Positions 1 through 64,000 of a stretch of 64,000 nt of DNA are shown piece by piece. The notes beneath the pieces were generated by a model that saw only the letters and a program-made list of their open reading frames with translations, searched no databases and was not told where the DNA came from. Source of the stretch: Pyrinomonadaceae bacterium (GTDB lineage: Bacteria > Acidobacteriota > Blastocatellia > Pyrinomonadales > Pyrinomonadaceae); assembly GCA_030841085.1 (NCBI GenBank), contig JAVEDP010000012.1, positions 1 through 64,000 on the forward strand, written 5' to 3'. Each line of letters opens with the position of its first letter. The stretch's first letter is position 1. The position numbers and the translations under genes were made by a program.

Positions 1-158
1 CGCTGCCGACGGGAGTGGAGATGGTGATGCCGGGCGACAACGTGGCGATGGAGATCGAATTGATTGCGCCGATCGCGATGGAGAAGGGCTTGCGCTTCGC
101 TATTCGCGAAGGTGGTCGCACGGTTGGCGCGGGGACGGTCAGCGAGGTCGTCGAGTAG
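1..158 (+). CDS. tuf: Elongation factor Tu, C-terminal fragment (window edge)
   Basis: The reading frame from base 3 to the TAG at 156-158 gives 51 residues that match the last beta-barrel domain of EF-Tu, including the motifs [25 protein letters not shown] and the end VSEVVE. EF-Tu delivers aminoacyl-tRNA to the ribosome. The 5' part lies outside the window. Its position just before rpsJ is the common str-S10 arrangement. Confidence 0.95.
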
Positions 159-183
159 GCAGTAGGCAGGAGCAGTAGGCAGA
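155..183. repeat. Solitary heptad array (GTAGGCA words)
   Basis: Three GTAGGCA words at 155, 162 and 175, with one 6-base unit between them. The first word contains the tuf stop codon. No facing arm is seen, so this looks like a single arm of the heptad-repeat class described in the findings. Confidence 0.6.
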
Positions 184-192
184 AACAAAACC

Positions 193-282
193 ATTGCCGA
201 TTTCCAATTGCCGATTGCCGATTGGAAAGAAACGCAAAGACGAAGAAGTTAAATCGGAAATTGGCAATCGGAAATCGGAAAT
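193..282. repeat. Heptad inverted repeat, family A, in tuf-rpsJ spacer
   Basis: Left arm 193-226 is made of ATTGCCG/ATTTCCA words. Right arm 251-282 is made of the complementary AAATCGG/CAATCGG words. Both have a 7-bp period, separated by a unique spacer. The right arm ends in GGAAAT about 7 nt before the rpsJ start. Confidence 0.85.
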
Positions 283-288
283 AACAAG

Positions 289-609
289 ATGCTAAACGAA
301 AAAATCCGAATCAGACTGAAGGCCTACGACCACCGCGTGCTGGACCAGTCCACCACCGAGATCGTGGAAACAGCGAAGCGAACGGGCGCGCGCGTGGCTG
401 GACCGATACCCCTGCCGACTGTCAAGAACAAGTGGACCGTGCTTCGTTCGCCACACGTCGATAAGAAATCGCGTGAGCAGTTTGAAATCAGAACGCACAA
501 GCGTCTGATGGATATTCTCGATCCCACGCCGCAGACAGTTGATGCGCTAATGAAACTGGATCTGCCCGCGGGCGTTGACGTTGAAATCAAAGCTTTCGGT
601 CGGCAATAA
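289..609 (+). CDS. rpsJ: 30S ribosomal protein S10
   Basis: 106 residues, full length for S10. S10 is a 30S head protein and also the NusE partner of NusB in antitermination. The sequence shows the S10 pattern: [15 protein letters not shown] at the start, the VAGPIPLPT loop, the [17 protein letters not shown] segment and the C-terminal [11 protein letters not shown] strand. The ATG at 289 is preceded by GGAAATAACAAG, whose purine run belongs to the right arm of the upstream heptad repeat. First gene of the S10 operon after tuf. Confidence 0.97.
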
Positions 610-613
610 CGAC

Positions 614-737
614 ATTGCCGATTTCCAATTGCCGATTTCCGATTGGCTTTTGGAAACGCAGCGATGGGTTCTCCTGAATGACGATGTTGTTTGATTGAAG
701 ATTTGAAATCGGCAATCGGCAATTGGCAATCGGAAAT
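614..737. repeat. Heptad inverted repeat, family A, in rpsJ-rplC spacer
   Basis: Left arm 614-650 (ATTGCCG, ATTTCCA words), spacer of about 55 nt, right arm 706-737 (AAATCGG, CAATCGG words). The right arm ends 6 nt before the rplC ATG. Confidence 0.85.
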
Positions 738-743
738 AAACTA

Positions 744-1406
744 ATGATTAACGGAATCATCGGCAGAAAAGTTGGCATGACGCAAATTTTTGCGGCGGAC
801 GGCATGGTTACCCCCGTCACCGTAATCAAGGCTGGTCCATGCGTAGTGGTGCAAAAGAAAACTGCGGCCGGAGCTGATGGTTACGACGCCGTGCAAGTCG
901 GGCTCGTCGACGAAAAGCCCGTCAAGCTAAAGAATGTGACCAAGCCGATGCGCGGCCACTTTGAAAAGACCGGTGGCGGTATTCCGCCGACGCGCATTCT
1001 TAAAGAGTTTCGCGTGGAAGATTCCGACGGCGAGACGAATGTCGGCGACAAGATTCTGGTCGATCAGTTTGCTGACGGCGACCTTGTAGAAGTAGTCGGC
1101 AAATCCAAAGGACGTGGGTTTGCGGGCACGGTCAAGCGCCACCATTTTAATCGCGGTCCTGAGTCGCACGGTTCGATGAACGTGCGTGCGCCCGGCTCGA
1201 TTGGCGCCTCGGCTTATCCTTCACGAGTCATGAAGGGAATGCGTTCGTCAGGCCACATGGGCGATGCGCGCATCACGGTAAAAGGGTTAACAGTTGCGCG
1301 AGTCGATGCTGAAAATAATTTGCTGATGATTCGCGGCGCGGTGCCCGGCCCGAATGGAAGCGTGGTTGTAGTGAAGAAGGCTGCGAGACAGCGGAACAAA
1401 AAATAG
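744..1406 (+). CDS. rplC: 50S ribosomal protein L3
   Basis: 220 residues from ATG 744 ([16 protein letters not shown]). An earlier in-frame TTG at 723 lies inside the repeat arm and is not credible. L3 is an early-assembling 50S protein near the peptidyl transferase centre. Diagnostic segments are [14 protein letters not shown], the Gln/His-containing loop [19 protein letters not shown], and the C-terminal [14 protein letters not shown]. The GGAAAT of the upstream repeat arm is the only purine run at Shine-Dalgarno distance. Confidence 0.97.
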
Positions 1407-1470
1407 TTTCAAGTTTCAAGTTCAAAGTTTCAAGAGCTTTTTGAAACTTGGAACTTCAAACTTGAAACTG
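1405..1470. repeat. Heptad inverted repeat, family B, in rplC-rplD spacer
   Basis: Left arm 1405-1434 (AGTTTCA words) and right arm 1440-1469 (TGAAACT words), almost contiguous. The left arm starts inside the rplC stop codon TAG (1404-1406). The RNA could form a long A/U-rich stem. Confidence 0.85.
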
Positions 1471-1485
1471 TAAACGGAGTTGATT

Positions 1486-2256
1486 ATGCCTACCGTTAAG
1501 GTGCGCAATTTAAAGAACGAAGAGATTCGCGAGGTCGAGTTGTCGGACGCGGTGTTTGACGCGCCTTTGAATGAAGGCCTGATCCACGCGGCGGTGCGCA
1601 ACTTCATGGCCAACGGGCGGCAGGGAACATCCGCGACCAAGACTCGCGGCGACGTTTCCGGCGCCGGTCGCAAGCTTTGGAAACAAAAAGGCACAGGCCG
1701 CGCGCGCATTGCGTCGCTGCGTTCTCCGCTTTGGAAAGGCGGCGGCAATGTGCACGGACCGCAACCGCGCGACTGGTCCTACAACATGCCGAAGAAAATG
1801 CGCCAGGGCGCGTTGCGCTCGGCACTTTCCGAGCGAGTCCGCGAAGGCAAGGTGGTTTTGATTGACGGCTGGACCCTCGACAAACCAAAGACTAAAGATT
1901 TTCTTGCTTCACTGCAGACGCTCGGTCTCGAAGGCAAGACGCTGATCGTCGATTCTTTGGACAACGATAACTTGATGCTCTCCACCAGAAACGTGCAAAG
2001 CGCGAAAGTCGTTAACAGCTTCAGTTTGAATATCTACGACTTGCTGTATCACGAGCGGCTGGTGATTTCCGAGGCGGCGATAAAAGAGATCGAACAGCTG
2101 CTTGGGCCAAAGAAAGAGAACGGCGCCGGTGACGAGGCCGCTGAAGAAGCGACCGTCGAGACCGCGGCGGCAGAGCCGGTCAAGCCAAAGCGCGCGCGCA
2201 AGCCGGCGGTGAACAGCCCGAAGGTAGCGCCAAAACGTAAGAAGGAGGCGGCCTAA
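1486..2256 (+). CDS. rplD: 50S ribosomal protein L4 with C-terminal extension
   Basis: 256 residues from ATG 1486, preceded by CGGAG at 1475. An in-frame TTG at 1480 is less likely. L4 lines the exit tunnel and in some bacteria autoregulates the S10 operon. The family core covers about residues 1-207, with the KLWKQKGTGRARIASLRSP tunnel loop near residues 63-81. From about residue 208 to the end there is a tail rich in Glu, Ala and then Lys/Arg, longer than the roughly 205 residues usual for L4. rplW follows after 3 nt. Confidence 0.96.
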   Translation: MPTVKVRNLKNEEIREVELSDAVFDAPLNEGLIHAAVRNFMANGRQGTSATKTRGDVSGAGRKLWKQKGTGRARIASLRSPLWKGGGNVHGPQPRDWSYNMPKKMRQGALRSALSERVREGKVVLIDGWTLDKPKTKDFLASLQTLGLEGKTLIVDSLDNDNLMLSTRNVQSAKVVNSFSLNIYDLLYHERLVISEAAIKEIEQLLGPKKENGAGDEAAEEATVETAAAEPVKPKRARKPAVNSPKVAPKRKKEAA

Positions 2257-2259
2257 CAA

Positions 2260-2565
2260 ATGAGAACAGTTTGGGACATCATCAAGTCGCCCGTGATTAC
2301 GGAAAAAGCTTTAGTGGCGAAAGAAGAATCGCAGGACACGCGTCAGTTGCTGACTTTCCGAGTTGATAAGCACGCGACGAAACCCGAGATCAAGTCGGCG
2401 GTCGAGACGATTTTTCAGGTGAAGGTGGACCACGTGCACACCATCAACTTTATGGGCAAGATGGCGCGGCGCGGCCGCTTTGAAGGTCGCAAACCAGCGT
2501 GGAAGAAAGCGTACGTGACCTTGAAACACGGCGAGAAGCCGGTTGATTACGGTGAAAGCATTTAG
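2260..2565 (+). CDS. rplW: 50S ribosomal protein L23
   Basis: 101 residues. L23 sits at the tunnel exit and docks SRP and trigger factor. It begins with the typical IIKSPVITEKA motif and carries the extended loop region FMGKMARRGRFEGRKPAWKKAYVTL. The ATG lies 3 nt after rplD, with AAGGAGG of the rplD tail as ribosome binding site. The stop codon TAG is the first part of the following repeat arm. Confidence 0.97.
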   Translation: MRTVWDIIKSPVITEKALVAKEESQDTRQLLTFRVDKHATKPEIKSAVETIFQVKVDHVHTINFMGKMARRGRFEGRKPAWKKAYVTLKHGEKPVDYGESI

Positions 2566-2633
2566 TTTCAAGTTCCAAGTTTCAGGTTTCAAGTAACAGC
2601 CTGAAACTTGAAACTTGAAACTTGAAACTTGAG
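2564..2633. repeat. Heptad inverted repeat, family B, in rplW-rplB spacer
   Basis: Left arm 2564-2593 (AGTTTCA/AGTTCCA words) begins in the rplW stop codon. Right arm 2601-2633 has repeated TGAAACT words. The arms are separated by about 8 nt. Confidence 0.85.
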
Positions 2634-2644
2634 ACTCTTGAGTT

Positions 2645-3475
2645 ATGGGAATAAAGAAACTAACCCCAACATCTCCGGCGCGCCGCTATCAGACTTATCT
2701 GACGCGCGATGAGTTGACGGCTGGAGCGGTGCCGGAAAAGGCGTTGCTCGAGCCGAAGACGCGGATTTCGGGTCGCAACAATGACGGGCGCATTACGGTG
2801 CGGCGTCGGGGCGGCGGCCACAAGCGCTTCTATCGCATCGTTGATTTCAAGCGAGATAAAGAAGGCATTCCCGGCCGCATAACGCAGATTGAATACGATC
2901 CGAATCGTTCAGCGCATATCGCCCTGGTGACTTACATCGACGGCGAGAAGCGTTACATCATCGCGCCGACCGGCATTGAAGTGGGCAAGACGATCATGAG
3001 CGGCGCCGACGCTGACATTCTGCCAGGCAACACGTTGCAGCTGATTAACATTCCGCTGGGCACGCAGATTCATAACATCGAGTTGCGTCCCGGTAAGGGT
3101 GGGCAGATGGCGCGGTCTGCCGGAGCGTTCGCGCAGTTGGTTGCGAAAGAAGGCGACTATGCGCAGCTTCGCATGCCCTCGGGCGAAGTGCGACGCGTGC
3201 CGCTGGTTTGCAAAGCGACGGTGGGCCAGGTTGGCAACATCGAGCACGAAAATGTTTCGTTAGGAAAAGCCGGACGCTCGCGTTGGAAGGGTCTGCGACC
3301 CAAGGTTCGTGGTGTGGCCATGAATCCAGTGGACCATCCGCACGGCGGCGGTGAAGGAAAGACTTCCGGCGGCCGGAATCCGGTAACGCCGTGGGGGCAA
3401 CCGACGCGCGGTTATAAAACGAGAAGTAACAAGCGCACGCAGCGCATGATTCTAAAAGATCGACGTACGAAATAG
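2645..3475 (+). CDS. rplB: 50S ribosomal protein L2
   Basis: 276 residues, full length. L2 helps subunit joining and the peptidyl transferase centre. Recognisable parts are the [18 protein letters not shown] segment near residues 44-61, [12 protein letters not shown], and the C-terminal loop [13 protein letters not shown] carrying the conserved His, followed by [12 protein letters not shown]. The ATG at 2645 has only a weak purine run (TTGAG) upstream, at the end of the family B arm. Confidence 0.98.
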
Positions 3476-3478
3476 AGT

Positions 3479-3573
3479 ATTGCCGATTGCCAAATGCCGA
3501 TTGCCGAATGGGCGTCCGGCGCGCGTTGAGTTTGGTTTTGAAATCGGCAATTGGCAATTGGAATTCGGCAATG
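3479..3573. repeat. Heptad inverted repeat, family A, in rplB-rpsS spacer
   Basis: Left arm 3479-3510 (ATTGCCG/ATTGCCA words) and right arm 3541-3573 (CAATTGG/CAATCGG-type words), with about 30 nt of unique sequence between them. Confidence 0.82.
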
Positions 3574-3580
3574 GAGACTT

Positions 3581-3898
3581 ATGGCACGTTCAGTTAAAAA
3601 AGGCCCGTACATTGACGACAGCGTTCTGAAAGCTGTTGAGCGCGTGCGCGCAGGCGGCAATCGTCCCCCGGTGATCAAGACCTGGTCGCGGCGCTCGACT
3701 ATCACGCCCGACATGGTCGGCCTGACGTTTGGCGTACACAACGGCAAGCGACACCTGCCAATTTACGTTACTGAAAATATGGTGGGCCATAAGTTGGGCG
3801 AGTTTGCGCCGACACGGACTTTCAAGGGACATTCGGGCACGAAGGTAGAAAAGGCGACGAAGGTAGCGCCGGCTGCGGCGCCCGCGGCGCCTAAATAA
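3581..3898 (+). CDS. rpsS: 30S ribosomal protein S19
   Basis: 105 residues from ATG 3581, with GGAGA at 3574. S19 is a 30S head protein contacting S13 and the A-site tRNA. It begins [16 protein letters not shown] and contains the conserved [22 protein letters not shown] and [15 protein letters not shown] segments. The last 18 residues ([17 protein letters not shown]-like) are a low-complexity Ala/Pro/Lys tail longer than in the standard protein of about 92 residues. Confidence 0.97.
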
Positions 3899-3974
3899 AG
3901 TTGCAAGTTTCAAGTTTCAAGTCTCAAGAACTGAAACATGAAACTTGAAACATGAAACTTGAAACTTGAAACTG
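3899..3974. repeat. Heptad inverted repeat, family B, in rpsS-rplV spacer
   Basis: Left arm 3899-3929 (AGTTTCA words) and right arm 3932-3974 with six TGAAACT/TGAAACA words. The loop is only 2-3 nt. The arm ends about 10 nt before rplV. Confidence 0.85.
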
Positions 3975-3983
3975 GGGTTAGAG

Positions 3984-4568
3984 ATGGAAGCGATAGCAAG
4001 TGCAAAGTATTTACGAGGGTCGGCGCAGAAGGCGCGGCTCGTTGTGGATATGATCCGCGGCAAAGACGTCAACAAAGCGCTGGCGATCCTGCGCTATTCG
4101 AGCAAGCGTGCTTCGCTCTTAATTGAGAAGTGCATGCGCTCGGCGATTGCGAATGCCAACGAAGCAGCGGAAAAGGCTAACGTGGCCATCGATCCGGATG
4201 AGCTGTGGGTGAAGACAGCATTCGTCGATCGCGGACCAACCAAGAACAGACGCCGCGTTCGACCGGCGCCGCAGGGTCGAGCGTATCGCGAACAGCGACA
4301 CTTTTGTCATGTGACGATCCTGCTTTCGAACGATGCGAAACCTGAACTGGACGCAAAGGGCAAACGCGGCGCAACAGCCGACGCGAAGCCGGCCAAATTG
4401 GCGGAGAGCAAAGGACGAAAGCGAGGCGGCGCGGCCGCAGCGCCGAGAGCCAAGCGCGCCGCTCCAAGAACAGAAGCTTCCGACAGATCAGATGCAGCCG
4501 CTAAGGCTGAAGGCGAGAAGAAGGCCGCTAAGCGAGCTTCGAAGAAGAGGGCGAAGGCGGACGAGTAA
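3984..4568 (+). CDS. rplV: 50S ribosomal protein L22 with long basic tail
   Basis: 194 residues from ATG 3984, with GGGG upstream at 3973; an in-frame TTG at 3966 lies in the repeat. L22 lines the exit tunnel. The core (residues about 1-112) is canonical: AKYLRGSAQKARLVVDMIRGK, the region around ANEAAEKANVAIDPDELWV, and the beta-hairpin GPTKNRRRVRPAPQGRAYR ending at HVTILLS. Bacterial L22 usually stops near residue 112. Here about 80 more residues rich in Lys, Ala, Arg and Glu follow, with no recognisable domain. Confidence 0.96.
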   Translation: MEAIASAKYLRGSAQKARLVVDMIRGKDVNKALAILRYSSKRASLLIEKCMRSAIANANEAAEKANVAIDPDELWVKTAFVDRGPTKNRRRVRPAPQGRAYREQRHFCHVTILLSNDAKPELDAKGKRGATADAKPAKLAESKGRKRGGAAAAPRAKRAAPRTEASDRSDAAAKAEGEKKAAKRASKKRAKADE

Positions 4569-4575
4569 GAGTTTT

Positions 4576-4642
4576 TTGAGATCTGAAATTTCAGATTTCA
4601 AATGTGATAAGGGATCTCAGATTTAAGATCTCAGATCTCAAA
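4576..4642. repeat. Heptad inverted repeat, family C, in rplV-rpsC spacer
   Basis: Left arm 4576-4602 (TTGAGAT, CTGAAAT, TTCAGAT words) and right arm 4613-4642 (GATCTCA-type words), 7-bp period, about 10 nt between the arms. Confidence 0.8.
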
Positions 4643-4685
4643 CCAGATCAAGCTCAGGACTTGAAGAAGAGAACTGGAGAAGATT

Positions 4686-5456
4686 GTGGGTCAGAAAGTT
4701 CATCCATACGGGTTCCGCCTTGGCTATAACAAGGACTGGCACTCCCACTGGTTCGCAAAGAAACAGTACGGCGAGTTCTTGTTGGAAGATCTCAAGCTCA
4801 AGCGCGATCTGAAACAGCGCTTTGCCGGCGCCGGCGTTTCGCACGTTGACGTCGAACGCGCCGCCAACCGGCTGAAGATTGTTATCTATACGTCTCGACC
4901 CGGAATCATCATCGGCCGCAAGGGCGCCGAGATTGACAAGTTGAAGACTGACTTGTCCGCCAAGACCGGTCGTGAAGTTCTGGTTTCCATTCAGGAGATT
5001 CACAAACCGGAATTGAACGCGCAGCTCCAGGCGGAAAAGATTGCGGCCCAGCTCGAGAAACGTATCGCGTTTCGTCGCGCCATGCGCAAAGCGGTTGAAG
5101 AGTCGCTGCGGTTTGGCGCGCAGGGAATTAAGGTGAAGGTCAGCGGCCGGCTGAACGGCGCGGAAATCGCGCGCAGCGAGTGGCATCTGCAGGGACGGCT
5201 TCCTTTGCATACGCTGCGAGCTGACATTGACTATGGTTTGGCGGAGGCCAAAACAACCTTTGGTCAGATTGGCGTGAAGGTCTGGATTTATCGCGGCGAA
5301 ATCCTCGACGCAAAAGCGGCGATGGCCCGCGGCACCGGATCCGACCCGATTAACGAAACGCGCATGGGCGAACGCGAGCGCAGGCCGCGCACTCGGCGCG
5401 AGCGTGAAGGCGGCGGTGGTTCGGATGGCAGGCGGCCGCGCGGGGACAGTCAATAG
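4686..5456 (+). CDS. rpsC: 30S ribosomal protein S3
   Basis: 256 residues with a GTG start at 4686, preceded by GGAG at 4676 (6-nt spacing). S3 forms part of the mRNA entry tunnel. It begins [18 protein letters not shown]; the KH domain carries [15 protein letters not shown] near residues 76-90, and the C-terminal domain has [15 protein letters not shown] and [15 protein letters not shown]. The end (after about residue 220) is an Arg/Gly-rich tail. Confidence 0.97.
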
Positions 5457-5552
5457 ATTTCCGATTTCCGATTGGCGATTGCCAATTGCCGATTGGAAGG
5501 ATAGGCCGAATGAAATCTTTAAATCGGCAATCGGAAATTGGCAATTGGAAAT
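5457..5552. repeat. Heptad inverted repeat, family A, in rpsC-rplP spacer
   Basis: Left arm 5457-5498 (ATTTCCG, ATTGCCA, ATTGCCG words, starting directly after the rpsC stop) and right arm 5521-5552 (AAATCGG, CAATCGG words). GGAAATGAG at the end of the right arm precedes rplP by about 9 nt. Confidence 0.85.
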
Positions 5553-5564
5553 GAGTAAAACGTT

Positions 5565-5993
5565 ATGTTGATGCCGAAAAAAGTTAAGCACCGAAAGCAG
5601 ATGCGCGGACGCATGTCTGGCACCGCGACTCGTGGCAGCGAGATCAGCTTTGGTGAATTTGGGCTCAAGTGTTTGGAGCCGGCATGGATTACGGATCGGC
5701 AAATCGAAGCCGCGCGTATTGCGATGACTCGGCACATCAAGCGCGGCGGCAAGATTTGGATTCGCATGTTTCCCGACAAGCCGGTGACCAAGAAGCCGGC
5801 GGAAACACGCATGGGCAAAGGCAAAGGCGCGCCTGAGTATTGGGTGGCGGTAGTTAAACCCGGCAGGATCCTTTACGAGATCGAAGGCGTGGATGAAAAA
5901 ACGGCGCGTGATGCGATGCGCTTGGCCGCACAAAAGCTTCCGATCAAAACGAAGTTTGTGACGCGTGCCGACCAGGAGGGGGGCGCTATATGA
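5565..5993 (+). CDS. rplP: 50S ribosomal protein L16
   Basis: 142 residues starting [17 protein letters not shown], the standard L16 N-terminus; a second ATG two codons in is possible. L16 binds near the A site and is among the last proteins to join the 50S. Conserved features are [39 protein letters not shown] and [19 protein letters not shown]. The end overlaps the rpmC start by 4 nt (ATGA). Confidence 0.97.
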
Positions 5994-6190
5994 AACGCCG
6001 CGAAGAGTTAGACAAGATGCTGGATCTCTCCGCTGAGGAGCTGCAGGCCGAGACTGCTCGCATAAAAGAGTCGCTGTTTCGTCTGAAGTTCAAACTGGCA
6101 CTTGGTGAGGTGGATGCGGTCAAGCGCATCCGCGACGAAAAGAAATCGCTGGCCCGCTTGCAGACGATTTCGCGACAGCGAGTTAAGTAG
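5990..6190 (+). CDS. rpmC: 50S ribosomal protein L29
   Basis: 66 residues, two-helix L29 fold, next to L23 at the tunnel exit. It shows the [11 protein letters not shown]-like segment ([19 protein letters not shown]) and ends in a basic helix with [11 protein letters not shown]. The start is coupled to rplP through an ATGA overlap and has a strong AGGAGGG at 5974-5980. Confidence 0.95.
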
Positions 6191-6280
6191 CACAGACTTT
6201 AGTCTGTGCCACCAAGGAAGCAACACAGACTGAAGTCTGTGCAACTGGGGAAGCAAACACAGACTAAAGTCTGTGCTACT
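6190..6280. repeat. Three CT-NN-AG hairpins in rpmC-rpsQ spacer
   Basis: Three near-identical palindromes at 6190-6209, 6224-6241 and 6258-6275, each with the stem CACAGACT/AGTCTGTG and a 2-nt tip (TT, GA, AA). The outermost GTAG and CTAC also pair. No T-run follows, so these are not ordinary terminators. Confidence 0.85.
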
Positions 6281-6290
6281 GAGTAAAACA

Positions 6291-6605
6291 ATGGCAGAAG
6301 AGAACGAACAGCAAAGCAGCGAAGTGGCAACTGAGGGCAAGGCCGCGAACGGTAAGCGCCCGCATCGGTCGCAAAAAGTTGGATCGGTAGTTTCCGACAA
6401 GATGACGAAGACGGTTACGGTTCGCGTCGATCGTCTGGTGCGTCACACAAAGTACCGGCGCTATGTTCGCCGCACCTCGAAATTCATGGCTCACGACGAG
6501 TTGGGTGCGACAGTTGGCGACAAGGTGCGGATTGTGGAAACACGGCCCATGTCTGCGCGCAAACGTTGGCGTGTAATTGAGATTGTGCAGAAGGCAGCTA
6601 AGTAA
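6291..6605 (+). CDS. rpsQ: 30S ribosomal protein S17
   Basis: 104 residues from ATG 6291 (MAEENEQQ). S17 binds 16S rRNA helix 11. The OB-fold core begins near residue 27 with KVGSVVSDKMTKTVTVRVD and continues with HTKYRRYVRRTSKFMAHDE, VGDKVRIVETRPMSARKRWRV. The 25-residue acidic N-terminal extension is not part of the usual protein of about 85 residues. Confidence 0.96.
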   Translation: MAEENEQQSSEVATEGKAANGKRPHRSQKVGSVVSDKMTKTVTVRVDRLVRHTKYRRYVRRTSKFMAHDELGATVGDKVRIVETRPMSARKRWRVIEIVQKAAK

Positions 6606-6608
6606 GCT

Positions 6609-6716
6609 GATTGCCGATTTCCAATTGTCGATTGTCGATTGGAAAGCTTTATCAGGCAGAACGTTGATCCTAAAACTAGAGGCCAATTGGCAATCGGCAA
6701 TCGGCAATTGGAAATG
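6609..6716. repeat. Heptad inverted repeat, family A, in rpsQ-rplN spacer
   Basis: Left arm 6609-6645 (ATTGCCG, ATTTCCA, ATTGTCG words) and right arm 6682-6716 (CAATTGG, CAATCGG words). GGAAATGAAATC then leads into the rplN ATG. Confidence 0.85.
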
Positions 6717-6721
6717 AAATC

Positions 6722-7090
6722 ATGATTCAGATGCAGACCTCTTTGGAGGTCGCCGACAATTCAGGCGCACGGCGGGTCGAAATGATCATGCCGATTGGCG
6801 GATCGACAGGAAAGATTGCCGGCCTGGGCGATCGGATAAAAGTGACTGTGAAAGAAGCGTCACCCGACGGCACCATCAAAAAAGGGACGGTGCAGGACGC
6901 CGTGATTGTGCGCACCCGCAAGGAAGTGCGCCGCAAAGACGGCACCTACATTCGTTTCGATCAAAATGCAGCCGTGCTTATCAAGGAAGACGGCACACCG
7001 ATCGGCACGCGTGTGTTTGGTCCGGTTGCGCGCGAACTGCGTGATAAGAATTTTATGAAAATCGTGTCACTCGCGCCGGAGGTTATCTAG
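6722..7090 (+). CDS. rplN: 50S ribosomal protein L14
   Basis: 122 residues, the standard length. L14 is at the subunit interface and is the usual docking site of the silencing factor RsfS, which is encoded at 23714. Conserved features are [22 protein letters not shown] at the start, [39 protein letters not shown] and [13 protein letters not shown]. The ribosome binding site GGAAATGA lies in the last word of the repeat arm. rplX starts 3 nt after the stop. Confidence 0.98.
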
Positions 7091-7093
7091 GTC

Positions 7094-7429
7094 ATGGCGG
7101 GAACAAAACGTTCAAAAATTAAGAAGAACGATCAGGTGGTCATCATTGCCGGTCGCGACAAAGGCAAGCGTGGTCGCGTGCTCGAGGTGGCGCCGGTGAC
7201 CGGCAAGATAAAAGTTGAAGGCGCGGGCGTCATCAAGCGTCATCAGAAGGCAAGCCCGCAGAGCAATCGCGGCGGCGGCATAATCGAAAAAGAAGCTTTT
7301 ATCAATATTTCCAACGTGCAATTGATCGATCCGCAGTCAGGCAAGCCGACGCGCGTGAAATATCAAATTGAGAGCGATGGTTCGAAGATTCGGGTGGCGG
7401 CGGCCAGCGGACATTCGCTGGAAAAGTAA
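7094..7429 (+). CDS. rplX: 50S ribosomal protein L24
   Basis: 111 residues, KOW-domain protein that initiates 50S assembly. The KOW motif is KKNDQVVIIAGRDKGKRGRVL at residues 10-30, followed by the IKRHQKASPQ loop and GGIIEKEAFINISNV. It follows rplN after 3 nt, so translation is probably coupled. Confidence 0.97.
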   Translation: MAGTKRSKIKKNDQVVIIAGRDKGKRGRVLEVAPVTGKIKVEGAGVIKRHQKASPQSNRGGGIIEKEAFINISNVQLIDPQSGKPTRVKYQIESDGSKIRVAAASGHSLEK

Positions 7430-7453
7430 TGACGAGTAAATCGTGACTGGTGT

Positions 7454-7550
7454 GTCAGTGGTCAGTAGTCCGTTGTTAGTTGTTAGTGCTGGTGATCACG
7501 GACTACAAACGAATTAAGAGCAACGGACCACGAACAACTGACCACTGACA
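7454..7550. repeat. Heptad inverted repeat, family E, in rplX-rplE spacer
   Basis: Left arm 7454-7488 (GTCAGTG, GTCAGTA, GTCCGTT, GTTAGTT words). Right arm about 7521-7550 has the complementary CAACGGA, CAACTGA, CCACTGA words. The spacer is about 32 nt, with extra partial pairing at 7497-7506. Confidence 0.82.
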
Positions 7551-7577
7551 ACAGTATTTACGATTCACGAGGTTGAG

Positions 7578-8120
7578 ATGGCAGCAAGACTAAAAGAGCG
7601 TTATCAAAAAGAAGTTGCTCCGGCGATCGCCAAGGAGTTTGGCATCAAGAATCCGATGGCCGTGCCGCGCGTCGAAAAGGTCGTGCTGAATATGGGCATG
7701 GGCGAAGCGATTGCCAACGCCAAAATATTGGATACGGCGGCCGACGAGTTGCGCGCGATTACGGGCCAGAAGCCCGTCGTCACCAAAGCGAAAAAGTCGA
7801 TCGCATCGTTCAAGCTTCGTCAGGGAATGCCGATCGGCGTATCAGTCACCCTGCGCGGTGATCGCATGTATGAGTTCTTGGACCGGCTGGTGTCGATAGC
7901 TTTGCCGCGCGTTAGAGACTTTCGCGGCGTTTCGCCAAAAGCATTTGATGGCCGCGGCAACTACACAATCGGTGTGCGCGAGCAGTTGATCTTTCCGGAG
8001 ATTGACTTTAATAAGGTCGACAAGCAGCGCGGCATGAACATTTCAATTGTTACTACAGCGCGCGATGACGAACAGGCGCGCGCTCTTTTGAAGGGGCTGG
8101 GTATGCCCTTTAGACAATAG
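7578..8120 (+). CDS. rplE: 50S ribosomal protein L5
   Basis: 180 residues. L5 binds 5S rRNA and P-site tRNA. Conserved features are [20 protein letters not shown] near residues 26-45, [47 protein letters not shown] and [19 protein letters not shown] 7578 is preceded by CGAGGTTGAG. Confidence 0.98.
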
Positions 8121-8203
8121 AGGTCAGAGGTCAGATATCAGAGGTCAGACTTGGCCCTGAGTCGCCTCTTAACTGACCTCTGAAATCTGACTTCTGACCT
8201 CTG
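8120..8203. repeat. Heptad inverted repeat, family F, in rplE-rpsN spacer
   Basis: Left arm 8120-8150 (AGGTCAG, ATATCAG words, starting in the last base of the rplE stop) and right arm 8171-8203 (CTGACCT, CTGAAAT, CTGACTT words). This is one of the clearest 7-bp phased pairs. Confidence 0.87.
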
Positions 8204-8210
8204 GAATTTT

Positions 8211-8396
8211 ATGGCAAAGAAATCATTAATTGCGAAATCAGAACGCAAACCTAAGTTTGCGGTGCGCGCCTACACTCGCTGCAAACGTTGCGGCCGAGCG
8301 CGCGGCTATCTGCGAAAGTTTAATTTGTGTCGCATCTGCTTTCGCCAGTTGGCGCTCGAGGGTCAAATTCCCGGCGTCATTAAGTCTAGTTGGTAG
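8211..8396 (+). CDS. rpsN: 30S ribosomal protein S14, zinc-binding type
   Basis: 61 residues, the short C+ (type Z) S14. Two CxxC pairs, CKRCGR at residues 24-29 and CRICFR at 40-45, form the zinc ribbon; the end [11 protein letters not shown] is typical. S14 assembles late in the 30S head. The other ribbon proteins of the operon (S4 and L36) also keep their cysteines, which fits an organism that does not rely on zinc-free paralogues here. Confidence 0.97.
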
Positions 8397-8400
8397 TGTC

Positions 8401-8472
8401 ATTGCCGATTTTCAATTGCCGATTTCCGACTTACGGAATTTAATCGGCAATCGGCAATTGGCAATCGAAAAT
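8401..8472. repeat. Heptad inverted repeat, family A, in rpsN-rpsH spacer
   Basis: Left arm 8401-8430 (ATTGCCG, ATTTTCA words) and right arm 8442-8472 (CAATCGG, CAATTGG words), with an 11-nt loop. GGAG follows the right arm and serves rpsH. Confidence 0.85.
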
Positions 8473-8483
8473 GGAGTTGTTAG

Positions 8484-8876
8484 ATGACTGATCCTATCGC
8501 CGATATGTTGACGCGAATCCGCAACGCGATTGCGGCTAAGCACTCGCGCGCGGATATCCCGGCTTCGAAGTTGAAGCTTGAAATTGCCCGCATTCTCAAG
8601 GAAGAGGGTTATATCAATAACTTTGTCCTGAAGGGCGAAGGCTTGAAGCGGACCATTCGCATCTTTCTTCGTTACGACGCGCGCGGGACTTCTTCAATCA
8701 CGCATCTCGAAAGAGTTTCGCGGCCGGGGCGGCGCGTTTATGTCGGCTCGGGCGAGATTCCGAAAGTGCTCGGCGGCTATGGCGTGAACATCGTTTCCAC
8801 TTCAAAAGGTTTGATGAGCGGAAAATCTGCGCGTCGTGAAAACATGGGCGGAGAGTTGTTGGCGCAAATCTATTAA
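8484..8876 (+). CDS. rpsH: 30S ribosomal protein S8
   Basis: 130 residues, standard length. S8 organises the central domain of 16S rRNA and in some bacteria represses the spc operon. Motifs are MTDPIADMLTRIRNA at the N-terminus and, C-terminally, RVYVGSGEIPKVLGGYG and ISTSKGLMSGKSARRENMGGE-like sequence (VSTSKGLMSGK). The ATG at 8484 follows GGAG at 8472-8475. Confidence 0.98.
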   Translation: MTDPIADMLTRIRNAIAAKHSRADIPASKLKLEIARILKEEGYINNFVLKGEGLKRTIRIFLRYDARGTSSITHLERVSRPGRRVYVGSGEIPKVLGGYGVNIVSTSKGLMSGKSARRENMGGELLAQIY

Positions 8877-8877
8877 T

Positions 8878-8991
8878 ATTGCCGATTGCCAATTGCCGAT
8901 TTCCGATTGGTCTCCTGGTGCAGGCTTAGGATTCAATCGAGTGGCAAAAAGAGAAGGGAAATTGGCAATAGGAAATCGAAAATCGGAAATA
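8878..8991. repeat. Heptad inverted repeat, family A, in rpsH-rplF spacer
   Basis: Left arm 8878-8910 starts right after the rpsH stop. Right arm 8958-8991 consists of AAATTGG, CAATAGG, AAATCGA, AAATCGG words. Arms have a 7-bp phase; spacer about 47 nt. Confidence 0.83.
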
Positions 8992-8996
8992 ACATT

Positions 8997-9557
8997 ATGT
9001 CGCGCATTGGAAAAAAAGTAATCACGCTTCCGAAGGGGGTCTCGGTCACGATTCACGATGAGACGCTGGAGGTTAAGGGCCCCAAGGGAAATCTGAAAAC
9101 CCCGATTCCGGCAGGCATCAGTTTCAAATTGGATGGCGACCAGTTGCAGGCCGAACGGACTTCGGATGACCTCGCGCCGTTGCATGGTCTGGCGCGCGCG
9201 TTGGCCAACAACGCAATCGTCGGCGTTACCGAAGGCTTCTCGAGACAGATGGACGTGGTCGGAGTTGGTTATAAAGCCGACGTGCAAGCAAAGCGAATTG
9301 TTTTCTCGCTTGGTTATTCGCATCCGATCGAGTTCCCGCTACCTGAGGGTGTGGAAGCAAAGGCCGAGCGTCTGACGACCAAGGGAAGCATTCAGCAGTA
9401 TCAGACAACCTTGACGCTGACCAGCATCGACAAGCAAAAGCTGGGACAGGTCGCGGCTGAAATGCACCAGTTGCGCAAGCCGGACGCGTACAAGGGCAAG
9501 GGCATTCGTTATGCGGATGTACCGATTAAGTTGAAACCCGGAAAAACTGGCAAGTAA
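8997..9557 (+). CDS. rplF: 50S ribosomal protein L6
   Basis: 186 residues from ATG 8997 ([15 protein letters not shown]). A longer in-frame reading from 8886 only translates the repeat and is rejected. L6 lies near the factor-binding site. Two L6 repeats are visible, with [10 protein letters not shown] near residue 24 and [22 protein letters not shown] in the second half, ending [26 protein letters not shown]. Confidence 0.97.
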
Positions 9558-9559
9558 CG

Positions 9560-9656
9560 AATTGCCGATTGCCAATTGCCGATTTCCGATTGATGGAATC
9601 GTCAGCGGCTGGCAGATGGATCAAAATCGGCAATCGGCAATCGGAAATTGGAAATC
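9560..9656. repeat. Heptad inverted repeat, family A, in rplF-rplR spacer
   Basis: Left arm 9560-9592 (ATTGCCG, ATTGCCA, ATTTCCG words) and right arm 9623-9656 (AAATCGG, CAATCGG, AAATTGG words). GGAAAT ends 6 nt before rplR. Confidence 0.85.
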
Positions 9657-9661
9657 ACACG

Positions 9662-10114
9662 ATGGCAAACACGAGTAGAGCAATAGTTCGCGAAGCGATT
9701 CACCGGCGCATTCGCCGCAAGGTCAAAGGCAGCAGCGAGCGGCCGCGCCTGGCGGTTTATCGCAGCTTGAATCACATTTATGCGCAGGTCGTTGACGATC
9801 TGAATGGACAGACGATCGTTTCGGCCTCGACGACGGAAAAGGATTTGCGCGGCACGACCGGGGGCAACCTTGAAGCCGCGCGCCGAATTGGCAAAACAAT
9901 CGCCGAGCGCGCTTTGCAAAAAGGTATCGAGAGCGTGGTCTTCGATCGCGGCGGTTATCTTTATCACGGACGCGTTAAAGCTCTAACTGACGCCGCGCGC
10001 GCCGCCGGGCTCAACAAAGGCGAAGCAGTCGCTGAAGTTGAAGCTGAAGCTGAACCGGAAGTGGTGGAAGAGAAGCCGCGGAAGAAAAAAGAGAAGCAGA
10101 GTAAAGTGAAATAA
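9662..10114 (+). CDS. rplR: 50S ribosomal protein L18 with acidic/basic tail
   Basis: 150 residues from ATG 9662. L18 binds 5S rRNA. The core shows [29 protein letters not shown] and ends with [25 protein letters not shown] near residue 120. A tail of about 30 residues rich in Glu then Lys follows, which is absent from the usual 115-122-residue protein. The stop overlaps the rpsE start by one base (TAATG). Confidence 0.96.
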
Positions 10115-10620
10115 TGAGACAACCGAAACAACGTATTGCTTTCCAGGGGCTTGATCTGAAAGATCAGGTGATTTCCATTAACCGCGTCACCAAGGTCGTT
10201 AAGGGCGGCAAGAACATGTCGTTCGCAGCGCTGGTCGTCGTTGGCGATGAAGGCGGGCATGTCGGATTTGGCACCGGCAAAGCGCGCGAAGTTCCGCTGG
10301 CCATAAAGAAAGCAATCGAAGCCGCCAAGAAGAGTTTGATCCGTGTGCCCTTGATCAAGAATACCGTGCCCCACCAGTTGATCGGAAAATTCGGCGCCGG
10401 TCGAGTATTGGTTAAACCGGCTTCGGCGGGTACTGGCGTTATTGCCGGCGGGGCCGTCCGCGCGGTGATGCAAGCGGTGGGCGTGCATGATGTGCGCACG
10501 AAAGTTTTGGGATCGACAAACCCGCACAACGTGGTGCGAGCTACATTCGACGCGCTGTTGCGAATGAAGGATCCGATGGAGCTGGCGCGCTTGCGCGGCA
10601 AGCAGCTTGAAGATATGTAA
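10114..10620 (+). CDS. rpsE: 30S ribosomal protein S5
   Basis: 168 residues. S5 contributes to mRNA helicase activity and decoding accuracy. Features are [27 protein letters not shown] in the dsRNA-binding-like domain, [18 protein letters not shown], and [20 protein letters not shown] in the C-terminal domain. Translation is coupled to rplR through the one-base overlap at 10114. Confidence 0.98.
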
Positions 10621-10627
10621 GAACGGC

Positions 10628-10710
10628 AAAATGGTAAGCAGCCTGAAGGCGAACGATCTTATATTTACGATTTTCCATTTACCATTTCTCATTTATCATT
10701 TTCCATTAAC
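10628..10710. repeat. Heptad repeat, family G, in rpsE-rpmD spacer
   Basis: Right arm 10670-10708 is a clean 7-bp array (TTTCCAT, TTACCAT, TTCTCAT, TTATCAT). The left arm is eroded to AAAATGGTAA at 10628-10637. Confidence 0.75.
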
Positions 10711-10718
10711 GAGGTGTC

Positions 10719-10970
10719 ATGCCCAGAAAAGTAAAGAGCCCAGCCACCGAAGAAAAGAGTCGAGCGAAGAAAGCCGAGCGTGAAGCGGCTGCGGGTGGCA
10801 AGATTCGCATTCAGTATTATCGAAGCTTTATTGCGACCCCGAAAACGCATAAGCTGATGGTTCGCAGTCTCGGTTTGACGAAGCTGAATCAGATTGTGGA
10901 ACGCCCCGATGATGCGTCCATGCGCGGCGCGGTTGCGAAGCTGCCGCACTTGTTGCGGATTGTTGAATAA
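10719..10970 (+). CDS. rpmD: 50S ribosomal protein L30 with N-terminal extension
   Basis: 83 residues; bacterial L30 is usually about 60. The core begins near residue 28 (KIRIQYYRSFIATPKTHKLMVRSLGL) and includes LGLTKLNQIVERPDDASMRGAV. The first 27 residues are Lys/Glu/Ala-rich and unlike standard L30. GAGGTG at 10711-10716 is very close to the ATG (2-nt gap), so a slightly earlier purine run may also serve. An internal start would cut into the core, so 10719 is kept. Confidence 0.93.
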   Translation: MPRKVKSPATEEKSRAKKAEREAAAGGKIRIQYYRSFIATPKTHKLMVRSLGLTKLNQIVERPDDASMRGAVAKLPHLLRIVE

Positions 10971-10978
10971 ACAACGAA

Positions 10979-11072
10979 TTTTGTACTTGGTTCTTTGTGC
11001 TTGGTAATGCTCGGTACAAATCGCCAGGTTCTCTATCAAGGTTCAAAGTACAAAGATCAAAGTCCGAAGAGT
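10979..11072. repeat. Heptad inverted repeat, family H, in rpmD-rplO spacer
   Basis: Left part 10980-11016 (TTTGTAC, TTGGTTC, TTTGTGC words) and right arm 11041-11072 (GTTCAAA, GTACAAA, GATCAAA words). Phase is 7 bp in both arms; pairing is imperfect in the middle. Confidence 0.75.
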
Positions 11073-11081
11073 CAAAACATC

Positions 11082-11534
11082 ATGGCCTTAAGTCTTAACA
11101 ACATTCATCCCAGCCGAGGTTCAGTTCACAAAAAGAAACGTGTCGGCAGAGGACCCGGTTCGGGCCTGGGCAAAACTGCAGGCCGCGGCGAGAAGGGCCA
11201 AAAGTCTCGTTCGGGTTATTCGGCCAAGATTGGTTTCGAAGGCGGCCAGATGCCGCTGCATCGGCGCCTTCCCAAGCGCGGCTTCACGAATATTTTCAAG
11301 AAGCGCTGGTTGGAAGTAAGTTTGGCGGCGCTTGATCGTAGTTTTCAGGCTGACGAGGAAGTGACCCCGGAGCTGTTGCATCACCGCGGAATTATTAAGA
11401 AGGCGAAACACGACGTGGTCGTGCTCGGCAACGGCGAGCTGTCCAAGCCGCTTCGCATCTCGGCACACCGCTTCACTAAGAGCGCGCGGGAAAAGATTGA
11501 GAAAGCCGGCGGTGCCGTTAGCGTAATTGAGTAG
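11082..11534 (+). CDS. rplO: 50S ribosomal protein L15
   Basis: 150 residues from ATG 11082 ([24 protein letters not shown]). An in-frame TTG further upstream only reads through the repeat. Gly-rich N-terminal part [22 protein letters not shown] and the [20 protein letters not shown] motif identify L15, a late-assembly 50S protein. It is placed before secY as in most spc operons. Confidence 0.97.
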
Positions 11535-11540
11535 CTGTGA

Positions 11541-11628
11541 GTGACATAGACTTTAGTCTGTGTACCGTCCGCTAAAGTCCAGACGGAAGTTGTGTCACCA
11601 ACGGGCACAGACTAAAGTCTATGCTACT
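11541..11628. repeat. CT-NN-AG hairpins in rplO-secY spacer
   Basis: Palindromes at 11544-11563 and 11605-11624 share the CACAGACT-type stem found at 6190-6280. GTGACA (11541) also pairs with TGTCAC (11593). No T-run follows either hairpin. Confidence 0.8.
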
Positions 11629-11665
11629 AAAGCTCACAGAATAAGGTCAGCTTACTGGAAAAAGC

Positions 11666-13096
11666 ATGGAAAAGTTTTTCGCAGCAGTACGCAACATGTT
11701 CAATGTGCCGGATCTACGCCGGCGCATTTTGTTTACGCTCGGCATGCTCGCGATCTATCGCCTGGGCGCGCACATTGGCGCGCCGGGTATCAATAAAGAT
11801 CGGCTGGATCAAGTCTGGCACGACGTGGCTGGCACGCTGTTGGGCGTTCTCGATCTCTTTTCCGGTGGCAACTTCCGCACGATTTCTATTTTCGCCCTTG
11901 GCGTAACGCCTTACATCACCGCCTCGATCATTCTTCAGCTTATGACCGTCGTCTCGCCGCAATTGAAAAAGTTGCAGGAAGAAGGCGAGATGGGCCGGCA
12001 GAAAATCAATCAATGGACCAGATACTTAACGGTGGGTCTGGCCTGCATTCAAACTTCGTTTGTTGCCCATTGGTTGCAGGTTAACGGAGTTGGCGCACCC
12101 ACTTGGGGCTTTTTGTTCACGACCGTATTAACGCTGACCACGGGCACGATTTTTGTAATGTGGTTGGGCGAACAAATCACGGAGCGCGGCGTCGGCAACG
12201 GCATCTCGCTGCTGATCTTCGCGGGCATCGTCATCGGACTGCCACGCGGCGTGCAGCAGGTGTTTGAGCGAGTGCGCAGCGGCGACACCCTGGAAACGCT
12301 GGGGGTGATTGGATTGCTCGTGGCGCTGGTTGGCATTATCGCCTTTATCGTTTTCGTTGAAGCGGCGCGCCGCAAAGTGCCCGTTAGTTATGCCAAGCGT
12401 CACGTCGGTCGACAGGTGGTCGGGGGCCAGCAAACGACCATGCCGCTGAAAATCAATATGGGCGGCGTTATTCCGGTGATTTTCGCGTCGTCAGTTCTCT
12501 CGATGCCGCAGAGTTTGTTCGCGGCCTTTCCGCCGGACCAGAATCATATAGGCTGGCGAGGATCGAGCACGTGGCTCGCAGTCTGGAACTTTTTTCAGAC
12601 ATTTCACGCCAGCGATCCTTATTACGAGCTAATCTTTATTTCGCTGATTGTGTTCTTCACCTTCTTTTATGTTTCGATCGTTTTCAACGTAGAAGAAGTG
12701 GCTGACAACCTGCGCAAGCACGGCGGCTTCATGCCGGGTATCAGGCCGGGTAAAGCTACCGCCGAGTACTTGAACAGCATTCTTACTCGCCTGACCGTGG
12801 TGGGCGCCGTTTACCTGGCGCTGGTTGCCTTTGTTCCGCAGTTCATGTTGAGCGGCTTTAAGGTGGCGCGCCTGCCGTTCATCGGCACTGCGCTTGATGC
12901 TTTTGTCAGCGGCACTCCCGGTCTGTCCTGGATACCAACCGGCATGGGTTATCAATTTTACTTTGGCGGCACCTCGTTGTTGATTCTCGTCGGCGTAGCG
13001 ATGGATACAGTCGCGCAAATCGAAGCGCAACTCGTCATGAGAAACTACGAAGGATTCCTCGGTGGCGGCGGTCGTTTGCGTGGACGGCGAGCCTAG
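11666..13096 (+). CDS. secY: Protein translocase subunit SecY
   Basis: 476 residues with about ten hydrophobic segments, the pore subunit of the Sec translocon in the cytoplasmic membrane. Visible landmarks are the N-terminal [23 protein letters not shown], the plug region around [41 protein letters not shown], and the cytoplasmic loop [22 protein letters not shown]. The length is slightly above the usual 430-440 residues because of an enlarged periplasmic loop near residues 400-420. adk, map and infA follow, the classical spc-alpha junction. Confidence 0.98.
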
Positions 13097-13098
13097 GT

Positions 13099-13231
13099 AT
13101 TTCCGATTGCTAATTTCCGAATGCCGATTGTGAGGCAAGCTTCTCGTTCTTACGAGACGTTCTCCTTTACAGTTTTCGCAGCTGAGATGCAGAGGCCAAT
13201 CGGAAATTGGCAATCGGCAAGCGAAAATCTT
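13099..13231. repeat. Heptad inverted repeat, family A, in secY-adk spacer
   Basis: Left arm 13099-13131 (ATTTCCG, ATTGCTA, ATGCCGA words, partly eroded) and right arm 13196-13231 (CAATCGG, AAATTGG words). The unique interior of about 65 nt is the longest of the family A copies here. Confidence 0.78.
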
Positions 13232-13232
13232 T

Positions 13233-13889
13233 ATGCCCAAGATCATCGTGCTGATGGGAGCGCCTGGTGCCGGAAAAGGTACGCAGGCGCGATTGCTTCA
13301 GGAGCGGCTGCATCTCCCGCAAATTTCTACCGGCGACATGTTTCGCGCTTTGAAAGAAGCGCAGACGCCCCTTGCCGATGAAGTGCGCGTGCTGATGGCA
13401 GCAGGCCAATTAGTGCCTGACGATGTGACGATTCGCGTTGTCCGCGAACGGACGGCGCAGGAAGACTGCCGCAACGGTTACATTCTCGACGGTTTTCCCC
13501 GCACGCCGGCGCAAGCGGCGATGTTGGAACAACTGGCTATCGAGCAGGGCAATGCGATTCAGGCGATTGAAATTCGCATGCCGCGCGAGCTGCTGGCGAA
13601 GCGTATGACAGGCCGTCGCAATTGCCCCGTCTGCGGTGAAATCTATAACATCTATTTTCGGCCGCCGCGGGTTGATAATGTTTGCGATCTGCATCCGCAA
13701 ACCCAGTTGGTCCATCGCGCCGACGACACGCCAGAGACAGTCGAAGCGCGACTGATCACTTATGAAGAACAAACGCGGCCGTTGCTGGATTACTATCAAG
13801 CAAAGAGCGTATTGTTTATTGTTGATGGAACCAGGGAGCCGGAAGATATCTACCGCGACATTGAGAAGGCAGTGAAAAGTGAAAAGTGA
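13233..13889 (+). CDS. adk: Adenylate kinase with zinc-type LID
   Basis: 218 residues. It interconverts ATP+AMP and 2 ADP. P-loop GAPGAGKGTQ is at residues 9-18, the AMP-binding segment STGDMFRA follows, and GYILDGFPRTPAQA lies near residue 82. The LID carries CPVCGEIYN and a third Cys in DNVCDLH, suggesting a zinc-stabilised LID. The start follows the repeat arm directly, and there is no good Shine-Dalgarno besides GCGAAAAT. Confidence 0.97.
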   Translation: MPKIIVLMGAPGAGKGTQARLLQERLHLPQISTGDMFRALKEAQTPLADEVRVLMAAGQLVPDDVTIRVVRERTAQEDCRNGYILDGFPRTPAQAAMLEQLAIEQGNAIQAIEIRMPRELLAKRMTGRRNCPVCGEIYNIYFRPPRVDNVCDLHPQTQLVHRADDTPETVEARLITYEEQTRPLLDYYQAKSVLFIVDGTREPEDIYRDIEKAVKSEK

Positions 13890-13944
13890 AAAAGCCGTGG
13901 TTAAGACGGCTGGAAACTTGTCGCTTTTTACTTTTCACCTTTTA
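13872..13944. repeat. Heptad inverted repeat, family I, at adk-map junction
   Basis: Left arm 13872-13892 (AGTGAAA words) overlaps the last codons and stop of adk (EKAVKSEK end). Right arm 13921-13944 has TTTTTAC, TTTTCAC, CTTTTAC words. The overlap means that the final residues of adenylate kinase are encoded by the repeat. Confidence 0.8.
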
Positions 13945-13952
13945 CGGTTCTT

Positions 13953-14741
13953 ATGATCATCGGAAAGTCAAAACGTGAACTGGAAAAGATGCGAGCGGCC
14001 GGGCAACTGGCCGGACTCGTATTGCAAGAGCTTCGCAATCTGGTCGCTGTCGGCATGACGACTTTGGAAGTTGATCATGCGGCTGAAAAGATGATTACCG
14101 ATGCCGGTGCGCTGCCGACGTTTAAGGGTTATCACGGCTTTCCCTATTCGATCTGTGCTTCGGTTAACGAACAGGTGGTCCATGGCTTTCCTTCGGCCTA
14201 CAAACTGAAGGACGGAGACATTTTTTCGATCGACTGCGGCGCCACGCTCGAAGGCTTTGTTGGGGATACGGCGACCACGGTTCCGGTGGGAACGGTGAAT
14301 GAAGAGACCTTACATCTCCTCCGCATCACCGAAGAATGCCTGGAGCTGGCGATTCAGCAGTGCCGCCCGGGCAAGCATTTGGGAGACATCGGCGCCGCGG
14401 TTCAACAACATGCTGAGGGCCATGGTTATTCGGTGGTCCGTGATTATGTTGGCCATGGAATTGGCCGCCGCATGCATGAAGACCCGCAAATTCCCAACTA
14501 CGGAAAGCCGGGGCACGGACCGAAAATTAAGGCGGGATATGTGTTTGCGGTGGAGCCCATGATCAACCTGGGAACGCATCACACCAAGGTACTCGCCGAC
14601 GGCTGGACGGTCGTCACGTTGGACGGGAAGCCCAGCGTCCACGTCGAACACACGATAGCGATAACCGAGGAAGGGCCCGAAGTGCTGACCCGAGTTGCCT
14701 CCGCTAAACCGTCCGAGGTGGCGTTCGCAAGCTCCATTTAG
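13953..14741 (+). CDS. map: Methionine aminopeptidase, type I
   Basis: 262 residues. It removes the initiator Met from nascent proteins using two metal ions. The pita-bread fold ligands are visible: Asp in SIDCGATLEGFVGDTATT (two Asp), His in VGHGIGRRMHEDPQIPNYG, Glu in FAVEPMINLG and Glu in VEHTIAITEEG. ATG 13953 follows a repeat arm. The last 20 residues are Ala/Ser-rich beyond the usual end. Confidence 0.97.
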   Translation: MIIGKSKRELEKMRAAGQLAGLVLQELRNLVAVGMTTLEVDHAAEKMITDAGALPTFKGYHGFPYSICASVNEQVVHGFPSAYKLKDGDIFSIDCGATLEGFVGDTATTVPVGTVNEETLHLLRITEECLELAIQQCRPGKHLGDIGAAVQQHAEGHGYSVVRDYVGHGIGRRMHEDPQIPNYGKPGHGPKIKAGYVFAVEPMINLGTHHTKVLADGWTVVTLDGKPSVHVEHTIAITEEGPEVLTRVASAKPSEVAFASSI

Positions 14742-14769
14742 GGACCGTAAGTGCAACGGCTGGCGCGCC

Positions 14770-14798
14770 TTGGCAAAGGTCAATCTGCGTGCTACTAT
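14770..14798 (+). promoter_or_regulatory. Candidate sigma-70 promoter for infA-rpmJ-rpsM
   Basis: TTGGCA (14770-14775), 17-nt spacer, TACTAT (14793-14798). It would start transcription about 35 nt before the infA ATG, which has GAGAGGAT as ribosome binding site. This would let the alpha operon be transcribed independently of the spc part. Confidence 0.5.
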
Positions 14799-14839
14799 TT
14801 GCAGTTTGTCGGTACAGTCAATATTCATTCTGAGAGGAT

Positions 14840-15061
14840 ATGGCGAAGGAAGAGGCTATTGAGGTCATGGCCAAGGTTCTGGAGACCTTGCCTAACGCAA
14901 TGTTTCGCGTGGAATTGGAAGAGAGTCAACATCAAGTGCTTGCGCACGTTTCGGGAAAAATGCGCAAGCATTTTATTCGCATCCTACCCGGTGACCGAGT
15001 GCTGGTTGAGCTTTCGCCATACGATCTTAATCGCGGTCGAATTACGTACCGGTACAAGTGA
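14840..15061 (+). CDS. infA: Translation initiation factor IF-1
   Basis: 73 residues, single S1/OB domain that occupies the ribosomal A site at initiation. It contains the IF-1 signatures [36 protein letters not shown] and [20 protein letters not shown]. The ribosome binding site GAGAGGA lies 6 nt upstream. Confidence 0.98.
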
Positions 15062-15084
15062 GTGAAGTTTTTGGGGGTGTAGCA

Positions 15085-15198
15085 ATGAAGGTTCGCGCTT
15101 CAGTAAAAAAAATGTGCGACAAGTGCAAAGTCATTCATCGCAAAGGCGTGGTGCGGGTGATTTGCGTCAACCCTAAACACAAACAGCGGCAAGGATAA
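15085..15198 (+). CDS. rpmJ: 50S ribosomal protein L36, zinc form
   Basis: 37 residues: [20 protein letters not shown] at the N-terminus, then [13 protein letters not shown]. The CxxC pair (residues 11 and 14), a third Cys (27) and His (32) form the zinc ribbon. The usual position is between infA and rpsM. GGGGGTG about 8 nt upstream can act as ribosome binding site. Confidence 0.96.
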
Positions 15199-15199
15199 C

Positions 15200-15236
15200 T
15201 GAATTTCGGATTTCGGATTTGCGATTGCGAATTGGC
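15200..15236. repeat. Solitary heptad array near family A, rpmJ-rpsM spacer
   Basis: ATTTCGG, ATTTGCG, ATTGCGA words with 7-bp phase and no facing arm. The words are family A with G and C exchanged. Confidence 0.6.
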
Positions 15237-15278
15237 TTCCGCCACCAGATACAAGAGTTAACGGAGAAGAAGTAAACA

Positions 15279-15662
15279 ATGGCACGTGTAGCAGGCGTCG
15301 ATCTTCCACCGAACAAAAGAGCCGAGGTGGGTCTGACATACATTTACGGTATTGGCCGTTCGCGCTCGAGCTCGGTTCTTAAAGAGGCCGCGGTGAATCT
15401 CGACACTCGCGTCAGGGATTTGAGCGAGGATGAGCTGAGTCGCATCCGCGCTATTCTTGAAGCTCAGGGCGAGATCGAAGGCGATCTGCGCAAGCGTGTG
15501 CAGATGGACATCAAGCGATTGATGGACATCGGTTGCTATCGCGGACTAAGACATCGCCGAGCGCTGCCGGTTCGCGGCCAGCGTACGCATACAAACGCTC
15601 GCACGCGCAAGGGCCCGCGTCGCGCCACCATCGCCAAGAAGAAAGCACCAGGTAAGAAGTAA
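15279..15662 (+). CDS. rpsM: 30S ribosomal protein S13
   Basis: 127 residues. S13 lies in the 30S head and makes bridges to the 50S. Features are [26 protein letters not shown], the helix-two-turn-helix region, and the C-terminal [26 protein letters not shown] followed by a basic tail. GGAGAA lies 12-17 nt upstream of the ATG. Confidence 0.98.
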
Positions 15663-15663
15663 A

Positions 15664-15748
15664 CTGTCAGTTGTCAGTAGTCCGTTGTCCGTAGTTTTCG
15701 ACGGACCAGCTACTGCAACTAACTACTAACAACGGACAACTGACCAAC
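15664..15748. repeat. Heptad inverted repeat, family E, in rpsM-rpsK spacer
   Basis: Left arm 15665-15697 (GTCAGTT, GTCAGTA, GTCCGTT words) and right arm 15719-15748 (CTAACAA, CGGACAA, CTGACCA words). Same family as the copy at 7454-7550. Confidence 0.83.
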
Positions 15749-15753
15749 GAGTT

Positions 15754-16155
15754 ATGGCAAAAGCTACTACTGGAAAGAAAAAAGTTTTTCGTAAGAAAGA
15801 GAAGAAGAACGTGCCGGCAGGAATCGCGCACGTTGCCGCCTCTTTCAACAACACGATGATTTCGATTACCGATTTGGAAGGTAATCTAATTGCGCAATCG
15901 TCCGCGGGCGCACGCGGCTTTCGCGGCTCGCGCAAGGGAACTCCTTTCGCGGCACAGCAAGCTGCTTACGAAGCCGCAAAGAAGGCCCACGAGGCCGGCA
16001 TGCAGCAGTGCGAAGTTCGCGTGAAAGGTCCGGGCGGCGGTCGTGAATCAGCGATTCGTGCAATAGCGAACGCGGGCATCCGAGTCGTGACCATTCGCGA
16101 TACGACGCCAATTCCGCACAACGGATGCCGGCCGCCAAAGCGTCGCAGAGTCTAA
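15754..16155 (+). CDS. rpsK: 30S ribosomal protein S11
   Basis: 133 residues. S11 forms the platform around the E site. Core motifs are [62 protein letters not shown] and the end [18 protein letters not shown]. The short basic N-terminus is common in S11. Confidence 0.98.
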
Positions 16156-16159
16156 TCAT

Positions 16160-16260
16160 TTGCAATTGCCGAATGCCAATTGCCGAATTGGCAACCGGAA
16201 GAAAAATGATAACGATCGATTGCTGAATCAATCGGCAATCGGCATTTGAAAATCGGCAAT
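16160..16260. repeat. Heptad inverted repeat, family A, in rpsK-rpsD spacer
   Basis: Left arm 16164-16194 (ATTGCCG, ATGCCAA words) and right arm 16229-16260 (CAATCGG, CATTTGA words). A second element of family C follows 28 nt downstream. Confidence 0.8.
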
Positions 16261-16288
16261 GAGATAACCTAAAGGATGAAGGGCTCCC

Positions 16289-16325
16289 ATTTGAGATTTC
16301 AGATTTGAGATCTCAAATTTCAGAA
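16289..16325. repeat. Heptad array, family C, in rpsK-rpsD spacer
   Basis: TTGAGAT, TTCAGAT, TTGAGAT and CTCAAAT words. The centre ATTTGAGA/TCTCAAAT is palindromic (16304-16319). Same words as the element at 4576-4642. Confidence 0.72.
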
Positions 16326-16379
16326 GCGGGGCCTGTAAACTTTTCCGTCTTGAAGTAACAGACTGGAGGCAGAAACAAC

Positions 16380-17018
16380 TTGGCTAGGTATAGAGATGCG
16401 GTGTGCCGTTTGTGCCGCCGCGAAGGCGCAAAGCTTTTCCTTAAAGGTGACAGGTGTTACAAGCCGTCTTGTCCGATCGAAAAACGCGGCACACAGCCGC
16501 CCGGACAACACGGTAATTCCATGCGTCGTGGCAAGGCGTTGGTCGGTTACGGCCAGCAGTTGCGCGAAAAGCAGAAGGTTAAACGCATCTACTTCATCCT
16601 CGAAGGACAGTTCCGTAACTATTTCGAACGTGCGGCGCGCATGAAGGGAATTACAGGCGAGAACCTGTTGTTCCTGCTCGAGCGGCGTTTGGACAATGCA
16701 ATTTACCGCGCTGGATTTTCTACTTCCCGGCGACAGGCCCGCCAGCTGGTGAACCACGGTCACGTGATGGTTAATGGTCGCAAGGTCGACATTCCTTCGT
16801 ATCAAGTACGAGCCGGCGAAACGCTCACCATAAAAGAGGGCAGTCAAAAAAATCCGCATATTGAAAGTGCGTGGCAAACCGCTTCCGGGCGCGGCCGGCC
16901 TTCCTGGATTTCGCAGGATGGCGGCGAGATGTCGGCCCGCATTAGCGGACTGCCGGCGCGCGAAGATATCGATCGCTCAATCAACGAACAACTAATCGTC
17001 GAACTGTATAGTAAGTAA
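16380..17018 (+). CDS. rpsD: 30S ribosomal protein S4, zinc form
   Basis: 212 residues with a TTG start at 16380 ([16 protein letters not shown]). TGGAGG at 16362-16367 supports it with a 12-nt gap. S4 nucleates 30S assembly. The N-terminal CRLC...CYKPSC cluster is the zinc-binding form. The S4 domain is [32 protein letters not shown] near residues 102-133. The C-terminus matches S4 ([17 protein letters not shown]-like). Confidence 0.96.
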
Positions 17019-17025
17019 TAAAGAC

Positions 17026-17054
17026 CCGCAGGCTGCGGCGAACGCGGCCTGCGG
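17026..17054. repeat. Hairpin in rpsD-rpoA spacer
   Basis: Twelve-base arms 17026-17037 and 17043-17054 (CCGCAGGCTGCG and its near-complement) around a 5-nt loop. No T-run follows. It may tune the rpsD/rpoA ratio, but nothing in the sequence proves this. Confidence 0.65.
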
Positions 17055-17088
17055 ATAACAGCCTTTCTAAAAATCGGGAATCAAAGCT

Positions 17089-18141
17089 ATGGCTATGGAC
17101 CAAAATAATTTGTGGACTGGATTTCAAATGCCGCGGCGATTGGCGGCAGACTCGGAAACGCTTACCGAACGGTACGGGCGCTTTTCGGCGCAGCCCTTCG
17201 AGCGTGGTTTTGGCACAACGGTGGGTAATTCCCTTCGTCGCGCCCTGCTGTCTTCAATCGAAGGCGCCGCCGTCACTGCGGTAAAGATTGAAGGAGTCGA
17301 ACACGAGTTCTCGTCAATCAAGGGCGTCGTCGAAGATGCGACCGACGTCATTCTAAATCTGAAGCAAGTGCCTTTTAAGTTGCACGGCAACGAATCAAAG
17401 ACGTTGAGAATTTCGAAGGAGTCGGCCGGTGAAGTTACTGCCGCCGATATCGAGACCGACGCCGATGTGGAAATACTGGATGACTCGGTGCACATCGCCA
17501 CCGTCAGCGAGGGCGGCTCATTAAAAGTTGAGATGCGTTTGAAGCGTGGCCGCGGCTACGTTTCCGCCGATCGCAACTTCGATGAAGACTTGTCACTCGG
17601 CTATATACCCATCGACGCGGTGCATACGCCGGTCAAGAAAGTGAATTACACGGTTGAAGCCGCGCGTCTCGGACAGAATACTGAGTTTGACAAACTTACC
17701 ATCGAGGTTTGGACCGACGGTTCGGTTAAGCCGGAAGATTCCATCGGTCTCGCCGCCAAGTTGATCAAAGACCACATGTCGATCTTCATCAACTTTGAAG
17801 AGGACACGGACGACTTTGCTTATTCGAAAATCGAACGTCCGCCCCTGCCGCGTAATGACCAGCTCGATCGTTCGGTTGACGAACTCGAGTTGTCGGTGCG
17901 TTCGTACAATTGCTTGAAGAATGCAGACATTCGCACGATTCGCGATCTGGTGCAGCGCAGCGAACGCGAGATGCTGGCGACCAAGAATTTCGGCAAGAAG
18001 TCACTTAACGAGATCAAGGAAATTCTGAACGGAATGGGCCTGGATTTCGGTATGGAATTCGACGAGCAGGGAAATCCGATTCCCGGCACCGGAGGTCGCG
18101 ACGGCGCGGACCTGAGCGAATTTCCAGACGACGAGATATAA
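17089..18141 (+). CDS. rpoA: DNA-directed RNA polymerase subunit alpha
   Basis: 350 residues. The N-terminal domain (about 1-240) dimerises and nucleates polymerase assembly, with [48 protein letters not shown] and [11 protein letters not shown]. The C-terminal domain (about 265-330) binds UP elements and activators, with [31 protein letters not shown] and [14 protein letters not shown]. The acidic C-terminal tail is ordinary. Confidence 0.98.
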
Positions 18142-18150
18142 GTATTACTC

Positions 18151-18207
18151 CGGCAAACTTCAGTTTGTCGTAATTGTTCAGAAAAGGCGGACAATCTGAA
18201 GATTGTC
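18151..18207. repeat. Two CT-NN-AG hairpins in rpoA-rplQ spacer
   Basis: Hairpin 18151-18170 has stem CGGCAAACT/AGTTTGTCG and tip TC. Hairpin 18190-18207 has stem GACAATCT/AGATTGTC and tip GA. Different stems from those at 6190, but the same CT-NN-AG tip. Confidence 0.78.
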
Positions 18208-18222
18208 GAACACGGTTGAGTC

Positions 18223-18825
18223 ATGCGGCACTTAAAAGCACATCGTAAACTTGGTCGGACCAGCGAGCATCGCATGTCGCTGCTTCGCAACCTGACGGTT
18301 TCGCTCATTAATTCGCGCGAAGAGCGCATCGTTACCACGCTGCCCAAGGCAAAAGAGTTGCGACCTTTTGTTGAGCGCGTGATCACCCTGTCGCGCAAAG
18401 CGAGCAATCTCGCAGGCGATGATACTGGCGCGCGCGCTCTGCATCTGCGGCGTCAGGCCGCCGGATTCTTTCATGCCGGCAATATGCAAGCCGCCGCACT
18501 GACCGGCAAACGCGGCCAGTTGCGACCGCCGCGAACCGCGGGTATGGCGGCGTTGAAACGTTTGTTTGACGAGTTGGGGGAACGCTACAAAGATCGCCCG
18601 GGCGGCTATACGCGCATTCTGAAACTCGGGACGCGGGTCGGCGATAACGCTGAGTTGGCGATCATCGAATTGGTCGACAACCCGAACGAGCGTGAAGCCC
18701 TCGCCTCCGCAAAAAAACGTAAAGCACCGACAGGCAAAAAGAAAAAACCGGCAGGCAAAGGTAAAACCCAAACCGAAGATGCGAGCGACAGCGAAGCGAC
18801 CAGCGCAACGGATGAAGAGAGCTGA
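18223..18825 (+). CDS. rplQ: 50S ribosomal protein L17 with internal insert and tail
   Basis: 200 residues; L17 is normally about 115-130. The N-terminal part [24 protein letters not shown] is canonical, and so is [38 protein letters not shown]. Between them, residues about 70-105 (around [20 protein letters not shown]) are longer than the compact family loop by about 20 residues. After residue about 165 there is a Lys-rich then acidic Ser/Asp/Glu tail. It ends the alpha operon. Confidence 0.95.
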
Positions 18826-18969
18826 AGTCTAGCGAGACGGTAGGACCCCTTTAGAAATCGGCCGGCCTGGACCGCCCCAATCGATCACGGTTTTGCACGC
18901 AAGCCCGAGACTTTTGGGGCTTAACACTTTGCCAGGCGCAACGTCATAGGACTGATAACTCAGAAACAG

Positions 18970-19587
18970 ATGAGCGATCCACAAGCAAAATTAACGGGAA
19001 GCGAAAACCAGGCTGAAGCGGAAGGTACGGTTGAACCAACGCCGGGACGCGGGCGCCGCCGCCGGCGCGCCTCAGCGAATGAACTATCGGTGAACATGGA
19101 TGAGCTGCGCGAGTTGATCCAGTTAATCCGCGAAAACGACTTCACCGAATTTGAGCTTGAACGCGAGGGCTATCGGGTTCGTTTTCGCCGGGGCCTTGAA
19201 GCCTCTGCGGAAGCCGGTGCCAGCGATTCTACGAATTCTGCGCAATCGACAACCTCGAGCACTACAACTGGAGCTGAAGCGCGCGGGTCAACTCCGGCGC
19301 CGGCTCATCCGGGAGCAAAAGCGCAAACCGCGGCGTCCGAAGACCAGGACCTTTACATCATTCCATCTCCGATCGTAGGCACATTTTATCGTTCCGCTTC
19401 GCCCAATGCGGATTCGTTCGTGAAAATCGGCAGTCCGGTTGAGCCGGACACTGTAGTCTGCATTATCGAAGCGATGAAGCTGATGAACGAGATTCAGGCG
19501 GAAGCTACCGGTGAAGTCGCGAAGATCTATGTCGAGAACGGACAGCCCGTCGAATACGGTCAGCCGTTGTTTGGAATTAAAAAGTAA
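18970..19587 (+). CDS. accB: Biotin carboxyl carrier protein of acetyl-CoA carboxylase
   Basis: 205 residues. It carries the biotin used by acetyl-CoA carboxylase, the first step of fatty-acid synthesis. The C-terminal biotinyl domain (about 128-205) has the EAMKLMNEI motif with the biotinylated Lys near residue 170 and an [15 protein letters not shown] end. A Ser/Thr/Ala/Pro linker lies at about 76-125, and an N-terminal helix region ([28 protein letters not shown]) is typical of AccB. It is paired with accC. No clear promoter is visible in 18826-18969; a weak TTGCCA at 18929 is the best candidate. Confidence 0.97.
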
Positions 19588-19665
19588 GTCCAAAGTTCAA
19601 AGTCCAGGGTCCAATGTCCGTGCGCGGACAAGAAGACTTTGGACTTTGGACTTTGGACTTTGGAC
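19588..19665. repeat. Heptad inverted repeat, family J, in accB-accC spacer
   Basis: Left arm 19588-19620 (GTCCAAA, GTTCAAA, GTCCAGG words, starting right after the accB stop) and right arm 19634-19665 (ACTTTGG words, four in a row). The right arm ends 3 nt before the accC ATG, so no ordinary ribosome binding site remains. Confidence 0.86.
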
Positions 19666-19668
19666 AAC

Positions 19669-21051
19669 ATGCAACCAGAAGTAAGAAAATTCAAAAAGAT
19701 ATTGATCGCCAACCGCGGCGAGATCGCCTGTCGTATTATCTGGACTTGTAAAGAGATGGGCATACGCACCGTCGCCGTTCATAGCGATGTTGATCGCGAT
19801 TCGCTTCATGTGCGCTTTGCCGATGAGGCAGCCTGCATTGGTCCAGCGCCCTCCGCTCAAAGTTATCTAAACATTCCAGCCATTATCAGCGCGGCAGAGA
19901 TTTTCAATGTTGACGCGATACATCCCGGCTATGGTTTTCTTGCTGAGTCGTCATACTTTGCGGAAATCTGCGCGGCTTGCAATATTAAGTTCATTGGACC
20001 ACCGGCCAAGATCATTGCCTTGATGGGCGACAAGGTGGAAGCACGCCGGGCCATGGCAGCTGCGGGTTTGCCGATTCTTCCCGGCAGTCCGGATCCTATA
20101 ACGTCGGAAGCCGAAGGATTAAAGCTAGCGCGTGAGATCGGTTTTCCGGTTATCGTGAAAGCCTCGGCGGGCGGTGGCGGCAGAGGGATGCGCATCGTTC
20201 ACGCGGCAGACGAACTTGGCAAAGCCCTCGAGGCGGCATCAAATGAGGCTGCGGCGGCGTTCAAAGACGGCACCGTCTATATCGAGCGTTACGTTCAAGA
20301 TCCGCGCCACATCGAGATTCAGATTTTGGCTGACGAGTATGGCGACTGCATTCATCTGGGCGAGCGTGAGTGCTCTATTCAGCGCCGTCACCAGAAACTT
20401 CTCGAAGAGGCGCCTTCGCCGGTGCTATCGCCGGCGCTGCGCAATGAAATGGGTGACGCTGCGGTTGCCGCATGTAAAAAGCTTGGTTACGCAAGTGCCG
20501 GCACGGTGGAGTTTTTGCTTGATCGCGACAACAAATTCTATTTCATGGAAATGAACACGCGCATTCAGGTTGAACATCCGGTAACTGAGATGGTCACGCT
20601 GGCCGACATTGTGCGCAATCAAATCAGGATTGCGGAAGGCGAACGGCTGGGATACACGCAAGAAGATCTTATGATCGTAGGCCACGCGATTGAATGCCGC
20701 ATCAATGCGGAAAATCCGGAAACCTTTGCGCCCTCGCCGGGCGTGATTACCGCATTCAATCTTCCCGGCGGGCCGGGCGTGCGTGTCGATACCTACGTCT
20801 ACTCGGGCTATCGCGTGCCGCCGTTTTACGATTCGATGATCGCAAAAGTAATCACGCACGCGCGCACACGGGACCTGGCGATCGCGCGCATGAAGCGGGC
20901 GCTGGAGGCGATGGTTATCGAAGGGATCAAAACGACCATCCCGCTTCATCTCAAAATCATGGACGATCCCAAGTTTCGCGCGGGCGAAATCTCGACGAGT
21001 TTCATGGAATATTTTTTGGCGCAAAACGCCAGCAAAGCGGCCAAAAACTAA
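19669..21051 (+). CDS. accC: Biotin carboxylase subunit of acetyl-CoA carboxylase
   Basis: 460 residues from ATG 19669 ([23 protein letters not shown]); an in-frame TTG at 19639 lies in the repeat. It carboxylates biotin on AccB using ATP and bicarbonate. Domains are the N-terminal biotin carboxylase fold, the ATP-grasp domain with [14 protein letters not shown] near residue 160 and [11 protein letters not shown]-like [34 protein letters not shown] near 295, and the C-terminal domain with [13 protein letters not shown]. The length is slightly above the usual 445-450. Confidence 0.97.
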
Positions 21052-21088
21052 GGCGGAGAAGTTGACTGAGAACCAAGCATGGCTGCGG

Positions 21089-21117
21089 TTGCCGTTTGCC
21101 GCCCCGATGCCTATAAT
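21089..21117 (+). promoter_or_regulatory. Candidate sigma-70 promoter for rplU-rpmA-obgE
   Basis: TTGCCG (21089-21094), 17-nt spacer, perfect TATAAT (21112-21117), 46 nt before the rplU ATG. GAGGGGATAG at 21151 serves as ribosome binding site. Confidence 0.65.
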
Positions 21118-21163
21118 AATCGACTTTTCTATGGCGAATTTTCTCGTCTGAGGGGATAGACAA

Positions 21164-21466
21164 ATGTCATACGCGGTTATCAAAACAGGTGGCAAACAGT
21201 TTGTTGTGACAAAGGGCCGCACCGTGCGTGTGCCTTCGATTGACGCTGAAGTCGGCAAGTCGGTCGAGCTGGACGCCATGTTGTCGGCGAGCGACGGCGA
21301 CAAGAGCGAGCCGGTGGTGGGCGCCGCTAAGGTTTCGGCGACAGTCATGGACCACGGTCGTGACACCAAGATTATTGTTTTCAAAAAGAAACGTCGCAAA
21401 CAATACAAGCGTAAACAAGGCCACCGCCAGGGCTATACAACGATTACGATCGATTCGATTGGCTAA
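21164..21466 (+). CDS. rplU: 50S ribosomal protein L21
   Basis: 100 residues. L21 binds 23S rRNA. It begins MSYAVIKTGGKQFVVTKG and contains FKKKRRKQYKRKQGHRQGYTTI, the basic L21 signature near residues 72-93. It leads the conserved rplU-rpmA-obgE cluster. Confidence 0.97.
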   Translation: MSYAVIKTGGKQFVVTKGRTVRVPSIDAEVGKSVELDAMLSASDGDKSEPVVGAAKVSATVMDHGRDTKIIVFKKKRRKQYKRKQGHRQGYTTITIDSIG

Positions 21467-21470
21467 GGGG

Positions 21471-21541
21471 ATTGCCGATTGCCAAATGCCAATTGCCGAT
21501 TGAAAAGATAATCGGAAATCGGAAATCGGCAATCGGAAATG
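21471..21541. repeat. Heptad inverted repeat, family A, in rplU-rpmA spacer
   Basis: Left arm 21471-21503 (ATTGCCG, ATTGCCA words) and right arm 21510-21541 (AAATCGG, CAATCGG words), loop about 6 nt. GGAAATGGAAGG follows and serves rpmA. Confidence 0.86.
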
Positions 21542-21550
21542 GAAGGATTT

Positions 21551-21823
21551 ATGGCACATAAAAAGGGAGTTGGATCATCTCGCAACGGCCGCGACTCTAA
21601 TTCACAACGGCTGGGCCTGAAGAAGTTTGGCGGCGAAGCCGTTCTGGGCGGGAACATTCTGGCGCGACAGCGCGGCACCAAATGGAAGCCCGGCAAAAAT
21701 GTCGGACGCGGCAAGGACGACACGCTGTTTGCGCTGGTTGATGGCGTCGTCAAGTTTGAAGAAAAAGGACGAAGCGGCAAGTTTATCAGCGTCTACCCGT
21801 TGGAACAGGCGTCTTCTGCCTAG
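21551..21823 (+). CDS. rpmA: 50S ribosomal protein L27
   Basis: 90 residues from ATG 21551 ([22 protein letters not shown]); an ATG four codons upstream in the repeat is less likely. The N-terminus starts directly with AHKKG, so this is the standard form without the cleavable extension seen in Firmicutes. The N-terminal tail reaches the peptidyl transferase centre. GGAAGG lies just upstream. Confidence 0.97.
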
Positions 21824-21901
21824 TACTTGGAATAAGCGAGCTATTATGCGACGCGGGAGCCAAGTCGAAAAGAACTTAGGCCGGCGTCGCTTTCGTTTTA
21901 G

Positions 21902-22942
21902 ATGTTTATTGATCGCGCGAAGATTCGAGTAAAGGGCGGTGGGGGCGGCAATGGCGTCACGGCTTTTCGGCGAGAAAAATTCGTGCCGCGTGGTGGTCCA
22001 TCCGGTGGCGACGGCGGACGCGGGGGCGATGTTTGGATAGTCGCGGATTCTTCGCTCAACACTCTGCTTCACCTGCGCTACAACCCCGAACACCTTGCTC
22101 CGCGCGGCCGCCATGGCGAAGGTTCAAATTGTTCGGGCCGCGAGGGAGAAGATTTAACGGTTCGCGTGCCGGTGGGCACGCAGATCTTTGACAGCGAGAC
22201 AAACGAGCTGTTGCACGACCTGGCGACTGACGGTTCGCGTTGGCTGGCGGCGCATGGAGGTCGCGGCGGATTTGGCAACTCGCATTTTGCAACTTCCACG
22301 AATCGCGCCCCTCGCTATCACCAAAGTGGCAGCGAAGGTGAAGAGCGCGTGCTGCAGCTCGAGCTGAAGCTATTGGCCGATGTTGGCCTGGTTGGGTTTC
22401 CCAATGCCGGAAAGTCCACCTTGATCTCGACCATTTCTGCGGCCCGCCCGAAGATAGCCGATTATCCGTTCACAACCCTCGAGCCGAATTTGGGTGTGGT
22501 TGATTTGGGCGACTATCGCACGTTCGTCGTTGCCGACATTCCGGGTTTGATTGAGGGTGCGCACAGCGGCGCCGGGCTGGGCGATCAGTTTCTGCGTCAC
22601 GTCGAGCGCACTAAGTTGTTGCTTCACCTGGTCGATGTATCGTCGGTTTCGGGACGCGAAACGGTGGGCGATTATCTGACTGTCAACCATGAGTTGCGCG
22701 CTTACAATCCCGCGCTGGCCGAGCGGCCGCAGATTGTAGTGGCCACAAAAATTGATGCGCTCGAGGATGCTGAACGACTTGAAAGCTTGAGGCAGCAAGC
22801 GCAAGCAGACGGACGAATGTTTCTTGCTATTTCGGCAGTGGCGAACAAAGGAACTCGCGAGTTGATCTTTACCGTGGCCGCGAAACTCGACGAGATAAAC
22901 GAGACGCAGAAGAATGCTGACACGATTGAGTTGAGTTTGTAG
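21902..22942 (+). CDS. obgE: GTPase Obg/CgtA
   Basis: 346 residues. It is a ribosome-associated GTPase needed for 50S maturation and stress control. The Obg fold is at residues 1-158, with Gly-rich [16 protein letters not shown] and [14 protein letters not shown]. The G domain has GFPNAGKST (165-173), DIPGLIEGA and a NKID-like TKID segment. The long C-terminal extension of some homologues is absent. The rplU-rpmA-obgE order is conserved across bacteria. Confidence 0.97.
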
Positions 22943-23036
22943 GTAGGACAGGCATTCCTGCCTGTCCCTTGTGAGAGAGACAACAGAAATGTCCTGCCGA
23001 CGAAGAAAGATGGACAGACAGGAATGTCTATCCTAC
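22943..23036. repeat. Inverted repeat, family K, in obgE-nadD spacer
   Basis: Hairpin 22946-22967 (GGACAGGCA/TGCCTGTCC, loop TTCC). The sequence at 23012-23036 is a diverged inverted copy of 22943-22967, giving a larger hairpin. A further copy of the short hairpin lies after smc at 51841. Confidence 0.8.
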
Positions 23037-23040
23037 TAAA

Positions 23041-23724
23041 ATGGACCAGCGAAAACGTATTGCGATTTACGGTGGCACGTTTGATCCGGTTCACCTGGGG
23101 CATTTGGAAATCGGCCGAAGAGTTTCCCAGTTCTTTGTAATCGACGAGTTTTTGTTTATGCCGGCGCGAGTCGCCCCACACAAGGTGGGCCAGGAAGCAG
23201 CTTCCGCTTTAGACCGTTACGCAATGCTGGCACTCGCGACTCAGGACGAACCACGCCTGTCTGTTTCGCGCTTTGAACTCGATGGGCCAGGCCAGCAGTA
23301 CACGGTCGATACGCTTGCGCACTTTCGTGCGAGCTGCAGCGAGCTGGACGAATTGTTTTTTGTGATGGGCGCTGACTCGTGGGCGGAAATAACAACCTGG
23401 CGGGAATGGCAGCGGCTGGTGACTTTGGCGAACCTGATCGTTGTTACCCGGCCGGGCCATCAAACCTTCATTGAAGATTTCGCCGGAGCAGCGAGCCAGA
23501 TCGTTGATTTGCGTGGTGAGAACGACCCGGCCACATTCGAGCCGGTTGAGGTCGAAGCGCTGAAGATATTTGTTACTGATGCCGTGATGATGGACGTTTC
23601 TGCGACCGCGGTAAGACGCGCGGCGCGCGCTGATGATGAAGAGGAATTAAAGCGGCTGGTGCCCCCATCGGTCGCAGATTACATAAGAAAGTACGGGCTA
23701 TATCGAAATACGAATGAAGCATAA
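23041..23724 (+). CDS. nadD: Nicotinate-nucleotide adenylyltransferase
   Basis: 227 residues. It makes deamido-NAD from nicotinate mononucleotide and ATP. The nucleotidyltransferase motif GGTFDPVHLGHL is at residues 11-22. The middle has FVMGADSWAEITTWREWQRL, and the C-terminal part has MMDVSATAVRRAARADDE, matching the ISSTxIR motif region. The ATG at 23041 is only 4 nt after the repeat and has no Shine-Dalgarno-like run. It overlaps rsfS by 11 nt. Confidence 0.95.
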   Translation: MDQRKRIAIYGGTFDPVHLGHLEIGRRVSQFFVIDEFLFMPARVAPHKVGQEAASALDRYAMLALATQDEPRLSVSRFELDGPGQQYTVDTLAHFRASCSELDELFFVMGADSWAEITTWREWQRLVTLANLIVVTRPGHQTFIEDFAGAASQIVDLRGENDPATFEPVEVEALKIFVTDAVMMDVSATAVRRAARADDEEELKRLVPPSVADYIRKYGLYRNTNEA

Positions 23725-24205
23725 TTCAACTGCCAAGGAGCAATCGCTACACCCGGAGCCTATTGCCCGCGCCGAGGTTGCGAGCATAAACAACGAGCAG
23801 GGTAATACGGAACTCGATGAACGGATAATGAGGACGCTGCGTGCGGCGGCCGAAAAAAAAGCAATCGAGACGGTGGTGCTCGACCTGCGCGAGATTGCCA
23901 GCTTCACCGATTATTTCGTGATAACCAGCGGCGCGAATGAACGACAGGTGCAGGCCATCTCGGACGAAGTTTTTGAGACGATGAAAAAGGCCGGCACGCC
24001 GGCAGCGCGCGTCGAAGGGTATAAGACCGCCGAGTGGATTCTGATCGACTTTGGTGATTTTGTTTTTCACGTCTTTGATGAAAAGGCGCGGAGGTTTTAC
24101 GACCTGGAAAGATTGTGGCGCGAGTCTAAGCGCGTCGAGTTGCCTGCAGAATTAAGCGGCGACAGAGGCAGTTCGGCAAGCAGTTCTTTGAGAAGCGAAT
24201 CGTGA
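23714..24205 (+). CDS. rsfS: Ribosomal silencing factor RsfS
   Basis: 163 residues. RsfS binds L14 and blocks subunit joining during starvation. The family core runs from about residue 35 to 145 ([37 protein letters not shown], then [36 protein letters not shown]). The first 33 residues and a Ser-rich end are extra. It follows nadD as in many genomes, overlapping it by 11 nt. Confidence 0.95.
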
Positions 24206-25137
24206 TCGAGATTGTTGCCCGTTCCGAACCGATGCGCGAGGCGATTCGTCTCGCCGATCGAGTTGCAGCTACGAATGCAAACGTGCTTGTGACTGGTGAG
24301 TCTGGAGCGGGTAAGGATGCCCTGGCGCTTTACATTCATTCGAAGTCGGCGCGCGCGCAGCAATCGTTTGTGAAGATTGATTGCGCCACGCTGCCCAGCG
24401 GCTTACTTGAAGCCGAGTTGTTTGGCTACGAGCGAGGCGCATTCACCGGAGCTAACGAAGCGAAACCGGGCCGGCTTGAGGCGGCGCATCGCGGGACATT
24501 GGTGCTGGATGAGATTGCTTATCTTTCCACTGACTCCCAGGCAAAGCTGCTGCGCGTAATCGAAACGAAGGAATTCGAACGGCTCGGCGGCAGAAAGAAA
24601 GTTACGGTTGACGCGCGGCTGATTGCATTGACTAACGTCGATCTAAGCGACGCTGTCACGCGCCGAAGTTTTCGCGAGGATTTGTACTATCGGTTGAACG
24701 TCATGCATATCGCGGTGCCGCCGCTGCGTGAACGCCCGGAAGACTTATCAGGTTTGGCCCGCTCGTTTGTTAAGACATATGCCGCCAAGCATGGACGCGA
24801 CGCGACTGAGATTTCAAAAGAGGCGCTGGGCTTGTTAGCAGAATATCAATTTCCCGGGAATGTTAGAGAGCTTGCGAACACTATTGAACGTGCAGTGATT
24901 ATTTCCAGCGGCAGGCAGCTCGACGTTGCGGATTTGCCGGAACCGATACGCTCTGCCGTAAGCGTCGAGCGAAGACGAAAGCAGCCGCAAACGCTGGCCG
25001 AGGTGGAAGCCGATTACGTCCAGGAAATACTTAAGGCTGCAAAGGGAAACAAGACAGACGCCGCTCGGATTCTGGGGATTAGCCGGAAGAACCTTTACGA
25101 AAAGCTGGCGCGGCGGAATAGAAAGGATGAAGGATGA
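24202..25137 (+). CDS. Sigma-54 interacting AAA+ activator without receiver domain
   Basis: 311 residues, GTG start overlapping the rsfS stop by 4 nt. The AAA+ domain covers about 1-235: Walker [10 protein letters not shown] (31-39), the sigma-54 contact loop GAFTGA (79-84), Walker [11 protein letters not shown] and the sensor region NVDL...[10 protein letters not shown]...[11 protein letters not shown] Fis-type helix-turn-helix ([21 protein letters not shown]) ends the protein. There is no N-terminal receiver, GAF or PAS domain, so it may be constitutive or controlled by a partner. No -24/-12 promoter was identified in the window. Confidence 0.9.
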
Positions 25138-25237
25138 AGAGTGAAGCGAGACAGCGCGACAGTGCGAAGCGGAGACGGGTGAAAATAAAACGATCTCCGC
25201 TTTGCCCGGTTCTCCTTTCTCCGCGTCTTCATTTTGA
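25126..25237. repeat. Heptad inverted repeat, family P, before rlmH
   Basis: Left arm about 25126-25180 (AGGATGA, AGAGTGA, then CGACAGTG-like words) overlaps the 3' end and stop of the activator gene. Right arm about 25195-25237 carries CTCCGCT, CTCCTTT, GCGTCTT words. Both arms show a purine/pyrimidine bias like the element inside the gene at 34212. Confidence 0.68.
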
Positions 25238-25699
25238 ATGATGCGGCTGCGCGTCATTTGGACCGGCAAAACGCGAGAAGCTCATCTGCGAGCGCTCATT
25301 GATCAGTATTTGCAACGGCTGTCCCATTTCGCCAAGTGCGAAGTAGCAGAGTTTCGGGAAACGGCCGCGCCCGGCAAAGTGGGCATCGATAAGGATTCGC
25401 AGCGCATCTCAGACGGGCTGCGCGAAGGGGCGATAAATGTGCTGCTGGATCCGCAAGGCGACGAATGGACGTCCGCGCAACTGGCAAAGCAGATCGAGCA
25501 GTGGCAGAACAGCGGCGCCAGGGAACTGACTTTTATAGTCGGCGGGCCCAATGGAGTTTCTGAAAAACTCGCCGCCCGCGCCAACAAGCGTTGGAGTCTT
25601 TCGCGATTGACGTTGACACATGAAATGGCGCGCGTGGTGCTGCTTGAGCAGTTGTATCGGGCGTACACGATTATTCATGGCCTGCCCTATCAAAAGTGA
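25238..25699 (+). CDS. rlmH: 23S rRNA pseudouridine-1915 N3-methyltransferase RlmH
   Basis: 153 residues, SPOUT family. It methylates pseudouridine 1915 of 23S rRNA using SAM. Trefoil-knot residues are visible in FIVGGPNGVSEKL near residues 99-111, and the end LTLTHEMARVVLLEQLYRAYTIIHGLPYQK is the RlmH signature. Two adjacent ATGs (25238, 25241) are possible starts. The rsfS...rlmH neighbourhood is common. Confidence 0.96.
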   Translation: MMRLRVIWTGKTREAHLRALIDQYLQRLSHFAKCEVAEFRETAAPGKVGIDKDSQRISDGLREGAINVLLDPQGDEWTSAQLAKQIEQWQNSGARELTFIVGGPNGVSEKLAARANKRWSLSRLTLTHEMARVVLLEQLYRAYTIIHGLPYQK

Positions 25700-25757
25700 T
25701 CGGTGCTCGTGCCGAGGTTACGTGCGGAATTATCAAGGTGGAGGAAATCAATAAATA

Positions 25758-26126
25758 ATGGATAAGAGACGCGTAAGAGTTTTTCGCGAGAAGTTGACGG
25801 AGCGGCGATTAAGCCTGGTCGGCCAGGTGCAACAGGCTGAGATGTATAGCCGCGAGCGCGATGCTGAGGCGACTCAGGATCCGGCGGACATGGCGGCGAA
25901 TGCCTACACTAAGGAATTGTTGGTTTCCATGTCCGACAACGATCGCCAGTTGTTGAACTTGATCGATGAAGCGCTGGAGCGTATGGACGACAGCGGCTAT
26001 GGCAAGTGCGTTCGCTGCGGACAGCCGCTGCCGGAAAAGCGTCTGGAGGCGGTGCCCTGGGCGCGCCACTGCGTCGGTTGCCAGGAGCTTCACGAACGAG
26101 GTCTGTTAATCGAAGACGAAGAATAG
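25758..26126 (+). CDS. DksA/TraR family zinc-finger protein
   Basis: 122 residues. An N-terminal coiled-coil region (about 1-75) is followed by the C4 zinc finger CVRCGQPLPEKRLEAVPWARHCVGC (residues about 83-108). This is the DksA/TraR C4 fold, which reaches into the RNA polymerase secondary channel. The coiled coil tip has DPADMA and SMSDNDRQ, with an Asp pair as in DksA, but the protein is shorter than E. coli DksA (151). GGTGGAGG upstream is a strong ribosome binding site. Confidence 0.92.
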   Translation: MDKRRVRVFREKLTERRLSLVGQVQQAEMYSRERDAEATQDPADMAANAYTKELLVSMSDNDRQLLNLIDEALERMDDSGYGKCVRCGQPLPEKRLEAVPWARHCVGCQELHERGLLIEDEE

Positions 26127-26153
26127 TTTGCGGCAATCGTTAATGACATAATG

Positions 26154-26194
26154 ACGGCCTCGCTGGATTTTTTCCAGCGAGGCCGTTTCGTTTT
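26154..26194 (+). terminator. Rho-independent terminator after the DksA-like gene
   Basis: Perfect 14-bp stem 26154-26167/26173-26186 with a 5-nt loop, followed by TTCGTTTT. It closes the long + strand gene cluster. Confidence 0.9.
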
Positions 26195-26223
26195 CTGTTG
26201 CTACCCAACACGCAAGCAGTTCA

Positions 26224-26246
26224 GAGTCCAAGCTTTAGCTTGCTCT
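26224..26246. repeat. CT-NN-AG type hairpin before comF
   Basis: CAAGCT/AGCTTG with tip TT at 26229-26242, flanked by GAG and CTC. Same tip rule as the hairpins at 6190 and 34064. Confidence 0.55.
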
Positions 26247-26284
26247 TTCGCAACCGCGCTCCTAAAAGGTCGGCTACAACCAAA

Positions 26285-27037
26285 ATGCTCGCCATTCGCG
26301 CTGCCAATTTGTTTTACGACTCTTGCCTGGCGTTGCTGTATCCGCAAGCTTGCGCTGTGTGCGGAGACAGCGTCGAGTCGCGAACGCTGGGCGTTGCCTG
26401 TGAAAGGTGTTGGCAGGCAACACAAATATTCACCGGGAACGAAACAGTGTGCTGGAAGTGCGGCGCGGTATCTGGTGGAGTTGTATCGCCTGAGCAGCGT
26501 GAAGAAGTGCGTTGCCGGCGTTGCGACGCAGACTCGTTTACGGTTGCTCGCGCGGGTGGAACCTATGAGGGAGCATTGCGAGCTTCGGTGCTGGCGCTTA
26601 AACGCGAGCCTCACGTTTGTAATAAGTTGGTTGAGCTGTTGGTAAACGTTCAGCAGCAGCATCCGTTGAGCCAGGCAACGCGAATCGTTCCCGTTCCGCT
26701 GCACAAAGAACGTGAGCAGGCGCGAGGCTTTAATCAGGCCGGCATCGTTGGGCTCGCGTTGGCCCGAGCGGTTTCGCTACCCATTGACGAAATCAGCCTG
26801 AAGCGGACCGAACATACAACCCGTCACCGCGCCGGCATGGACGCCCGCGACCGGCGCGAGAGTGTGGAAAACGCATTTGCTGTTTCTTATCCCGCTCTGA
26901 TTGCCGGCGAACGGATTTTGCTGATCGACGATGTGTTCACCAGCGGCGCCACGGTTTCAGCTTGCGCGAAAGTTTTGTTGCAGGCCGGAGCGGCGGATGT
27001 GTTTGTGCTGACGATTGCGCGGCCGTTGCCTTATTAA
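26285..27037 (+). CDS. comF: ComF family protein (phosphoribosyltransferase-like)
   Basis: 250 residues from ATG 26285; a longer TTG-initiated reading from 26198 crosses a repeat and is less likely. The N-terminus has a zinc-finger-like set of Cys pairs (CAVCGD, CERCW, CWKCG, CRRCD). The C-terminal PRTase domain has the PRPP motif ILLIDDVFTSGATVSAC near residues 215-231, and RGFNQA with the ARGFNQA ComF signature. ComF proteins support DNA uptake in competent bacteria. No other competence gene is nearby. Confidence 0.92.
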   Translation: MLAIRAANLFYDSCLALLYPQACAVCGDSVESRTLGVACERCWQATQIFTGNETVCWKCGAVSGGVVSPEQREEVRCRRCDADSFTVARAGGTYEGALRASVLALKREPHVCNKLVELLVNVQQQHPLSQATRIVPVPLHKEREQARGFNQAGIVGLALARAVSLPIDEISLKRTEHTTRHRAGMDARDRRESVENAFAVSYPALIAGERILLIDDVFTSGATVSACAKVLLQAGAADVFVLTIARPLPY

Positions 27038-27083
27038 GTTTGTTAATTCGAAGACTTGTTCAAATAAGAATGTTGCGGAACAA

Positions 27084-27491
27084 CTAAAAGAGAATGGTGA
27101 AGCCTTCCTGCGCGAAGTGCTTATCATGGGTGAGCACCTCAGTAATGTTTCGTTCGCGCATAGCGTTCATGGAAATGCAGTCGGTCAAACTATAGCCCTT
27201 GTCGTTGCGAGCTTTGTAGAGAGCAAATCCGGCAAAGAAGCTCTCGTAAGAATGGCGCACTACTTCGGTATCAGGGTTGGTTAGAATCTCTTCAGTCGCG
27301 GACGCGGCTCTAAACCGGGCCTCTTCACCGTGCTCGGCAAAAAAGTTCAGCACTTCGATCAAAATGAGATCCGTTGTAACGAGCCGCACGTCCTGTAGCG
27401 AAGCTTCGGCAGAGAGTGCTGGACCATGCCATTGATCCTTTGGGTTGATCAATGCGACCCAGTAAATCGTATCGGCGAACACTAGCTTCAC
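27084..27491 (-). CDS. PIN-domain ribonuclease toxin (VapC-like)
   Basis: 135 residues with a GTG start at 27491 overlapping the stop of the upstream partner (GTGA). PIN acidic residues are visible: Asp7 in VFADTIYW, Glu46 in ILIEVLNF, Asp104 in SLTDCIS and an Asp in LTHDKHF. Toxins of this type cleave RNA, often tRNA. Convergent with comF. Confidence 0.85.
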   Translation of the reverse strand: MKLVFADTIYWVALINPKDQWHGPALSAEASLQDVRLVTTDLILIEVLNFFAEHGEEARFRAASATEEILTNPDTEVVRHSYESFFAGFALYKARNDKGYSLTDCISMNAMRERNITEVLTHDKHFAQEGFTILF

Positions 27492-27748
27492 AGTTTCTTT
27501 TTCGGGGCCCCGTAAAGGTAGTGGTCATGGTTCACCGAACCATCCGTTGGTACATCATCCCAGGTCCCGGCCGGTGCTTGACTGCTGATTTCTTCAATGA
27601 TTTCCCAGATTGGCCGGACATTTTCGCGCGGTCGTGGTTGTTGTTGTTCCCTTAGCATCTTATCGACCAGCGCCAATACCTCCTCTTGCTTTTCAGCAGG
27701 AAGCCCCTGGATTTTTTCGAGAATCGCTTGCTCTAAGTTTGCTGACAT
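27488..27748 (-). CDS. Probable antitoxin partner of the PIN toxin
   Basis: 86 residues. The N-terminal helix pair MSANLEQAILEKIQGLPAEKQ...VLALVDKML resembles small VapB/DUF2281-like antitoxins, and the Trp/Pro-containing C-terminus may thread into the toxin. It overlaps vapC by 4 nt and has AAGGAGA 9 nt upstream. The assignment rests on position and size more than on a clear family match. Confidence 0.7.
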   Translation of the reverse strand: MSANLEQAILEKIQGLPAEKQEEVLALVDKMLREQQQPRPRENVRPIWEIIEEISSQAPAGTWDDVPTDGSVNHDHYLYGAPKKKL

Positions 27749-27903
27749 ATATCTACTCTCCTTCGGGACCTGGATCGACTCTGGCTTCGTAGAAGACTAC
27801 ACGGGCCCAACTACGGTCGCAAGGACACGTTGGGATAGTACAACTTTGACAAGTCAACACCTTCTCAACCGAGACTAAGGGCAGCGCTAATCGCCCAACG
27901 CCA

Positions 27904-27933
27904 TTCGACGCGTGCCATGACTATCGCTATGAT
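27904..27933 (+). promoter_or_regulatory. Weak promoter with -10 six bases from the pip start
   Basis: TATGAT (27928-27933) ends 6 nt before the ATG at 27940. A poor -35 (TTCGAC, 27904) lies 18 nt further upstream. If used, the mRNA would have practically no leader. No Shine-Dalgarno sequence precedes the gene. Confidence 0.35.
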
Positions 27934-27939
27934 AACTGC

Positions 27940-28899
27940 ATGACAGAACTTCGGATTCTTTACAATCCCATCGAACCATTCGCTACCGGACGACTAAAAG
28001 TCTCTCCAGTCCACGAGCTTTATTACGAGCAGTGCGGTAATCCAAACGGCAAGCCGGTAGTTTTTCTGCATGGTGGACCAGGTGGCGGACTCGTTCCCGA
28101 CTATCGCCGCTATTTCGATCCGCAGATCTATCACATCGTCCTTTTCGATCAGCGCGGATCGGGTGACAGCACTCCGAATGCAAGCCTTGAAGACAACACC
28201 ACCTGGCATCTGGTTGCGGACATTGAAAGTCTGCGTATGCATTTAGGTATTGAACGCTGGCAAGTGTTTGGTGGTTCGTGGGGCAGCACGCTGGCCCTTG
28301 CTTATGCGCAGAAACATCCGGCGCAAGTTACCGAGTTGGTCTTGCGTGGCATATTCCTTTGTCGGAAAAAAGAGATTGATTGGTTTTACCAGGAAGGCTC
28401 GAGTTGGATCTTTCCGGACGTTTGGGAACGGTTCCTGAACGTCATTCCGGAAGCTGAACGCGGTGACATGGTCGGCGCTTATTACCGCCGGTTGGTTGGC
28501 AACGACGAGCAGGAACGACTAAAGGCGGCAAGCGCCTGGAGTATTTGGGAAGGCAGCACCTCAAAACTTTTTCTCGATCCTGATGCAGCCGAGAAGTATG
28601 GCGACCCGCGATTCGCGCTGGCCTTCGCGCGCATCGAGTGTCATTACTTCATGAATAACGCTTTCTTTGACAGCGACAACTACCTGATCGAACACGTCGA
28701 TGCGATTCGTCACCTTCCGGCGGTCATCGTCCAGGGCCGCTACGACGTCGTTTGTCCCCTCCGCAGCGCTTGGGATTTGCACCGTGCCTGGCCGGAAGCG
28801 GACCTGAAGATCATCCCCGACGCGGGTCACTCGATTACCGAACCCGGCATTGTGGATGCACTGGTTACGGCCACAGATCGCTTTGGCCGCTCGGCCTGA
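27940..28899 (+). CDS. pip: Prolyl iminopeptidase (alpha/beta hydrolase, S33)
   Basis: 319 residues. It removes N-terminal proline from peptides. The oxyanion motif HGGPGGG is at 44-50 and the nucleophile elbow GGSWGS at 111-116 (Ser113). Likely acid Asp269 is in GRYDVVCP and His297 in DAGHSITEP. FDQRGSGDSTPN is a family signature. Cytoplasmic, with no signal peptide. Confidence 0.95.
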   Translation: MTELRILYNPIEPFATGRLKVSPVHELYYEQCGNPNGKPVVFLHGGPGGGLVPDYRRYFDPQIYHIVLFDQRGSGDSTPNASLEDNTTWHLVADIESLRMHLGIERWQVFGGSWGSTLALAYAQKHPAQVTELVLRGIFLCRKKEIDWFYQEGSSWIFPDVWERFLNVIPEAERGDMVGAYYRRLVGNDEQERLKAASAWSIWEGSTSKLFLDPDAAEKYGDPRFALAFARIECHYFMNNAFFDSDNYLIEHVDAIRHLPAVIVQGRYDVVCPLRSAWDLHRAWPEADLKIIPDAGHSITEPGIVDALVTATDRFGRSA

Positions 28900-28947
28900 A
28901 TTTCGCGAAAACCGGCAATTTGCAGCCCAGCTTCCGGCGAGTCTCAC

Positions 28948-28976
28948 TTGTCACTAAACTGTGCGTCGCGTAATAT
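28948..28976 (+). promoter_or_regulatory. Strong sigma-70 promoter, apparently leaderless, for HNH gene
   Basis: TTGTCA (28948-28953), 17-nt spacer, TAATAT (28971-28976). The ATG at 28986 lies 10 nt after the -10, so transcription should start within about 3 nt of the start codon. No Shine-Dalgarno sequence is present. Confidence 0.6.
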
Positions 28977-28985
28977 CGGCCTTGT

Positions 28986-29513
28986 ATGACTGGTCGTGTG
29001 CTAGTGCTGAATGCCTCGTTTGAACCCATCAACGTGTGCAACGAAAGGCGCGCCGTGGTGATGATTTTCAAGGGCGTGGCGCGCGTGGAAGAACACAACG
29101 GTCACATGCTTCATTCAGCCAAGCTGACGATTCATGCGCCGTCGGTCATTCGACTAACCGAGTACATCCACATTCCTTTTGAGCGGCGCTCACTTTCGCG
29201 GAAGAATATTCTGCTGCGCGATCATTCGACCTGCCAGTATTGTGGCCGTCAGCATACGCCGGCGGAATTGACATTGGACCATGTGCTGCCGCGTTCGCGT
29301 GGCGGCGAATCGTCCTGGGACAATCTGGTTGCCTGCTGCAAAAGGTGTAATCATAAAAAGGGAAACCGAACTCCCGAAGAATCCGGCATGCACCTGTTAC
29401 GACGGCCGCGCGGTTTTTCATTACACGTTAACCGGCAAATCATGCGCTATCTGGGACGCGCCGATGAAACGTGGAGGAAATATCTCTTCTATGAATCCAA
29501 CAACGATAGGTAA
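28986..29513 (+). CDS. HNH endonuclease family protein
   Basis: 175 residues. The HNH core is CQYCGR (near residue 85), [12 protein letters not shown] (the DH pair) and [20 protein letters not shown], with four zinc cysteines. The N-terminal 80 residues ([30 protein letters not shown]) are typical of the widespread stand-alone COG1403 proteins found beside housekeeping genes, often of unknown role. No intron, phage or restriction context is present. Confidence 0.93.
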
Positions 29514-29558
29514 AACTTGTTCGCGATCATTCACCGTTAGATTAGAAAAGAGGAAGTT

Positions 29559-29753
29559 ATGACTGAAACAGTTCTTGCCATTGGAGGCCTTGGCACCCCC
29601 GAGATTCTGGTTATTGCGGTAGTTATCTTTTTGCTTTTTGGAGCAACGCGCCTGCCGCAGTTGGCTAAGTCGCTTGGCCAAAGCAAACGCGCTTTCAAGG
29701 AAGGTTTGGATGAAGGCGCAAAGGAAGATGAAAAGGAAGCGAAAGAAAAATAG
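29559..29753 (+). CDS. tatA: Twin-arginine translocase subunit TatA
   Basis: 64 residues: a short N-terminus, one membrane helix (PEILVIAVVIFLLFGATRLPQLA at about 14-36) with the FGxxRLP motif, an amphipathic helix (SLGQSKRAFKEGLDE) and an acidic/Lys tail. It forms the pore of the Tat system. tatC is not in the window. GAGGAAG lies upstream. Confidence 0.95.
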   Translation: MTETVLAIGGLGTPEILVIAVVIFLLFGATRLPQLAKSLGQSKRAFKEGLDEGAKEDEKEAKEK

Positions 29754-29779
29754 ACCGCCAAGGTTTTTGCTTTTCCGCC

Positions 29780-29819
29780 AGCCGCTCTAATTTCGTCTCA
29801 TTGGATGAGCGGCTTTTTG
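29780..29819 (+). terminator. Rho-independent terminator after tatA
   Basis: Stem AGCCGCTC (29780-29787) with GAGCGGCT (29807-29814), then TTTTT. Its second half also encodes the last residues of the convergent methyltransferase gene. Confidence 0.8.
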
Positions 29820-30655
29820 CCCATTACCAGGGTAGCTTTTACTGAAAGCGCAAACCCTGCCTCATGTCGTTCTTCATTAATCAGCCGCGCGATCTCGGCA
29901 ATGACTTGTTGCCGGGAGTCGGCTGGCAAAGTTTCCAGCCAGATCGGCATTAAAAAATCGCTGATTAGCGGCGCTTTTAGGAACTGCTCTTCCGAGTCGT
30001 AGTCAAACTCCTCTATCCGCGTCCAGCTCTCAATTTCGTCAAGCCCCGCGCGTTCCGCCATCGCCTCAACGGCGGAAACTGAGGGCAGCGTAGTTATCAA
30101 ACTTTCGACATCTACTTCATGGTCCAGCAAGCCGCAATTGTGCAGCGCTTCCCAGTAAATGGAAAAGAATTCGCCGAAACTGGAGAAGGTCGGCAGCACG
30201 AGCGCAACGGTTGCATTCGGCGCGGCTACCCTCACCATTTCCGCGATCATCTGCGGCACGCGTTGCGAATGAACCAACGAACCATCACCAATCACGAGGT
30301 TGAATTGATTGGCCGGTAAGGTTAGCGCGTCGACTTTCCCCTGCAGGAATTGCGTGCCGTCTTTCAAGACAGCAGCCTTTGCGCGTCCCAATTCCAGCGA
30401 CTCTTCGTTTTCATCAATGGATTGAAAGGTAACGTTCGCGTTAGCGCGTTCCTGCAAAGCGATCGCGTGGCCGCCGGTTCCGGCCGCGAGATAAAGCGCG
30501 CGACCTTCTTGCGGCAGCTTTACATGCTGGTCAATGAGTTCGGCAAACCTCTCGCCCCAATCGTTGGCGACGAAGAGCTCATGCAGGTAGGCCAGTTCCT
30601 TGTTCGTCTTGGGCGAGAGCATATTACCGCAACTGAGAAAACCGAGATTTTCCAT
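29798..30655 (-). CDS. Class I SAM-dependent methyltransferase
   Basis: Up to 285 residues. The SAM motif I is ALYLAAGTGGHAIALQ near residues 53-68, and the acidic loop is FQSIDENEES. DALTLPANQFNLVIGDGSLVHS and the following VRVAAPNATVALVLPTF correspond to motifs II-III. The substrate is unknown. The ATG at 30655 lies inside a family G heptad word; the next ATG at 30622 (MLSPKTNKE) gives 274 residues and may be the true start. Confidence 0.82.
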   Translation of the reverse strand: MENLGFLSCGNMLSPKTNKELAYLHELFVANDWGERFAELIDQHVKLPQEGRALYLAAGTGGHAIALQERANANVTFQSIDENEESLELGRAKAAVLKDGTQFLQGKVDALTLPANQFNLVIGDGSLVHSQRVPQMIAEMVRVAAPNATVALVLPTFSSFGEFFSIYWEALHNCGLLDHEVDVESLITTLPSVSAVEAMAERAGLDEIESWTRIEEFDYDSEEQFLKAPLISDFLMPIWLETLPADSRQQVIAEIARLINEERHEAGFALSVKATLVMGKKPLIQ

Positions 30656-30813
30656 TTACCATTTGCCATTTTTCATTTGCCATTTCATTCGGCCCGACAA
30701 GCCCGTATCGCGATGACTTTGATCGATCCAACTCGGACTTCAAACTGGAGAGTCCTGCTGAACGACAGCTCATCAATGGAAAATGGAAAATGGTAAATGG
30801 CAAATGGAAAATC
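30648..30813. repeat. Heptad inverted repeat, family G, between methyltransferase and rarA
   Basis: Left arm 30648-30690 (TTTCCAT, TTACCAT, TTGCCAT words) and right arm 30774-30813 (ATGGAAA, ATGGTAA, ATGGCAA words), 7-bp phase, about 83 nt between the arms. On the minus strand the words contain ATG codons at the methyltransferase 5' end. Confidence 0.86.
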
Positions 30814-30820
30814 TCTTTGT

Positions 30821-32107
30821 TCACTCTTCCTCAAAATACCTATGGCCGTGCAAAACCTCCGGCAGGCAATCCATCTCTTCCTTCGCGGAAGGATCGCTGT
30901 GCACGTAGCGATAACCTTCGCCATAACCAACGTGCTTCATCAACGGTGTAACCGCATTTCGCAAGTGCAGCGGCACCGGCTCGCGCGCGGTTTCTGTGGC
31001 ATCGGCGAGCGCCGCGTGATAAGCGCGTTTGACGGCATTTGATTTCGGCGCCTGCGCCAGATAAATCGTCGCCTGCGACAAAGGAAACAAACCTTCCGGC
31101 AGGCCGATGAGTTGAACAATGTCGGCCGCAGCTGCTGCCTGGACCATTGCCTGCGGATCGGCAAGGCCAATGTCTTCAGAAGCGAGAATGCAAAGTCGGC
31201 GCGCAATGAAGATCGGATCGGCGCCGCCTTCAATCAATCGCGCCAGCCAGTAAAGCGAAGCATCGACATCGGAGTTGCGTAAAGACTTGATCAATGCCGA
31301 CGCCAGGTTGTAGTGCTCTTCGCCGCCTTTGTCATAGGCAAACTGCGCCCGCCCGAGTGCCTCAACGACAGTGTCACTGGTGATTCGCCGCGCGCCACTT
31401 TCGTCCGGCGGCGTCGATTCGACTGCAGCCTCAAGCGCGGAAAGCGCCACACGCGCGTCACCGCCGGCGTTGTTCGCCAGGCGCTCAAGCACTGTGTCCG
31501 AGACGACCGCGTGCAGCTCGCCCAAGCCTCGTTCGTGGTCATCCATTGCGCGTCTTAGAATTGAGTTGATATCGGATTGCGAAAGCGGATTAAGGACGAG
31601 AACGCGGCAGCGCGAGAGGAGCGCGCCGTTAACTTCAAACGAGGGGTTTTCAGTCGTGGCTCCAATTAACGTCAGCGTTCCGTTCTCGACGGCATGCAGC
31701 AACGCATCCTGTTGTCCTTTATTAAAACGATGAATTTCATCGATGAAGAGGATCGTGCGCGTGCCGAATTTGCGTTCGTGACTGGCCTCGGCAATGGCCG
31801 CGCGTAAATCCTTGACGCCGGAAAAAACTGCCGACAGGGCGACAAAGCGCGCTTCCGAGTTTTCCGCCAGCAAGCGCGCCAGCGTGGTCTTGCCAGTTCC
31901 CGGAGCGCCCCAGAGAATCAGCGAAGGCAGGTTTGCTGAACCTTCCAACAAGCGGCGAAGAATGCGGCCTTCGCCGACGAGATGGTCCTGGCCAACAAAC
32001 TCTGCCAGCGAATGTGGGCGCATCCGCTCGGCCAGCGGGGCGGAACTCTCAACCGCGGGCGCGGGCGGCAGGTTGCCAAATAGATTTCCTGTAGTGGAAG
32101 ATGCCAT
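30821..32107 (-). CDS. rarA: Replication-associated recombination protein RarA (MgsA)
   Basis: 428 residues from the ATG at 32107; a GTG six codons upstream is possible. It is an AAA+ ATPase acting at stalled forks. It shows RPHSLAEFVGQDHLVGEG, Walker A WGAPGTGKTTLA near residue 66, Walker B FIDEIHRFNKGQQDALL, sensor GATTENPSFEV, arginine finger SRCRVLVL, and the C-terminal tetramerisation part EEHYNLASALIKSLRNSDVDA, YWLARLIEGGADPIFIARRL. Confidence 0.96.
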   Translation of the reverse strand: MASSTTGNLFGNLPPAPAVESSAPLAERMRPHSLAEFVGQDHLVGEGRILRRLLEGSANLPSLILWGAPGTGKTTLARLLAENSEARFVALSAVFSGVKDLRAAIAEASHERKFGTRTILFIDEIHRFNKGQQDALLHAVENGTLTLIGATTENPSFEVNGALLSRCRVLVLNPLSQSDINSILRRAMDDHERGLGELHAVVSDTVLERLANNAGGDARVALSALEAAVESTPPDESGARRITSDTVVEALGRAQFAYDKGGEEHYNLASALIKSLRNSDVDASLYWLARLIEGGADPIFIARRLCILASEDIGLADPQAMVQAAAAADIVQLIGLPEGLFPLSQATIYLAQAPKSNAVKRAYHAALADATETAREPVPLHLRNAVTPLMKHVGYGEGYRYVHSDPSAKEEMDCLPEVLHGHRYFEEE

Positions 32108-32297
32108 CGGTGAAATCAGGTACACGCAATTATCGCTGAAACCGTTTACGCGCGCGACTGCCCACGGGCCCGTTCGCTGGCTTCGGGATAATCACGATCT
32201 TGACGGAACGTAGCTGCCCCGGTCCTCGTATAGCCAACCGAGCGCAGAAAAGCAGCGCTATTAGAAAAGAAAAGCTGGCAGGACGGGGAGTGAAACC

Positions 32298-32513
32298 ATG
32301 AAAGACGCAACCGACGTATTAAGAATTGTAGGCATCATTCTTCTGGGAATTTTTGTATTCGCAGTAGGTATTCCATTGGTGCTGACCGCGGCGGGCATCA
32401 CACTTGGCATTATCAAGATATTGTTTGGCATCGCTGTCCTGGTCATAAAACTCGCCGTCGTGCTCGCAATTGCATATTTGATTTTGACCGGCATTCGCGC
32501 GCTGGTGCGATAG
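32298..32513 (+). CDS. Small two-helix membrane protein, unknown function
   Basis: 71 residues. Two or three hydrophobic stretches (about 10-30 and 34-65) rich in Ile, Leu, Val and Gly, with a short basic end (IRALVR). ATG 32298 follows GGGGAGTG. No family recognised; it may be an inner-membrane protein of the type found beside stress genes. Confidence 0.6.
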   Translation: MKDATDVLRIVGIILLGIFVFAVGIPLVLTAAGITLGIIKILFGIAVLVIKLAVVLAIAYLILTGIRALVR

Positions 32514-32659
32514 TTCGGGTCGCTGGCCTTCATCGCTGGTTCGGCAAAGTTCCCACCGTGCAAAAAATCGTGCATCTTTCGGAACATCCCAACCTTTTTC
32601 TTCCTCTTGACGTTAAGAATCAATTGAAGTCATGATCCCCCACGGAAACGAAGCGGGTT

Positions 32660-32884
32660 ATGACTTCAGAAGCAAGATTAAATAGATTGGAACGAATCGC
32701 GCTACTGTTCGTCCGAGCAGGCATACGGGAGCGGACTCGAGTCCGCGAACATGAAGACAAGATAAATATTTTGTTTAATGCTCAAATTAAGACTGAGGAG
32801 AGCCTGGTCACATTAGCGGAAGCACAGACCCATACCGATCACAGGCTTGATGCACTGATCGATATCATTCGCAGCGGCCGGTAG
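32660..32884 (+). CDS. Small helical protein carrying a palindrome in its gene
   Basis: 74 residues, predicted mostly helical by composition (LNRLERIALLFVRAG, then a heptad-like C-terminal helix INILFNAQIKTEESL...HRLDALIDIIRSG). No known function. Codons 23-30 contain the 16-bp palindrome GCGGACT-CG-AGTCCGC (32731-32746), the same class as the intergenic CT-NN-AG hairpins. A start further upstream was not found. Confidence 0.55.
   Translation: MTSEARLNRLERIALLFVRAGIRERTRVREHEDKINILFNAQIKTEESLVTLAEAQTHTDHRLDALIDIIRSGR
32731..32746. repeat. CT-NN-AG palindrome inside a coding frame
   Basis: GCGGACT/AGTCCGC around CG. It encodes part of RERTRVRE in the 74-residue protein. Confidence 0.6.
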
Positions 32885-32907
32885 AGAATTGCAAACTCTC
32901 AAACTCA

Positions 32908-34008
32908 TTAAACGTTAAACCGAAAATGGACCACGTCGCCATCCTGCATGATGTAGTCCTTGCCTTCTAACCTCGTCAATCCCTTCTCGCGTGCAATCAC
33001 ATTTGAGCCGGCGCGCAGCAAGTCTTCATAATTGATCACCTCAGCGCGAATAAACCCTCTTTCAATGTCTGTATGAATTGTGCCGGCTGCCGTTTGCGCG
33101 CGCGTGTTCTGCGGAATGGTCCAGGCGCGCACTTCTTTTTCGCCCGCAGTCAGAAACGACATCAAGCCCAGCAGATGATAGGCACTCTTGATCAAACGAT
33201 CGACGCCGCTCCCAGATACACCGAGGCTCTTGAGATATTCGATACGCTCTTCAAGCGGCAGCGAAACGAGTTCCGCTTCCAGTTGCGCGCAGATGACGAC
33301 ACATTCCGCCGCTTCCTGCGCGGCAATTTCCTGGACCGCTTTGACGCGCGCGTTGCTCGCCGGATCACCAAGCGTGTTTTCATCGACATTGGCGGCGTAG
33401 ATCGTCGGCTTCATCGTCAACAGAAAAAAGTCACGAGCCACTGCGCGCTCGTCGTCAGTTAGTGAAACAGTACGCGCCGATTTGCCTTGTTCAAGGACCG
33501 GCAGCAGCTTTTCCAGCACTGCCAGCTCGGCGCGCGCCAACTTGTCGCCAGTCTTTAAGTTCTTTTGCGCTTTGTCGCGACGGCGTTCAGCGGTTGCCAT
33601 GTCCGCCAGAGCCAGTTCGATTTGGATGGTTTCAATGTCGCGCGCAGGATCGACTGAGCCTTCGACGTGAATGACGATGTCGTCTTCAAAACAGCGCACT
33701 ACCTGGACCACCGTGTCGGTCTCACGAATGTTTGCGAGGAACTGGTTTCCCAGTCCTTCACCTTTCGAAGCCCCGCGCACGAGGCCGGCGATATCCAAAA
33801 ACTCTACCGTCGCCGGAACGATAACGGTCGTCTTGACCAGGCGCGCCAGCGGTTCCAGCCGCTCGTCTGGAACGGGTACAACGCCAACATTTGGTTCAAT
33901 CGTCGCGAAGGGATAGTTGGCGGCCAGCGCCGCTGTTTGCGCGGTCAGCGCATTAAACAAAGTAGACTTGCCAACGTTTGGCAAGCCCACGATACCTGCT
34001 CGTAACAT
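32908..34008 (-). CDS. ychF: Ribosome-binding ATPase YchF
   Basis: 366 residues, full length. Obg-like family that prefers ATP. It shows [15 protein letters not shown] (residues 8-22), [38 protein letters not shown], a central coiled coil (about 130-200) and the C-terminal TGS domain ending in [29 protein letters not shown] precedes the ATG. Confidence 0.97.
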
Positions 34009-34059
34009 GATTTTTCCTCGAGATGGAAACTAACCGAAATCATCGCGACGCGCAAACTA

Positions 34060-34117
34060 GTGGCACAGACTTGAGTCTGTGTTTGCCACAGCGCCACAGA
34101 CTAAAGTCTATGCCACT
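34060..34117. repeat. Pair of CT-NN-AG hairpins upstream of the membrane gene
   Basis: Palindromes at 34064-34081 and 34095-34112 with CACAGACT stems, enclosed by AGTGGCA/TGCCACT. This is the same arrangement as at 11541-11628. A TATAAT at 34126 lies just downstream but no good -35 is seen. Confidence 0.8.
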
Positions 34118-34211
34118 ACTTCGCGTATAATCCGCCGCGGTAATTATTCTCGATTCATTAAAGGACGCAGACGGGAGCAATCGCTTCGCGCTTAGGCCCG
34201 TCGACAACTGC

Positions 34212-36329
34212 TTGATCATTTCGCTTGCGCTCCTGCTTCTAGTAACCGCCAGTGGCACGCTGGCGACTTATGCTTACGATGACTCGGGGAATTTTCCGGT
34301 GCGCCTTTGCACGGGTGTTTGCACCGGGATAGCTGCCTTCGGTCTGGTCGGCTTCATCGTCGCCTCGTTTTTGGGACTGACGCCGGTCGCAATTCTTCTC
34401 ACAATCCTTGTTCTCGCCGCACCCATCGCTTTCTTAAAGAATGCCAATCGACGGCACGCTATTCAGCAGGATATGACAAACACCTGGCGGCGCGTGCGCG
34501 AATGCATTTCGCGTCCCAATCGCATTCCGTTTGGTTACGCAATCTTCTACACAATCGTTGCCGTGATTTTGTGGCGCGCTTTTCAGCGAGCAATGATTGA
34601 CCTGCCTGAAGGAATTTACACGGGTCTACTAAACAACTTTGGTGACTTGCCGTTTCACATTAGCGTGATCACAAGCTTTGCTTACGGAAACAATTTCCTG
34701 CCCGAAGATCCAACCTTTGCCGGGGTCCGTTTTACTTATCCCTTCCTGACCGATTTTGTTTCCGCCATCTTTTTACGCAGTGGCGCCGACTTGCGCCAAT
34801 CAATGTTCATTGAGAACTTTGTAGTTGCGCTCGCGTTTGTTGGCGTGTTGCACCGATGGGCGCTGGAGTTGCTGCGCGATCGTCTGGCGGCAGTGCTTGC
34901 GCCTGTACTGGTTTTTCTGAATGGAGGTTTTGGCTGGATCCTGTTGTGGCCGGCATTGCAGAACTACAACAACCGGGCGGAGTTTATGAAAAGCCTGCCG
35001 GTTTCGTTCACGATAATTCCGGAAACAACCTGGCGCTGGGGCAATTCAGTATCGGCCTTGCTGATTCCGCAGCGTGGCTTTCTGTTGGGATTACCACTCG
35101 CCGTAATCGTCTTCACGCAGTGGTGGCTGGCGACGGGAGACACGGAGAAGAAGAGAGAGGGCGACACGGAGACGGGCAGCAGGGGAGATTCGGCGGGAGA
35201 GAAGGAAGCGGGGACGGGGAGACAGGGAGACGCGGCGAAAACAAGACGGAAGGATAAATTTCGAAAAGCGACGAGCGGCCGCAAAGAAAGTAATCTCCGT
35301 GTCCCCTTGTCTCCGCGCCTTGGCGTCTCTCTGTCTCCCCCTATCCAAGTCTCTCCCATTCATCACATGATTGCCGCCGGGGTGATCGCCGGCTTGCTGC
35401 CGTTGGTCCATGCGCATAGTTTCGTTGCCGTCATGGTAGTCGGCGCCGGCATCGCGCTGTTGCAAAGACGCTGGCGTGAATGGATTACTTTCGCGGTCGT
35501 TGCTTCCGCGTTAGCGTTGCCGCAAATGTGGTGGTCCACGCATAACAGCGCGGTCAATGCGGCAAGATTTTTCGAATGGCAATATGGATGGGACCACGGC
35601 AAGGACAACGCTGTTTGGTTTTGGCTGAAGAATGCCGGACTATTTATTCCTATGACGGCTGCCGCAGTTTTATGGAGAGGCAAGCACCCGCTAGTTTCGC
35701 GCCGCTTGCTGCTGTTTCTCGCGCCATTCAGTTTGTGTTTCATCGTTCCCAACGTTTTGAAAATGGCGCCGTGGATTTGGGACAACATTAAGGTGTTGTT
35801 TTACTGGTGGGTGGCCTCGGCTCCCTTAGTTGCGATCCTGCTGGCGCGGTTGTGGCGGAAGGGGCCGGCGCTGAAAGTCCTGGCGCTTATCTTGTTTGGA
35901 TGTATTACGTTTGCCGGCGCGCTCGACGTGGCCGCGATTGTGCTGCGGTCAAACCAGTATCAGGTGTTTGATTCGAATGGCATCGGGTTTGCTGAGTTAG
36001 TAAAAGCGAAAACAGAACCGCGATCCGTGATCATTCATGCGCCAGTCCATAATCATCCGGTGTTTCTGACCGGACGACGATCGCTGATGGGCTATCCCGG
36101 ACACATTTGGACGCATGGTTTGGATTACACGCAGCGCGAATCGGAGATTAGGAGGATTTACGCTGGTAGCGCCGACGCGCCGTTACTACTCCAAAAATAT
36201 GTTGTGCAGTATGCCGTCGTCGGTCCGCACGAACGCGACCTGATGGCTGTAAACGAACGATTCTTTTCCAGATTTCAAGTGATAGGAGAAGTTGGTGGGT
36301 ACCGCCTCTACAAAATCACGCAACCGTAA
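34212..36329 (+). CDS. Multi-pass membrane protein, probable GT-C-like, with repeat-derived insert
   Basis: 705 residues from a TTG at 34212; the true start is uncertain. There are a dozen or more hydrophobic segments, with polar loops such as LNNFGDLPFHISVITSFAYG and a C-terminal soluble part (HAPVHNHPVFLTGRRSLMGYPG). The layout resembles GT-C glycosyltransferases, but no diagnostic motif was identified. Residues about 308-380 are a hydrophilic Glu/Gly/Arg/Lys then Ser/Pro stretch encoded by an inverted-repeat element. The 3' end overlaps the next gene by about 35 nt, suggesting coupled translation. Confidence 0.75.
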   Translation: MIISLALLLLVTASGTLATYAYDDSGNFPVRLCTGVCTGIAAFGLVGFIVASFLGLTPVAILLTILVLAAPIAFLKNANRRHAIQQDMTNTWRRVRECISRPNRIPFGYAIFYTIVAVILWRAFQRAMIDLPEGIYTGLLNNFGDLPFHISVITSFAYGNNFLPEDPTFAGVRFTYPFLTDFVSAIFLRSGADLRQSMFIENFVVALAFVGVLHRWALELLRDRLAAVLAPVLVFLNGGFGWILLWPALQNYNNRAEFMKSLPVSFTIIPETTWRWGNSVSALLIPQRGFLLGLPLAVIVFTQWWLATGDTEKKREGDTETGSRGDSAGEKEAGTGRQGDAAKTRRKDKFRKATSGRKESNLRVPLSPRLGVSLSPPIQVSPIHHMIAAGVIAGLLPLVHAHSFVAVMVVGAGIALLQRRWREWITFAVVASALALPQMWWSTHNSAVNAARFFEWQYGWDHGKDNAVWFWLKNAGLFIPMTAAAVLWRGKHPLVSRRLLLFLAPFSLCFIVPNVLKMAPWIWDNIKVLFYWWVASAPLVAILLARLWRKGPALKVLALILFGCITFAGALDVAAIVLRSNQYQVFDSNGIGFAELVKAKTEPRSVIIHAPVHNHPVFLTGRRSLMGYPGHIWTHGLDYTQRESEIRRIYAGSADAPLLLQKYVVQYAVVGPHERDLMAVNERFFSRFQVIGEVGGYRLYKITQP
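35134..35352. repeat. Heptad-type inverted repeat inside a coding sequence
   Basis: Left arm about 35134-35235 is purine-rich (GACACGGAGA-like units). Right arm about 35296-35352 is pyrimidine-rich (GTCTCCG, GCGTCTC, TCTGTCT units) and is the inverse complement of part of the left arm. The frame stays open through both arms. Confidence 0.78.
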
Positions 36330-38121
36330 GCGAGGCAATCAGCCGATCGCGGTGCTGGAAAGTGGTGCGGCCGCATCTGCAACTGACTTGAACGAGCCTT
36401 CCGAGATTTCGGAACGCGCTTGGCGCATTGCCTGCGTTTCGATCTTTTTCGTGGCTGCACTGCTTCGTCTCTACGATCTCAACCTCGTGCCGCTGCATCA
36501 CGACGAAGGTGTCAACGGTAATTTTCTTGTTCGTTTGGTGCGCGAAGGTGTCTATCACTATGACCCGGCAAACTATCATGGGCCAACGTTGTACTACTTC
36601 GCCGCCTTTTACCCATGGTTGTTGCGGGTATTTTTCGGCTCCGGCGCGCAAAATAATTACGGTCTAACTACGACTACAATTAGGTTGGTACCGGCCCTGT
36701 TCGGCCTGGCGACGGTGGGTTTGATATTCACGTTGCGTCGGAATCTCGGGACGGTAGCAACGCTTGGCGCCGCATTACTGCTGGCGATTTCTCCCGGCGC
36801 GGTTTACCTGTCGCGCTATTTCATCCACGAGACACTTTTTGTTTTTTTTACGCTTGGCCTGGTGGTCGCGGCGCTGAAATTTTACGAACATGCACGTCTG
36901 ATTTATTTGATACTCGCTGCGATTTCCGCAGCACTGCTGTTCGCCACCAAAGAGACTGCGATGATTTCGGCGGGCGTGTTGGTAATCGCATTAATTATCA
37001 CGCGCGTTTACAGTTTCTTTTCCGGGGCATCAAGCGCGAGCGGCAGAACGAAAAAGAAAAAGCCCAAAACTACTGCGACCGATGGCAATTCAGACGCTAG
37101 TTTCGTGGAGCGTGTCGGCGGTGCAGGGAAGTTGGCCGCCTGGATAGGCTTGGCCCTTCTAGTATTCATCGCGGTATACGTAGTCTTCTACTCTTCCTTT
37201 TTTACAAACTATCCCAAGGGTGTTTACGACTCATTAAAGACTTTTCAATTTTGGACAAAGACCGGGAAAGAGGCCCACAAGCATCCAAAGGTGACATACT
37301 TTTGGTGGTTATTGCTGCAGGAGTCGCCCTTGCTTGTGCTGGGCGCAATAGGCGCGGCGGTTGCGGTCTTGAAACCTCTGAAATCATTTGCGCTGTTTTG
37401 CGCGCTTTGGGCCTTTGGGCTTACTGCCGCCTATTCTTTGATTGCCTACAAGACGCCGTGGCTCGCGCTGAATTTTGTGCTGCCGCTCGCTCTTTGCAGT
37501 GGCATCGCGCTCGAAAGCTTTTATCGACAGTTCGTCCGCTTGGAATTAAGCAGGCGCATGCGTTGGCTGGCTCTGGCGGGTGTTGTGCTGATAGCGGTTG
37601 GACCATTGCCTGGCCTGGCCAGGATATTTGATCAGGTAGTTTCACCCGATCCCTCGCCTGGTTTATTTACCGCCCTTTCGCAAGCAGAGATTCATGCGAA
37701 AACTTTTATTCCCGGTTACCAAACGATCGATCTTAACTTCATTAATTACGACAACGACAATCGCTACTACGTTTATGTTTACGCGCATACACGGCGCGAA
37801 ACACTGAAACTCGTCGACGAAATTAATACGATTGCCCAACGCAGTCATCAGGGAGCAGCCACCGGTCTAACGATAGTCTCGCCGGATTACTGGCCGCTGC
37901 CGTGGTATCTGCGCGATTACACTCGCATTGGTTATTACGGACGAATCACGCCTTCGACCGAGCCGATGATACTTGCGTCTTCTAATCAGGTTGCGGAAGT
38001 GCAAGCGGCCTACGGCGATCGTTATCGGCAGATTCAGTCGGGCTTCAATCCCGAAGGAAGTTTCCCGTTGCGCCCGGGTGTCGATCTGCTGCTGTATGCG
38101 CGGCGAGAACTTCTGCCTTAG
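36295..38121 (+). CDS. Agl23/TIGR03663-like membrane protein
   Basis: 608 residues from the GTG at 36295, 6 nt after AGGAG; a TTG at 36292 is the alternative. GT39-like fold: the loop motif LHHDEGVNG (Asp70, Glu71 region) after the first membrane helix, followed by about ten hydrophobic segments. VYLSRYFIHETLFVFFTLG and TKETAMISAG are family-like. The C-terminal domain (about 450-608) is soluble. Members are annotated as flippase-associated and are thought to act on polyprenyl-linked sugars. It overlaps the 34212 gene, so both probably act together in the membrane. Confidence 0.78.
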   Translation: MGTASTKSRNRKRGNQPIAVLESGAAASATDLNEPSEISERAWRIACVSIFFVAALLRLYDLNLVPLHHDEGVNGNFLVRLVREGVYHYDPANYHGPTLYYFAAFYPWLLRVFFGSGAQNNYGLTTTTIRLVPALFGLATVGLIFTLRRNLGTVATLGAALLLAISPGAVYLSRYFIHETLFVFFTLGLVVAALKFYEHARLIYLILAAISAALLFATKETAMISAGVLVIALIITRVYSFFSGASSASGRTKKKKPKTTATDGNSDASFVERVGGAGKLAAWIGLALLVFIAVYVVFYSSFFTNYPKGVYDSLKTFQFWTKTGKEAHKHPKVTYFWWLLLQESPLLVLGAIGAAVAVLKPLKSFALFCALWAFGLTAAYSLIAYKTPWLALNFVLPLALCSGIALESFYRQFVRLELSRRMRWLALAGVVLIAVGPLPGLARIFDQVVSPDPSPGLFTALSQAEIHAKTFIPGYQTIDLNFINYDNDNRYYVYVYAHTRRETLKLVDEINTIAQRSHQGAATGLTIVSPDYWPLPWYLRDYTRIGYYGRITPSTEPMILASSNQVAEVQAAYGDRYRQIQSGFNPEGSFPLRPGVDLLLYARRELLP

Positions 38122-38572
38122 GCGCGCTGTCCGATAAGCTTCGGCTTGTCGTCACGCCGCGATAAGAACCCACGCGCCTAACGCAGGTGGTACCGACCTC
38201 ATCAAACTAAAGGTTATCGGACATCAGAGAGTGGTCCCCTGTAAGGCCAAAAAGTTTTGACAACCAGCGAAACGCGATGCTAGATTTCGCACTACCCAAT
38301 CCCCGTATATCTTTTTGAAGGAAGCTCGAGCGATACCCCCCACGACATCCCCCCGTTAGGTGTTCCGAATTTCTTTGTTTAACTGCAAAAAACCTTGCAG
38401 CCTTCCCCGTCGTGTTCAACCCCTTTTTCTTGTGATTTCGTTTTCATTCGAAGACCAATGATTAGCGTTGAATTCGCTGCCAGTCCCTCAAGTTTTTCTC
38501 AACCGGCTTGAAGTAAAACTTTCTCCATACCCGGTCTCCTCTTTTGTCGGCGTCTACTACTCTGGAGGTTTC
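38122..38572 (+). other. Long non-coding leader region
   Basis: 451 nt without a supported gene. It holds a CT-NN-AG-like hairpin (38130-38151, CGATAAGC/GCTTGTCG), an extended -10 promoter (38257-38286) and a leader of about 280 nt with a small stem CTGCAA/TTGCAG (38382-38399). No riboswitch class was recognised. Confidence 0.6.
38257..38286 (+). promoter_or_regulatory. Extended -10 promoter for the exported Asp-box genes
   Basis: TTGACA (38257-38262), 18-nt spacer, TGC-TAGATT (-10 at 38281-38286 with an upstream TG). It would give a leader of about 280 nt before the ATG at 38573. Confidence 0.6.
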
Positions 38573-41500
38573 ATGCCAAAGCGAAACAAAACTAATATGA
38601 AAAACACCCGACCTGTGAAAGCAACGTTGCACCAAAAAGCGCTGCGACTGCGTTCGCTGTTTATTTTCATGGCGCTGGCGATCGCGGCCTGCTCCTCTTT
38701 GTTTCTCTTTAACACTCAGGCAGCGAACCCGGCCGGGGGCAGCATCGGTCCGACGATCGGCGGCCCGCCAGTTACCTGGGTCGGTGATGTAGTCGGCACG
38801 GGAGCAGAGGGCGGCGAAGATCAGTGCATCGACAGTGGGCCGGCAAAGAACTGCGACAGCTTCGCGCTGACCGTAACCGGCACGCCGGCCGATTGGGTCA
38901 GCAAAGTTCTGCGAGTAAGAATCAACTGGACCCTCAGCGCGAACGACTATGACGTTTACATTCACAAGGGTGACTTGACTGGTCCAGTCGTGGGCAAGGG
39001 GCCCGGCAGCAGCCAGCCGAATCTTGAAGAAATTGCCTTTCTCAATCCATACAACGACGGCGTCGGACTCTACACCGTGCACGTTGCGTACGCGGCCGTG
39101 GCGCCGAATTCAGATCAATATCACGGCACCGCATCTGTCATTCCCGGCGTCGCGCCTGGCGTTCAGGGAACCGGTCTGGCCCCGAGATTTCAAAATTTCT
39201 ATCCACAGCCGGATCTGATCAAAACGGGCAAAGGGACTGACGCCGGCGAACCTTCCTTAGGCGTTAACTGGAAAACCGGCAGGGTGATGTTCATCTCGTA
39301 CCTTACGACGTTGCGCGTCAGTTTCGATGATTCATGTCCCACCACACCCATCTCGACCTGGCTGGACAAGAGCGCGCCGAATTCTCAGGACAGTCTCGAT
39401 CCAATTCTTTTCACTGATCACGGCTATAACAATGCCGTCCCCGAAACGGGACGAACAATCGTTTCGCAGTTGACTGGGCAGGACAGCCTTTCTTCATACA
39501 CAGATGACGATGGCGACACATGGGTTCCCAGTCAGGGTGGCGGCATTCCTTCGGGGGTGGACCACCAAAGCATTGGCGCTGGTCCATTCCACGCTCCGCT
39601 CATCGGAACGGCTTATCCCCATGCTGTTTATTATTGTTCTCAGGACATCGTCGCCGCGGCGTTCTGCGCGCGAAGCGATGACGGCGGCTTAACCTTTGGG
39701 CCAGGCGTGCCGATCTACACAACTGAATGCGTCGGCATACACGGACACACGAAAATTGGACCCGACGGCACTGTCTACGTGCCCAACAGAGACTGCGCCG
39801 GTAATGAAGCGGCCGTCGTTTCTGAAGACAATGGCATGACCTGGAGCATCCGCCCGATCCCCGGCACGATTAGTTCGAGCGGCGATCCAGCGATAGCAAT
39901 TGGTCGCGGCGACATCGTAAAGACGCCGCTCGACAACAAGCCTATCGGTCGAGTCTACGAAGCATTTGCCGGCGGCGACAGCATCGCTGGTGTGGCAGTT
40001 TCAGATGATCGTGGTCTGACCTGGAAAAATGGTTTTGATGTTGGCAGTCTGGTGGGCATAAAGGCTGTCGCCTTTCCCACCATTGTTGCCGGTGACGATA
40101 ACCGCGCGTCGTTTGCATTTCTCGGTTCGACGACCGGTGGAACTCCCGACGCTAAAGATTTCGCAGGCGTTTGGCATCTTTACATTGCTAACACCTATGA
40201 CGGCGGCGCTACGTGGCTGGTGTCTGATGCCACGCCTAACGATCCCGTTCAACGCAATGGAATTCACCTCGGTGGCGGCTCACCTCCGCACCGCAACTTA
40301 CTCGACTTCATTGGCATTGATATCGATAAGGAGGGACGTGTGCTCGTTGCTTACGCCGACGGCTGTACTGGCGACGGCTGCGTTCAAGGGACAACTTCGT
40401 CCATTGGAAACTCGTACACCGACGTGGCGGCAATCGCGCGGCAAACCGGCGGCAGAAGATTGTTCGCTGCGAACGATCCAGCAGAGCCAACAGTACCCGG
40501 CGCGCCTTTATTAACGGTTGGCCGCGATGGCAGCGTGGCCCATCTGACCTGGTCGGAGTCAGACAATGGCGGGTCAGCGATAACGAACTACACCATCTCC
40601 CGAGGCACCGCGAGCGGAGGGGAAACATTTCTTGCGAATGCGGGCACGGCAAACAGTTACGAGGATACAACCGCGAACCCGGCGATTACTTATTACTACA
40701 AGGTAAGCGCTACGAGTTCTTTGGGATCGTCATGCGGCAGCAATGAAGTGCAGTCTCAACCAATAGGCGATTCACAATGCGCCGGCTTAAGAGAAGTGGT
40801 GGATCCGGCGGGCGACCAGAAGAGTGCGCCGGCTAATGCCGACCTTGATGTGCTGGAAGTGCGCCTCGCTGATTATGTCGACACTGGCAACAAGATCGTT
40901 TTCAAGTTAAAGGTCGCCGACCTCAGCGTGCTTCAGCCGAACCGCCAATGGCGCATCATTTGGAACTATCCGATTCGCGCGGCAAATATCGCAGTCGCCG
41001 ACTTTACCGGCACTTACTATGTCGGCATGAACACAGACGGTTCGAGCGTATCCACGTTTGAATACGGCACAGTGACCACTGTCGAAGCCGTTCCCGCTAA
41101 CACCAGTACGCCACACAGAATCGGTGACGCTGACAGCGGATCGATTGATCAAGCAACGGGTACGATTTCGATTGTACTTTCCTCGAACAAGATCGGCGGA
41201 CCGGTTGCCGGTGATGTAATCGGGGCGCTCGTCGGGCGCACCTTTGCCGGTAATGGCAATCAAACGGTGTTATCAAGTTCTGCCGCCGATACGACGAGCA
41301 GGGCCATTCAAGATCCATATACCGGCAACAGCTACAGGCTGGTCGGAAACAGCCCCTGCTCGGCCGCGACACCGACGCCGACGCCGACGCCAACACCATC
41401 GCCGAGCCCGTCGCCGTCACCAAGTCCGTCGCCGTCACCGAGCCCGTCGCCGTCACCAAGTCCGTCACCATCACCAAGTCCATCACCATCGCCGAGCCCA

Positions 41501-42799
41501 TCGGCATCACCGAGCCCGTCACCCGGGACGACCGTGCAGTTTAGTCAGACTACGTATGCGGTGACGGAAGGGTGTGTGCAGACGGTGATTACTGTGACGC
41601 GTACTGGGCCAACCGGTCTTCCCAGCGTGGTTGACTACGTCGTTAACAATGCCACGGCTACGCAACGAGGCGACTTTACCTATGCTGCGGGTTCAGTGGT
41701 TTTCGCTGCGGGCGAAACGAGCAAAACTTTTCCCGTCCTAATCAGCGAGGACGGCTATGCGGAGGGAACTGAATCGGCGACGGCGCAGTTAAGCAATCCT
41801 TCCGGAGCGACGCTGGGCACGCCGAACGCCGCATCGATCCAGATTCAGGATAACGATACGCTGGCGGTGGAACTCAATCCGATAGACAATGCGGCAACGT
41901 TCGTGGGCCAGCACTATCACGATTTCCTCAACCGCCAGGCTGATTCCCAAGGTCAGGCTTTTTGGACCAACGAGATAACGTCGTGCGGTACCAATGCGTC
42001 CTGCATCGATGAGAAGCGGACCAACGTGTCGGCGGCGTTCTTCCTGTCAATCGAATTTCAGAACACGGGCTACTTCGCTTTCCGGTTTTACCGCGCTTCA
42101 TTCGTTAACACTGCGCAGCGCCCGCGCGGCCTGCCGCGATATTTGGAATTCCTGCGCGACGAGCAGACGCTGCAACGCAATGTTGTGGTTGGACAAGATA
42201 ATTGGGAAGCAAACCTGGAACAGAACAAGCAAGGGTTCGCGCTGGACTGGGTGGACCGTGCGGACTTTGTTGCGGAATATCCGACTTCGCTGACGCGTGA
42301 CGAGTTCATCGACAAACTGTTCAGCCGTTCGGCTGCGACGCCCAGCACGCAGGAACGAAACCAGGCTGTCTTCGCATACGACAGCGGCTTCAGTCTAAAA
42401 GAGAAGCGTGCGAAAGGATTAAGGGCAGTGATCGATACTGGCGCGGTTTATAACGCGCAGTACAACCCGGCGTTTGTGTTGATGCAGTACTTCGGGTACC
42501 TGAGAAGGAATCCGAACAATGCGCCCGATGGCGACTATGCCGGCTACGATTTCTGGCTCACTAAGATGAATCAATTCAGTCAGCCCGGTGAAGACGTGCG
42601 CGACGCGAACGTAGCGTTGGCCCGCGTGCGGCGCGCAGACATGGTCAAGGCGTTCATCGTATCGGGCGAATACCGCGGTCGCTTTGGCGGTGACTCCACA
42701 CGCGGCCAGCAATTTGGATCCGTCGCGCTGGCGAAGCCGCCGGAAAACTGGGGCCACGACATGCTGGCAAACCTGGTCTGGCTTGTCCGTTTGGTTTGA
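38573..42799 (+). CDS. Large exported Asp-box protein with Fn3, Calx-beta and DUF4214 domains
   Basis: 1408 residues from ATG 38573, with TGGAGG 4-9 nt upstream. Signal peptide at about 26-50 (cleavage near TQA-A). A beta-rich N-terminal domain is followed by a sialidase-type propeller region, about 200-640, with Asp boxes SDDGGLTFG, SEDNGMTWS, SDDRGLTWK and YDGGATW. An Fn3 domain lies at about 643-730. After a second beta domain there is a Thr-Pro/Ser-Pro linker (931-984), a Calx-beta domain (about 985-1100) and DUF4214 (about 1105-1390, with GQHYHDFLNRQ). No catalytic sialidase triad could be assigned. Likely surface-attached or secreted; substrate unknown. Confidence 0.85.
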   Translation: MPKRNKTNMKNTRPVKATLHQKALRLRSLFIFMALAIAACSSLFLFNTQAANPAGGSIGPTIGGPPVTWVGDVVGTGAEGGEDQCIDSGPAKNCDSFALTVTGTPADWVSKVLRVRINWTLSANDYDVYIHKGDLTGPVVGKGPGSSQPNLEEIAFLNPYNDGVGLYTVHVAYAAVAPNSDQYHGTASVIPGVAPGVQGTGLAPRFQNFYPQPDLIKTGKGTDAGEPSLGVNWKTGRVMFISYLTTLRVSFDDSCPTTPISTWLDKSAPNSQDSLDPILFTDHGYNNAVPETGRTIVSQLTGQDSLSSYTDDDGDTWVPSQGGGIPSGVDHQSIGAGPFHAPLIGTAYPHAVYYCSQDIVAAAFCARSDDGGLTFGPGVPIYTTECVGIHGHTKIGPDGTVYVPNRDCAGNEAAVVSEDNGMTWSIRPIPGTISSSGDPAIAIGRGDIVKTPLDNKPIGRVYEAFAGGDSIAGVAVSDDRGLTWKNGFDVGSLVGIKAVAFPTIVAGDDNRASFAFLGSTTGGTPDAKDFAGVWHLYIANTYDGGATWLVSDATPNDPVQRNGIHLGGGSPPHRNLLDFIGIDIDKEGRVLVAYADGCTGDGCVQGTTSSIGNSYTDVAAIARQTGGRRLFAANDPAEPTVPGAPLLTVGRDGSVAHLTWSESDNGGSAITNYTISRGTASGGETFLANAGTANSYEDTTANPAITYYYKVSATSSLGSSCGSNEVQSQPIGDSQCAGLREVVDPAGDQKSAPANADLDVLEVRLADYVDTGNKIVFKLKVADLSVLQPNRQWRIIWNYPIRAANIAVADFTGTYYVGMNTDGSSVSTFEYGTVTTVEAVPANTSTPHRIGDADSGSIDQATGTISIVLSSNKIGGPVAGDVIGALVGRTFAGNGNQTVLSSSAADTTSRAIQDPYTGNSYRLVGNSPCSAATPTPTPTPTPSPSPSPSPSPSPSPSPSPSPSPSPSPSPSPSPSPSASPSPSPGTTVQFSQTTYAVTEGCVQTVITVTRTGPTGLPSVVDYVVNNATATQRGDFTYAAGSVVFAAGETSKTFPVLISEDGYAEGTESATAQLSNPSGATLGTPNAASIQIQDNDTLAVELNPIDNAATFVGQHYHDFLNRQADSQGQAFWTNEITSCGTNASCIDEKRTNVSAAFFLSIEFQNTGYFAFRFYRASFVNTAQRPRGLPRYLEFLRDEQTLQRNVVVGQDNWEANLEQNKQGFALDWVDRADFVAEYPTSLTRDEFIDKLFSRSAATPSTQERNQAVFAYDSGFSLKEKRAKGLRAVIDTGAVYNAQYNPAFVLMQYFGYLRRNPNNAPDGDYAGYDFWLTKMNQFSQPGEDVRDANVALARVRRADMVKAFIVSGEYRGRFGGDSTRGQQFGSVALAKPPENWGHDMLANLVWLVRLV
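41366..41525. repeat. Coding microsatellite for Thr-Pro/Ser-Pro linker
   Basis: Tandem 6-bp units (CCGACG, then CCGTCA/CCGAGC/CCATCA) coding for TP and SP dipeptides. Length is expected to vary between strains. Confidence 0.8.
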
Positions 42800-42838
42800 G
42801 GCGCGCATAAGATTTGAAATTCAGAAAGGACAAGGGAA

Positions 42839-45800
42839 GTGAAACATCTACTTAGCACACTGCAAGGTCGAGACGTCGAGTTGAAGGGCCGTCTCATTAT
42901 CTTCTCGGCGTTAATCCTCATCGCTTTAATTGGCGCTACGATATTGGCAGTCTTCCCGACGCAGCATGTGACGGCTGCCAATCCACCTTCAGGCGCCATC
43001 GCCCCGACTGGTCCAGTGCTCCCGTTCACCGGAAGTTGGACCGGGACGGCAAGCGGAACGGGCGCCAACGCGACTGAAGTTGACTGCGTCGAAGGCGTTA
43101 GTTGCGATACTTTCCGACTTACCGTTGTCCCTGGCGTATGGACCGCAAAAATTATCAACGCGAAGATTCAATGGACGGTTCCTGCCAACGACTACGATCT
43201 CTACGTTCACAAATGTCCAAGCGGCGCGTCCACCAATGCGCAATGTAATGCCACGCCCACGGTCGGGGAATCTCACGGCGGCGCGCCGCAGACAGAAGAG
43301 GATTCCGCGATCGATCCCAACAACACGGGAACCGGCGACTACACGCTTCACGTTGTCTATTCGGCCGTTACCCCGGCTGCCGACCAATACCAGGGGACCG
43401 TTAGCGTTGCTTCGCAAACTGCCGGACGGACAGCCACGTACGTAACCGGTGGAATAACTTTTAGCCCCAGTGTTACGGCGAGAGCGCCGGTGGCGCCGCG
43501 TGACGGCGAGCCGAGCAATCGCACCGACAAGCTGGGAAATTTTTATATCGCAGGCATCCGCGGATTTCCGGCGGGCGTCGATCTCTGGTACGTCGATCTG
43601 CAGCCGGGCAGCGGCAGCTACGATCCATTCATGCGCAATCCGATCTACCGCGGACAACCTGATGCGTTTAGTCCGGATGATCAAGCGGACCTCGGCGGCG
43701 ATGGCGGCGGCGACGTCGACCTCGCGGTTAGCATGCCTGATCCGACGACGAATGCGCTGCCCAGTCCACCAACTCTTGCTTCTTCCAGTTTGATCGCTGC
43801 GAATATTTCGGCGCAAAAATCCACCGACAAAGGCGTCACCTTTACGAGAAATAATGTTGGCAACGTAACCGGCGGAGCGCCCGCGGACGACAGGCAATGG
43901 GAAGAGTTTCACGGGCAGAATACTGTCTATCTGCTTTATCGCACTCTTGCGCCCGCTGTTACCCAAATTCAACGCTCGACCGATGGCGGCTTGACCTTTG
44001 GTCCAGCGCAAACGGCCGGCGCGATCGGACAAGTTGGTTACATCGACGTGCATCAGAAGACCGGAACGGTTTACATCAGCGGCTCGACCGGCCAGGTTTG
44101 CCATAGCACAGTCGTGCTTCCAACGGGCGAGGCCGCTGTGTATCAATGCGTACAAGCAGCAACCGATCCCAGCGGCGTGGGCCACCTCTTTTTCCCGGTC
44201 AAGGTAGCGGACGACGGCACGCCGAACGGCACTGTCTATGTTCCTTACTCAAACGGCCACGACATCTTCCTGGTCCATTCCACAGATAAAGGCGTGACCT
44301 GGAGCTTGCCTATCCGTGTCAGCAATGGTCCGGACACAAAGACGAGTTTGTTCCCGTGGTTAGAAACTGGCTCGACGCCTGGCTCGGTTGGCATCGTCTG
44401 GTACGGCTCATCGAGCGCGACGAATGACGACAACGCCAACTGGGAAGTGTTCTTTGCACAAAGTTTCAACGCCACCGCCAACAATCCGACCTTCAGGCAG
44501 GTGAAGGTAAGCGACCACATTATCCATGGCAGTAACGTTTCCGAAGGCGGTCTGTGCGTCGCTCCGGTAATGCAGTGCAAGAATCGCAACTTGATCGACT
44601 ATTTCCAGATTTCATTCGATCCCACCGGCGCCGCCGTCGTCGGCTACACCGATGACCACAACGATTTCGACGGTCATGTTTATCTCGCGCGTCAGATTAG
44701 TGGCGAATCCATCCTCGGTGGAAAGGCGCCGGTGCCGAATCCTGGACCGACGCCGGCGCCGGCGACTGGGCCACAACCATCGGCAGCCAGCGTAGGCGGC
44801 ATACCTGGATCGCAGGTGACTGACTTTGCGCAGGACGCTGCAACTGGTCGCGGCTTGACGAGAATCAACGCTAACGATCCGTTCGACATCCTTTCGGTCA
44901 AATATGATTGCGAGGTTGGCCCAGGCGGCGAGACTGTAATCAGCGCGACGATGAAAGTGTCAGATCTAACGGTTGTGCCCGCGGGCTCGGATTGGCGGAT
45001 GAATTTCACCGCTAACGCGCCTTTCAGCGGCATCAGTCCGGTTGGAGACTACAGCTTTGCGCTGTCCGATCGCGGCGACAATTTTTATCTGCGCGCCAGT
45101 ACCGAAACGAATCCTGCCGGCACGTTCACCTATGGCACGGCGGTGCGGGGTTCTGACGGCGCATTTACTTATACCGATCGCGGTCCAGCAGATTGCGGCG
45201 CGTTCGATACTACGAATAAAACAATCACCGTCAAGGTCGCAGTCAGCAAGCTCAATTCGCTGGTCACCAAAGGCCCAGGCATAGGCCCGGGTTCGGTGCT
45301 CAGCGGTTTGCGTGGTTCGACGTTCACCGCCTCCAGCGACGGGCGGCGCGACATCACTCGCGGCGGCACGGAATTCGTGGTCGGCAATTGTTCGACGGTG
45401 ACTTCGGTTTCGTGTGCGACGGCTTCGCCGACGCCTTCGCCGTCACCGACGCCTTCGCCATCACCAACACCTTCGCCGACTTCAACCTTCCAGTTCAGCT
45501 CGGCGGCTTATGCCGTGCAGGAAGATGTTACGCAGGTCGTGGTAACAGTGACCCGGACTGGTGTTATTACTTCGCCGGCGACCGTTGACTATACAAGTGT
45601 GGACGGCACGGCCAAGCAGAAAGGCGATTACATCTACGCAACCGGAAGACTAGTGTTTGCAGCCGGCGACACACAGAAAACGTTCCCGGTCCTCATTAAC
45701 GAAGACAGTTACACTGAAGGCGCAGAGTCTGCGACGATCATTCTGAGTAATCCATCAGGCGGAACGACGTTGGGCGCACCGGCGACGGCCACAGTCCAAA

Positions 45801-46765
45801 TTACGGACGATACTGTCGAGTCCAGCGGAAATCCGATTGACGATCCGCGTGGTTTTGTTGGTCAGCATTACCACGACTTCCTTAATCGCCAGAGCGATCA
45901 GTCAGGCGAGGATTTCTGGACCAACCAAATCGCGAGCTGCGGAAGCAACGCCGCATGTATCGATGAAAAGAGAACGAACGTCTCGGCCGCGTTCTTCCTT
46001 TCCATCGAATTCCAGAACACCGGCTATCTGGTCATTCGCACTCACAAGGCAGCGTTTGGAAGCGACAAGAGCAATCCGCGCTACACCGTTTTCCTGCGCG
46101 ACCAGCGAACCATCAGCAACGGAGTCGTCATTGGGCAACCCGGAGCTGACGCCCAACTGGAACAGAACAAAGTCGGTTTCTTCCAGGAATTCGTGCAGCG
46201 TCCGGAGTTTGTCACCCGCTTTCCGGTGGGCACTCCGGCTGCGACTTATGTCGATGGGCTTTTTGCCAACGCGTCCGTGACGCCAACTACCGCTGAGCGA
46301 AATGCGGCCATAAGCGCGTACAGCAGCGGTGACACGAACGGGCGTGCGGCGGCGCTGCGCAGTGTCGCCGACAGCAATTCTGTTTACCAAAAGCAGTACA
46401 ACCCTGCGTTTGTCTTAATGGAATACTATGGCTACCTGCGGCGCAATCCGGACGATGCGCCTGACAATAACTTCTCAGGTTACGACTTCTGGCTAAACAA
46501 GATGGACCAGTTTAGTCAGCCCGGAGAGGACGTGCGAAACGACAGCGTCGCCCTTGGACGCGTAAAGCGCGCGGAGATGGTCAAGGCGTTCATCGTTTCC
46601 AGCGAATACCGCGAACGTTTTGCCGGCAGTCCAACCGGTAATCAAAACGGCGCGGCAGTCGAGACAGAGACGAGTCAGAAAGGCGGCACGAGCGGCGGTC
46701 TTTTTGCCGGCGCTTTACGAGAGGGCGCAAGGCAAATAATTCGGACCGTGTTCTTCACTGGCTAG
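42839..46765 (+). CDS. Large exported Asp-box protein with Calx-beta and DUF4214 domains
   Basis: 1308 residues, GTG start at 42839 with AAAGGACAAGGGA upstream. An N-terminal hydrophobic segment (LIIFSALILIALIGATILAVF, about 19-39) and TAA-N suggest a signal peptide. The N-terminal domain matches that of the gene at 38573 (DYDLYVHK; DYDVYIHK there). Asp boxes STDKGVTF, STDGGLTFG, STDKGVTWS mark the propeller. A short Thr-Pro/Ser-Pro linker (about 860-882), Calx-beta (about 885-985) and DUF4214 (about 990-1270, HDFLNRQSDQSGEDFW) follow. It lies 39 nt after its neighbour and is probably a tandem paralogue without the Fn3 domain. Confidence 0.85.
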   Translation: MKHLLSTLQGRDVELKGRLIIFSALILIALIGATILAVFPTQHVTAANPPSGAIAPTGPVLPFTGSWTGTASGTGANATEVDCVEGVSCDTFRLTVVPGVWTAKIINAKIQWTVPANDYDLYVHKCPSGASTNAQCNATPTVGESHGGAPQTEEDSAIDPNNTGTGDYTLHVVYSAVTPAADQYQGTVSVASQTAGRTATYVTGGITFSPSVTARAPVAPRDGEPSNRTDKLGNFYIAGIRGFPAGVDLWYVDLQPGSGSYDPFMRNPIYRGQPDAFSPDDQADLGGDGGGDVDLAVSMPDPTTNALPSPPTLASSSLIAANISAQKSTDKGVTFTRNNVGNVTGGAPADDRQWEEFHGQNTVYLLYRTLAPAVTQIQRSTDGGLTFGPAQTAGAIGQVGYIDVHQKTGTVYISGSTGQVCHSTVVLPTGEAAVYQCVQAATDPSGVGHLFFPVKVADDGTPNGTVYVPYSNGHDIFLVHSTDKGVTWSLPIRVSNGPDTKTSLFPWLETGSTPGSVGIVWYGSSSATNDDNANWEVFFAQSFNATANNPTFRQVKVSDHIIHGSNVSEGGLCVAPVMQCKNRNLIDYFQISFDPTGAAVVGYTDDHNDFDGHVYLARQISGESILGGKAPVPNPGPTPAPATGPQPSAASVGGIPGSQVTDFAQDAATGRGLTRINANDPFDILSVKYDCEVGPGGETVISATMKVSDLTVVPAGSDWRMNFTANAPFSGISPVGDYSFALSDRGDNFYLRASTETNPAGTFTYGTAVRGSDGAFTYTDRGPADCGAFDTTNKTITVKVAVSKLNSLVTKGPGIGPGSVLSGLRGSTFTASSDGRRDITRGGTEFVVGNCSTVTSVSCATASPTPSPSPTPSPSPTPSPTSTFQFSSAAYAVQEDVTQVVVTVTRTGVITSPATVDYTSVDGTAKQKGDYIYATGRLVFAAGDTQKTFPVLINEDSYTEGAESATIILSNPSGGTTLGAPATATVQITDDTVESSGNPIDDPRGFVGQHYHDFLNRQSDQSGEDFWTNQIASCGSNAACIDEKRTNVSAAFFLSIEFQNTGYLVIRTHKAAFGSDKSNPRYTVFLRDQRTISNGVVIGQPGADAQLEQNKVGFFQEFVQRPEFVTRFPVGTPAATYVDGLFANASVTPTTAERNAAISAYSSGDTNGRAAALRSVADSNSVYQKQYNPAFVLMEYYGYLRRNPDDAPDNNFSGYDFWLNKMDQFSQPGEDVRNDSVALGRVKRAEMVKAFIVSSEYRERFAGSPTGNQNGAAVETETSQKGGTSGGLFAGALREGARQIIRTVFFTG

Positions 46766-46886
46766 TTATGCTTTCGCAGAGTTGAAGTACAAGCTCGGGT
46801 TAAGTTTCTGATGAGTAGTTGCCCATAGCTCCGCGGGCTAAGCATAATCAACCTGCTGACCAACTTGATCAGACCGTCCTGAAGTA

Positions 46887-46926
46887 GAAACGCAGCCGAT
46901 AAAGTTGTTGGCTGCGTTTCTATTTT
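46887..46926 (+). terminator. Rho-independent terminator after the exported protein pair
   Basis: Perfect 11-bp stem 46887-46897/46910-46920, then TATTTTT. The remaining 46766-47004 shows no gene. Confidence 0.88.
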
Positions 46927-47004
46927 TCAATTGCTGTTCAGCCGAGCGCGCTGTTACATTCACCGCTCTGATTACGCATGACAAGAGTGCCTCCGTAAGC
47001 AACC

Positions 47005-47667
47005 ATGACTAACTATCGTCCCTTTTTGATCATCGCGCTCGTGCTGCTGGTAGCCGCCGCCGGCACAGCTCTGCTCCTGAAGTCAAATCAACGCGTCGAC
47101 TCTTCGCGCGATACAAATACTGAATCATCTGACAATGCGAAGAAGAACCTTTCAGCGGATGCGGTTGTTACTTTGGAAGAGTTTGGCGACTACCAATGTC
47201 CGCCGTGCGGTCAACTTCATCCGACGCTAAAAAAGTTGAAACAGGAATATGGCGCTAACCTGAATTTCATTTTCCGCAATCTGCCCTTGACTAAGATTCA
47301 TCACAACGCGCTGGCGGCCGCACAAGCTGCCGAGGCGGCGCGCGTGCAAAACCGCTTTTGGGAAATGCATGATCTGCTCTACGAAAATCAGAGTCTTTGG
47401 AAGGACGATATCAACCCGCGGTCGATCTTCACCAAATTTGCCGCGGACCTGGGCTTGAATATCACGCAGTTCGTTCGCGACCTTGACGGCCAGCAAATCC
47501 AAATGCGCATCGAGGCCGACGAGGACGCTGCCGCCAAACAGGGCATCGACGGAACGCCAACTATTCTGATCAACGGCCGTCAGTTGCGGGCTGAAATGAC
47601 GACGCCGGACGGCGTGCGCAAAGGCATTGAAGTGATGTTATCGGCAAAGGCCACGCCGTCGCGCTGA
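47005..47667 (+). CDS. DsbA/thioredoxin-fold extracytoplasmic protein
   Basis: 220 residues. An N-terminal hydrophobic anchor or signal (FLIIALVLLVAAAGTALLL, 7-25) is followed by a thioredoxin_4/DsbA domain with the CPPC active site at 65-68 (FGDYQCPPCGQ). The helical insert contains NALAAAQAAEAA and FWEMHDLLYENQ, and the cis-Pro loop is GIDGTPTILINGR. It probably oxidises or reshuffles disulfides in exported proteins. A VKOR or DsbB partner is not in the window. Confidence 0.93.
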   Translation: MTNYRPFLIIALVLLVAAAGTALLLKSNQRVDSSRDTNTESSDNAKKNLSADAVVTLEEFGDYQCPPCGQLHPTLKKLKQEYGANLNFIFRNLPLTKIHHNALAAAQAAEAARVQNRFWEMHDLLYENQSLWKDDINPRSIFTKFAADLGLNITQFVRDLDGQQIQMRIEADEDAAAKQGIDGTPTILINGRQLRAEMTTPDGVRKGIEVMLSAKATPSR

Positions 47668-47678
47668 GGCTTGTCGTC

Positions 47679-47763
47679 GTAAAGCAAACTGTTAGTTTGC
47701 GGCGGTTCGTTAGCGCTCAACTCGAATGGCTGGGTACCGCCGCAAACTAACAGTTTGCTTTAC
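47679..47763. repeat. Perfect 28-bp inverted repeat
   Basis: 47679-47706 and 47736-47763 are exact reverse complements, separated by 29 nt. Each arm also holds its own small palindrome (CAAACT-GTT-AGTTTG), so arms can fold alone or together. Confidence 0.88.
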
Positions 47764-47885
47764 ATCAGACCGTGAAATAGCCCGGGGCCATCAAGTTCTA
47801 GACTTTCGTTCTCCGGGTTGCCATTAAGCGCTCCCGCCTAACTTTGCTGCCCACTTCAATAACCGGGCCTAACCTCAGGTTTTAG

Positions 47886-47915
47886 TTGACATTCTAAGCA
47901 ACTCGCACTTATATT
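47886..47915 (+). promoter_or_regulatory. Sigma-70 promoter upstream of smc
   Basis: TTGACA (47886-47891), 18-nt spacer, TATATT (47910-47915), giving a leader of about 70 nt. A second, weaker pair TTGGCG (47954)/TAGACT (47978-47983) ends 9 nt before the ATG and would give a near-leaderless mRNA. Confidence 0.55.
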
Positions 47916-47992
47916 GACACACCCTCGCGCGGTCCCCTGATCGGGTTAGTCTGTTGGCGCCAGGGCCCTGTAAACAATAGACTAATTCTCGC

Positions 47993-50900
47993 ATGTTTAA
48001 ACTGAACCGCCTCGAGATCACCGGCTTTAAATCCTTCGCGGATTACACAGAAATTCTCTTCACTGGCGACGGCATTACCGGCATCGTCGGGCCGAACGGC
48101 TGCGGCAAAAGCAACGTTGCTGATGCGATAGCGTGGGTGCTCGGCGAGCAGCGCGTAAAGCATCTGCGCGGCGGGGCCATGCAGGACGTGATCTTTCAAG
48201 GCTCGCGCAATCGCCAGCCCAGCGGCATGGCCGAAGTCGTCATGCACATGGTGCGAGACGAAGTCATCGAGCATGAGCCGGATATTGAAGACATCGATTC
48301 TACGCTTGAGCAGATCGACGAACAGGTTATCGACGTTGATGTGCTCACGGCTTCGGAAGTCGATGCAGAGCCGGCAATCGATGGCGCTCAGGAAGCAGTA
48401 GAAGCGTTGGCGTCCGTGGACGGTGACGTTCCAACAACTGTTACCGACGCAATGGTCGCGCACAAGGCTCAGCACAAGCGTCACTGGCGGCGGAGAAACC
48501 TGGCGCTTGAGTTTGCCCCGGGCGAAGCGGTATCGGTGACGCGCCGCCTTTATCGTTCCGGCGAAAGCGAGTATCTGCTAAACGATAGACTCTGTAGGCT
48601 GCGTGACATTCAGGATCTGTTCTCGGGAACCGGACTTGCGGGCGGACATTACGCAATCATCGAGCAGGGAAGAATCGGTCAGATACTTTCCGCCAAGCCG
48701 ATGGACCGCCGCACGATTATTGAAGAAGCGGCCGGCATCACCAAGTTTCGCGTGCGCCAGCGCGCTGCCGAAGCCCGGCTTGAATCTGCGCGCGGAAATC
48801 TTTCGCGCATCTCCGACATCATTTCCGAAATCGATCGGCAGGTTAATAGCTTGCGCCGCCAGGCGGCCAAGGCACGTCGCTATGGCGTCTTCCGAGAGGA
48901 ATTGCGCGAACTCTTGAAGCGCGTCTTCGTTGCTGAAGAGCGCAAGTTGACGGCCTTGCTCGAAGACACCGTCGCCAAGCTGGAAGAAGCCAACGCCCTT
49001 GAACGCCGTGTCGCCGATGACCTCGCAAGGCAGGAAGAAGACGCGCGCACGGCAACGCAGGAAGCAAGAAAAACTGAAGACGACCTGGCTGGCGCGCGAG
49101 CTGCGGCTGCGGAAGCGGTGTTGCGCCGTGACCGGCAAACACGCGAACGCGCTTATCAGGAAGAGCAGGTGATTTCGCTCGAGAAGCGGAACCGCGAAGT
49201 TGCCGCGGAAATTACCGCGCTCTCGGAACGCCTGATCCTGGTGGAATCAGAATGCAAGCGTTTGCAGGAAGATGATTCAAGGTTGCGCAGCGAAGCCGAT
49301 CAAAGCGCTGCGAGTTTAAGCGTCGCAGAGGAATCGTACGCCGGAAAGCTTACGTTGGCAGCCGGCGCTGAGGCAGAAATCGAGAGCGCGCGGGCAGACC
49401 TGCTGCAGCATACGGCCGTAGCCGAGCGCTTGCGCGAGATTGCGCGACAGCTCGAAGGCACGCTGGAACGGTTGGCAGTTCAGTCAGAGGGCCTGGCCCA
49501 CGAGGGCGAGCGCGCGGCAACGCAACACGCCGAACACCGCGCCGCGGCCGACGCTTTTAGTATTGAGATCAACACAGCGCGCGAACACATTGCCGAACTG
49601 AATGCCGAGCGCGAGCGCGCAGTCGATGCGGTGGTCCAGGGACACGAAGCTGTCAGCGACACGGAAGCTGAGTTGACGCGTGTGCGTGATGAACATTCGC
49701 GCACCAGCCATCGCCTCGAAAGTTTGAAAGAACTTGATGACCGCCGCGCCTACTATTCTTCGGCGGTCCAGTTGATGTTTGCCAATGAAGAAGCCTCGCG
49801 CGAGTTTCACTTCATAGGCACACTCGCCGATGCGCTCAACGTCGATGCGAAATGGGAACGCGCCGTTGAAGGTGTGTTCGGTTCATCGTTGCAATCAGTA
49901 GTCGTTCCCACACCCGACGATGCGGCGCGAGCAGCGCAGTGGTTGCGGGAAAACAATGGCGGTCGCGCCAGTTTCCTGGTAGCCGGGCTTCACGGCGGCA
50001 GCGACGAAGTTAACGCACTGGCCTGTCAGGTCGAAGAACGGCCGGCGCTTTCAATTTCAATTGCGACTGAGCCGATTGCCGACAACTTGCGCATCTCAGA
50101 TCTGCTCGGAGCGCCACGCGAACTTTTGGGAGTACTGCAGCGCACGCTTCCCGAAAAGTTGAATGCGCGGCTGGCGAGCAACCTCGACGATGCGATGGCG
50201 CGTTCGCTGGCCACCGGCGAAATGTTTGTAACGCTTAACGGCGATTGGGTCGCGAGTGGACAATTTGTCAGTGCAGGCGATGCCCGTGCGCTTGAAGAAG
50301 GCGCGGGCTTGCTGACTTTCAAACGCGAGCTGCGCGAATTGGAAGCGCGCGCTCAAGTCTTGGCCGACGAAGCAAAGTTAGCGGAAGAAGCTGCAAAACA
50401 GGCGCGGTTGAGTTTGGTTACTCTTGAGGACGCCGTCGTTGTTTTGAATGAAGCAATTGGTCGCGAAGAGCGGGAAGCGATGGCGCGCGACGTTAAAGCG
50501 ACCGGCTTGGCCCATGAGATTGAACGCGCCGAACGTCACCTGCGCGTTGTTTCCGACGACAGGAATCGCGTGGAGCAGGAGCGCTTCGAGCTCGACAAAC
50601 GCCGCACGACCGCACTAGCCGACGCGGAACAAGCTGAAGCCGCGCGTGTCGCGGCGGGTGCAGCGGTGGCCGGCGCGACGGCAGTGCTGACCGAGGCGCG
50701 GCGCTCCGCCGAGATTGAAAGCGAAGCCCTCGCCGAACGACGGGCCACAGCCGCCGCCGCCGCGGAACGAAGGCGCAGCACCGCCGCTGAATTGCGACGT
50801 ATCGAAGCGGAATACGCTGACGTTGCGGAACGCGTTGAACGACATCGCTTGGACTTAGTCGAAATCACTGAGCGCATCGGCAGCCTGCGTCTGTCGATTG

Positions 50901-51841
50901 CCGATCTTGAGTTTCAAGCAAATAATATTGCCGAAGAACGAGCGCGCGAAGAGCAAGAAATCGCCGGCTTGACCACTTTGCTTGAAGGCGCGCGCCAAAA
51001 GGCAGACGCGTTGGCCGCGCAACTTTCCGACTTGAACCGTCACGCTGCCGAAATCCGCGACTCGCGAGCAGCGATCGAGGTGCAACGGGCTGAAGCGCAG
51101 GCGCGCCTCACATTCGTTCGTGAAAACTGTGCCTCGGAACTGAACCAATCGCTCGAAGAGCTTGCGCAGGAACAACAGCTGGAAGACGATTTTGAACTCG
51201 AAGTGGCGCACGCGCGAGTTGAAGAGTTGCGATCACGCATCGAAGCCTTCGGCGGTGTCAACATGATGGCGCTCGAGGAGTTGGCTGAGAATGAAGCGCG
51301 CTTGCTGTTCCTGACAACGCAGCGACAGGACATCATTGACAGCGTCGCTTCGACTGAAGAAGCGCTACGTGAAATCAAGCGCCGTTCGCGCGAACGGTTC
51401 CGTCACGCGTTTGAGCAGATTAACAAAAACTTTAGCGAGTTGTTCCAGGAGTTATTCGGCGGCGGTAAGGGTGAGATGAGTTTGATTGAAGGTGATGACG
51501 TGCTCGAAGCCGGCATCGACGTGATTGCCCAGCCGCCCGGCAAGCGTTTGCAAAACGTGCTGCTGCTTTCCGGCGGCGAGAAAGCGATGGCCGCGCTGGC
51601 GCTGGTCCTGGGCATTTTCCATTACCGTCCGGCGCCGTTCTGCTTGCTTGACGAAGTGGACGCGCCGCTTGATGAAGCCAACGTCGGCAGGTTCACGGCC
51701 AAGGTCGCGCAGATGTCGCAGAACACGCAGTTCATTGTCATCACTCACAACAAGCGCACTATGGAAATGGCCAAAGCTCTCTATGGCGTGACCATGGAAG
51801 AGGTCGGCGTTTCAAAATTAGTTTCCGTGAAATTCGAGTAG
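47993..51841 (+). CDS. smc: Chromosome partition protein SMC with head-domain insert
   Basis: 1282 residues. It organises and segregates the chromosome with ScpA/ScpB (not in the window). Walker A GPNGCGKSN is at 33-41, and the N-terminal head ends with VTRRLYRSGESEYLLND near 183-198. Two long coiled coils flank the hinge (about 600-770, DRRAYYSSAVQLMF...ATGEMFVTLNGDWVASGQ). The C-terminal head has the signature LLSGGEKAMAALAL and Walker B CLLDEVDAPLDEANV. Between residues 86 and about 172 there is an acidic stretch about 70 residues longer than in usual SMC. The start lacks a Shine-Dalgarno sequence. Confidence 0.96.
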   Translation: MFKLNRLEITGFKSFADYTEILFTGDGITGIVGPNGCGKSNVADAIAWVLGEQRVKHLRGGAMQDVIFQGSRNRQPSGMAEVVMHMVRDEVIEHEPDIEDIDSTLEQIDEQVIDVDVLTASEVDAEPAIDGAQEAVEALASVDGDVPTTVTDAMVAHKAQHKRHWRRRNLALEFAPGEAVSVTRRLYRSGESEYLLNDRLCRLRDIQDLFSGTGLAGGHYAIIEQGRIGQILSAKPMDRRTIIEEAAGITKFRVRQRAAEARLESARGNLSRISDIISEIDRQVNSLRRQAAKARRYGVFREELRELLKRVFVAEERKLTALLEDTVAKLEEANALERRVADDLARQEEDARTATQEARKTEDDLAGARAAAAEAVLRRDRQTRERAYQEEQVISLEKRNREVAAEITALSERLILVESECKRLQEDDSRLRSEADQSAASLSVAEESYAGKLTLAAGAEAEIESARADLLQHTAVAERLREIARQLEGTLERLAVQSEGLAHEGERAATQHAEHRAAADAFSIEINTAREHIAELNAERERAVDAVVQGHEAVSDTEAELTRVRDEHSRTSHRLESLKELDDRRAYYSSAVQLMFANEEASREFHFIGTLADALNVDAKWERAVEGVFGSSLQSVVVPTPDDAARAAQWLRENNGGRASFLVAGLHGGSDEVNALACQVEERPALSISIATEPIADNLRISDLLGAPRELLGVLQRTLPEKLNARLASNLDDAMARSLATGEMFVTLNGDWVASGQFVSAGDARALEEGAGLLTFKRELRELEARAQVLADEAKLAEEAAKQARLSLVTLEDAVVVLNEAIGREEREAMARDVKATGLAHEIERAERHLRVVSDDRNRVEQERFELDKRRTTALADAEQAEAARVAAGAAVAGATAVLTEARRSAEIESEALAERRATAAAAAERRRSTAAELRRIEAEYADVAERVERHRLDLVEITERIGSLRLSIADLEFQANNIAEERAREEQEIAGLTTLLEGARQKADALAAQLSDLNRHAAEIRDSRAAIEVQRAEAQARLTFVRENCASELNQSLEELAQEQQLEDDFELEVAHARVEELRSRIEAFGGVNMMALEELAENEARLLFLTTQRQDIIDSVASTEEALREIKRRSRERFRHAFEQINKNFSELFQELFGGGKGEMSLIEGDDVLEAGIDVIAQPPGKRLQNVLLLSGGEKAMAALALVLGIFHYRPAPFCLLDEVDAPLDEANVGRFTAKVAQMSQNTQFIVITHNKRTMEMAKALYGVTMEEVGVSKLVSVKFE

Positions 51842-51866
51842 GACAGGCATTCCTGCCTGTCCTTTT
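51841..51866 (+). terminator. Hairpin with T-run after smc (family K copy)
   Basis: GGACAGGCA/TGCCTGTCC around TTCC, followed by TTTT. It is identical in stem to the hairpin after obgE (22946-22967), where no T-run follows. It begins in the smc stop codon. Confidence 0.65.
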
Positions 51867-51906
51867 CCGTAAGCATTCCCCCCCCAATAAGTAACGAAAA
51901 GCTAAG

Positions 51907-52027
51907 TTAGCCGCAGATTTTCGCGGATGAACGCGGATCAGAACTGGACGAACGGTTCAGGAAGTGAGAACCGTCAGAAATTATTTGAATTTAGTATCCG
52001 CGTTAATCCGCGAAAATCCGCGGCTAA
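51907..52027. repeat. Inverted repeat of 32 bp, family O
   Basis: Arms 51907-51938 and 51996-52027 are reverse complements with two mismatches (TTAGCCGC, ATTTTCGCGGAT words). Confidence 0.85.
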
Positions 52028-52100
52028 TCTTCTTAAGCAAACCGCATCCATTTCCCAGCAACCAAGCATTTCGTTAAAATGGCCGCGCCATTTTCAAATA

Positions 52101-52856
52101 GTGAAAAAGCCAACCATCAAGTTTCGAATTCTCCCCGCTGCGTTTCTGGTTTTGAGCGCGGCGGTTTTGGTTGTTGCGCAACAGTCATCAGGAACCAAGC
52201 AAAACACCCGTCCCGCGCAACCCATTGTTCCGGCTGCTTCCTCAGCAAAGCCGGCGGCTTCACCATCGACGCGTGAGGATTCGAAACACACTCGCTTCGA
52301 GTACGAGTTTACCCAACCGCAATTTTTCATCCGGCACATAGTCATAGAACACGACCAGGATGGCCACGGCTCGATCACTTTTGAACGTCGGAACGAAGAG
52401 ACTCCGTATAAGGAGCCGCTGGAATTATCGGCGGCGGCCAGCGCGCGCATTGCGTCGTTGTGGCAGGCGCTAAGGTTTCTCGATTCCAACGAGGACTACC
52501 AGTCGGCGCGGCAGTATCCGCATCTCGGCACAATGCATTTGCGAATGGACCAGAACTCTCGGAAGCGCATCGCCGAGTTCAATTGGACCAACAACAAAGA
52601 CGCTGCTGCACTGGTTGCTGAATACCGCCGCGCCGCAGATCAGGCGATATTGATTTTCGATCTGTCGATTGCGCGCGAGAACCAACCACTCAATTCACCC
52701 AAGCTGATGGACCAGCTCGAAGACATGCTCAAGCGCAACGCACTCTCCGACCCGCACCAGCTCGTCCCCCTGTTGAAAGACATAACCAGCGACGATCATC
52801 TGCCCTTGATTGCCCGCAACCACGCTACCCGCCTGCTGAAACTGATTGATAAATAA
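52101..52856 (+). CDS. Exported protein of unknown function
   Basis: 251 residues from GTG 52101 (VKKPTIKFRILPAAFLVLSAAVLVVAQ), which begins a clear signal peptide with a likely cut near VVA-QQ; a longer reading from 51927 only translates the repeat. A Pro/Ala/Ser linker (about 30-60) precedes a folded region with FEYEFTQPQFFIRHIVIEHDQDGHGSITFERR, then a helical part (DAAALVAEYRRAADQAI, LPLIARNHATRLLKLIDK). No family recognised with confidence. Possibly cell-envelope associated. Confidence 0.72.
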   Translation: MKKPTIKFRILPAAFLVLSAAVLVVAQQSSGTKQNTRPAQPIVPAASSAKPAASPSTREDSKHTRFEYEFTQPQFFIRHIVIEHDQDGHGSITFERRNEETPYKEPLELSAAASARIASLWQALRFLDSNEDYQSARQYPHLGTMHLRMDQNSRKRIAEFNWTNNKDAAALVAEYRRAADQAILIFDLSIARENQPLNSPKLMDQLEDMLKRNALSDPHQLVPLLKDITSDDHLPLIARNHATRLLKLIDK

Positions 52857-53007
52857 GCGTTTTAGATCGGCAATCACGTCCAAAATATTGGCCGTGACTT
52901 GAGTGAACGCGTTGCTTGAGGCGGGCGGGTCGAGCACCCCACCCGATAAAGCACATCGGTTGGGGACCCACGCCAGCGGTCGCAGTATTCAAGCTGTTCT
53001 AAACTGA

Positions 53008-53045
53008 CAAAAAAATAGAGGCGAGCAATGCTCGCCTCTTTTTTC
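53008..53045. terminator. Bidirectional rho-independent terminator
   Basis: Stem 53017-53026/53030-53039 (AGAGGCGAGC) with an A-run before and a T-run after, so it can stop transcription from both sides. It separates the + strand gene at 52101 from the - strand operon. Nothing else is seen in 52857-53110. Confidence 0.88.
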
Positions 53046-53110
53046 ATGTTTGTTTAATGCTCAGATTAATACTCACGTCTCCCAGTTTGTTCGACCGAGT
53101 CGGCCCGCGC

Positions 53111-56100
53111 TCACGGTTTTATCAACTGCACAGTTACCGTGTTGAGCAGCGGGTTGTACAGCACTTTGAAGACTATGCCCGTCGCTGTGCCGGCAGTTCC
53201 CGAAAGAGTGGTTGAACCGGGCGGGCTACTGCCGCCCGTCTGAGCGCTGCTGGATGAAGTGTTCGCACTCGCGCTGCTCGAACTGCTCGAACCGCTACGG
53301 GCCAGGTTGCCAATCACATTGAAGGTCACGGTGAACGCTTCATTGTTGGGATTGTTGAATTTCAGAGAGCGTGCCCCTGAAAGCTCACTGGCGGAAAGCA
53401 TGTTGTCGGCGCCGACATAGCTGCTGTAATCCCAAAGCGCTCCTATTCCCGTCTGACCGTTATCGCCATTGTTCACTTTGACCTTGCCGGACGCTGAAGT
53501 CAGTTGTGCAACTTCCGTCCGCAAGGGAACGAAGATGGTTTGCGTTGAAGTGTTCTTGATCGCCAGGTTAAACGAGCTGACCCCCGAGACCGAACCAGCA
53601 TTGCTGACCTGCAAACTGACCAGCGAATTAACGATCTGCTCGATGAATGGTGAGCAATCGATATTGCCGACAATCGTGTAAGTCGCCGCCGGATAACTAT
53701 TGTCAGTCTGCGCTTTGACGAACGTGTGGTCGACGAACAGGTTCGAACGCTCTAGTTTGCTTTCAGGTGTCCCGGGAACATCTGAGGTGAATGTTCGTCC
53801 GTTAACGGCGCCTAAGAGGTCGCCGGGTTGCGGATTGCCAACCGCAGATTTCGGCACATAGATCGTGATCGTGCCGTCGCCGGTGAAATTACTTTCAGCC
53901 AGCGCGTTTCCTTGTTTGGTTTCCGAGATGGCGTACACCGCCGGCAGGCCGGCATCGGCCAATGTTCCGTATTCGAATGTCGGCGCCCCGCTTGGCCCGG
54001 TTGTCATGCCGACATAGAACTGTTGCGCATGGGGATCGATCGCTTCTGCCGCGAATGAGTTCCAGGCAATTCTCCAACGGCTGTTCGCGGGAATGCTCGC
54101 CAGGCTGTTCACCTTCATCTTGAGCATCAGATTATTGGTGCCCGCAGGTTCGCCGACCGCGACGTAATCGATCAGCATAGAAGCCGGCGTGTTCAATCCC
54201 AGGTTGGCTTCGGGATGATTGGGTTCATTGCGGTGGACAATGAGTCCGCTGCACGTGTCTCCCAGGTAAGGTGCGGCAACTTCATTGGCGCCGCACGAGG
54301 CGCCGGCAGCATTCACAGCCAACACCTTGTAGTAGTAAGTTTTGCTCGTATCGGTTGCAGTCGTATCGTCATATCCCGACTGAGTTCCCGAAATGTTGGT
54401 CAACAGAGTTTCGCCGCCGCTGGCGGTGCCTCTCATGATCTTGTAGCCGGTGATTTGCGAGTTGCCATTATCGGCCTCAGACCAGCCGAGATGGACCACG
54501 TTGCCGACGCGACGCGCGGTGACTGAAGGATTACCTGGCTTCGAGATCGCGCTCTGCGAATTCGGCCCAATCAGTCTTCGCCCACTGGATTGACGGGCGA
54601 TTGTCGCCGCTGCCGTATAGGCATTGCCTTTTGCGCTTGGCGCTGCCTGCGCGCAATTTCCGCCTTCGCAACCATTGACGTAACCAACCAGGACGCGGCC
54701 GTCCCGGTCCACAGTCATGTCAAAGAAATCCAACAGATTGCGACAGATACTCGCCCCGCCTTTGGCCCAAATACAACCACGCTGAATGGGCGCGTTTGGT
54801 GTTGCGTCCGTGGTGGTCCATGTCTGTCCACCGTCGAATGTGTTGGCGATGTAGAGATGCCATATGCCATCGAAGCTTGATTGCAGAGCATCGCCGGGTG
54901 TGGTCGTGCCGTAGAACGCGACGGACGCGCGACCTGCATCGCCGGCAATCGCTGCCGGGTATCTGATGTTCCGCAACCCATACGCCGCGCCGACATCGCC
55001 GACGTTTTGCCACGTTGCTCCATAATCGGTAGAAGTCAGTACAGCCGCGGCCGAATCGTCATCGGCGATCACGTAATAGACGCGGCCGTTGGCGTCGATT
55101 GCCACCGCCGGATCCTGGAAGCTTACCGACGGTTTGGTTTTGAGGTCGCCACTCTGCACCTGACGAACGGTCCAGGTGACTCCATTGTCCAGCGAGACAA
55201 TGACACTGCCGACCCCGTTACAATAATTCACTGGTAGATACACCGCGCCATCTTTCGGCGAGACTTTCACGTGGCCGTGTAAGCCGCTGCACTGAGTCGA
55301 CAACGGAACTGAAACGGGTACTGACGGCCCGAATGTCAATCCGCCGTCGTCACTGCGCGAGCAGAAACCGGTGTCGTCATCGCCTTCCTGTGAACAATAG
55401 TAAACAGCATTCGGATAAAGGCCCGGTACGTTCGTGGGCCTCGTCAGCGGCGCTGCGAATGGGCCACCGCCAATCGTTTCGTGATCTACAGCGGACGCGA
55501 TGCCGCTGCCTTGTGTCGGCGTCCAGTGCAGACCGTCGTCGTCGGTAAACGAAGTCTTGCAGGACGGCGACAGAAGGGTGAGTGCGCCCGCGAAGGTCCG
55601 GCCAGTTTGCGGATCGGTGAATCCGATAGGATCCGAATTCACGGCTTGTGAAGTCGTTCCCTGACGATTGACCCACGTTGAAGTTTGTCCGTTTGAAGGA
55701 CAACTGTCATCGAAGGTGACGAACAGCGTCTGCAGGTCGGATTGATAACTCGTAACGCCGCTCTTCCAGTTGTTGCCGATGGAAGGTTCACCGGCGCTGC
55801 GGCCCAGGTATTCGACCGAGTTGGGTTGTTGACCAGCCGAGGTAATCAGGGTTGGAGTCAGCAAGCCCGGTGCGGTGAAATTTTCAAATCCAATCTTTGG
55901 ACCAGTGTCTTGATTGGCAGGCGGGATTACCCGAGGCGTCGGCGTTGGCGTGGGACTCGGACTCGGCGCTGCGCTCCCGCCGACGGTGGTTGTAAAAGTT
56001 CCGGTATAAGTGAAAGGCGCATTCTGCGGCACGCCGGACGTGTTTGGCGTCTGGCAGATTTGCACCTGGTATTCGCCCGGTGGCACTTGGCCGGTCGGCG

Positions 56101-59100
56101 CATACCGAAGAGCTTCGCAGCAGGTTCCCGTGTCCTCACCTTTAACCAACACTGCGTTAGGATCGGAACCAAACAGCAGATTGACGCTGATATCGTTGGC
56201 AGGAACCGTGGCATTCACCTGAACAACGATGCTCGATTTTCCCGGGCCGACCGTGAAGCGATTTTTCGCGGAAGCGCACGGGTATGCGTGCGGGTCATAG
56301 GCGCCCTGAATCACGTTAGTGCCATCACCTGAGGGCGGCGGCGGAGGCGTACCCGTCGACGTTACGTGAATCAGAACCTGCGCTGGATTGGTGCTGACGT
56401 GCCCTCCCGAGTCCGTCACCGTCAATCGAGCCGTGTAATCTCCGGCGTTGTTGTAGGTGTGACTAAACGCGGGTGACGATTGAGTAACTGTTGAGCTGCC
56501 ATCTCCAAAATCAATCGTGTAGGACGCAATGGTGTTACATGATTGTGGATTGCTCGACGCGGAAGCATCGAAATTGACCGTCAACGGAACGGCACCGGAG
56601 GTTGGATTAGCAATGAGACTGGCGTTGGGCACACCTGTGCCACACGACGTATTGCCTACTCTGGTGTACTCCTCGCCGCTGGTCGTTTGGACTGTCTCCA
56701 AAAATCCTCGGGTGGCTCCGGCCAAAACGTAGGTTGTTCCGGTGATCACCTGCGCTGTGCCGATGTCCGTGCCGACGGCGCCGCCGTCCCAGGTAAAGGC
56801 GTTTCCGGTCGCGGGCGCGGCTGGCGCCGCAAAATTAATTGGGCTACCAAGATTAAGTTTAAGAATTACTGTGCCGTCCTTGTTGAAGTCAGCGCTAATC
56901 TGCGGGCACGCGGTCGTAGCATCGTTCGTGCAGACTCGCGTGTCCTGCGTACCGGTGGCCGTCGGATCACGCCGACCGATTGAAGTGCGCGGCTTGACCA
57001 CGAAGTCTGGTGAGAACGTATCCATTTCGATAAACACTCGCTGCGCATTGCCGGCGGTGTCCGTAACGCCAAACAGGATGTGCCACTCGGAATTCGGCGG
57101 CAACACCGCTGTTCCCGTATTTTGTGGATCGAGTGTGTTCACTTTCATTATGAAAGTAAGAGAGTTGTCGGCGCAGCTCGAGAAAGGCTCGCCTACATTT
57201 AGTCGTTGGATCGTCAGTTCGCCGCCCGTCGGGTCCACTGGCACGGTTCCCGAGATGCCCTCGCCACCTACGGTGATGTAGGGATAGAGGCACGAACTCT
57301 CAAAAGTAACAACGACTGGAACGACATCAGCGCTGTATGGTCCTTCGCCGAACTCATTGACGGCCGTGACTCGATACGCGTTGCTGGTCGCCGGCGCTGG
57401 GAAAGTAGTGTCGGAGAAACTGGTGCCGGCAACAGTCCCGGCTAAATTAAATGAACCAGTGGCGCCGTCTCTTCGATATACGTTGTAAGAGGTGATTGGC
57501 GAGCCGGCATCGTCAGCAGCAGGCCATGACACAACAGTAGGACCGCCGTTGCTGCTAATTTGCGCTTTGGGTCTGGGAGCACTTGGCAAATTCGGCTCAG
57601 CCGGGTCGAAGGCGATAAACAAACGACGACCGCCTGACTGGCGCGCTATCGACGCGCGTGATGTATAAGAATTTGGGAAGTTGCCACTCGGCCTGGTAGC
57701 ACAACGTCCCACGCAACCATCCGGATAGCCGACCAGAGTTCGCCCCTGCGCATCCACCGTGGCATCCATAAAGTCGAGCAGATTGCGATCGTTCGGATTG
57801 TGCCCGTTGCAACTGGTAGTGCCCAGGTTGCAAATCGAGCCGCGTTGCACCGGATCATTCGGTGTTGCGTCGGCCGTGGTCCAAGTCGCGCCGCCATCGA
57901 ACGTGGTGGCGATGTAAAGATGCCAGGGCGCGCTTTGATTGTAGGTAGCCTGGTTCGTGTAGTTACCGCCGACGGGCGTTCCCAGGAAGGCATAGGCCGC
58001 ACGATTGTCGTCGCCCGCAACTACTTCCGGGAATGTTGAGTTCACAATTCCAAACGTAGTCCCAACATCCTGGTCATTAATCCAGGTAGCGCCCTGGTCG
58101 TGGGAAACTGCAATGCGCGGATGACTGTCAGCAGCCTGATACCCGAGATAGATCGTGTTGCTTGCCTGGCCGTTTGCCTTGCCCACATTGTTCAAGCCGA
58201 TACCAACCGACGGGTCAACCAGGAAACCTGTGCCGCTGCTGGCCGGGTCGGGTCGAACCGACCAGGTGACACCGTTGTCGTTTGAAACAACAACTGCTGC
58301 TTTGCCGCCGCAACTTCTATTTGGGACATAGACACTGCCATCGGGCGCGACTTTCACGTGCCCGTGGATTCCCGTGCATTGAAGAATCTGATAGATGGGA
58401 ACGCCCGGGCCAAACGTCTGCCCGCCGTCATCGCTGCGCGCGCAGAACGCGGTGGCAGCTTCCTGGGAACAATAATAAACGGCGTTCGGATAACTGGAAC
58501 GTGGCGCTGCCGCAGGTGTGGTGTTGGGCTTATATGGACCAGCACCAATTGTTTGATGATCGACGCCGGAAGGAATGCCGCCCCCCTGGCTCGGCGAATA
58601 TGACCCGCCATCGTCATCGGTGAAGAAGGTAATGCTGTCCTGCCCGGTCAATTGTGAAACAAACGTTCGATTCGGCATGCCTGAGGGCAGCATATGATCC
58701 GTGAATAGAATTGGATCGAGAGAAGTGGCCGACGGAATGATCGTATTTGTCCACGTATCTTTTGCCGGTGATGAAGAGTCGTCAAAGCTAATGCGAACGG
58801 GGTTGAAATTCGCCAGGTACATCGCGTTACCGGTTACCCAGTTCGTTCCGATTGACGGTTCGCCGCCGCTGAAGGAACTGGCCGGAACGTAAACCTGAAA
58901 TCTTGGTACGCCCGCCCCGGCCGAAGGCGTCGGAGTAGCGGTCGCAGTCGGTGTCGGTGTAGGTGTTGAGTTCGGATCGACCACCGGCATCGTCACGGTC
59001 GAATCGCAGGGACCCTCAGTAGCTCCCGGACAGGGCAATGACGAATCGTAGTAGATCTTTGTATTTTCCTGCGTATCGGAGTAGACCGGATCGATCACCA

Positions 59101-59698
59101 GAACCCAGCGGTTGTCCGCAGTGATGTTCGCAGGGATATTCACTGTCGCCGAAAGCAGAGCCGGTACATTGGGCGTGGCAGGCGTTGGACCGACGATGTG
59201 TTGCGTGAACTTCTTGGTTCCATCTGCCCAAAGTGATATGTCCCATTCAGCATCAAAAACGCCGGGAACGCAGGCACCGCATATTGCCCACCATTGAATA
59301 GGCATGGCACCTCTCAAGGTTGTCGATGTACCACCAAGATTCCAAACCCAATTCGGATCGACCGGGCTGCGTTCAACATTCTGGTCCGACGCGGAGGTTG
59401 AATTCCAAATCGCGGCCGGGCCAGAGAACAGGGTTGCGCTCGGTTTCAAGAACGGCCCGCCGCAAGTTTCGAGGTCTGCGGGCGCGCCGGCGCAAGGTGC
59501 GTTCTGAGGGCCGCCACTGTCATCCGGATTTCCATGAAAATGCAGCAGGGTTGGACCAAACAGCGGCGGCGGCGCTGCTTTCGAGATTGGTATCAGCAAG
59601 GCAATGGCAGTTCCCATTAGACACAGGGTAAGCATCAGAGCCAGCCTGAATCGACTATTTGTAAAAAAGCTGGATGCTAACTTGGCCTTGCTGAACAT
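53111..59698 (-). CDS. Giant exported protein with two Asp-box propellers, PKD domain and C-terminal module
   Basis: 2195 residues; ATG 59698 with AAAAAGGAGATAG upstream. Signal peptide at about 15-41 (cut near SKA-A). A Thr-Pro linker lies at about 241-258. The first propeller (about 265-700) has Asp boxes such as SDDGGQTFG and SNDNGVTWS, followed by an Fn3 domain (about 725-810). A PKD domain is at about 1019-1119 (VNFDASAS, YTIDFGDGSS). After a second Pro/Thr linker (about 1246) a second propeller (about 1270-1700) and a second Fn3 domain follow, so the protein contains an internal duplication. The C-terminal module (about 2013-2195) is shared with the two genes upstream. Function unknown. 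Confidence 0.86.
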   Translation of the reverse strand: MFSKAKLASSFFTNSRFRLALMLTLCLMGTAIALLIPISKAAPPPLFGPTLLHFHGNPDDSGGPQNAPCAGAPADLETCGGPFLKPSATLFSGPAAIWNSTSASDQNVERSPVDPNWVWNLGGTSTTLRGAMPIQWWAICGACVPGVFDAEWDISLWADGTKKFTQHIVGPTPATPNVPALLSATVNIPANITADNRWVLVIDPVYSDTQENTKIYYDSSLPCPGATEGPCDSTVTMPVVDPNSTPTPTPTATATPTPSAGAGVPRFQVYVPASSFSGGEPSIGTNWVTGNAMYLANFNPVRISFDDSSSPAKDTWTNTIIPSATSLDPILFTDHMLPSGMPNRTFVSQLTGQDSITFFTDDDGGSYSPSQGGGIPSGVDHQTIGAGPYKPNTTPAAAPRSSYPNAVYYCSQEAATAFCARSDDGGQTFGPGVPIYQILQCTGIHGHVKVAPDGSVYVPNRSCGGKAAVVVSNDNGVTWSVRPDPASSGTGFLVDPSVGIGLNNVGKANGQASNTIYLGYQAADSHPRIAVSHDQGATWINDQDVGTTFGIVNSTFPEVVAGDDNRAAYAFLGTPVGGNYTNQATYNQSAPWHLYIATTFDGGATWTTADATPNDPVQRGSICNLGTTSCNGHNPNDRNLLDFMDATVDAQGRTLVGYPDGCVGRCATRPSGNFPNSYTSRASIARQSGGRRLFIAFDPAEPNLPSAPRPKAQISSNGGPTVVSWPAADDAGSPITSYNVYRRDGATGSFNLAGTVAGTSFSDTTFPAPATSNAYRVTAVNEFGEGPYSADVVPVVVTFESSCLYPYITVGGEGISGTVPVDPTGGELTIQRLNVGEPFSSCADNSLTFIMKVNTLDPQNTGTAVLPPNSEWHILFGVTDTAGNAQRVFIEMDTFSPDFVVKPRTSIGRRDPTATGTQDTRVCTNDATTACPQISADFNKDGTVILKLNLGSPINFAAPAAPATGNAFTWDGGAVGTDIGTAQVITGTTYVLAGATRGFLETVQTTSGEEYTRVGNTSCGTGVPNASLIANPTSGAVPLTVNFDASASSNPQSCNTIASYTIDFGDGSSTVTQSSPAFSHTYNNAGDYTARLTVTDSGGHVSTNPAQVLIHVTSTGTPPPPPSGDGTNVIQGAYDPHAYPCASAKNRFTVGPGKSSIVVQVNATVPANDISVNLLFGSDPNAVLVKGEDTGTCCEALRYAPTGQVPPGEYQVQICQTPNTSGVPQNAPFTYTGTFTTTVGGSAAPSPSPTPTPTPRVIPPANQDTGPKIGFENFTAPGLLTPTLITSAGQQPNSVEYLGRSAGEPSIGNNWKSGVTSYQSDLQTLFVTFDDSCPSNGQTSTWVNRQGTTSQAVNSDPIGFTDPQTGRTFAGALTLLSPSCKTSFTDDDGLHWTPTQGSGIASAVDHETIGGGPFAAPLTRPTNVPGLYPNAVYYCSQEGDDDTGFCSRSDDGGLTFGPSVPVSVPLSTQCSGLHGHVKVSPKDGAVYLPVNYCNGVGSVIVSLDNGVTWTVRQVQSGDLKTKPSVSFQDPAVAIDANGRVYYVIADDDSAAAVLTSTDYGATWQNVGDVGAAYGLRNIRYPAAIAGDAGRASVAFYGTTTPGDALQSSFDGIWHLYIANTFDGGQTWTTTDATPNAPIQRGCIWAKGGASICRNLLDFFDMTVDRDGRVLVGYVNGCEGGNCAQAAPSAKGNAYTAAATIARQSSGRRLIGPNSQSAISKPGNPSVTARRVGNVVHLGWSEADNGNSQITGYKIMRGTASGGETLLTNISGTQSGYDDTTATDTSKTYYYKVLAVNAAGASCGANEVAAPYLGDTCSGLIVHRNEPNHPEANLGLNTPASMLIDYVAVGEPAGTNNLMLKMKVNSLASIPANSRWRIAWNSFAAEAIDPHAQQFYVGMTTGPSGAPTFEYGTLADAGLPAVYAISETKQGNALAESNFTGDGTITIYVPKSAVGNPQPGDLLGAVNGRTFTSDVPGTPESKLERSNLFVDHTFVKAQTDNSYPAATYTIVGNIDCSPFIEQIVNSLVSLQVSNAGSVSGVSSFNLAIKNTSTQTIFVPLRTEVAQLTSASGKVKVNNGDNGQTGIGALWDYSSYVGADNMLSASELSGARSLKFNNPNNEAFTVTFNVIGNLARSGSSSSSSASANTSSSSAQTGGSSPPGSTTLSGTAGTATGIVFKVLYNPLLNTVTVQLIKP

Positions 59699-59770
59699 TT
59701 TCTATCTCCTTTTTTCTAGTGGAGAAAAACCTGCCTCCAAACCTTTCATTCAATGCGCCCGCCGAAATTC

Positions 59771-62149
59771 TTACCGCGGGCCAATCAACTGGACCGTTAT
59801 CGAATTCAGGACGGGGTTGTAAGTTAATTGGTAAACCAAATTTGCCGCGCCGCTGATTGACGGCGATGAACTAGATGTACTGCTGCCACCGCTTCCTGCG
59901 CTGCCGCCACTACTTGAAGCTCCGCTTGGTGAGCAACAACTCGGGCCTGAGTAAGGCAAGTTGCCGAAGACGTTGAAAGTAACAGTGAACGACTCGTTGT
60001 TGGGGTTGCGGAATCTCAGCGAGCGCATGCCCGAAACTTCCGCAGCGGAAAGCGCGCTGTCGTTGCCAACCAGACTGTCGTAGCTCCAGTTCGCACCTGC
60101 GCCTGATAGCGAGTTATCAGCGTTGGCGACGGTGACGCGGCCCGAGGCTGAAGTGAGTTGCGCTACCTCAGCCCGTAATGGAGTGGAGATCGTCTGCGTC
60201 GATGTGTCCTTGATCGCCAGATTGAACGAGCTGATGCCGGATGCCGAAGCCGGATTGGTTACTTGCAGAGCAACCAGCGAATTCACGTTTTGTTCGGTGA
60301 GTCCTTTTGGATCAAACGCCGAGAAGAGACCGAGACCATTGGATTGGCGAGCGATGGTGGCCCATACCGATTTGGCGGTGTTAGCTGGACCGGTCGCGCA
60401 CGCTCCAGTGCAGCCGTCCGCGAACCCCACAAGCACACGACCCTGCGCGTCAATCGTGGCGTCCATAAAGTCGAGCAAGTTGCGACACGGATTACTGCCG
60501 CCGCCCAACCAGATGCACCCGCGCTGCGTCGGATCGCTCGTGGCTTTAACGGTCGTCCACGTTCTGCCTCCGTCGTACGTGTGCGCCACATATAGATTCC
60601 AGACGCCATTAAAGCTTGGATCCTGGAAAGTACCCGCTGTCGTACTTCCATGAAAAGCAAATGCGGCGCGGTCCGGGTCACCCGCGACCACTTCTGCAAA
60701 CGCCGCGTTCTGAATACCGAAAGGCGTCCCAACATCGATGAATGCCGCGGCGCCACGGTCAGAGTTCCAAGTGTCCCAGGTCGCCCCTTTATCATGTGAG
60801 ACGGCAATCTCGGGGTGGCCATCGCCATTCACGAAACCGAAATAAACGGTGCCATCAGTCGCGATGCCAATCGATGGATCACTCTCGCTGGGTCCGGTGT
60901 TCGGAATCGTTCGAATCGTCCAGGTAATGCCGTTGTCCGTTGAGACCGCCATGCCCTGCAGACCATCGCAGCCTCTATTCGGCACATATGCGGTGCCGTC
61001 AACGGGCGATACCTTTACGTGGCCATGGAGCCCGCCACACTCTGTGATCCACATCGGCACTGCGGGCCCAAAGGTCGTGCCGCCATCCAAACTAAGAGCG
61101 CAATTCGCGGGTCCCAAACCCTGTGCGCAGTAATAAAGTCCATTGGGATATGGAGCCGGCAGACTTGGATCGCGCGTTAATGGTGGCGCAAGCGGACCGC
61201 CGCCGATCGTTTGGTGATCGATGCCCGAGGCGAGTCCGGATCCCTGGCTGGGAAGAAATAAGTTGCCGTCATCGTCACTGTATTCCAGCGTCGAGAAGGG
61301 CGTCAGGCCCTCCAACTGATCGGCGAAGGTGCGGCCAGTTTGTGGATCGGTGAAAAGAATCGGATCCGCAGCGGCCCGAGGCGTGGTGGCAGTGTGTTGA
61401 TTCCCGCTGACATTGGTCCACGTGGCGGTCGGCGTTGCAGCCTGATCGTTGAAGTTGTTTATGCGAAATGTCTTGAGCGTGCCGCCGCCGGCAAACATCA
61501 CATTGCCCGTTTTCCAATTAACTCCGATCGAAGGCTCGCCGAAGCCGCTCGTGCACGTTTGGCCAACCGGGCAAGGAAAATTTGTGTAGCCAACGTTCGC
61601 TGTTCCCGCCGGCGCAGAGCCGCTCGGCGGTTGCGGCAGCAGTTGGGCAGTGGCGGCGTAACTATTTCCGTCGGATCCCACTACGGGCGAAAACGGGAAC
61701 GCAGCGATTCTGTAAGTGCCAGCCGGCGGATTAAACAGCACCACGACTTCATTCGCATACGCGCCATTGCCCGAGCTGGTCCGATATTTACCGTCGGGGT
61801 TGTAAAGCTCGAGGTCCCAGTCGCCCTGTGGCCGAAGCCGGATTTCGACAATGTAGGGACCAAAGCTCGCTGGCGGAGGTACAACAGTAAGACTAAAGTT
61901 GTCGCAGGGGTCCGCGCCGTTGCACCTGGGCGAAGTCAGCAGGTCGGGATCGGCGGCCATAATGGCGCCGCTCCAACTAACGAGCGGATTGGCTTCCGAA
62001 ACCGTGCCAGACGCAGGATTCGCGCCGCGCGTGATCGGAATGACTACAATGGCGACCGCCACCACCAGAACGCAAAGCAGCGCGGCCAACGCGTATCTCA
62101 ACCGCATGATCGCCGAAATTTTCCGTGTGTCTGCCAGCTTCCTCAACAT
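59771..62149 (-). CDS. Exported Asp-box protein with C-terminal module
   Basis: 792 residues; ATG 62149 after AAAAGGAGATTCGG. Signal peptide at about 18-42 (cut near RGA-N). N-terminal beta domain with WDLELYNPDGKYRTSS. One propeller region with Asp boxes (SLDGGTTFG, STDNGITWT, SHDKGATWD, TYDGGRTWT) at about 190-610. The C-terminal module (about 616-792) has SFNLAIKDTSTQTI, MRSLRFRNPNNESFTVTFNVFGN, a Ser-rich tract and the end YNPVLNSITVQLIGPR. Lies 72 nt upstream of the giant gene with no promoter between, so both are probably one transcript. Confidence 0.87.
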   Translation of the reverse strand: MLRKLADTRKISAIMRLRYALAALLCVLVVAVAIVVIPITRGANPASGTVSEANPLVSWSGAIMAADPDLLTSPRCNGADPCDNFSLTVVPPPASFGPYIVEIRLRPQGDWDLELYNPDGKYRTSSGNGAYANEVVVLFNPPAGTYRIAAFPFSPVVGSDGNSYAATAQLLPQPPSGSAPAGTANVGYTNFPCPVGQTCTSGFGEPSIGVNWKTGNVMFAGGGTLKTFRINNFNDQAATPTATWTNVSGNQHTATTPRAAADPILFTDPQTGRTFADQLEGLTPFSTLEYSDDDGNLFLPSQGSGLASGIDHQTIGGGPLAPPLTRDPSLPAPYPNGLYYCAQGLGPANCALSLDGGTTFGPAVPMWITECGGLHGHVKVSPVDGTAYVPNRGCDGLQGMAVSTDNGITWTIRTIPNTGPSESDPSIGIATDGTVYFGFVNGDGHPEIAVSHDKGATWDTWNSDRGAAAFIDVGTPFGIQNAAFAEVVAGDPDRAAFAFHGSTTAGTFQDPSFNGVWNLYVAHTYDGGRTWTTVKATSDPTQRGCIWLGGGSNPCRNLLDFMDATIDAQGRVLVGFADGCTGACATGPANTAKSVWATIARQSNGLGLFSAFDPKGLTEQNVNSLVALQVTNPASASGISSFNLAIKDTSTQTISTPLRAEVAQLTSASGRVTVANADNSLSGAGANWSYDSLVGNDSALSAAEVSGMRSLRFRNPNNESFTVTFNVFGNLPYSGPSCCSPSGASSSGGSAGSGGSSTSSSSPSISGAANLVYQLTYNPVLNSITVQLIGPR

Positions 62150-62234
62150 TTCCGAATCTCCTTTTGGCTATCGTGAACTTGTCTCGGATTCCTCGTCTTC
62201 GACTTACTACGCGTTCCGTCATCAACATGCCGAC

Positions 62235-62265
62235 AAGGCCAGGCAGAACCGATCTGCCTGGCCTT
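62235..62265. other. Stable hairpin between subtilase and Asp-box gene
   Basis: Perfect 13-bp stem 62235-62247/62253-62265 with a 5-nt loop. On the - strand it follows the subtilase stop, but no T-run comes after it. It may be a processing or stabilising hairpin or a weak terminator. Confidence 0.65.
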
Positions 62266-62281
62266 CGGAGTGCTCGACGCC

Positions 62282-64000
62282 TTATTGCAACCTGATGAGT
62301 TGCGACGTAACTGTCTTGGTTAACGGATTAACCGTGAAGCGCATCACGGCCGTGATTTTGGTTAGCGGTAACGCGCCTGTCGGCAGAACTCCGCTCGAAC
62401 TCGAAGACTGCGAGCCGCCCGATGAAGATGACGAACTCGAGCTGGACGATCCGCCAGTCCCAATATATGCGGTCGCCTGGACATCCCAGCTAAACATTTC
62501 TGAGAAGCTATCCTGGAACCGCACTGTTCGTGAGCCGGTAGTTTCGGCGGGACTGAATAGCTGATCGGAACCCAGCTTCTGGGTAAAGCTGAACAGCGCC
62601 GCGTTTGTCGGACTGGTTCCGTTCTTGCCGTTGTCAGCATTGATGACCCGCACGTTCGGCGAGCTGAGCCCGATAACATTGAAGTCAACAAACGGCAGGT
62701 AAGTATTCGTCGCGTTGTTGATTAGGTTGACATCCTGCTGCCAGACTCCGCCGGTGAATGAGACGTTCGAGATGGGATAGCTAACCAGGCTGGTGATATC
62801 GACCTTGTTGCGCTGATCCACGAGCACGCTGACAACGTTGCTTGGTTCAGTTACGAACAAACCAATTTGTCCGGGATCGATTGCGCGGACGCGGAAGTAA
62901 TACGCTCCGTTGCCTTGGTTGCTCAACGAGTAGCTATTAGTCGAGCCGTTAACGTCGGCGAGGAAGTCCCAGTTCTCATTGTCGGTGGACTTCTCGATTT
63001 CGAAGCCCTGCTCGCCGCCCTTCGGCGTCCAGTTGAGCGTGAACGTGCCATCGAAATCGACGTGATTCCCCTGGCTGTCAACAAAGTCGCCCGGAATTGT
63101 TTGCACCGTGGGCGGCAAGTCGCTGCCCTTGAACTGTGAGCTCGTTAGCGTGAAGTTCTCATTGGCGGCTAGAAATCCGTCCACTCGATACGTGTAATCT
63201 CCCGCAGGAAGATTGGTTGCGGTAATGTGCTCCGGCCCGCCGGGCTGTGTCGAAGACGTGACTACATTGCCGTCCGAATCCAGCAGGTAGAAATCGAGAT
63301 CGGCGAATGTGCCGTTCACCACCTGCATAAAGTCGAGCGTCGCATCGAGCTTGAACGTGGTGTTGTCGATTCGGAACGGAATGTCAACGTAGTCTGCGCC
63401 GTCGGCAAGTTCGGCGTTGTTGCTGCCTACTAGCACCGTGCCCGTGTACGGTGTGGTATCCACCGACGAGACCCCAGGTTGTGAAGAGACTGGTTTGTAG
63501 TAGAACGGCATGCGCAGGCTCTCGCCGCCGTCGTTACGCTGCGCCGTCACATACCATTGCATTTCGATCGGGCGCGTAGTGTAGGTGACCTGATTGCCGT
63601 TAACAGTCGCAACGGAAGTATTCGGATCGCGAATCAGGTTACCGTCAAAGGTCGCATTAACTGTGAAAGTAGCTGAGCCGCCGGCCGGCACAGTCACGCT
63701 CGATGGCGACGTGGTCACAGTGATACCGGCGATTTCCAGATCCTGATTGTGGGCCACACCCAGGTTGTAGGTTCCGCCCTGACCCGAAAGATCCTGGACC
63801 GTAACCGTGACGCTTTGAGTGCTCGTCACGCGATTGTTCGCGACCGGGACTTCACCGTACGAATGACTGCCGAGAATTGATGGCGCAGTGATGCCGTCTC
63901 CAGCTTCACCCATCAAGGCTTTTAGGTTTGCTGCGTGGTAAACGTCGATGAGACCGCCGCCTTGCGCGATGATCGTATCGGCGCCCTCCGCCTTCGCGGC
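62282..64000 (-). CDS. Subtilase (S8 family), C-terminal part, cut by window edge
   Basis: 572 residues are visible and the frame is open to the window edge, so the start lies outside; a TTG at 63916 is not the start. The first residues IIAQGGGLIDVYHAANLKALMG are the typical end of the S8 peptidase domain. Then come an Ig-like region (TVTVQDLSGQGGTYNLGV), a domain of pre-peptidase type (LDFYLLDSDGNVVTSS, PAGDYTYRVDGF), an Fn3-like domain (FTLNWTPKGGEQGFEIEKSTDN), and the shared C-terminal module with a Ser-rich tract ending KTVTSQLIRLQ. The catalytic residues are outside the window. Confidence 0.85.
   Translation of the reverse strand, partial: AAKAEGADTIIAQGGGLIDVYHAANLKALMGEAGDGITAPSILGSHSYGEVPVANNRVTSTQSVTVTVQDLSGQGGTYNLGVAHNQDLEIAGITVTTSPSSVTVPAGGSATFTVNATFDGNLIRDPNTSVATVNGNQVTYTTRPIEMQWYVTAQRNDGGESLRMPFYYKPVSSQPGVSSVDTTPYTGTVLVGSNNAELADGADYVDIPFRIDNTTFKLDATLDFMQVVNGTFADLDFYLLDSDGNVVTSSTQPGGPEHITATNLPAGDYTYRVDGFLAANENFTLTSSQFKGSDLPPTVQTIPGDFVDSQGNHVDFDGTFTLNWTPKGGEQGFEIEKSTDNENWDFLADVNGSTNSYSLSNQGNGAYYFRVRAIDPGQIGLFVTEPSNVVSVLVDQRNKVDITSLVSYPISNVSFTGGVWQQDVNLINNATNTYLPFVDFNVIGLSSPNVRVINADNGKNGTSPTNAALFSFTQKLGSDQLFSPAETTGSRTVRFQDSFSEMFSWDVQATAYIGTGGSSSSSSSSSSGGSQSSSSSGVLPTGALPLTKITAVMRFTVNPLTKTVTSQLIRLQ

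Follow-up and report, generated by a model that had tools for sequence, protein, structure and literature searches.

The stretch of DNA analysed here (the window) comprises the initial 64,000 nucleotides of a contig of 84.5 kb. Towards its end, three minus-strand genes lie head to tail, separated by gaps of 72 and 132 bases (Table 1). Two of these encode BNR-repeat proteins, and the third encodes an S8 subtilase and extends past the window end, with a contig span of 62282–66187. A hydrophobic signal-like segment is present at the N-terminus of each of the three products. Two plus-strand genes for exported proteins that end in DUF4214 lie in the same window. They are followed by a gene for a DsbA-like thioredoxin (47005–47667) and, directly after it, a gene for an SMC chromosome-segregation ATPase (47993–51841, plus strand).

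Table 1. Positions of the features in the window
Feature	Position	Strand
Protein with BNR body homologous to both tail-bearing BNR proteins, C-terminal Calx-beta and DUF4214	38468..42799	+
Second exported Calx-beta and DUF4214 protein, without module or tail	42839..46765	+
Terminator-like site closing the three-gene array, perfect 10-bp stem, T-run on each side	53017..53039	
Exported 2195-aa giant protein: two BNR-repeat bodies, PKD, fn3, then module, linker and tail	53111..59698	-
Giant protein, terminal tail IVFKVLYNPLLNTVTVQLIKP	53114..53176	-
Giant protein, Ser/Gly/Thr-rich linker (from sequence; the corresponding subtilase linker is disordered in AF2)	53177..53308	-
Giant protein, Ig-like module	53309..53641	-
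Exported 792-aa BNR-repeat protein with C-terminal module, linker and tail	59771..62149	-
792-aa protein, terminal tail LVYQLTYNPVLNSITVQLIGPR	59774..59839	-
792-aa protein, Ser/Gly-rich linker	59840..59962	-
792-aa protein, Ig-like module	59963..60295	-
S8 subtilase gene, 3' part in window: S8 catalytic, PA, PPC, fn3, then module, linker and tail	62282..64000	-
Subtilase, terminal tail AVMRFTVNPLTKTVTSQLIRLQ, predicted beta-hairpin	62285..62350	-
Subtilase, Ser-rich linker, mostly disordered in the AF2 model	62351..62467	-
Subtilase, Ig-like module	62468..62806	-

The common C-terminal region and its exchange with DUF4214

About 175 C-terminal residues are common to the two BNR-repeat proteins and the subtilase, and comprise an Ig-like module, a Ser/Gly linker and a terminal hairpin with the motif [RK]FTVNPLTK.VT.QL or YNPLLN.VTVQLI. 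An end-to-end alignment of the last 177 residues of the giant protein and the subtilase has 31% identity (single-comparison E 6e-14), and the giant protein is 61% identical to the 792-residue protein in the same region. This bears out the original prediction of a common C-terminal layout in three neighbouring exported proteins, with tails that lie where they were placed, read as quoted and can be aligned. Of the R[ST][LV][KR]F...F...FNV-like stretch described for the module, the "FNV" part is missing from the subtilase (SRTVRFQDSFSEMFSWDVQATAY).

Modelled by AF2 from 13 sequences, the C-terminal part of the subtilase has a module in the form of a seven-strand Ig-like sandwich (pLDDT ~90), a linker that is mostly below 50, and a terminal hairpin that reaches 85–87. 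Searches of Pfam, NCBIfam and PDB sequences with the C-terminal region gave no relevant family match, and literature searches found no account of it. Foldseek matched the module to Ig-like, CARDB-like and TRAP-alpha-like beta-sandwiches, with a best E of 5e-4 and, among the 50 matches listed, TM values (by query length) that do not exceed 0.37, a likeness of generic fold only.

The BNR body of one plus-strand DUF4214 protein is ~40–44% identical to those of the tail-bearing proteins, and the match breaks off at most ~5 residues from the start of the shared module. This stop at the module boundary shows that the C-terminal end was exchanged. The suggestion that the opposite-strand proteins lack the element and use DUF4214 instead thus holds, in that the related BNR body there bears DUF4214, an alternative C-terminus of unrelated sequence. 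DUF4214 (PF13946) is present in 39 domain copies in the source genome, compared with 3 copies of the element. Many of the DUF4214 matches are in tandem on two contigs of this genome (C17 and C41).

Carrier proteins, distribution and gene neighbourhoods

The module and tail are found on unrelated bodies: S8 subtilases, M36 fungalysin-type metallopeptidases with an FTP propeptide, and BNR/Vps10-like proteins, with Pfam matches above cut-off to M36 (PF02128) and S8 (PF00082). In the M36 carriers, a PPC-like domain lies between module and tail and the tail is still last, which means that the module can sit internally while the tail stays terminal. A profile built from S8 tails alone recovered 21 of 21 M36 tails at iE<=0.01, and its matches in 313 ORFs were all C-terminal and none internal. 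Conversely, the profile from M36 tails recovered 17 of 22 S8 tails, all C-terminal. The full tail profile gave one match in shuffled proteins; with the 20-position tail profile, true matches have E values of at most 4e-3, and noise lies at 0.04 or above. Mean identity between S8 and M36 proteins is 34% for the module and 51% for the tail, as compared with 47–53% and 53–57%, respectively, within classes. The BNR tails (YNPLLN) constitute a separate subtype that the S8- and M36-trained profiles miss at iE<=0.01, and their probable link to the S8 and M36 tails rests on the common module and the three-protein C-terminal alignment. The original prediction would have been refuted by matches confined to close paralogues of the same full-length proteins or by a mostly internal module. 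The bodies found are of S8, M36 and BNR type, and the module is internal in the M36 proteins, so neither applies in full.

In 145 relatives, 50 of 50 strong module matches are on tail-bearing proteins, if a few frameshifted or degraded tails are counted. An intact protein with the tail and without the Ig-like module was not found in the relatives, and the sole module-less tail (G016) is a degraded 52-aa remnant. Frameshifted or degraded ends occur in tail or module genes at L065, L047, L041 and L046/L061, which suggests that some genomes have undergone decay or contain errors of MAG assembly. The marginal tail matches G299 and G701 and the weak module matches L179–L181 were rejected as unrelated ORFs or remote internal Ig-like domains; L179, L180 and L181 are tail-less, with a remote relative of the module inside otherwise unrelated exported proteins.

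In the source genome, the C-terminal profile matches just three proteins, all in the one tandem array. The element is present in 26–27 of the 145 relatives' genomes, and 9 of 396 genomes matched in an even phylum draw, including one marginal match that proved false. It is sporadic among soil Acidobacteriota, in Pyrinomonadaceae and one other Blastocatellia family, and, outside the phylum, in three marine Gammaproteobacteria (Pleionea, Cognaticolwellia and Colwellia); Cognaticolwellia and Pleionea have one tail-bearing S8 and one tail-bearing M36 protein apiece. Two surveys of Gammaproteobacteria found the element to be rare; one of them, of 274, gave one real and one false match. Tail copies number 1–4 per genome, and some genomes have a single tail-bearing protein. 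The two-part element is real and apparently undescribed, sporadic in occurrence and low in copy number.

Two gene arrangements recur. One is the S8-BNR(-BNR)-M36 array; in the other, a tail gene of the M36 or S8 class lies beside subtilases that have SLH repeats (PF00395) or a different region at the C-terminus. Of the 20 Blastocatellia M36 tail genes, 17 lie next to SLH-subtilase genes; near the three-gene array in the window, an SLH subtilase is absent. Among 87 genomes, SLH-subtilase orthologues (at least 53% identity) and the tail occur together in 13, the SLH subtilase only in 4, the tail only in 2 and neither in 68, but given the linkage and common descent of the genes, this co-occurrence is an association and not proof of partnership. 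At L062, L066, L067, L081, L082, L086 and other loci, M36 or S8 genes with the tail are flanked, in many cases on either side, by subtilases with PPC and SLH domains, and a further type of subtilase at these loci has a different end.

Comparison with known sorting signals

The element had been predicted not to match type IX CTDs or PEP-CTERM, and this proved correct: the three window proteins gave no matches to NCBIfam Por/T9SS sorting-domain models at E<=1, and none to PEP-CTERM, GlyGly-CTERM, MYXO-CTERM or LPXTG models. SprA of the T9SS was matched in 0 of 15 genomes, a search in which the control genomes likewise went unmatched and that therefore has no positive control. Like the T9SS CTD, the element provides unrelated exported enzymes, M36 and S8 peptidases among them, with a beta-rich module towards the C-terminus. 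It differs in that the terminal position is taken by a separate hairpin, and the Ig-like module can lie internally. The CTERM signals of exosortase, rhombosortase and myxosortase systems are similar in being short conserved C-termini on diverse exported proteins. They differ in having a signature motif, a transmembrane segment and a basic end; 48 tails showed no hydrophobic helix within their final 60 residues, where the highest 19-aa hydropathy is 1.32. The NCBI models name M36 enzymes as T9SS-, rhombosortase- and myxosortase-dependent, and the M36 carriers have sub-cut-off, whole-enzyme M36 matches only to these models. This naming implies that M36 enzymes commonly have a C-terminal sorting signal particular to their lineage, which makes a targeting or assembly role in trans plausible for the present element.

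A co-occurring dedicated transpeptidase or secretion system, proposed as a check, did not emerge. Transpeptidase-like genes were not found next to tail genes in the neighbourhoods of tail loci, and a dedicated receptor, transpeptidase or secretion gene for the element was not identified. GspD-like secretins are present in 23 of 23 genomes, with or without the tail, and full-score GspD occurs only in the two Gammaproteobacteria among them; a T2SS link was rejected because the secretins are present irrespective of the tail. The proposal of a sorting, secretion or anchoring signal is accordingly upheld in part. A common, strictly terminal end on unrelated enzymes, retained even where the module is internal, is as expected for a sorting signal. 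Independence from the adjacent domain would be expected too, but the tail always occurs with the module in the same protein, and unlike PEP-CTERM-type signals it is never seen on an intact protein that lacks the module. The three copies in one array, the patchy distribution and the failure to find a dedicated partner gene also count against the proposal.

Possible roles of the element

Sequence comparison shows the sharing of the element, its strictly terminal position, its separability in M36 proteins, its linkage to SLH subtilases and its swapping with DUF4214. On these grounds we propose, at close to an even chance, that it serves a cassette of surface proteases as a C-terminal element for targeting or assembly and is recognised in trans. 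The proteins would be exported first, via the N-terminal signal peptide, and the linker would hold the amphipathic hairpin clear of the enzyme. A shared component of the surface or outer membrane, or else a partner from the cassette, could then recognise the hairpin in trans and thereby retain or assemble the enzymes at the cell surface. Recognition in trans is favoured by several features: the tail is strictly last on bodies that are unrelated, it is conserved between phyla while the linker next to it varies, C-terminal ends are interchanged, and the genes are linked to that of an anchored protease. To our knowledge, the surface placement of hydrolases by Acidobacteriota has been little studied, and a short transferable C-terminal tag in two protease families and a BNR family, accompanied by a defined gene cassette with SLH-anchored subtilases, would offer a first handle on it. 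A more specific version seems unlikely: that Pyrinomonadaceae have an undescribed route for outer-membrane secretion or surface attachment, that module and hairpin together mark its substrates, and that a few marine Gammaproteobacteria received this signal along with S8 and M36 proteases or were the source of both.

The strongest point against a free-standing signal is the obligate pairing of tail and module, which keeps docking in cis and cassette assembly as candidates. The low copy number and patchy distribution, the absence of an SLH subtilase near the array in the window and the separate subtype of the BNR tails also weigh against recognition in trans. The main rival to recognition in trans, possible but rather doubtful, is structural: the hairpin may fold back in cis and pack against the Ig-like module of its own protein or a neighbouring domain, with the Ser/Gly tract as a long loop, and stabilise the protein with no role in sorting. 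Besides the obligate pairing in relatives, this would account for a hairpin predicted with high local confidence beside a disordered linker, and an amphipathic hairpin should require a packing surface. The module by itself, however, already comprises seven strands in the AF2 model, tail identity between S8 and M36 proteins does not drop alongside module identity, and remote relatives of the module exist without a tail. In the M36 proteins, moreover, the PPC-like domain intervenes, and tail confidence is ~70 in an AF2 model that is weaker as a whole.

The constant association of module and tail is also what a plug and socket would show, and several genomes have S8, BNR and M36 tail genes in tandem, as if the hairpin of one cassette protein docked on the module of another to form an extracellular S8, M36 and BNR complex. 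We regard such a complex as decidedly unlikely. When compared with the RSLRF-NP-FTV hairpin of the module itself, the tail scored no better than shuffled sequences and so is not a repeat of it, and where a genome has a single tail-bearing protein, only homotypic assembly could take place. Finally, the tandem arrays, and ends that are highly alike within an array, might reflect inheritance only, in which a C-terminal block that has no special function was recently shuffled between adjacent genes. This explanation is disfavoured as very improbable, since the terminal residues, unlike the linker next to them, are conserved between Acidobacteriota and Gammaproteobacteria, which implies selection on the tail.
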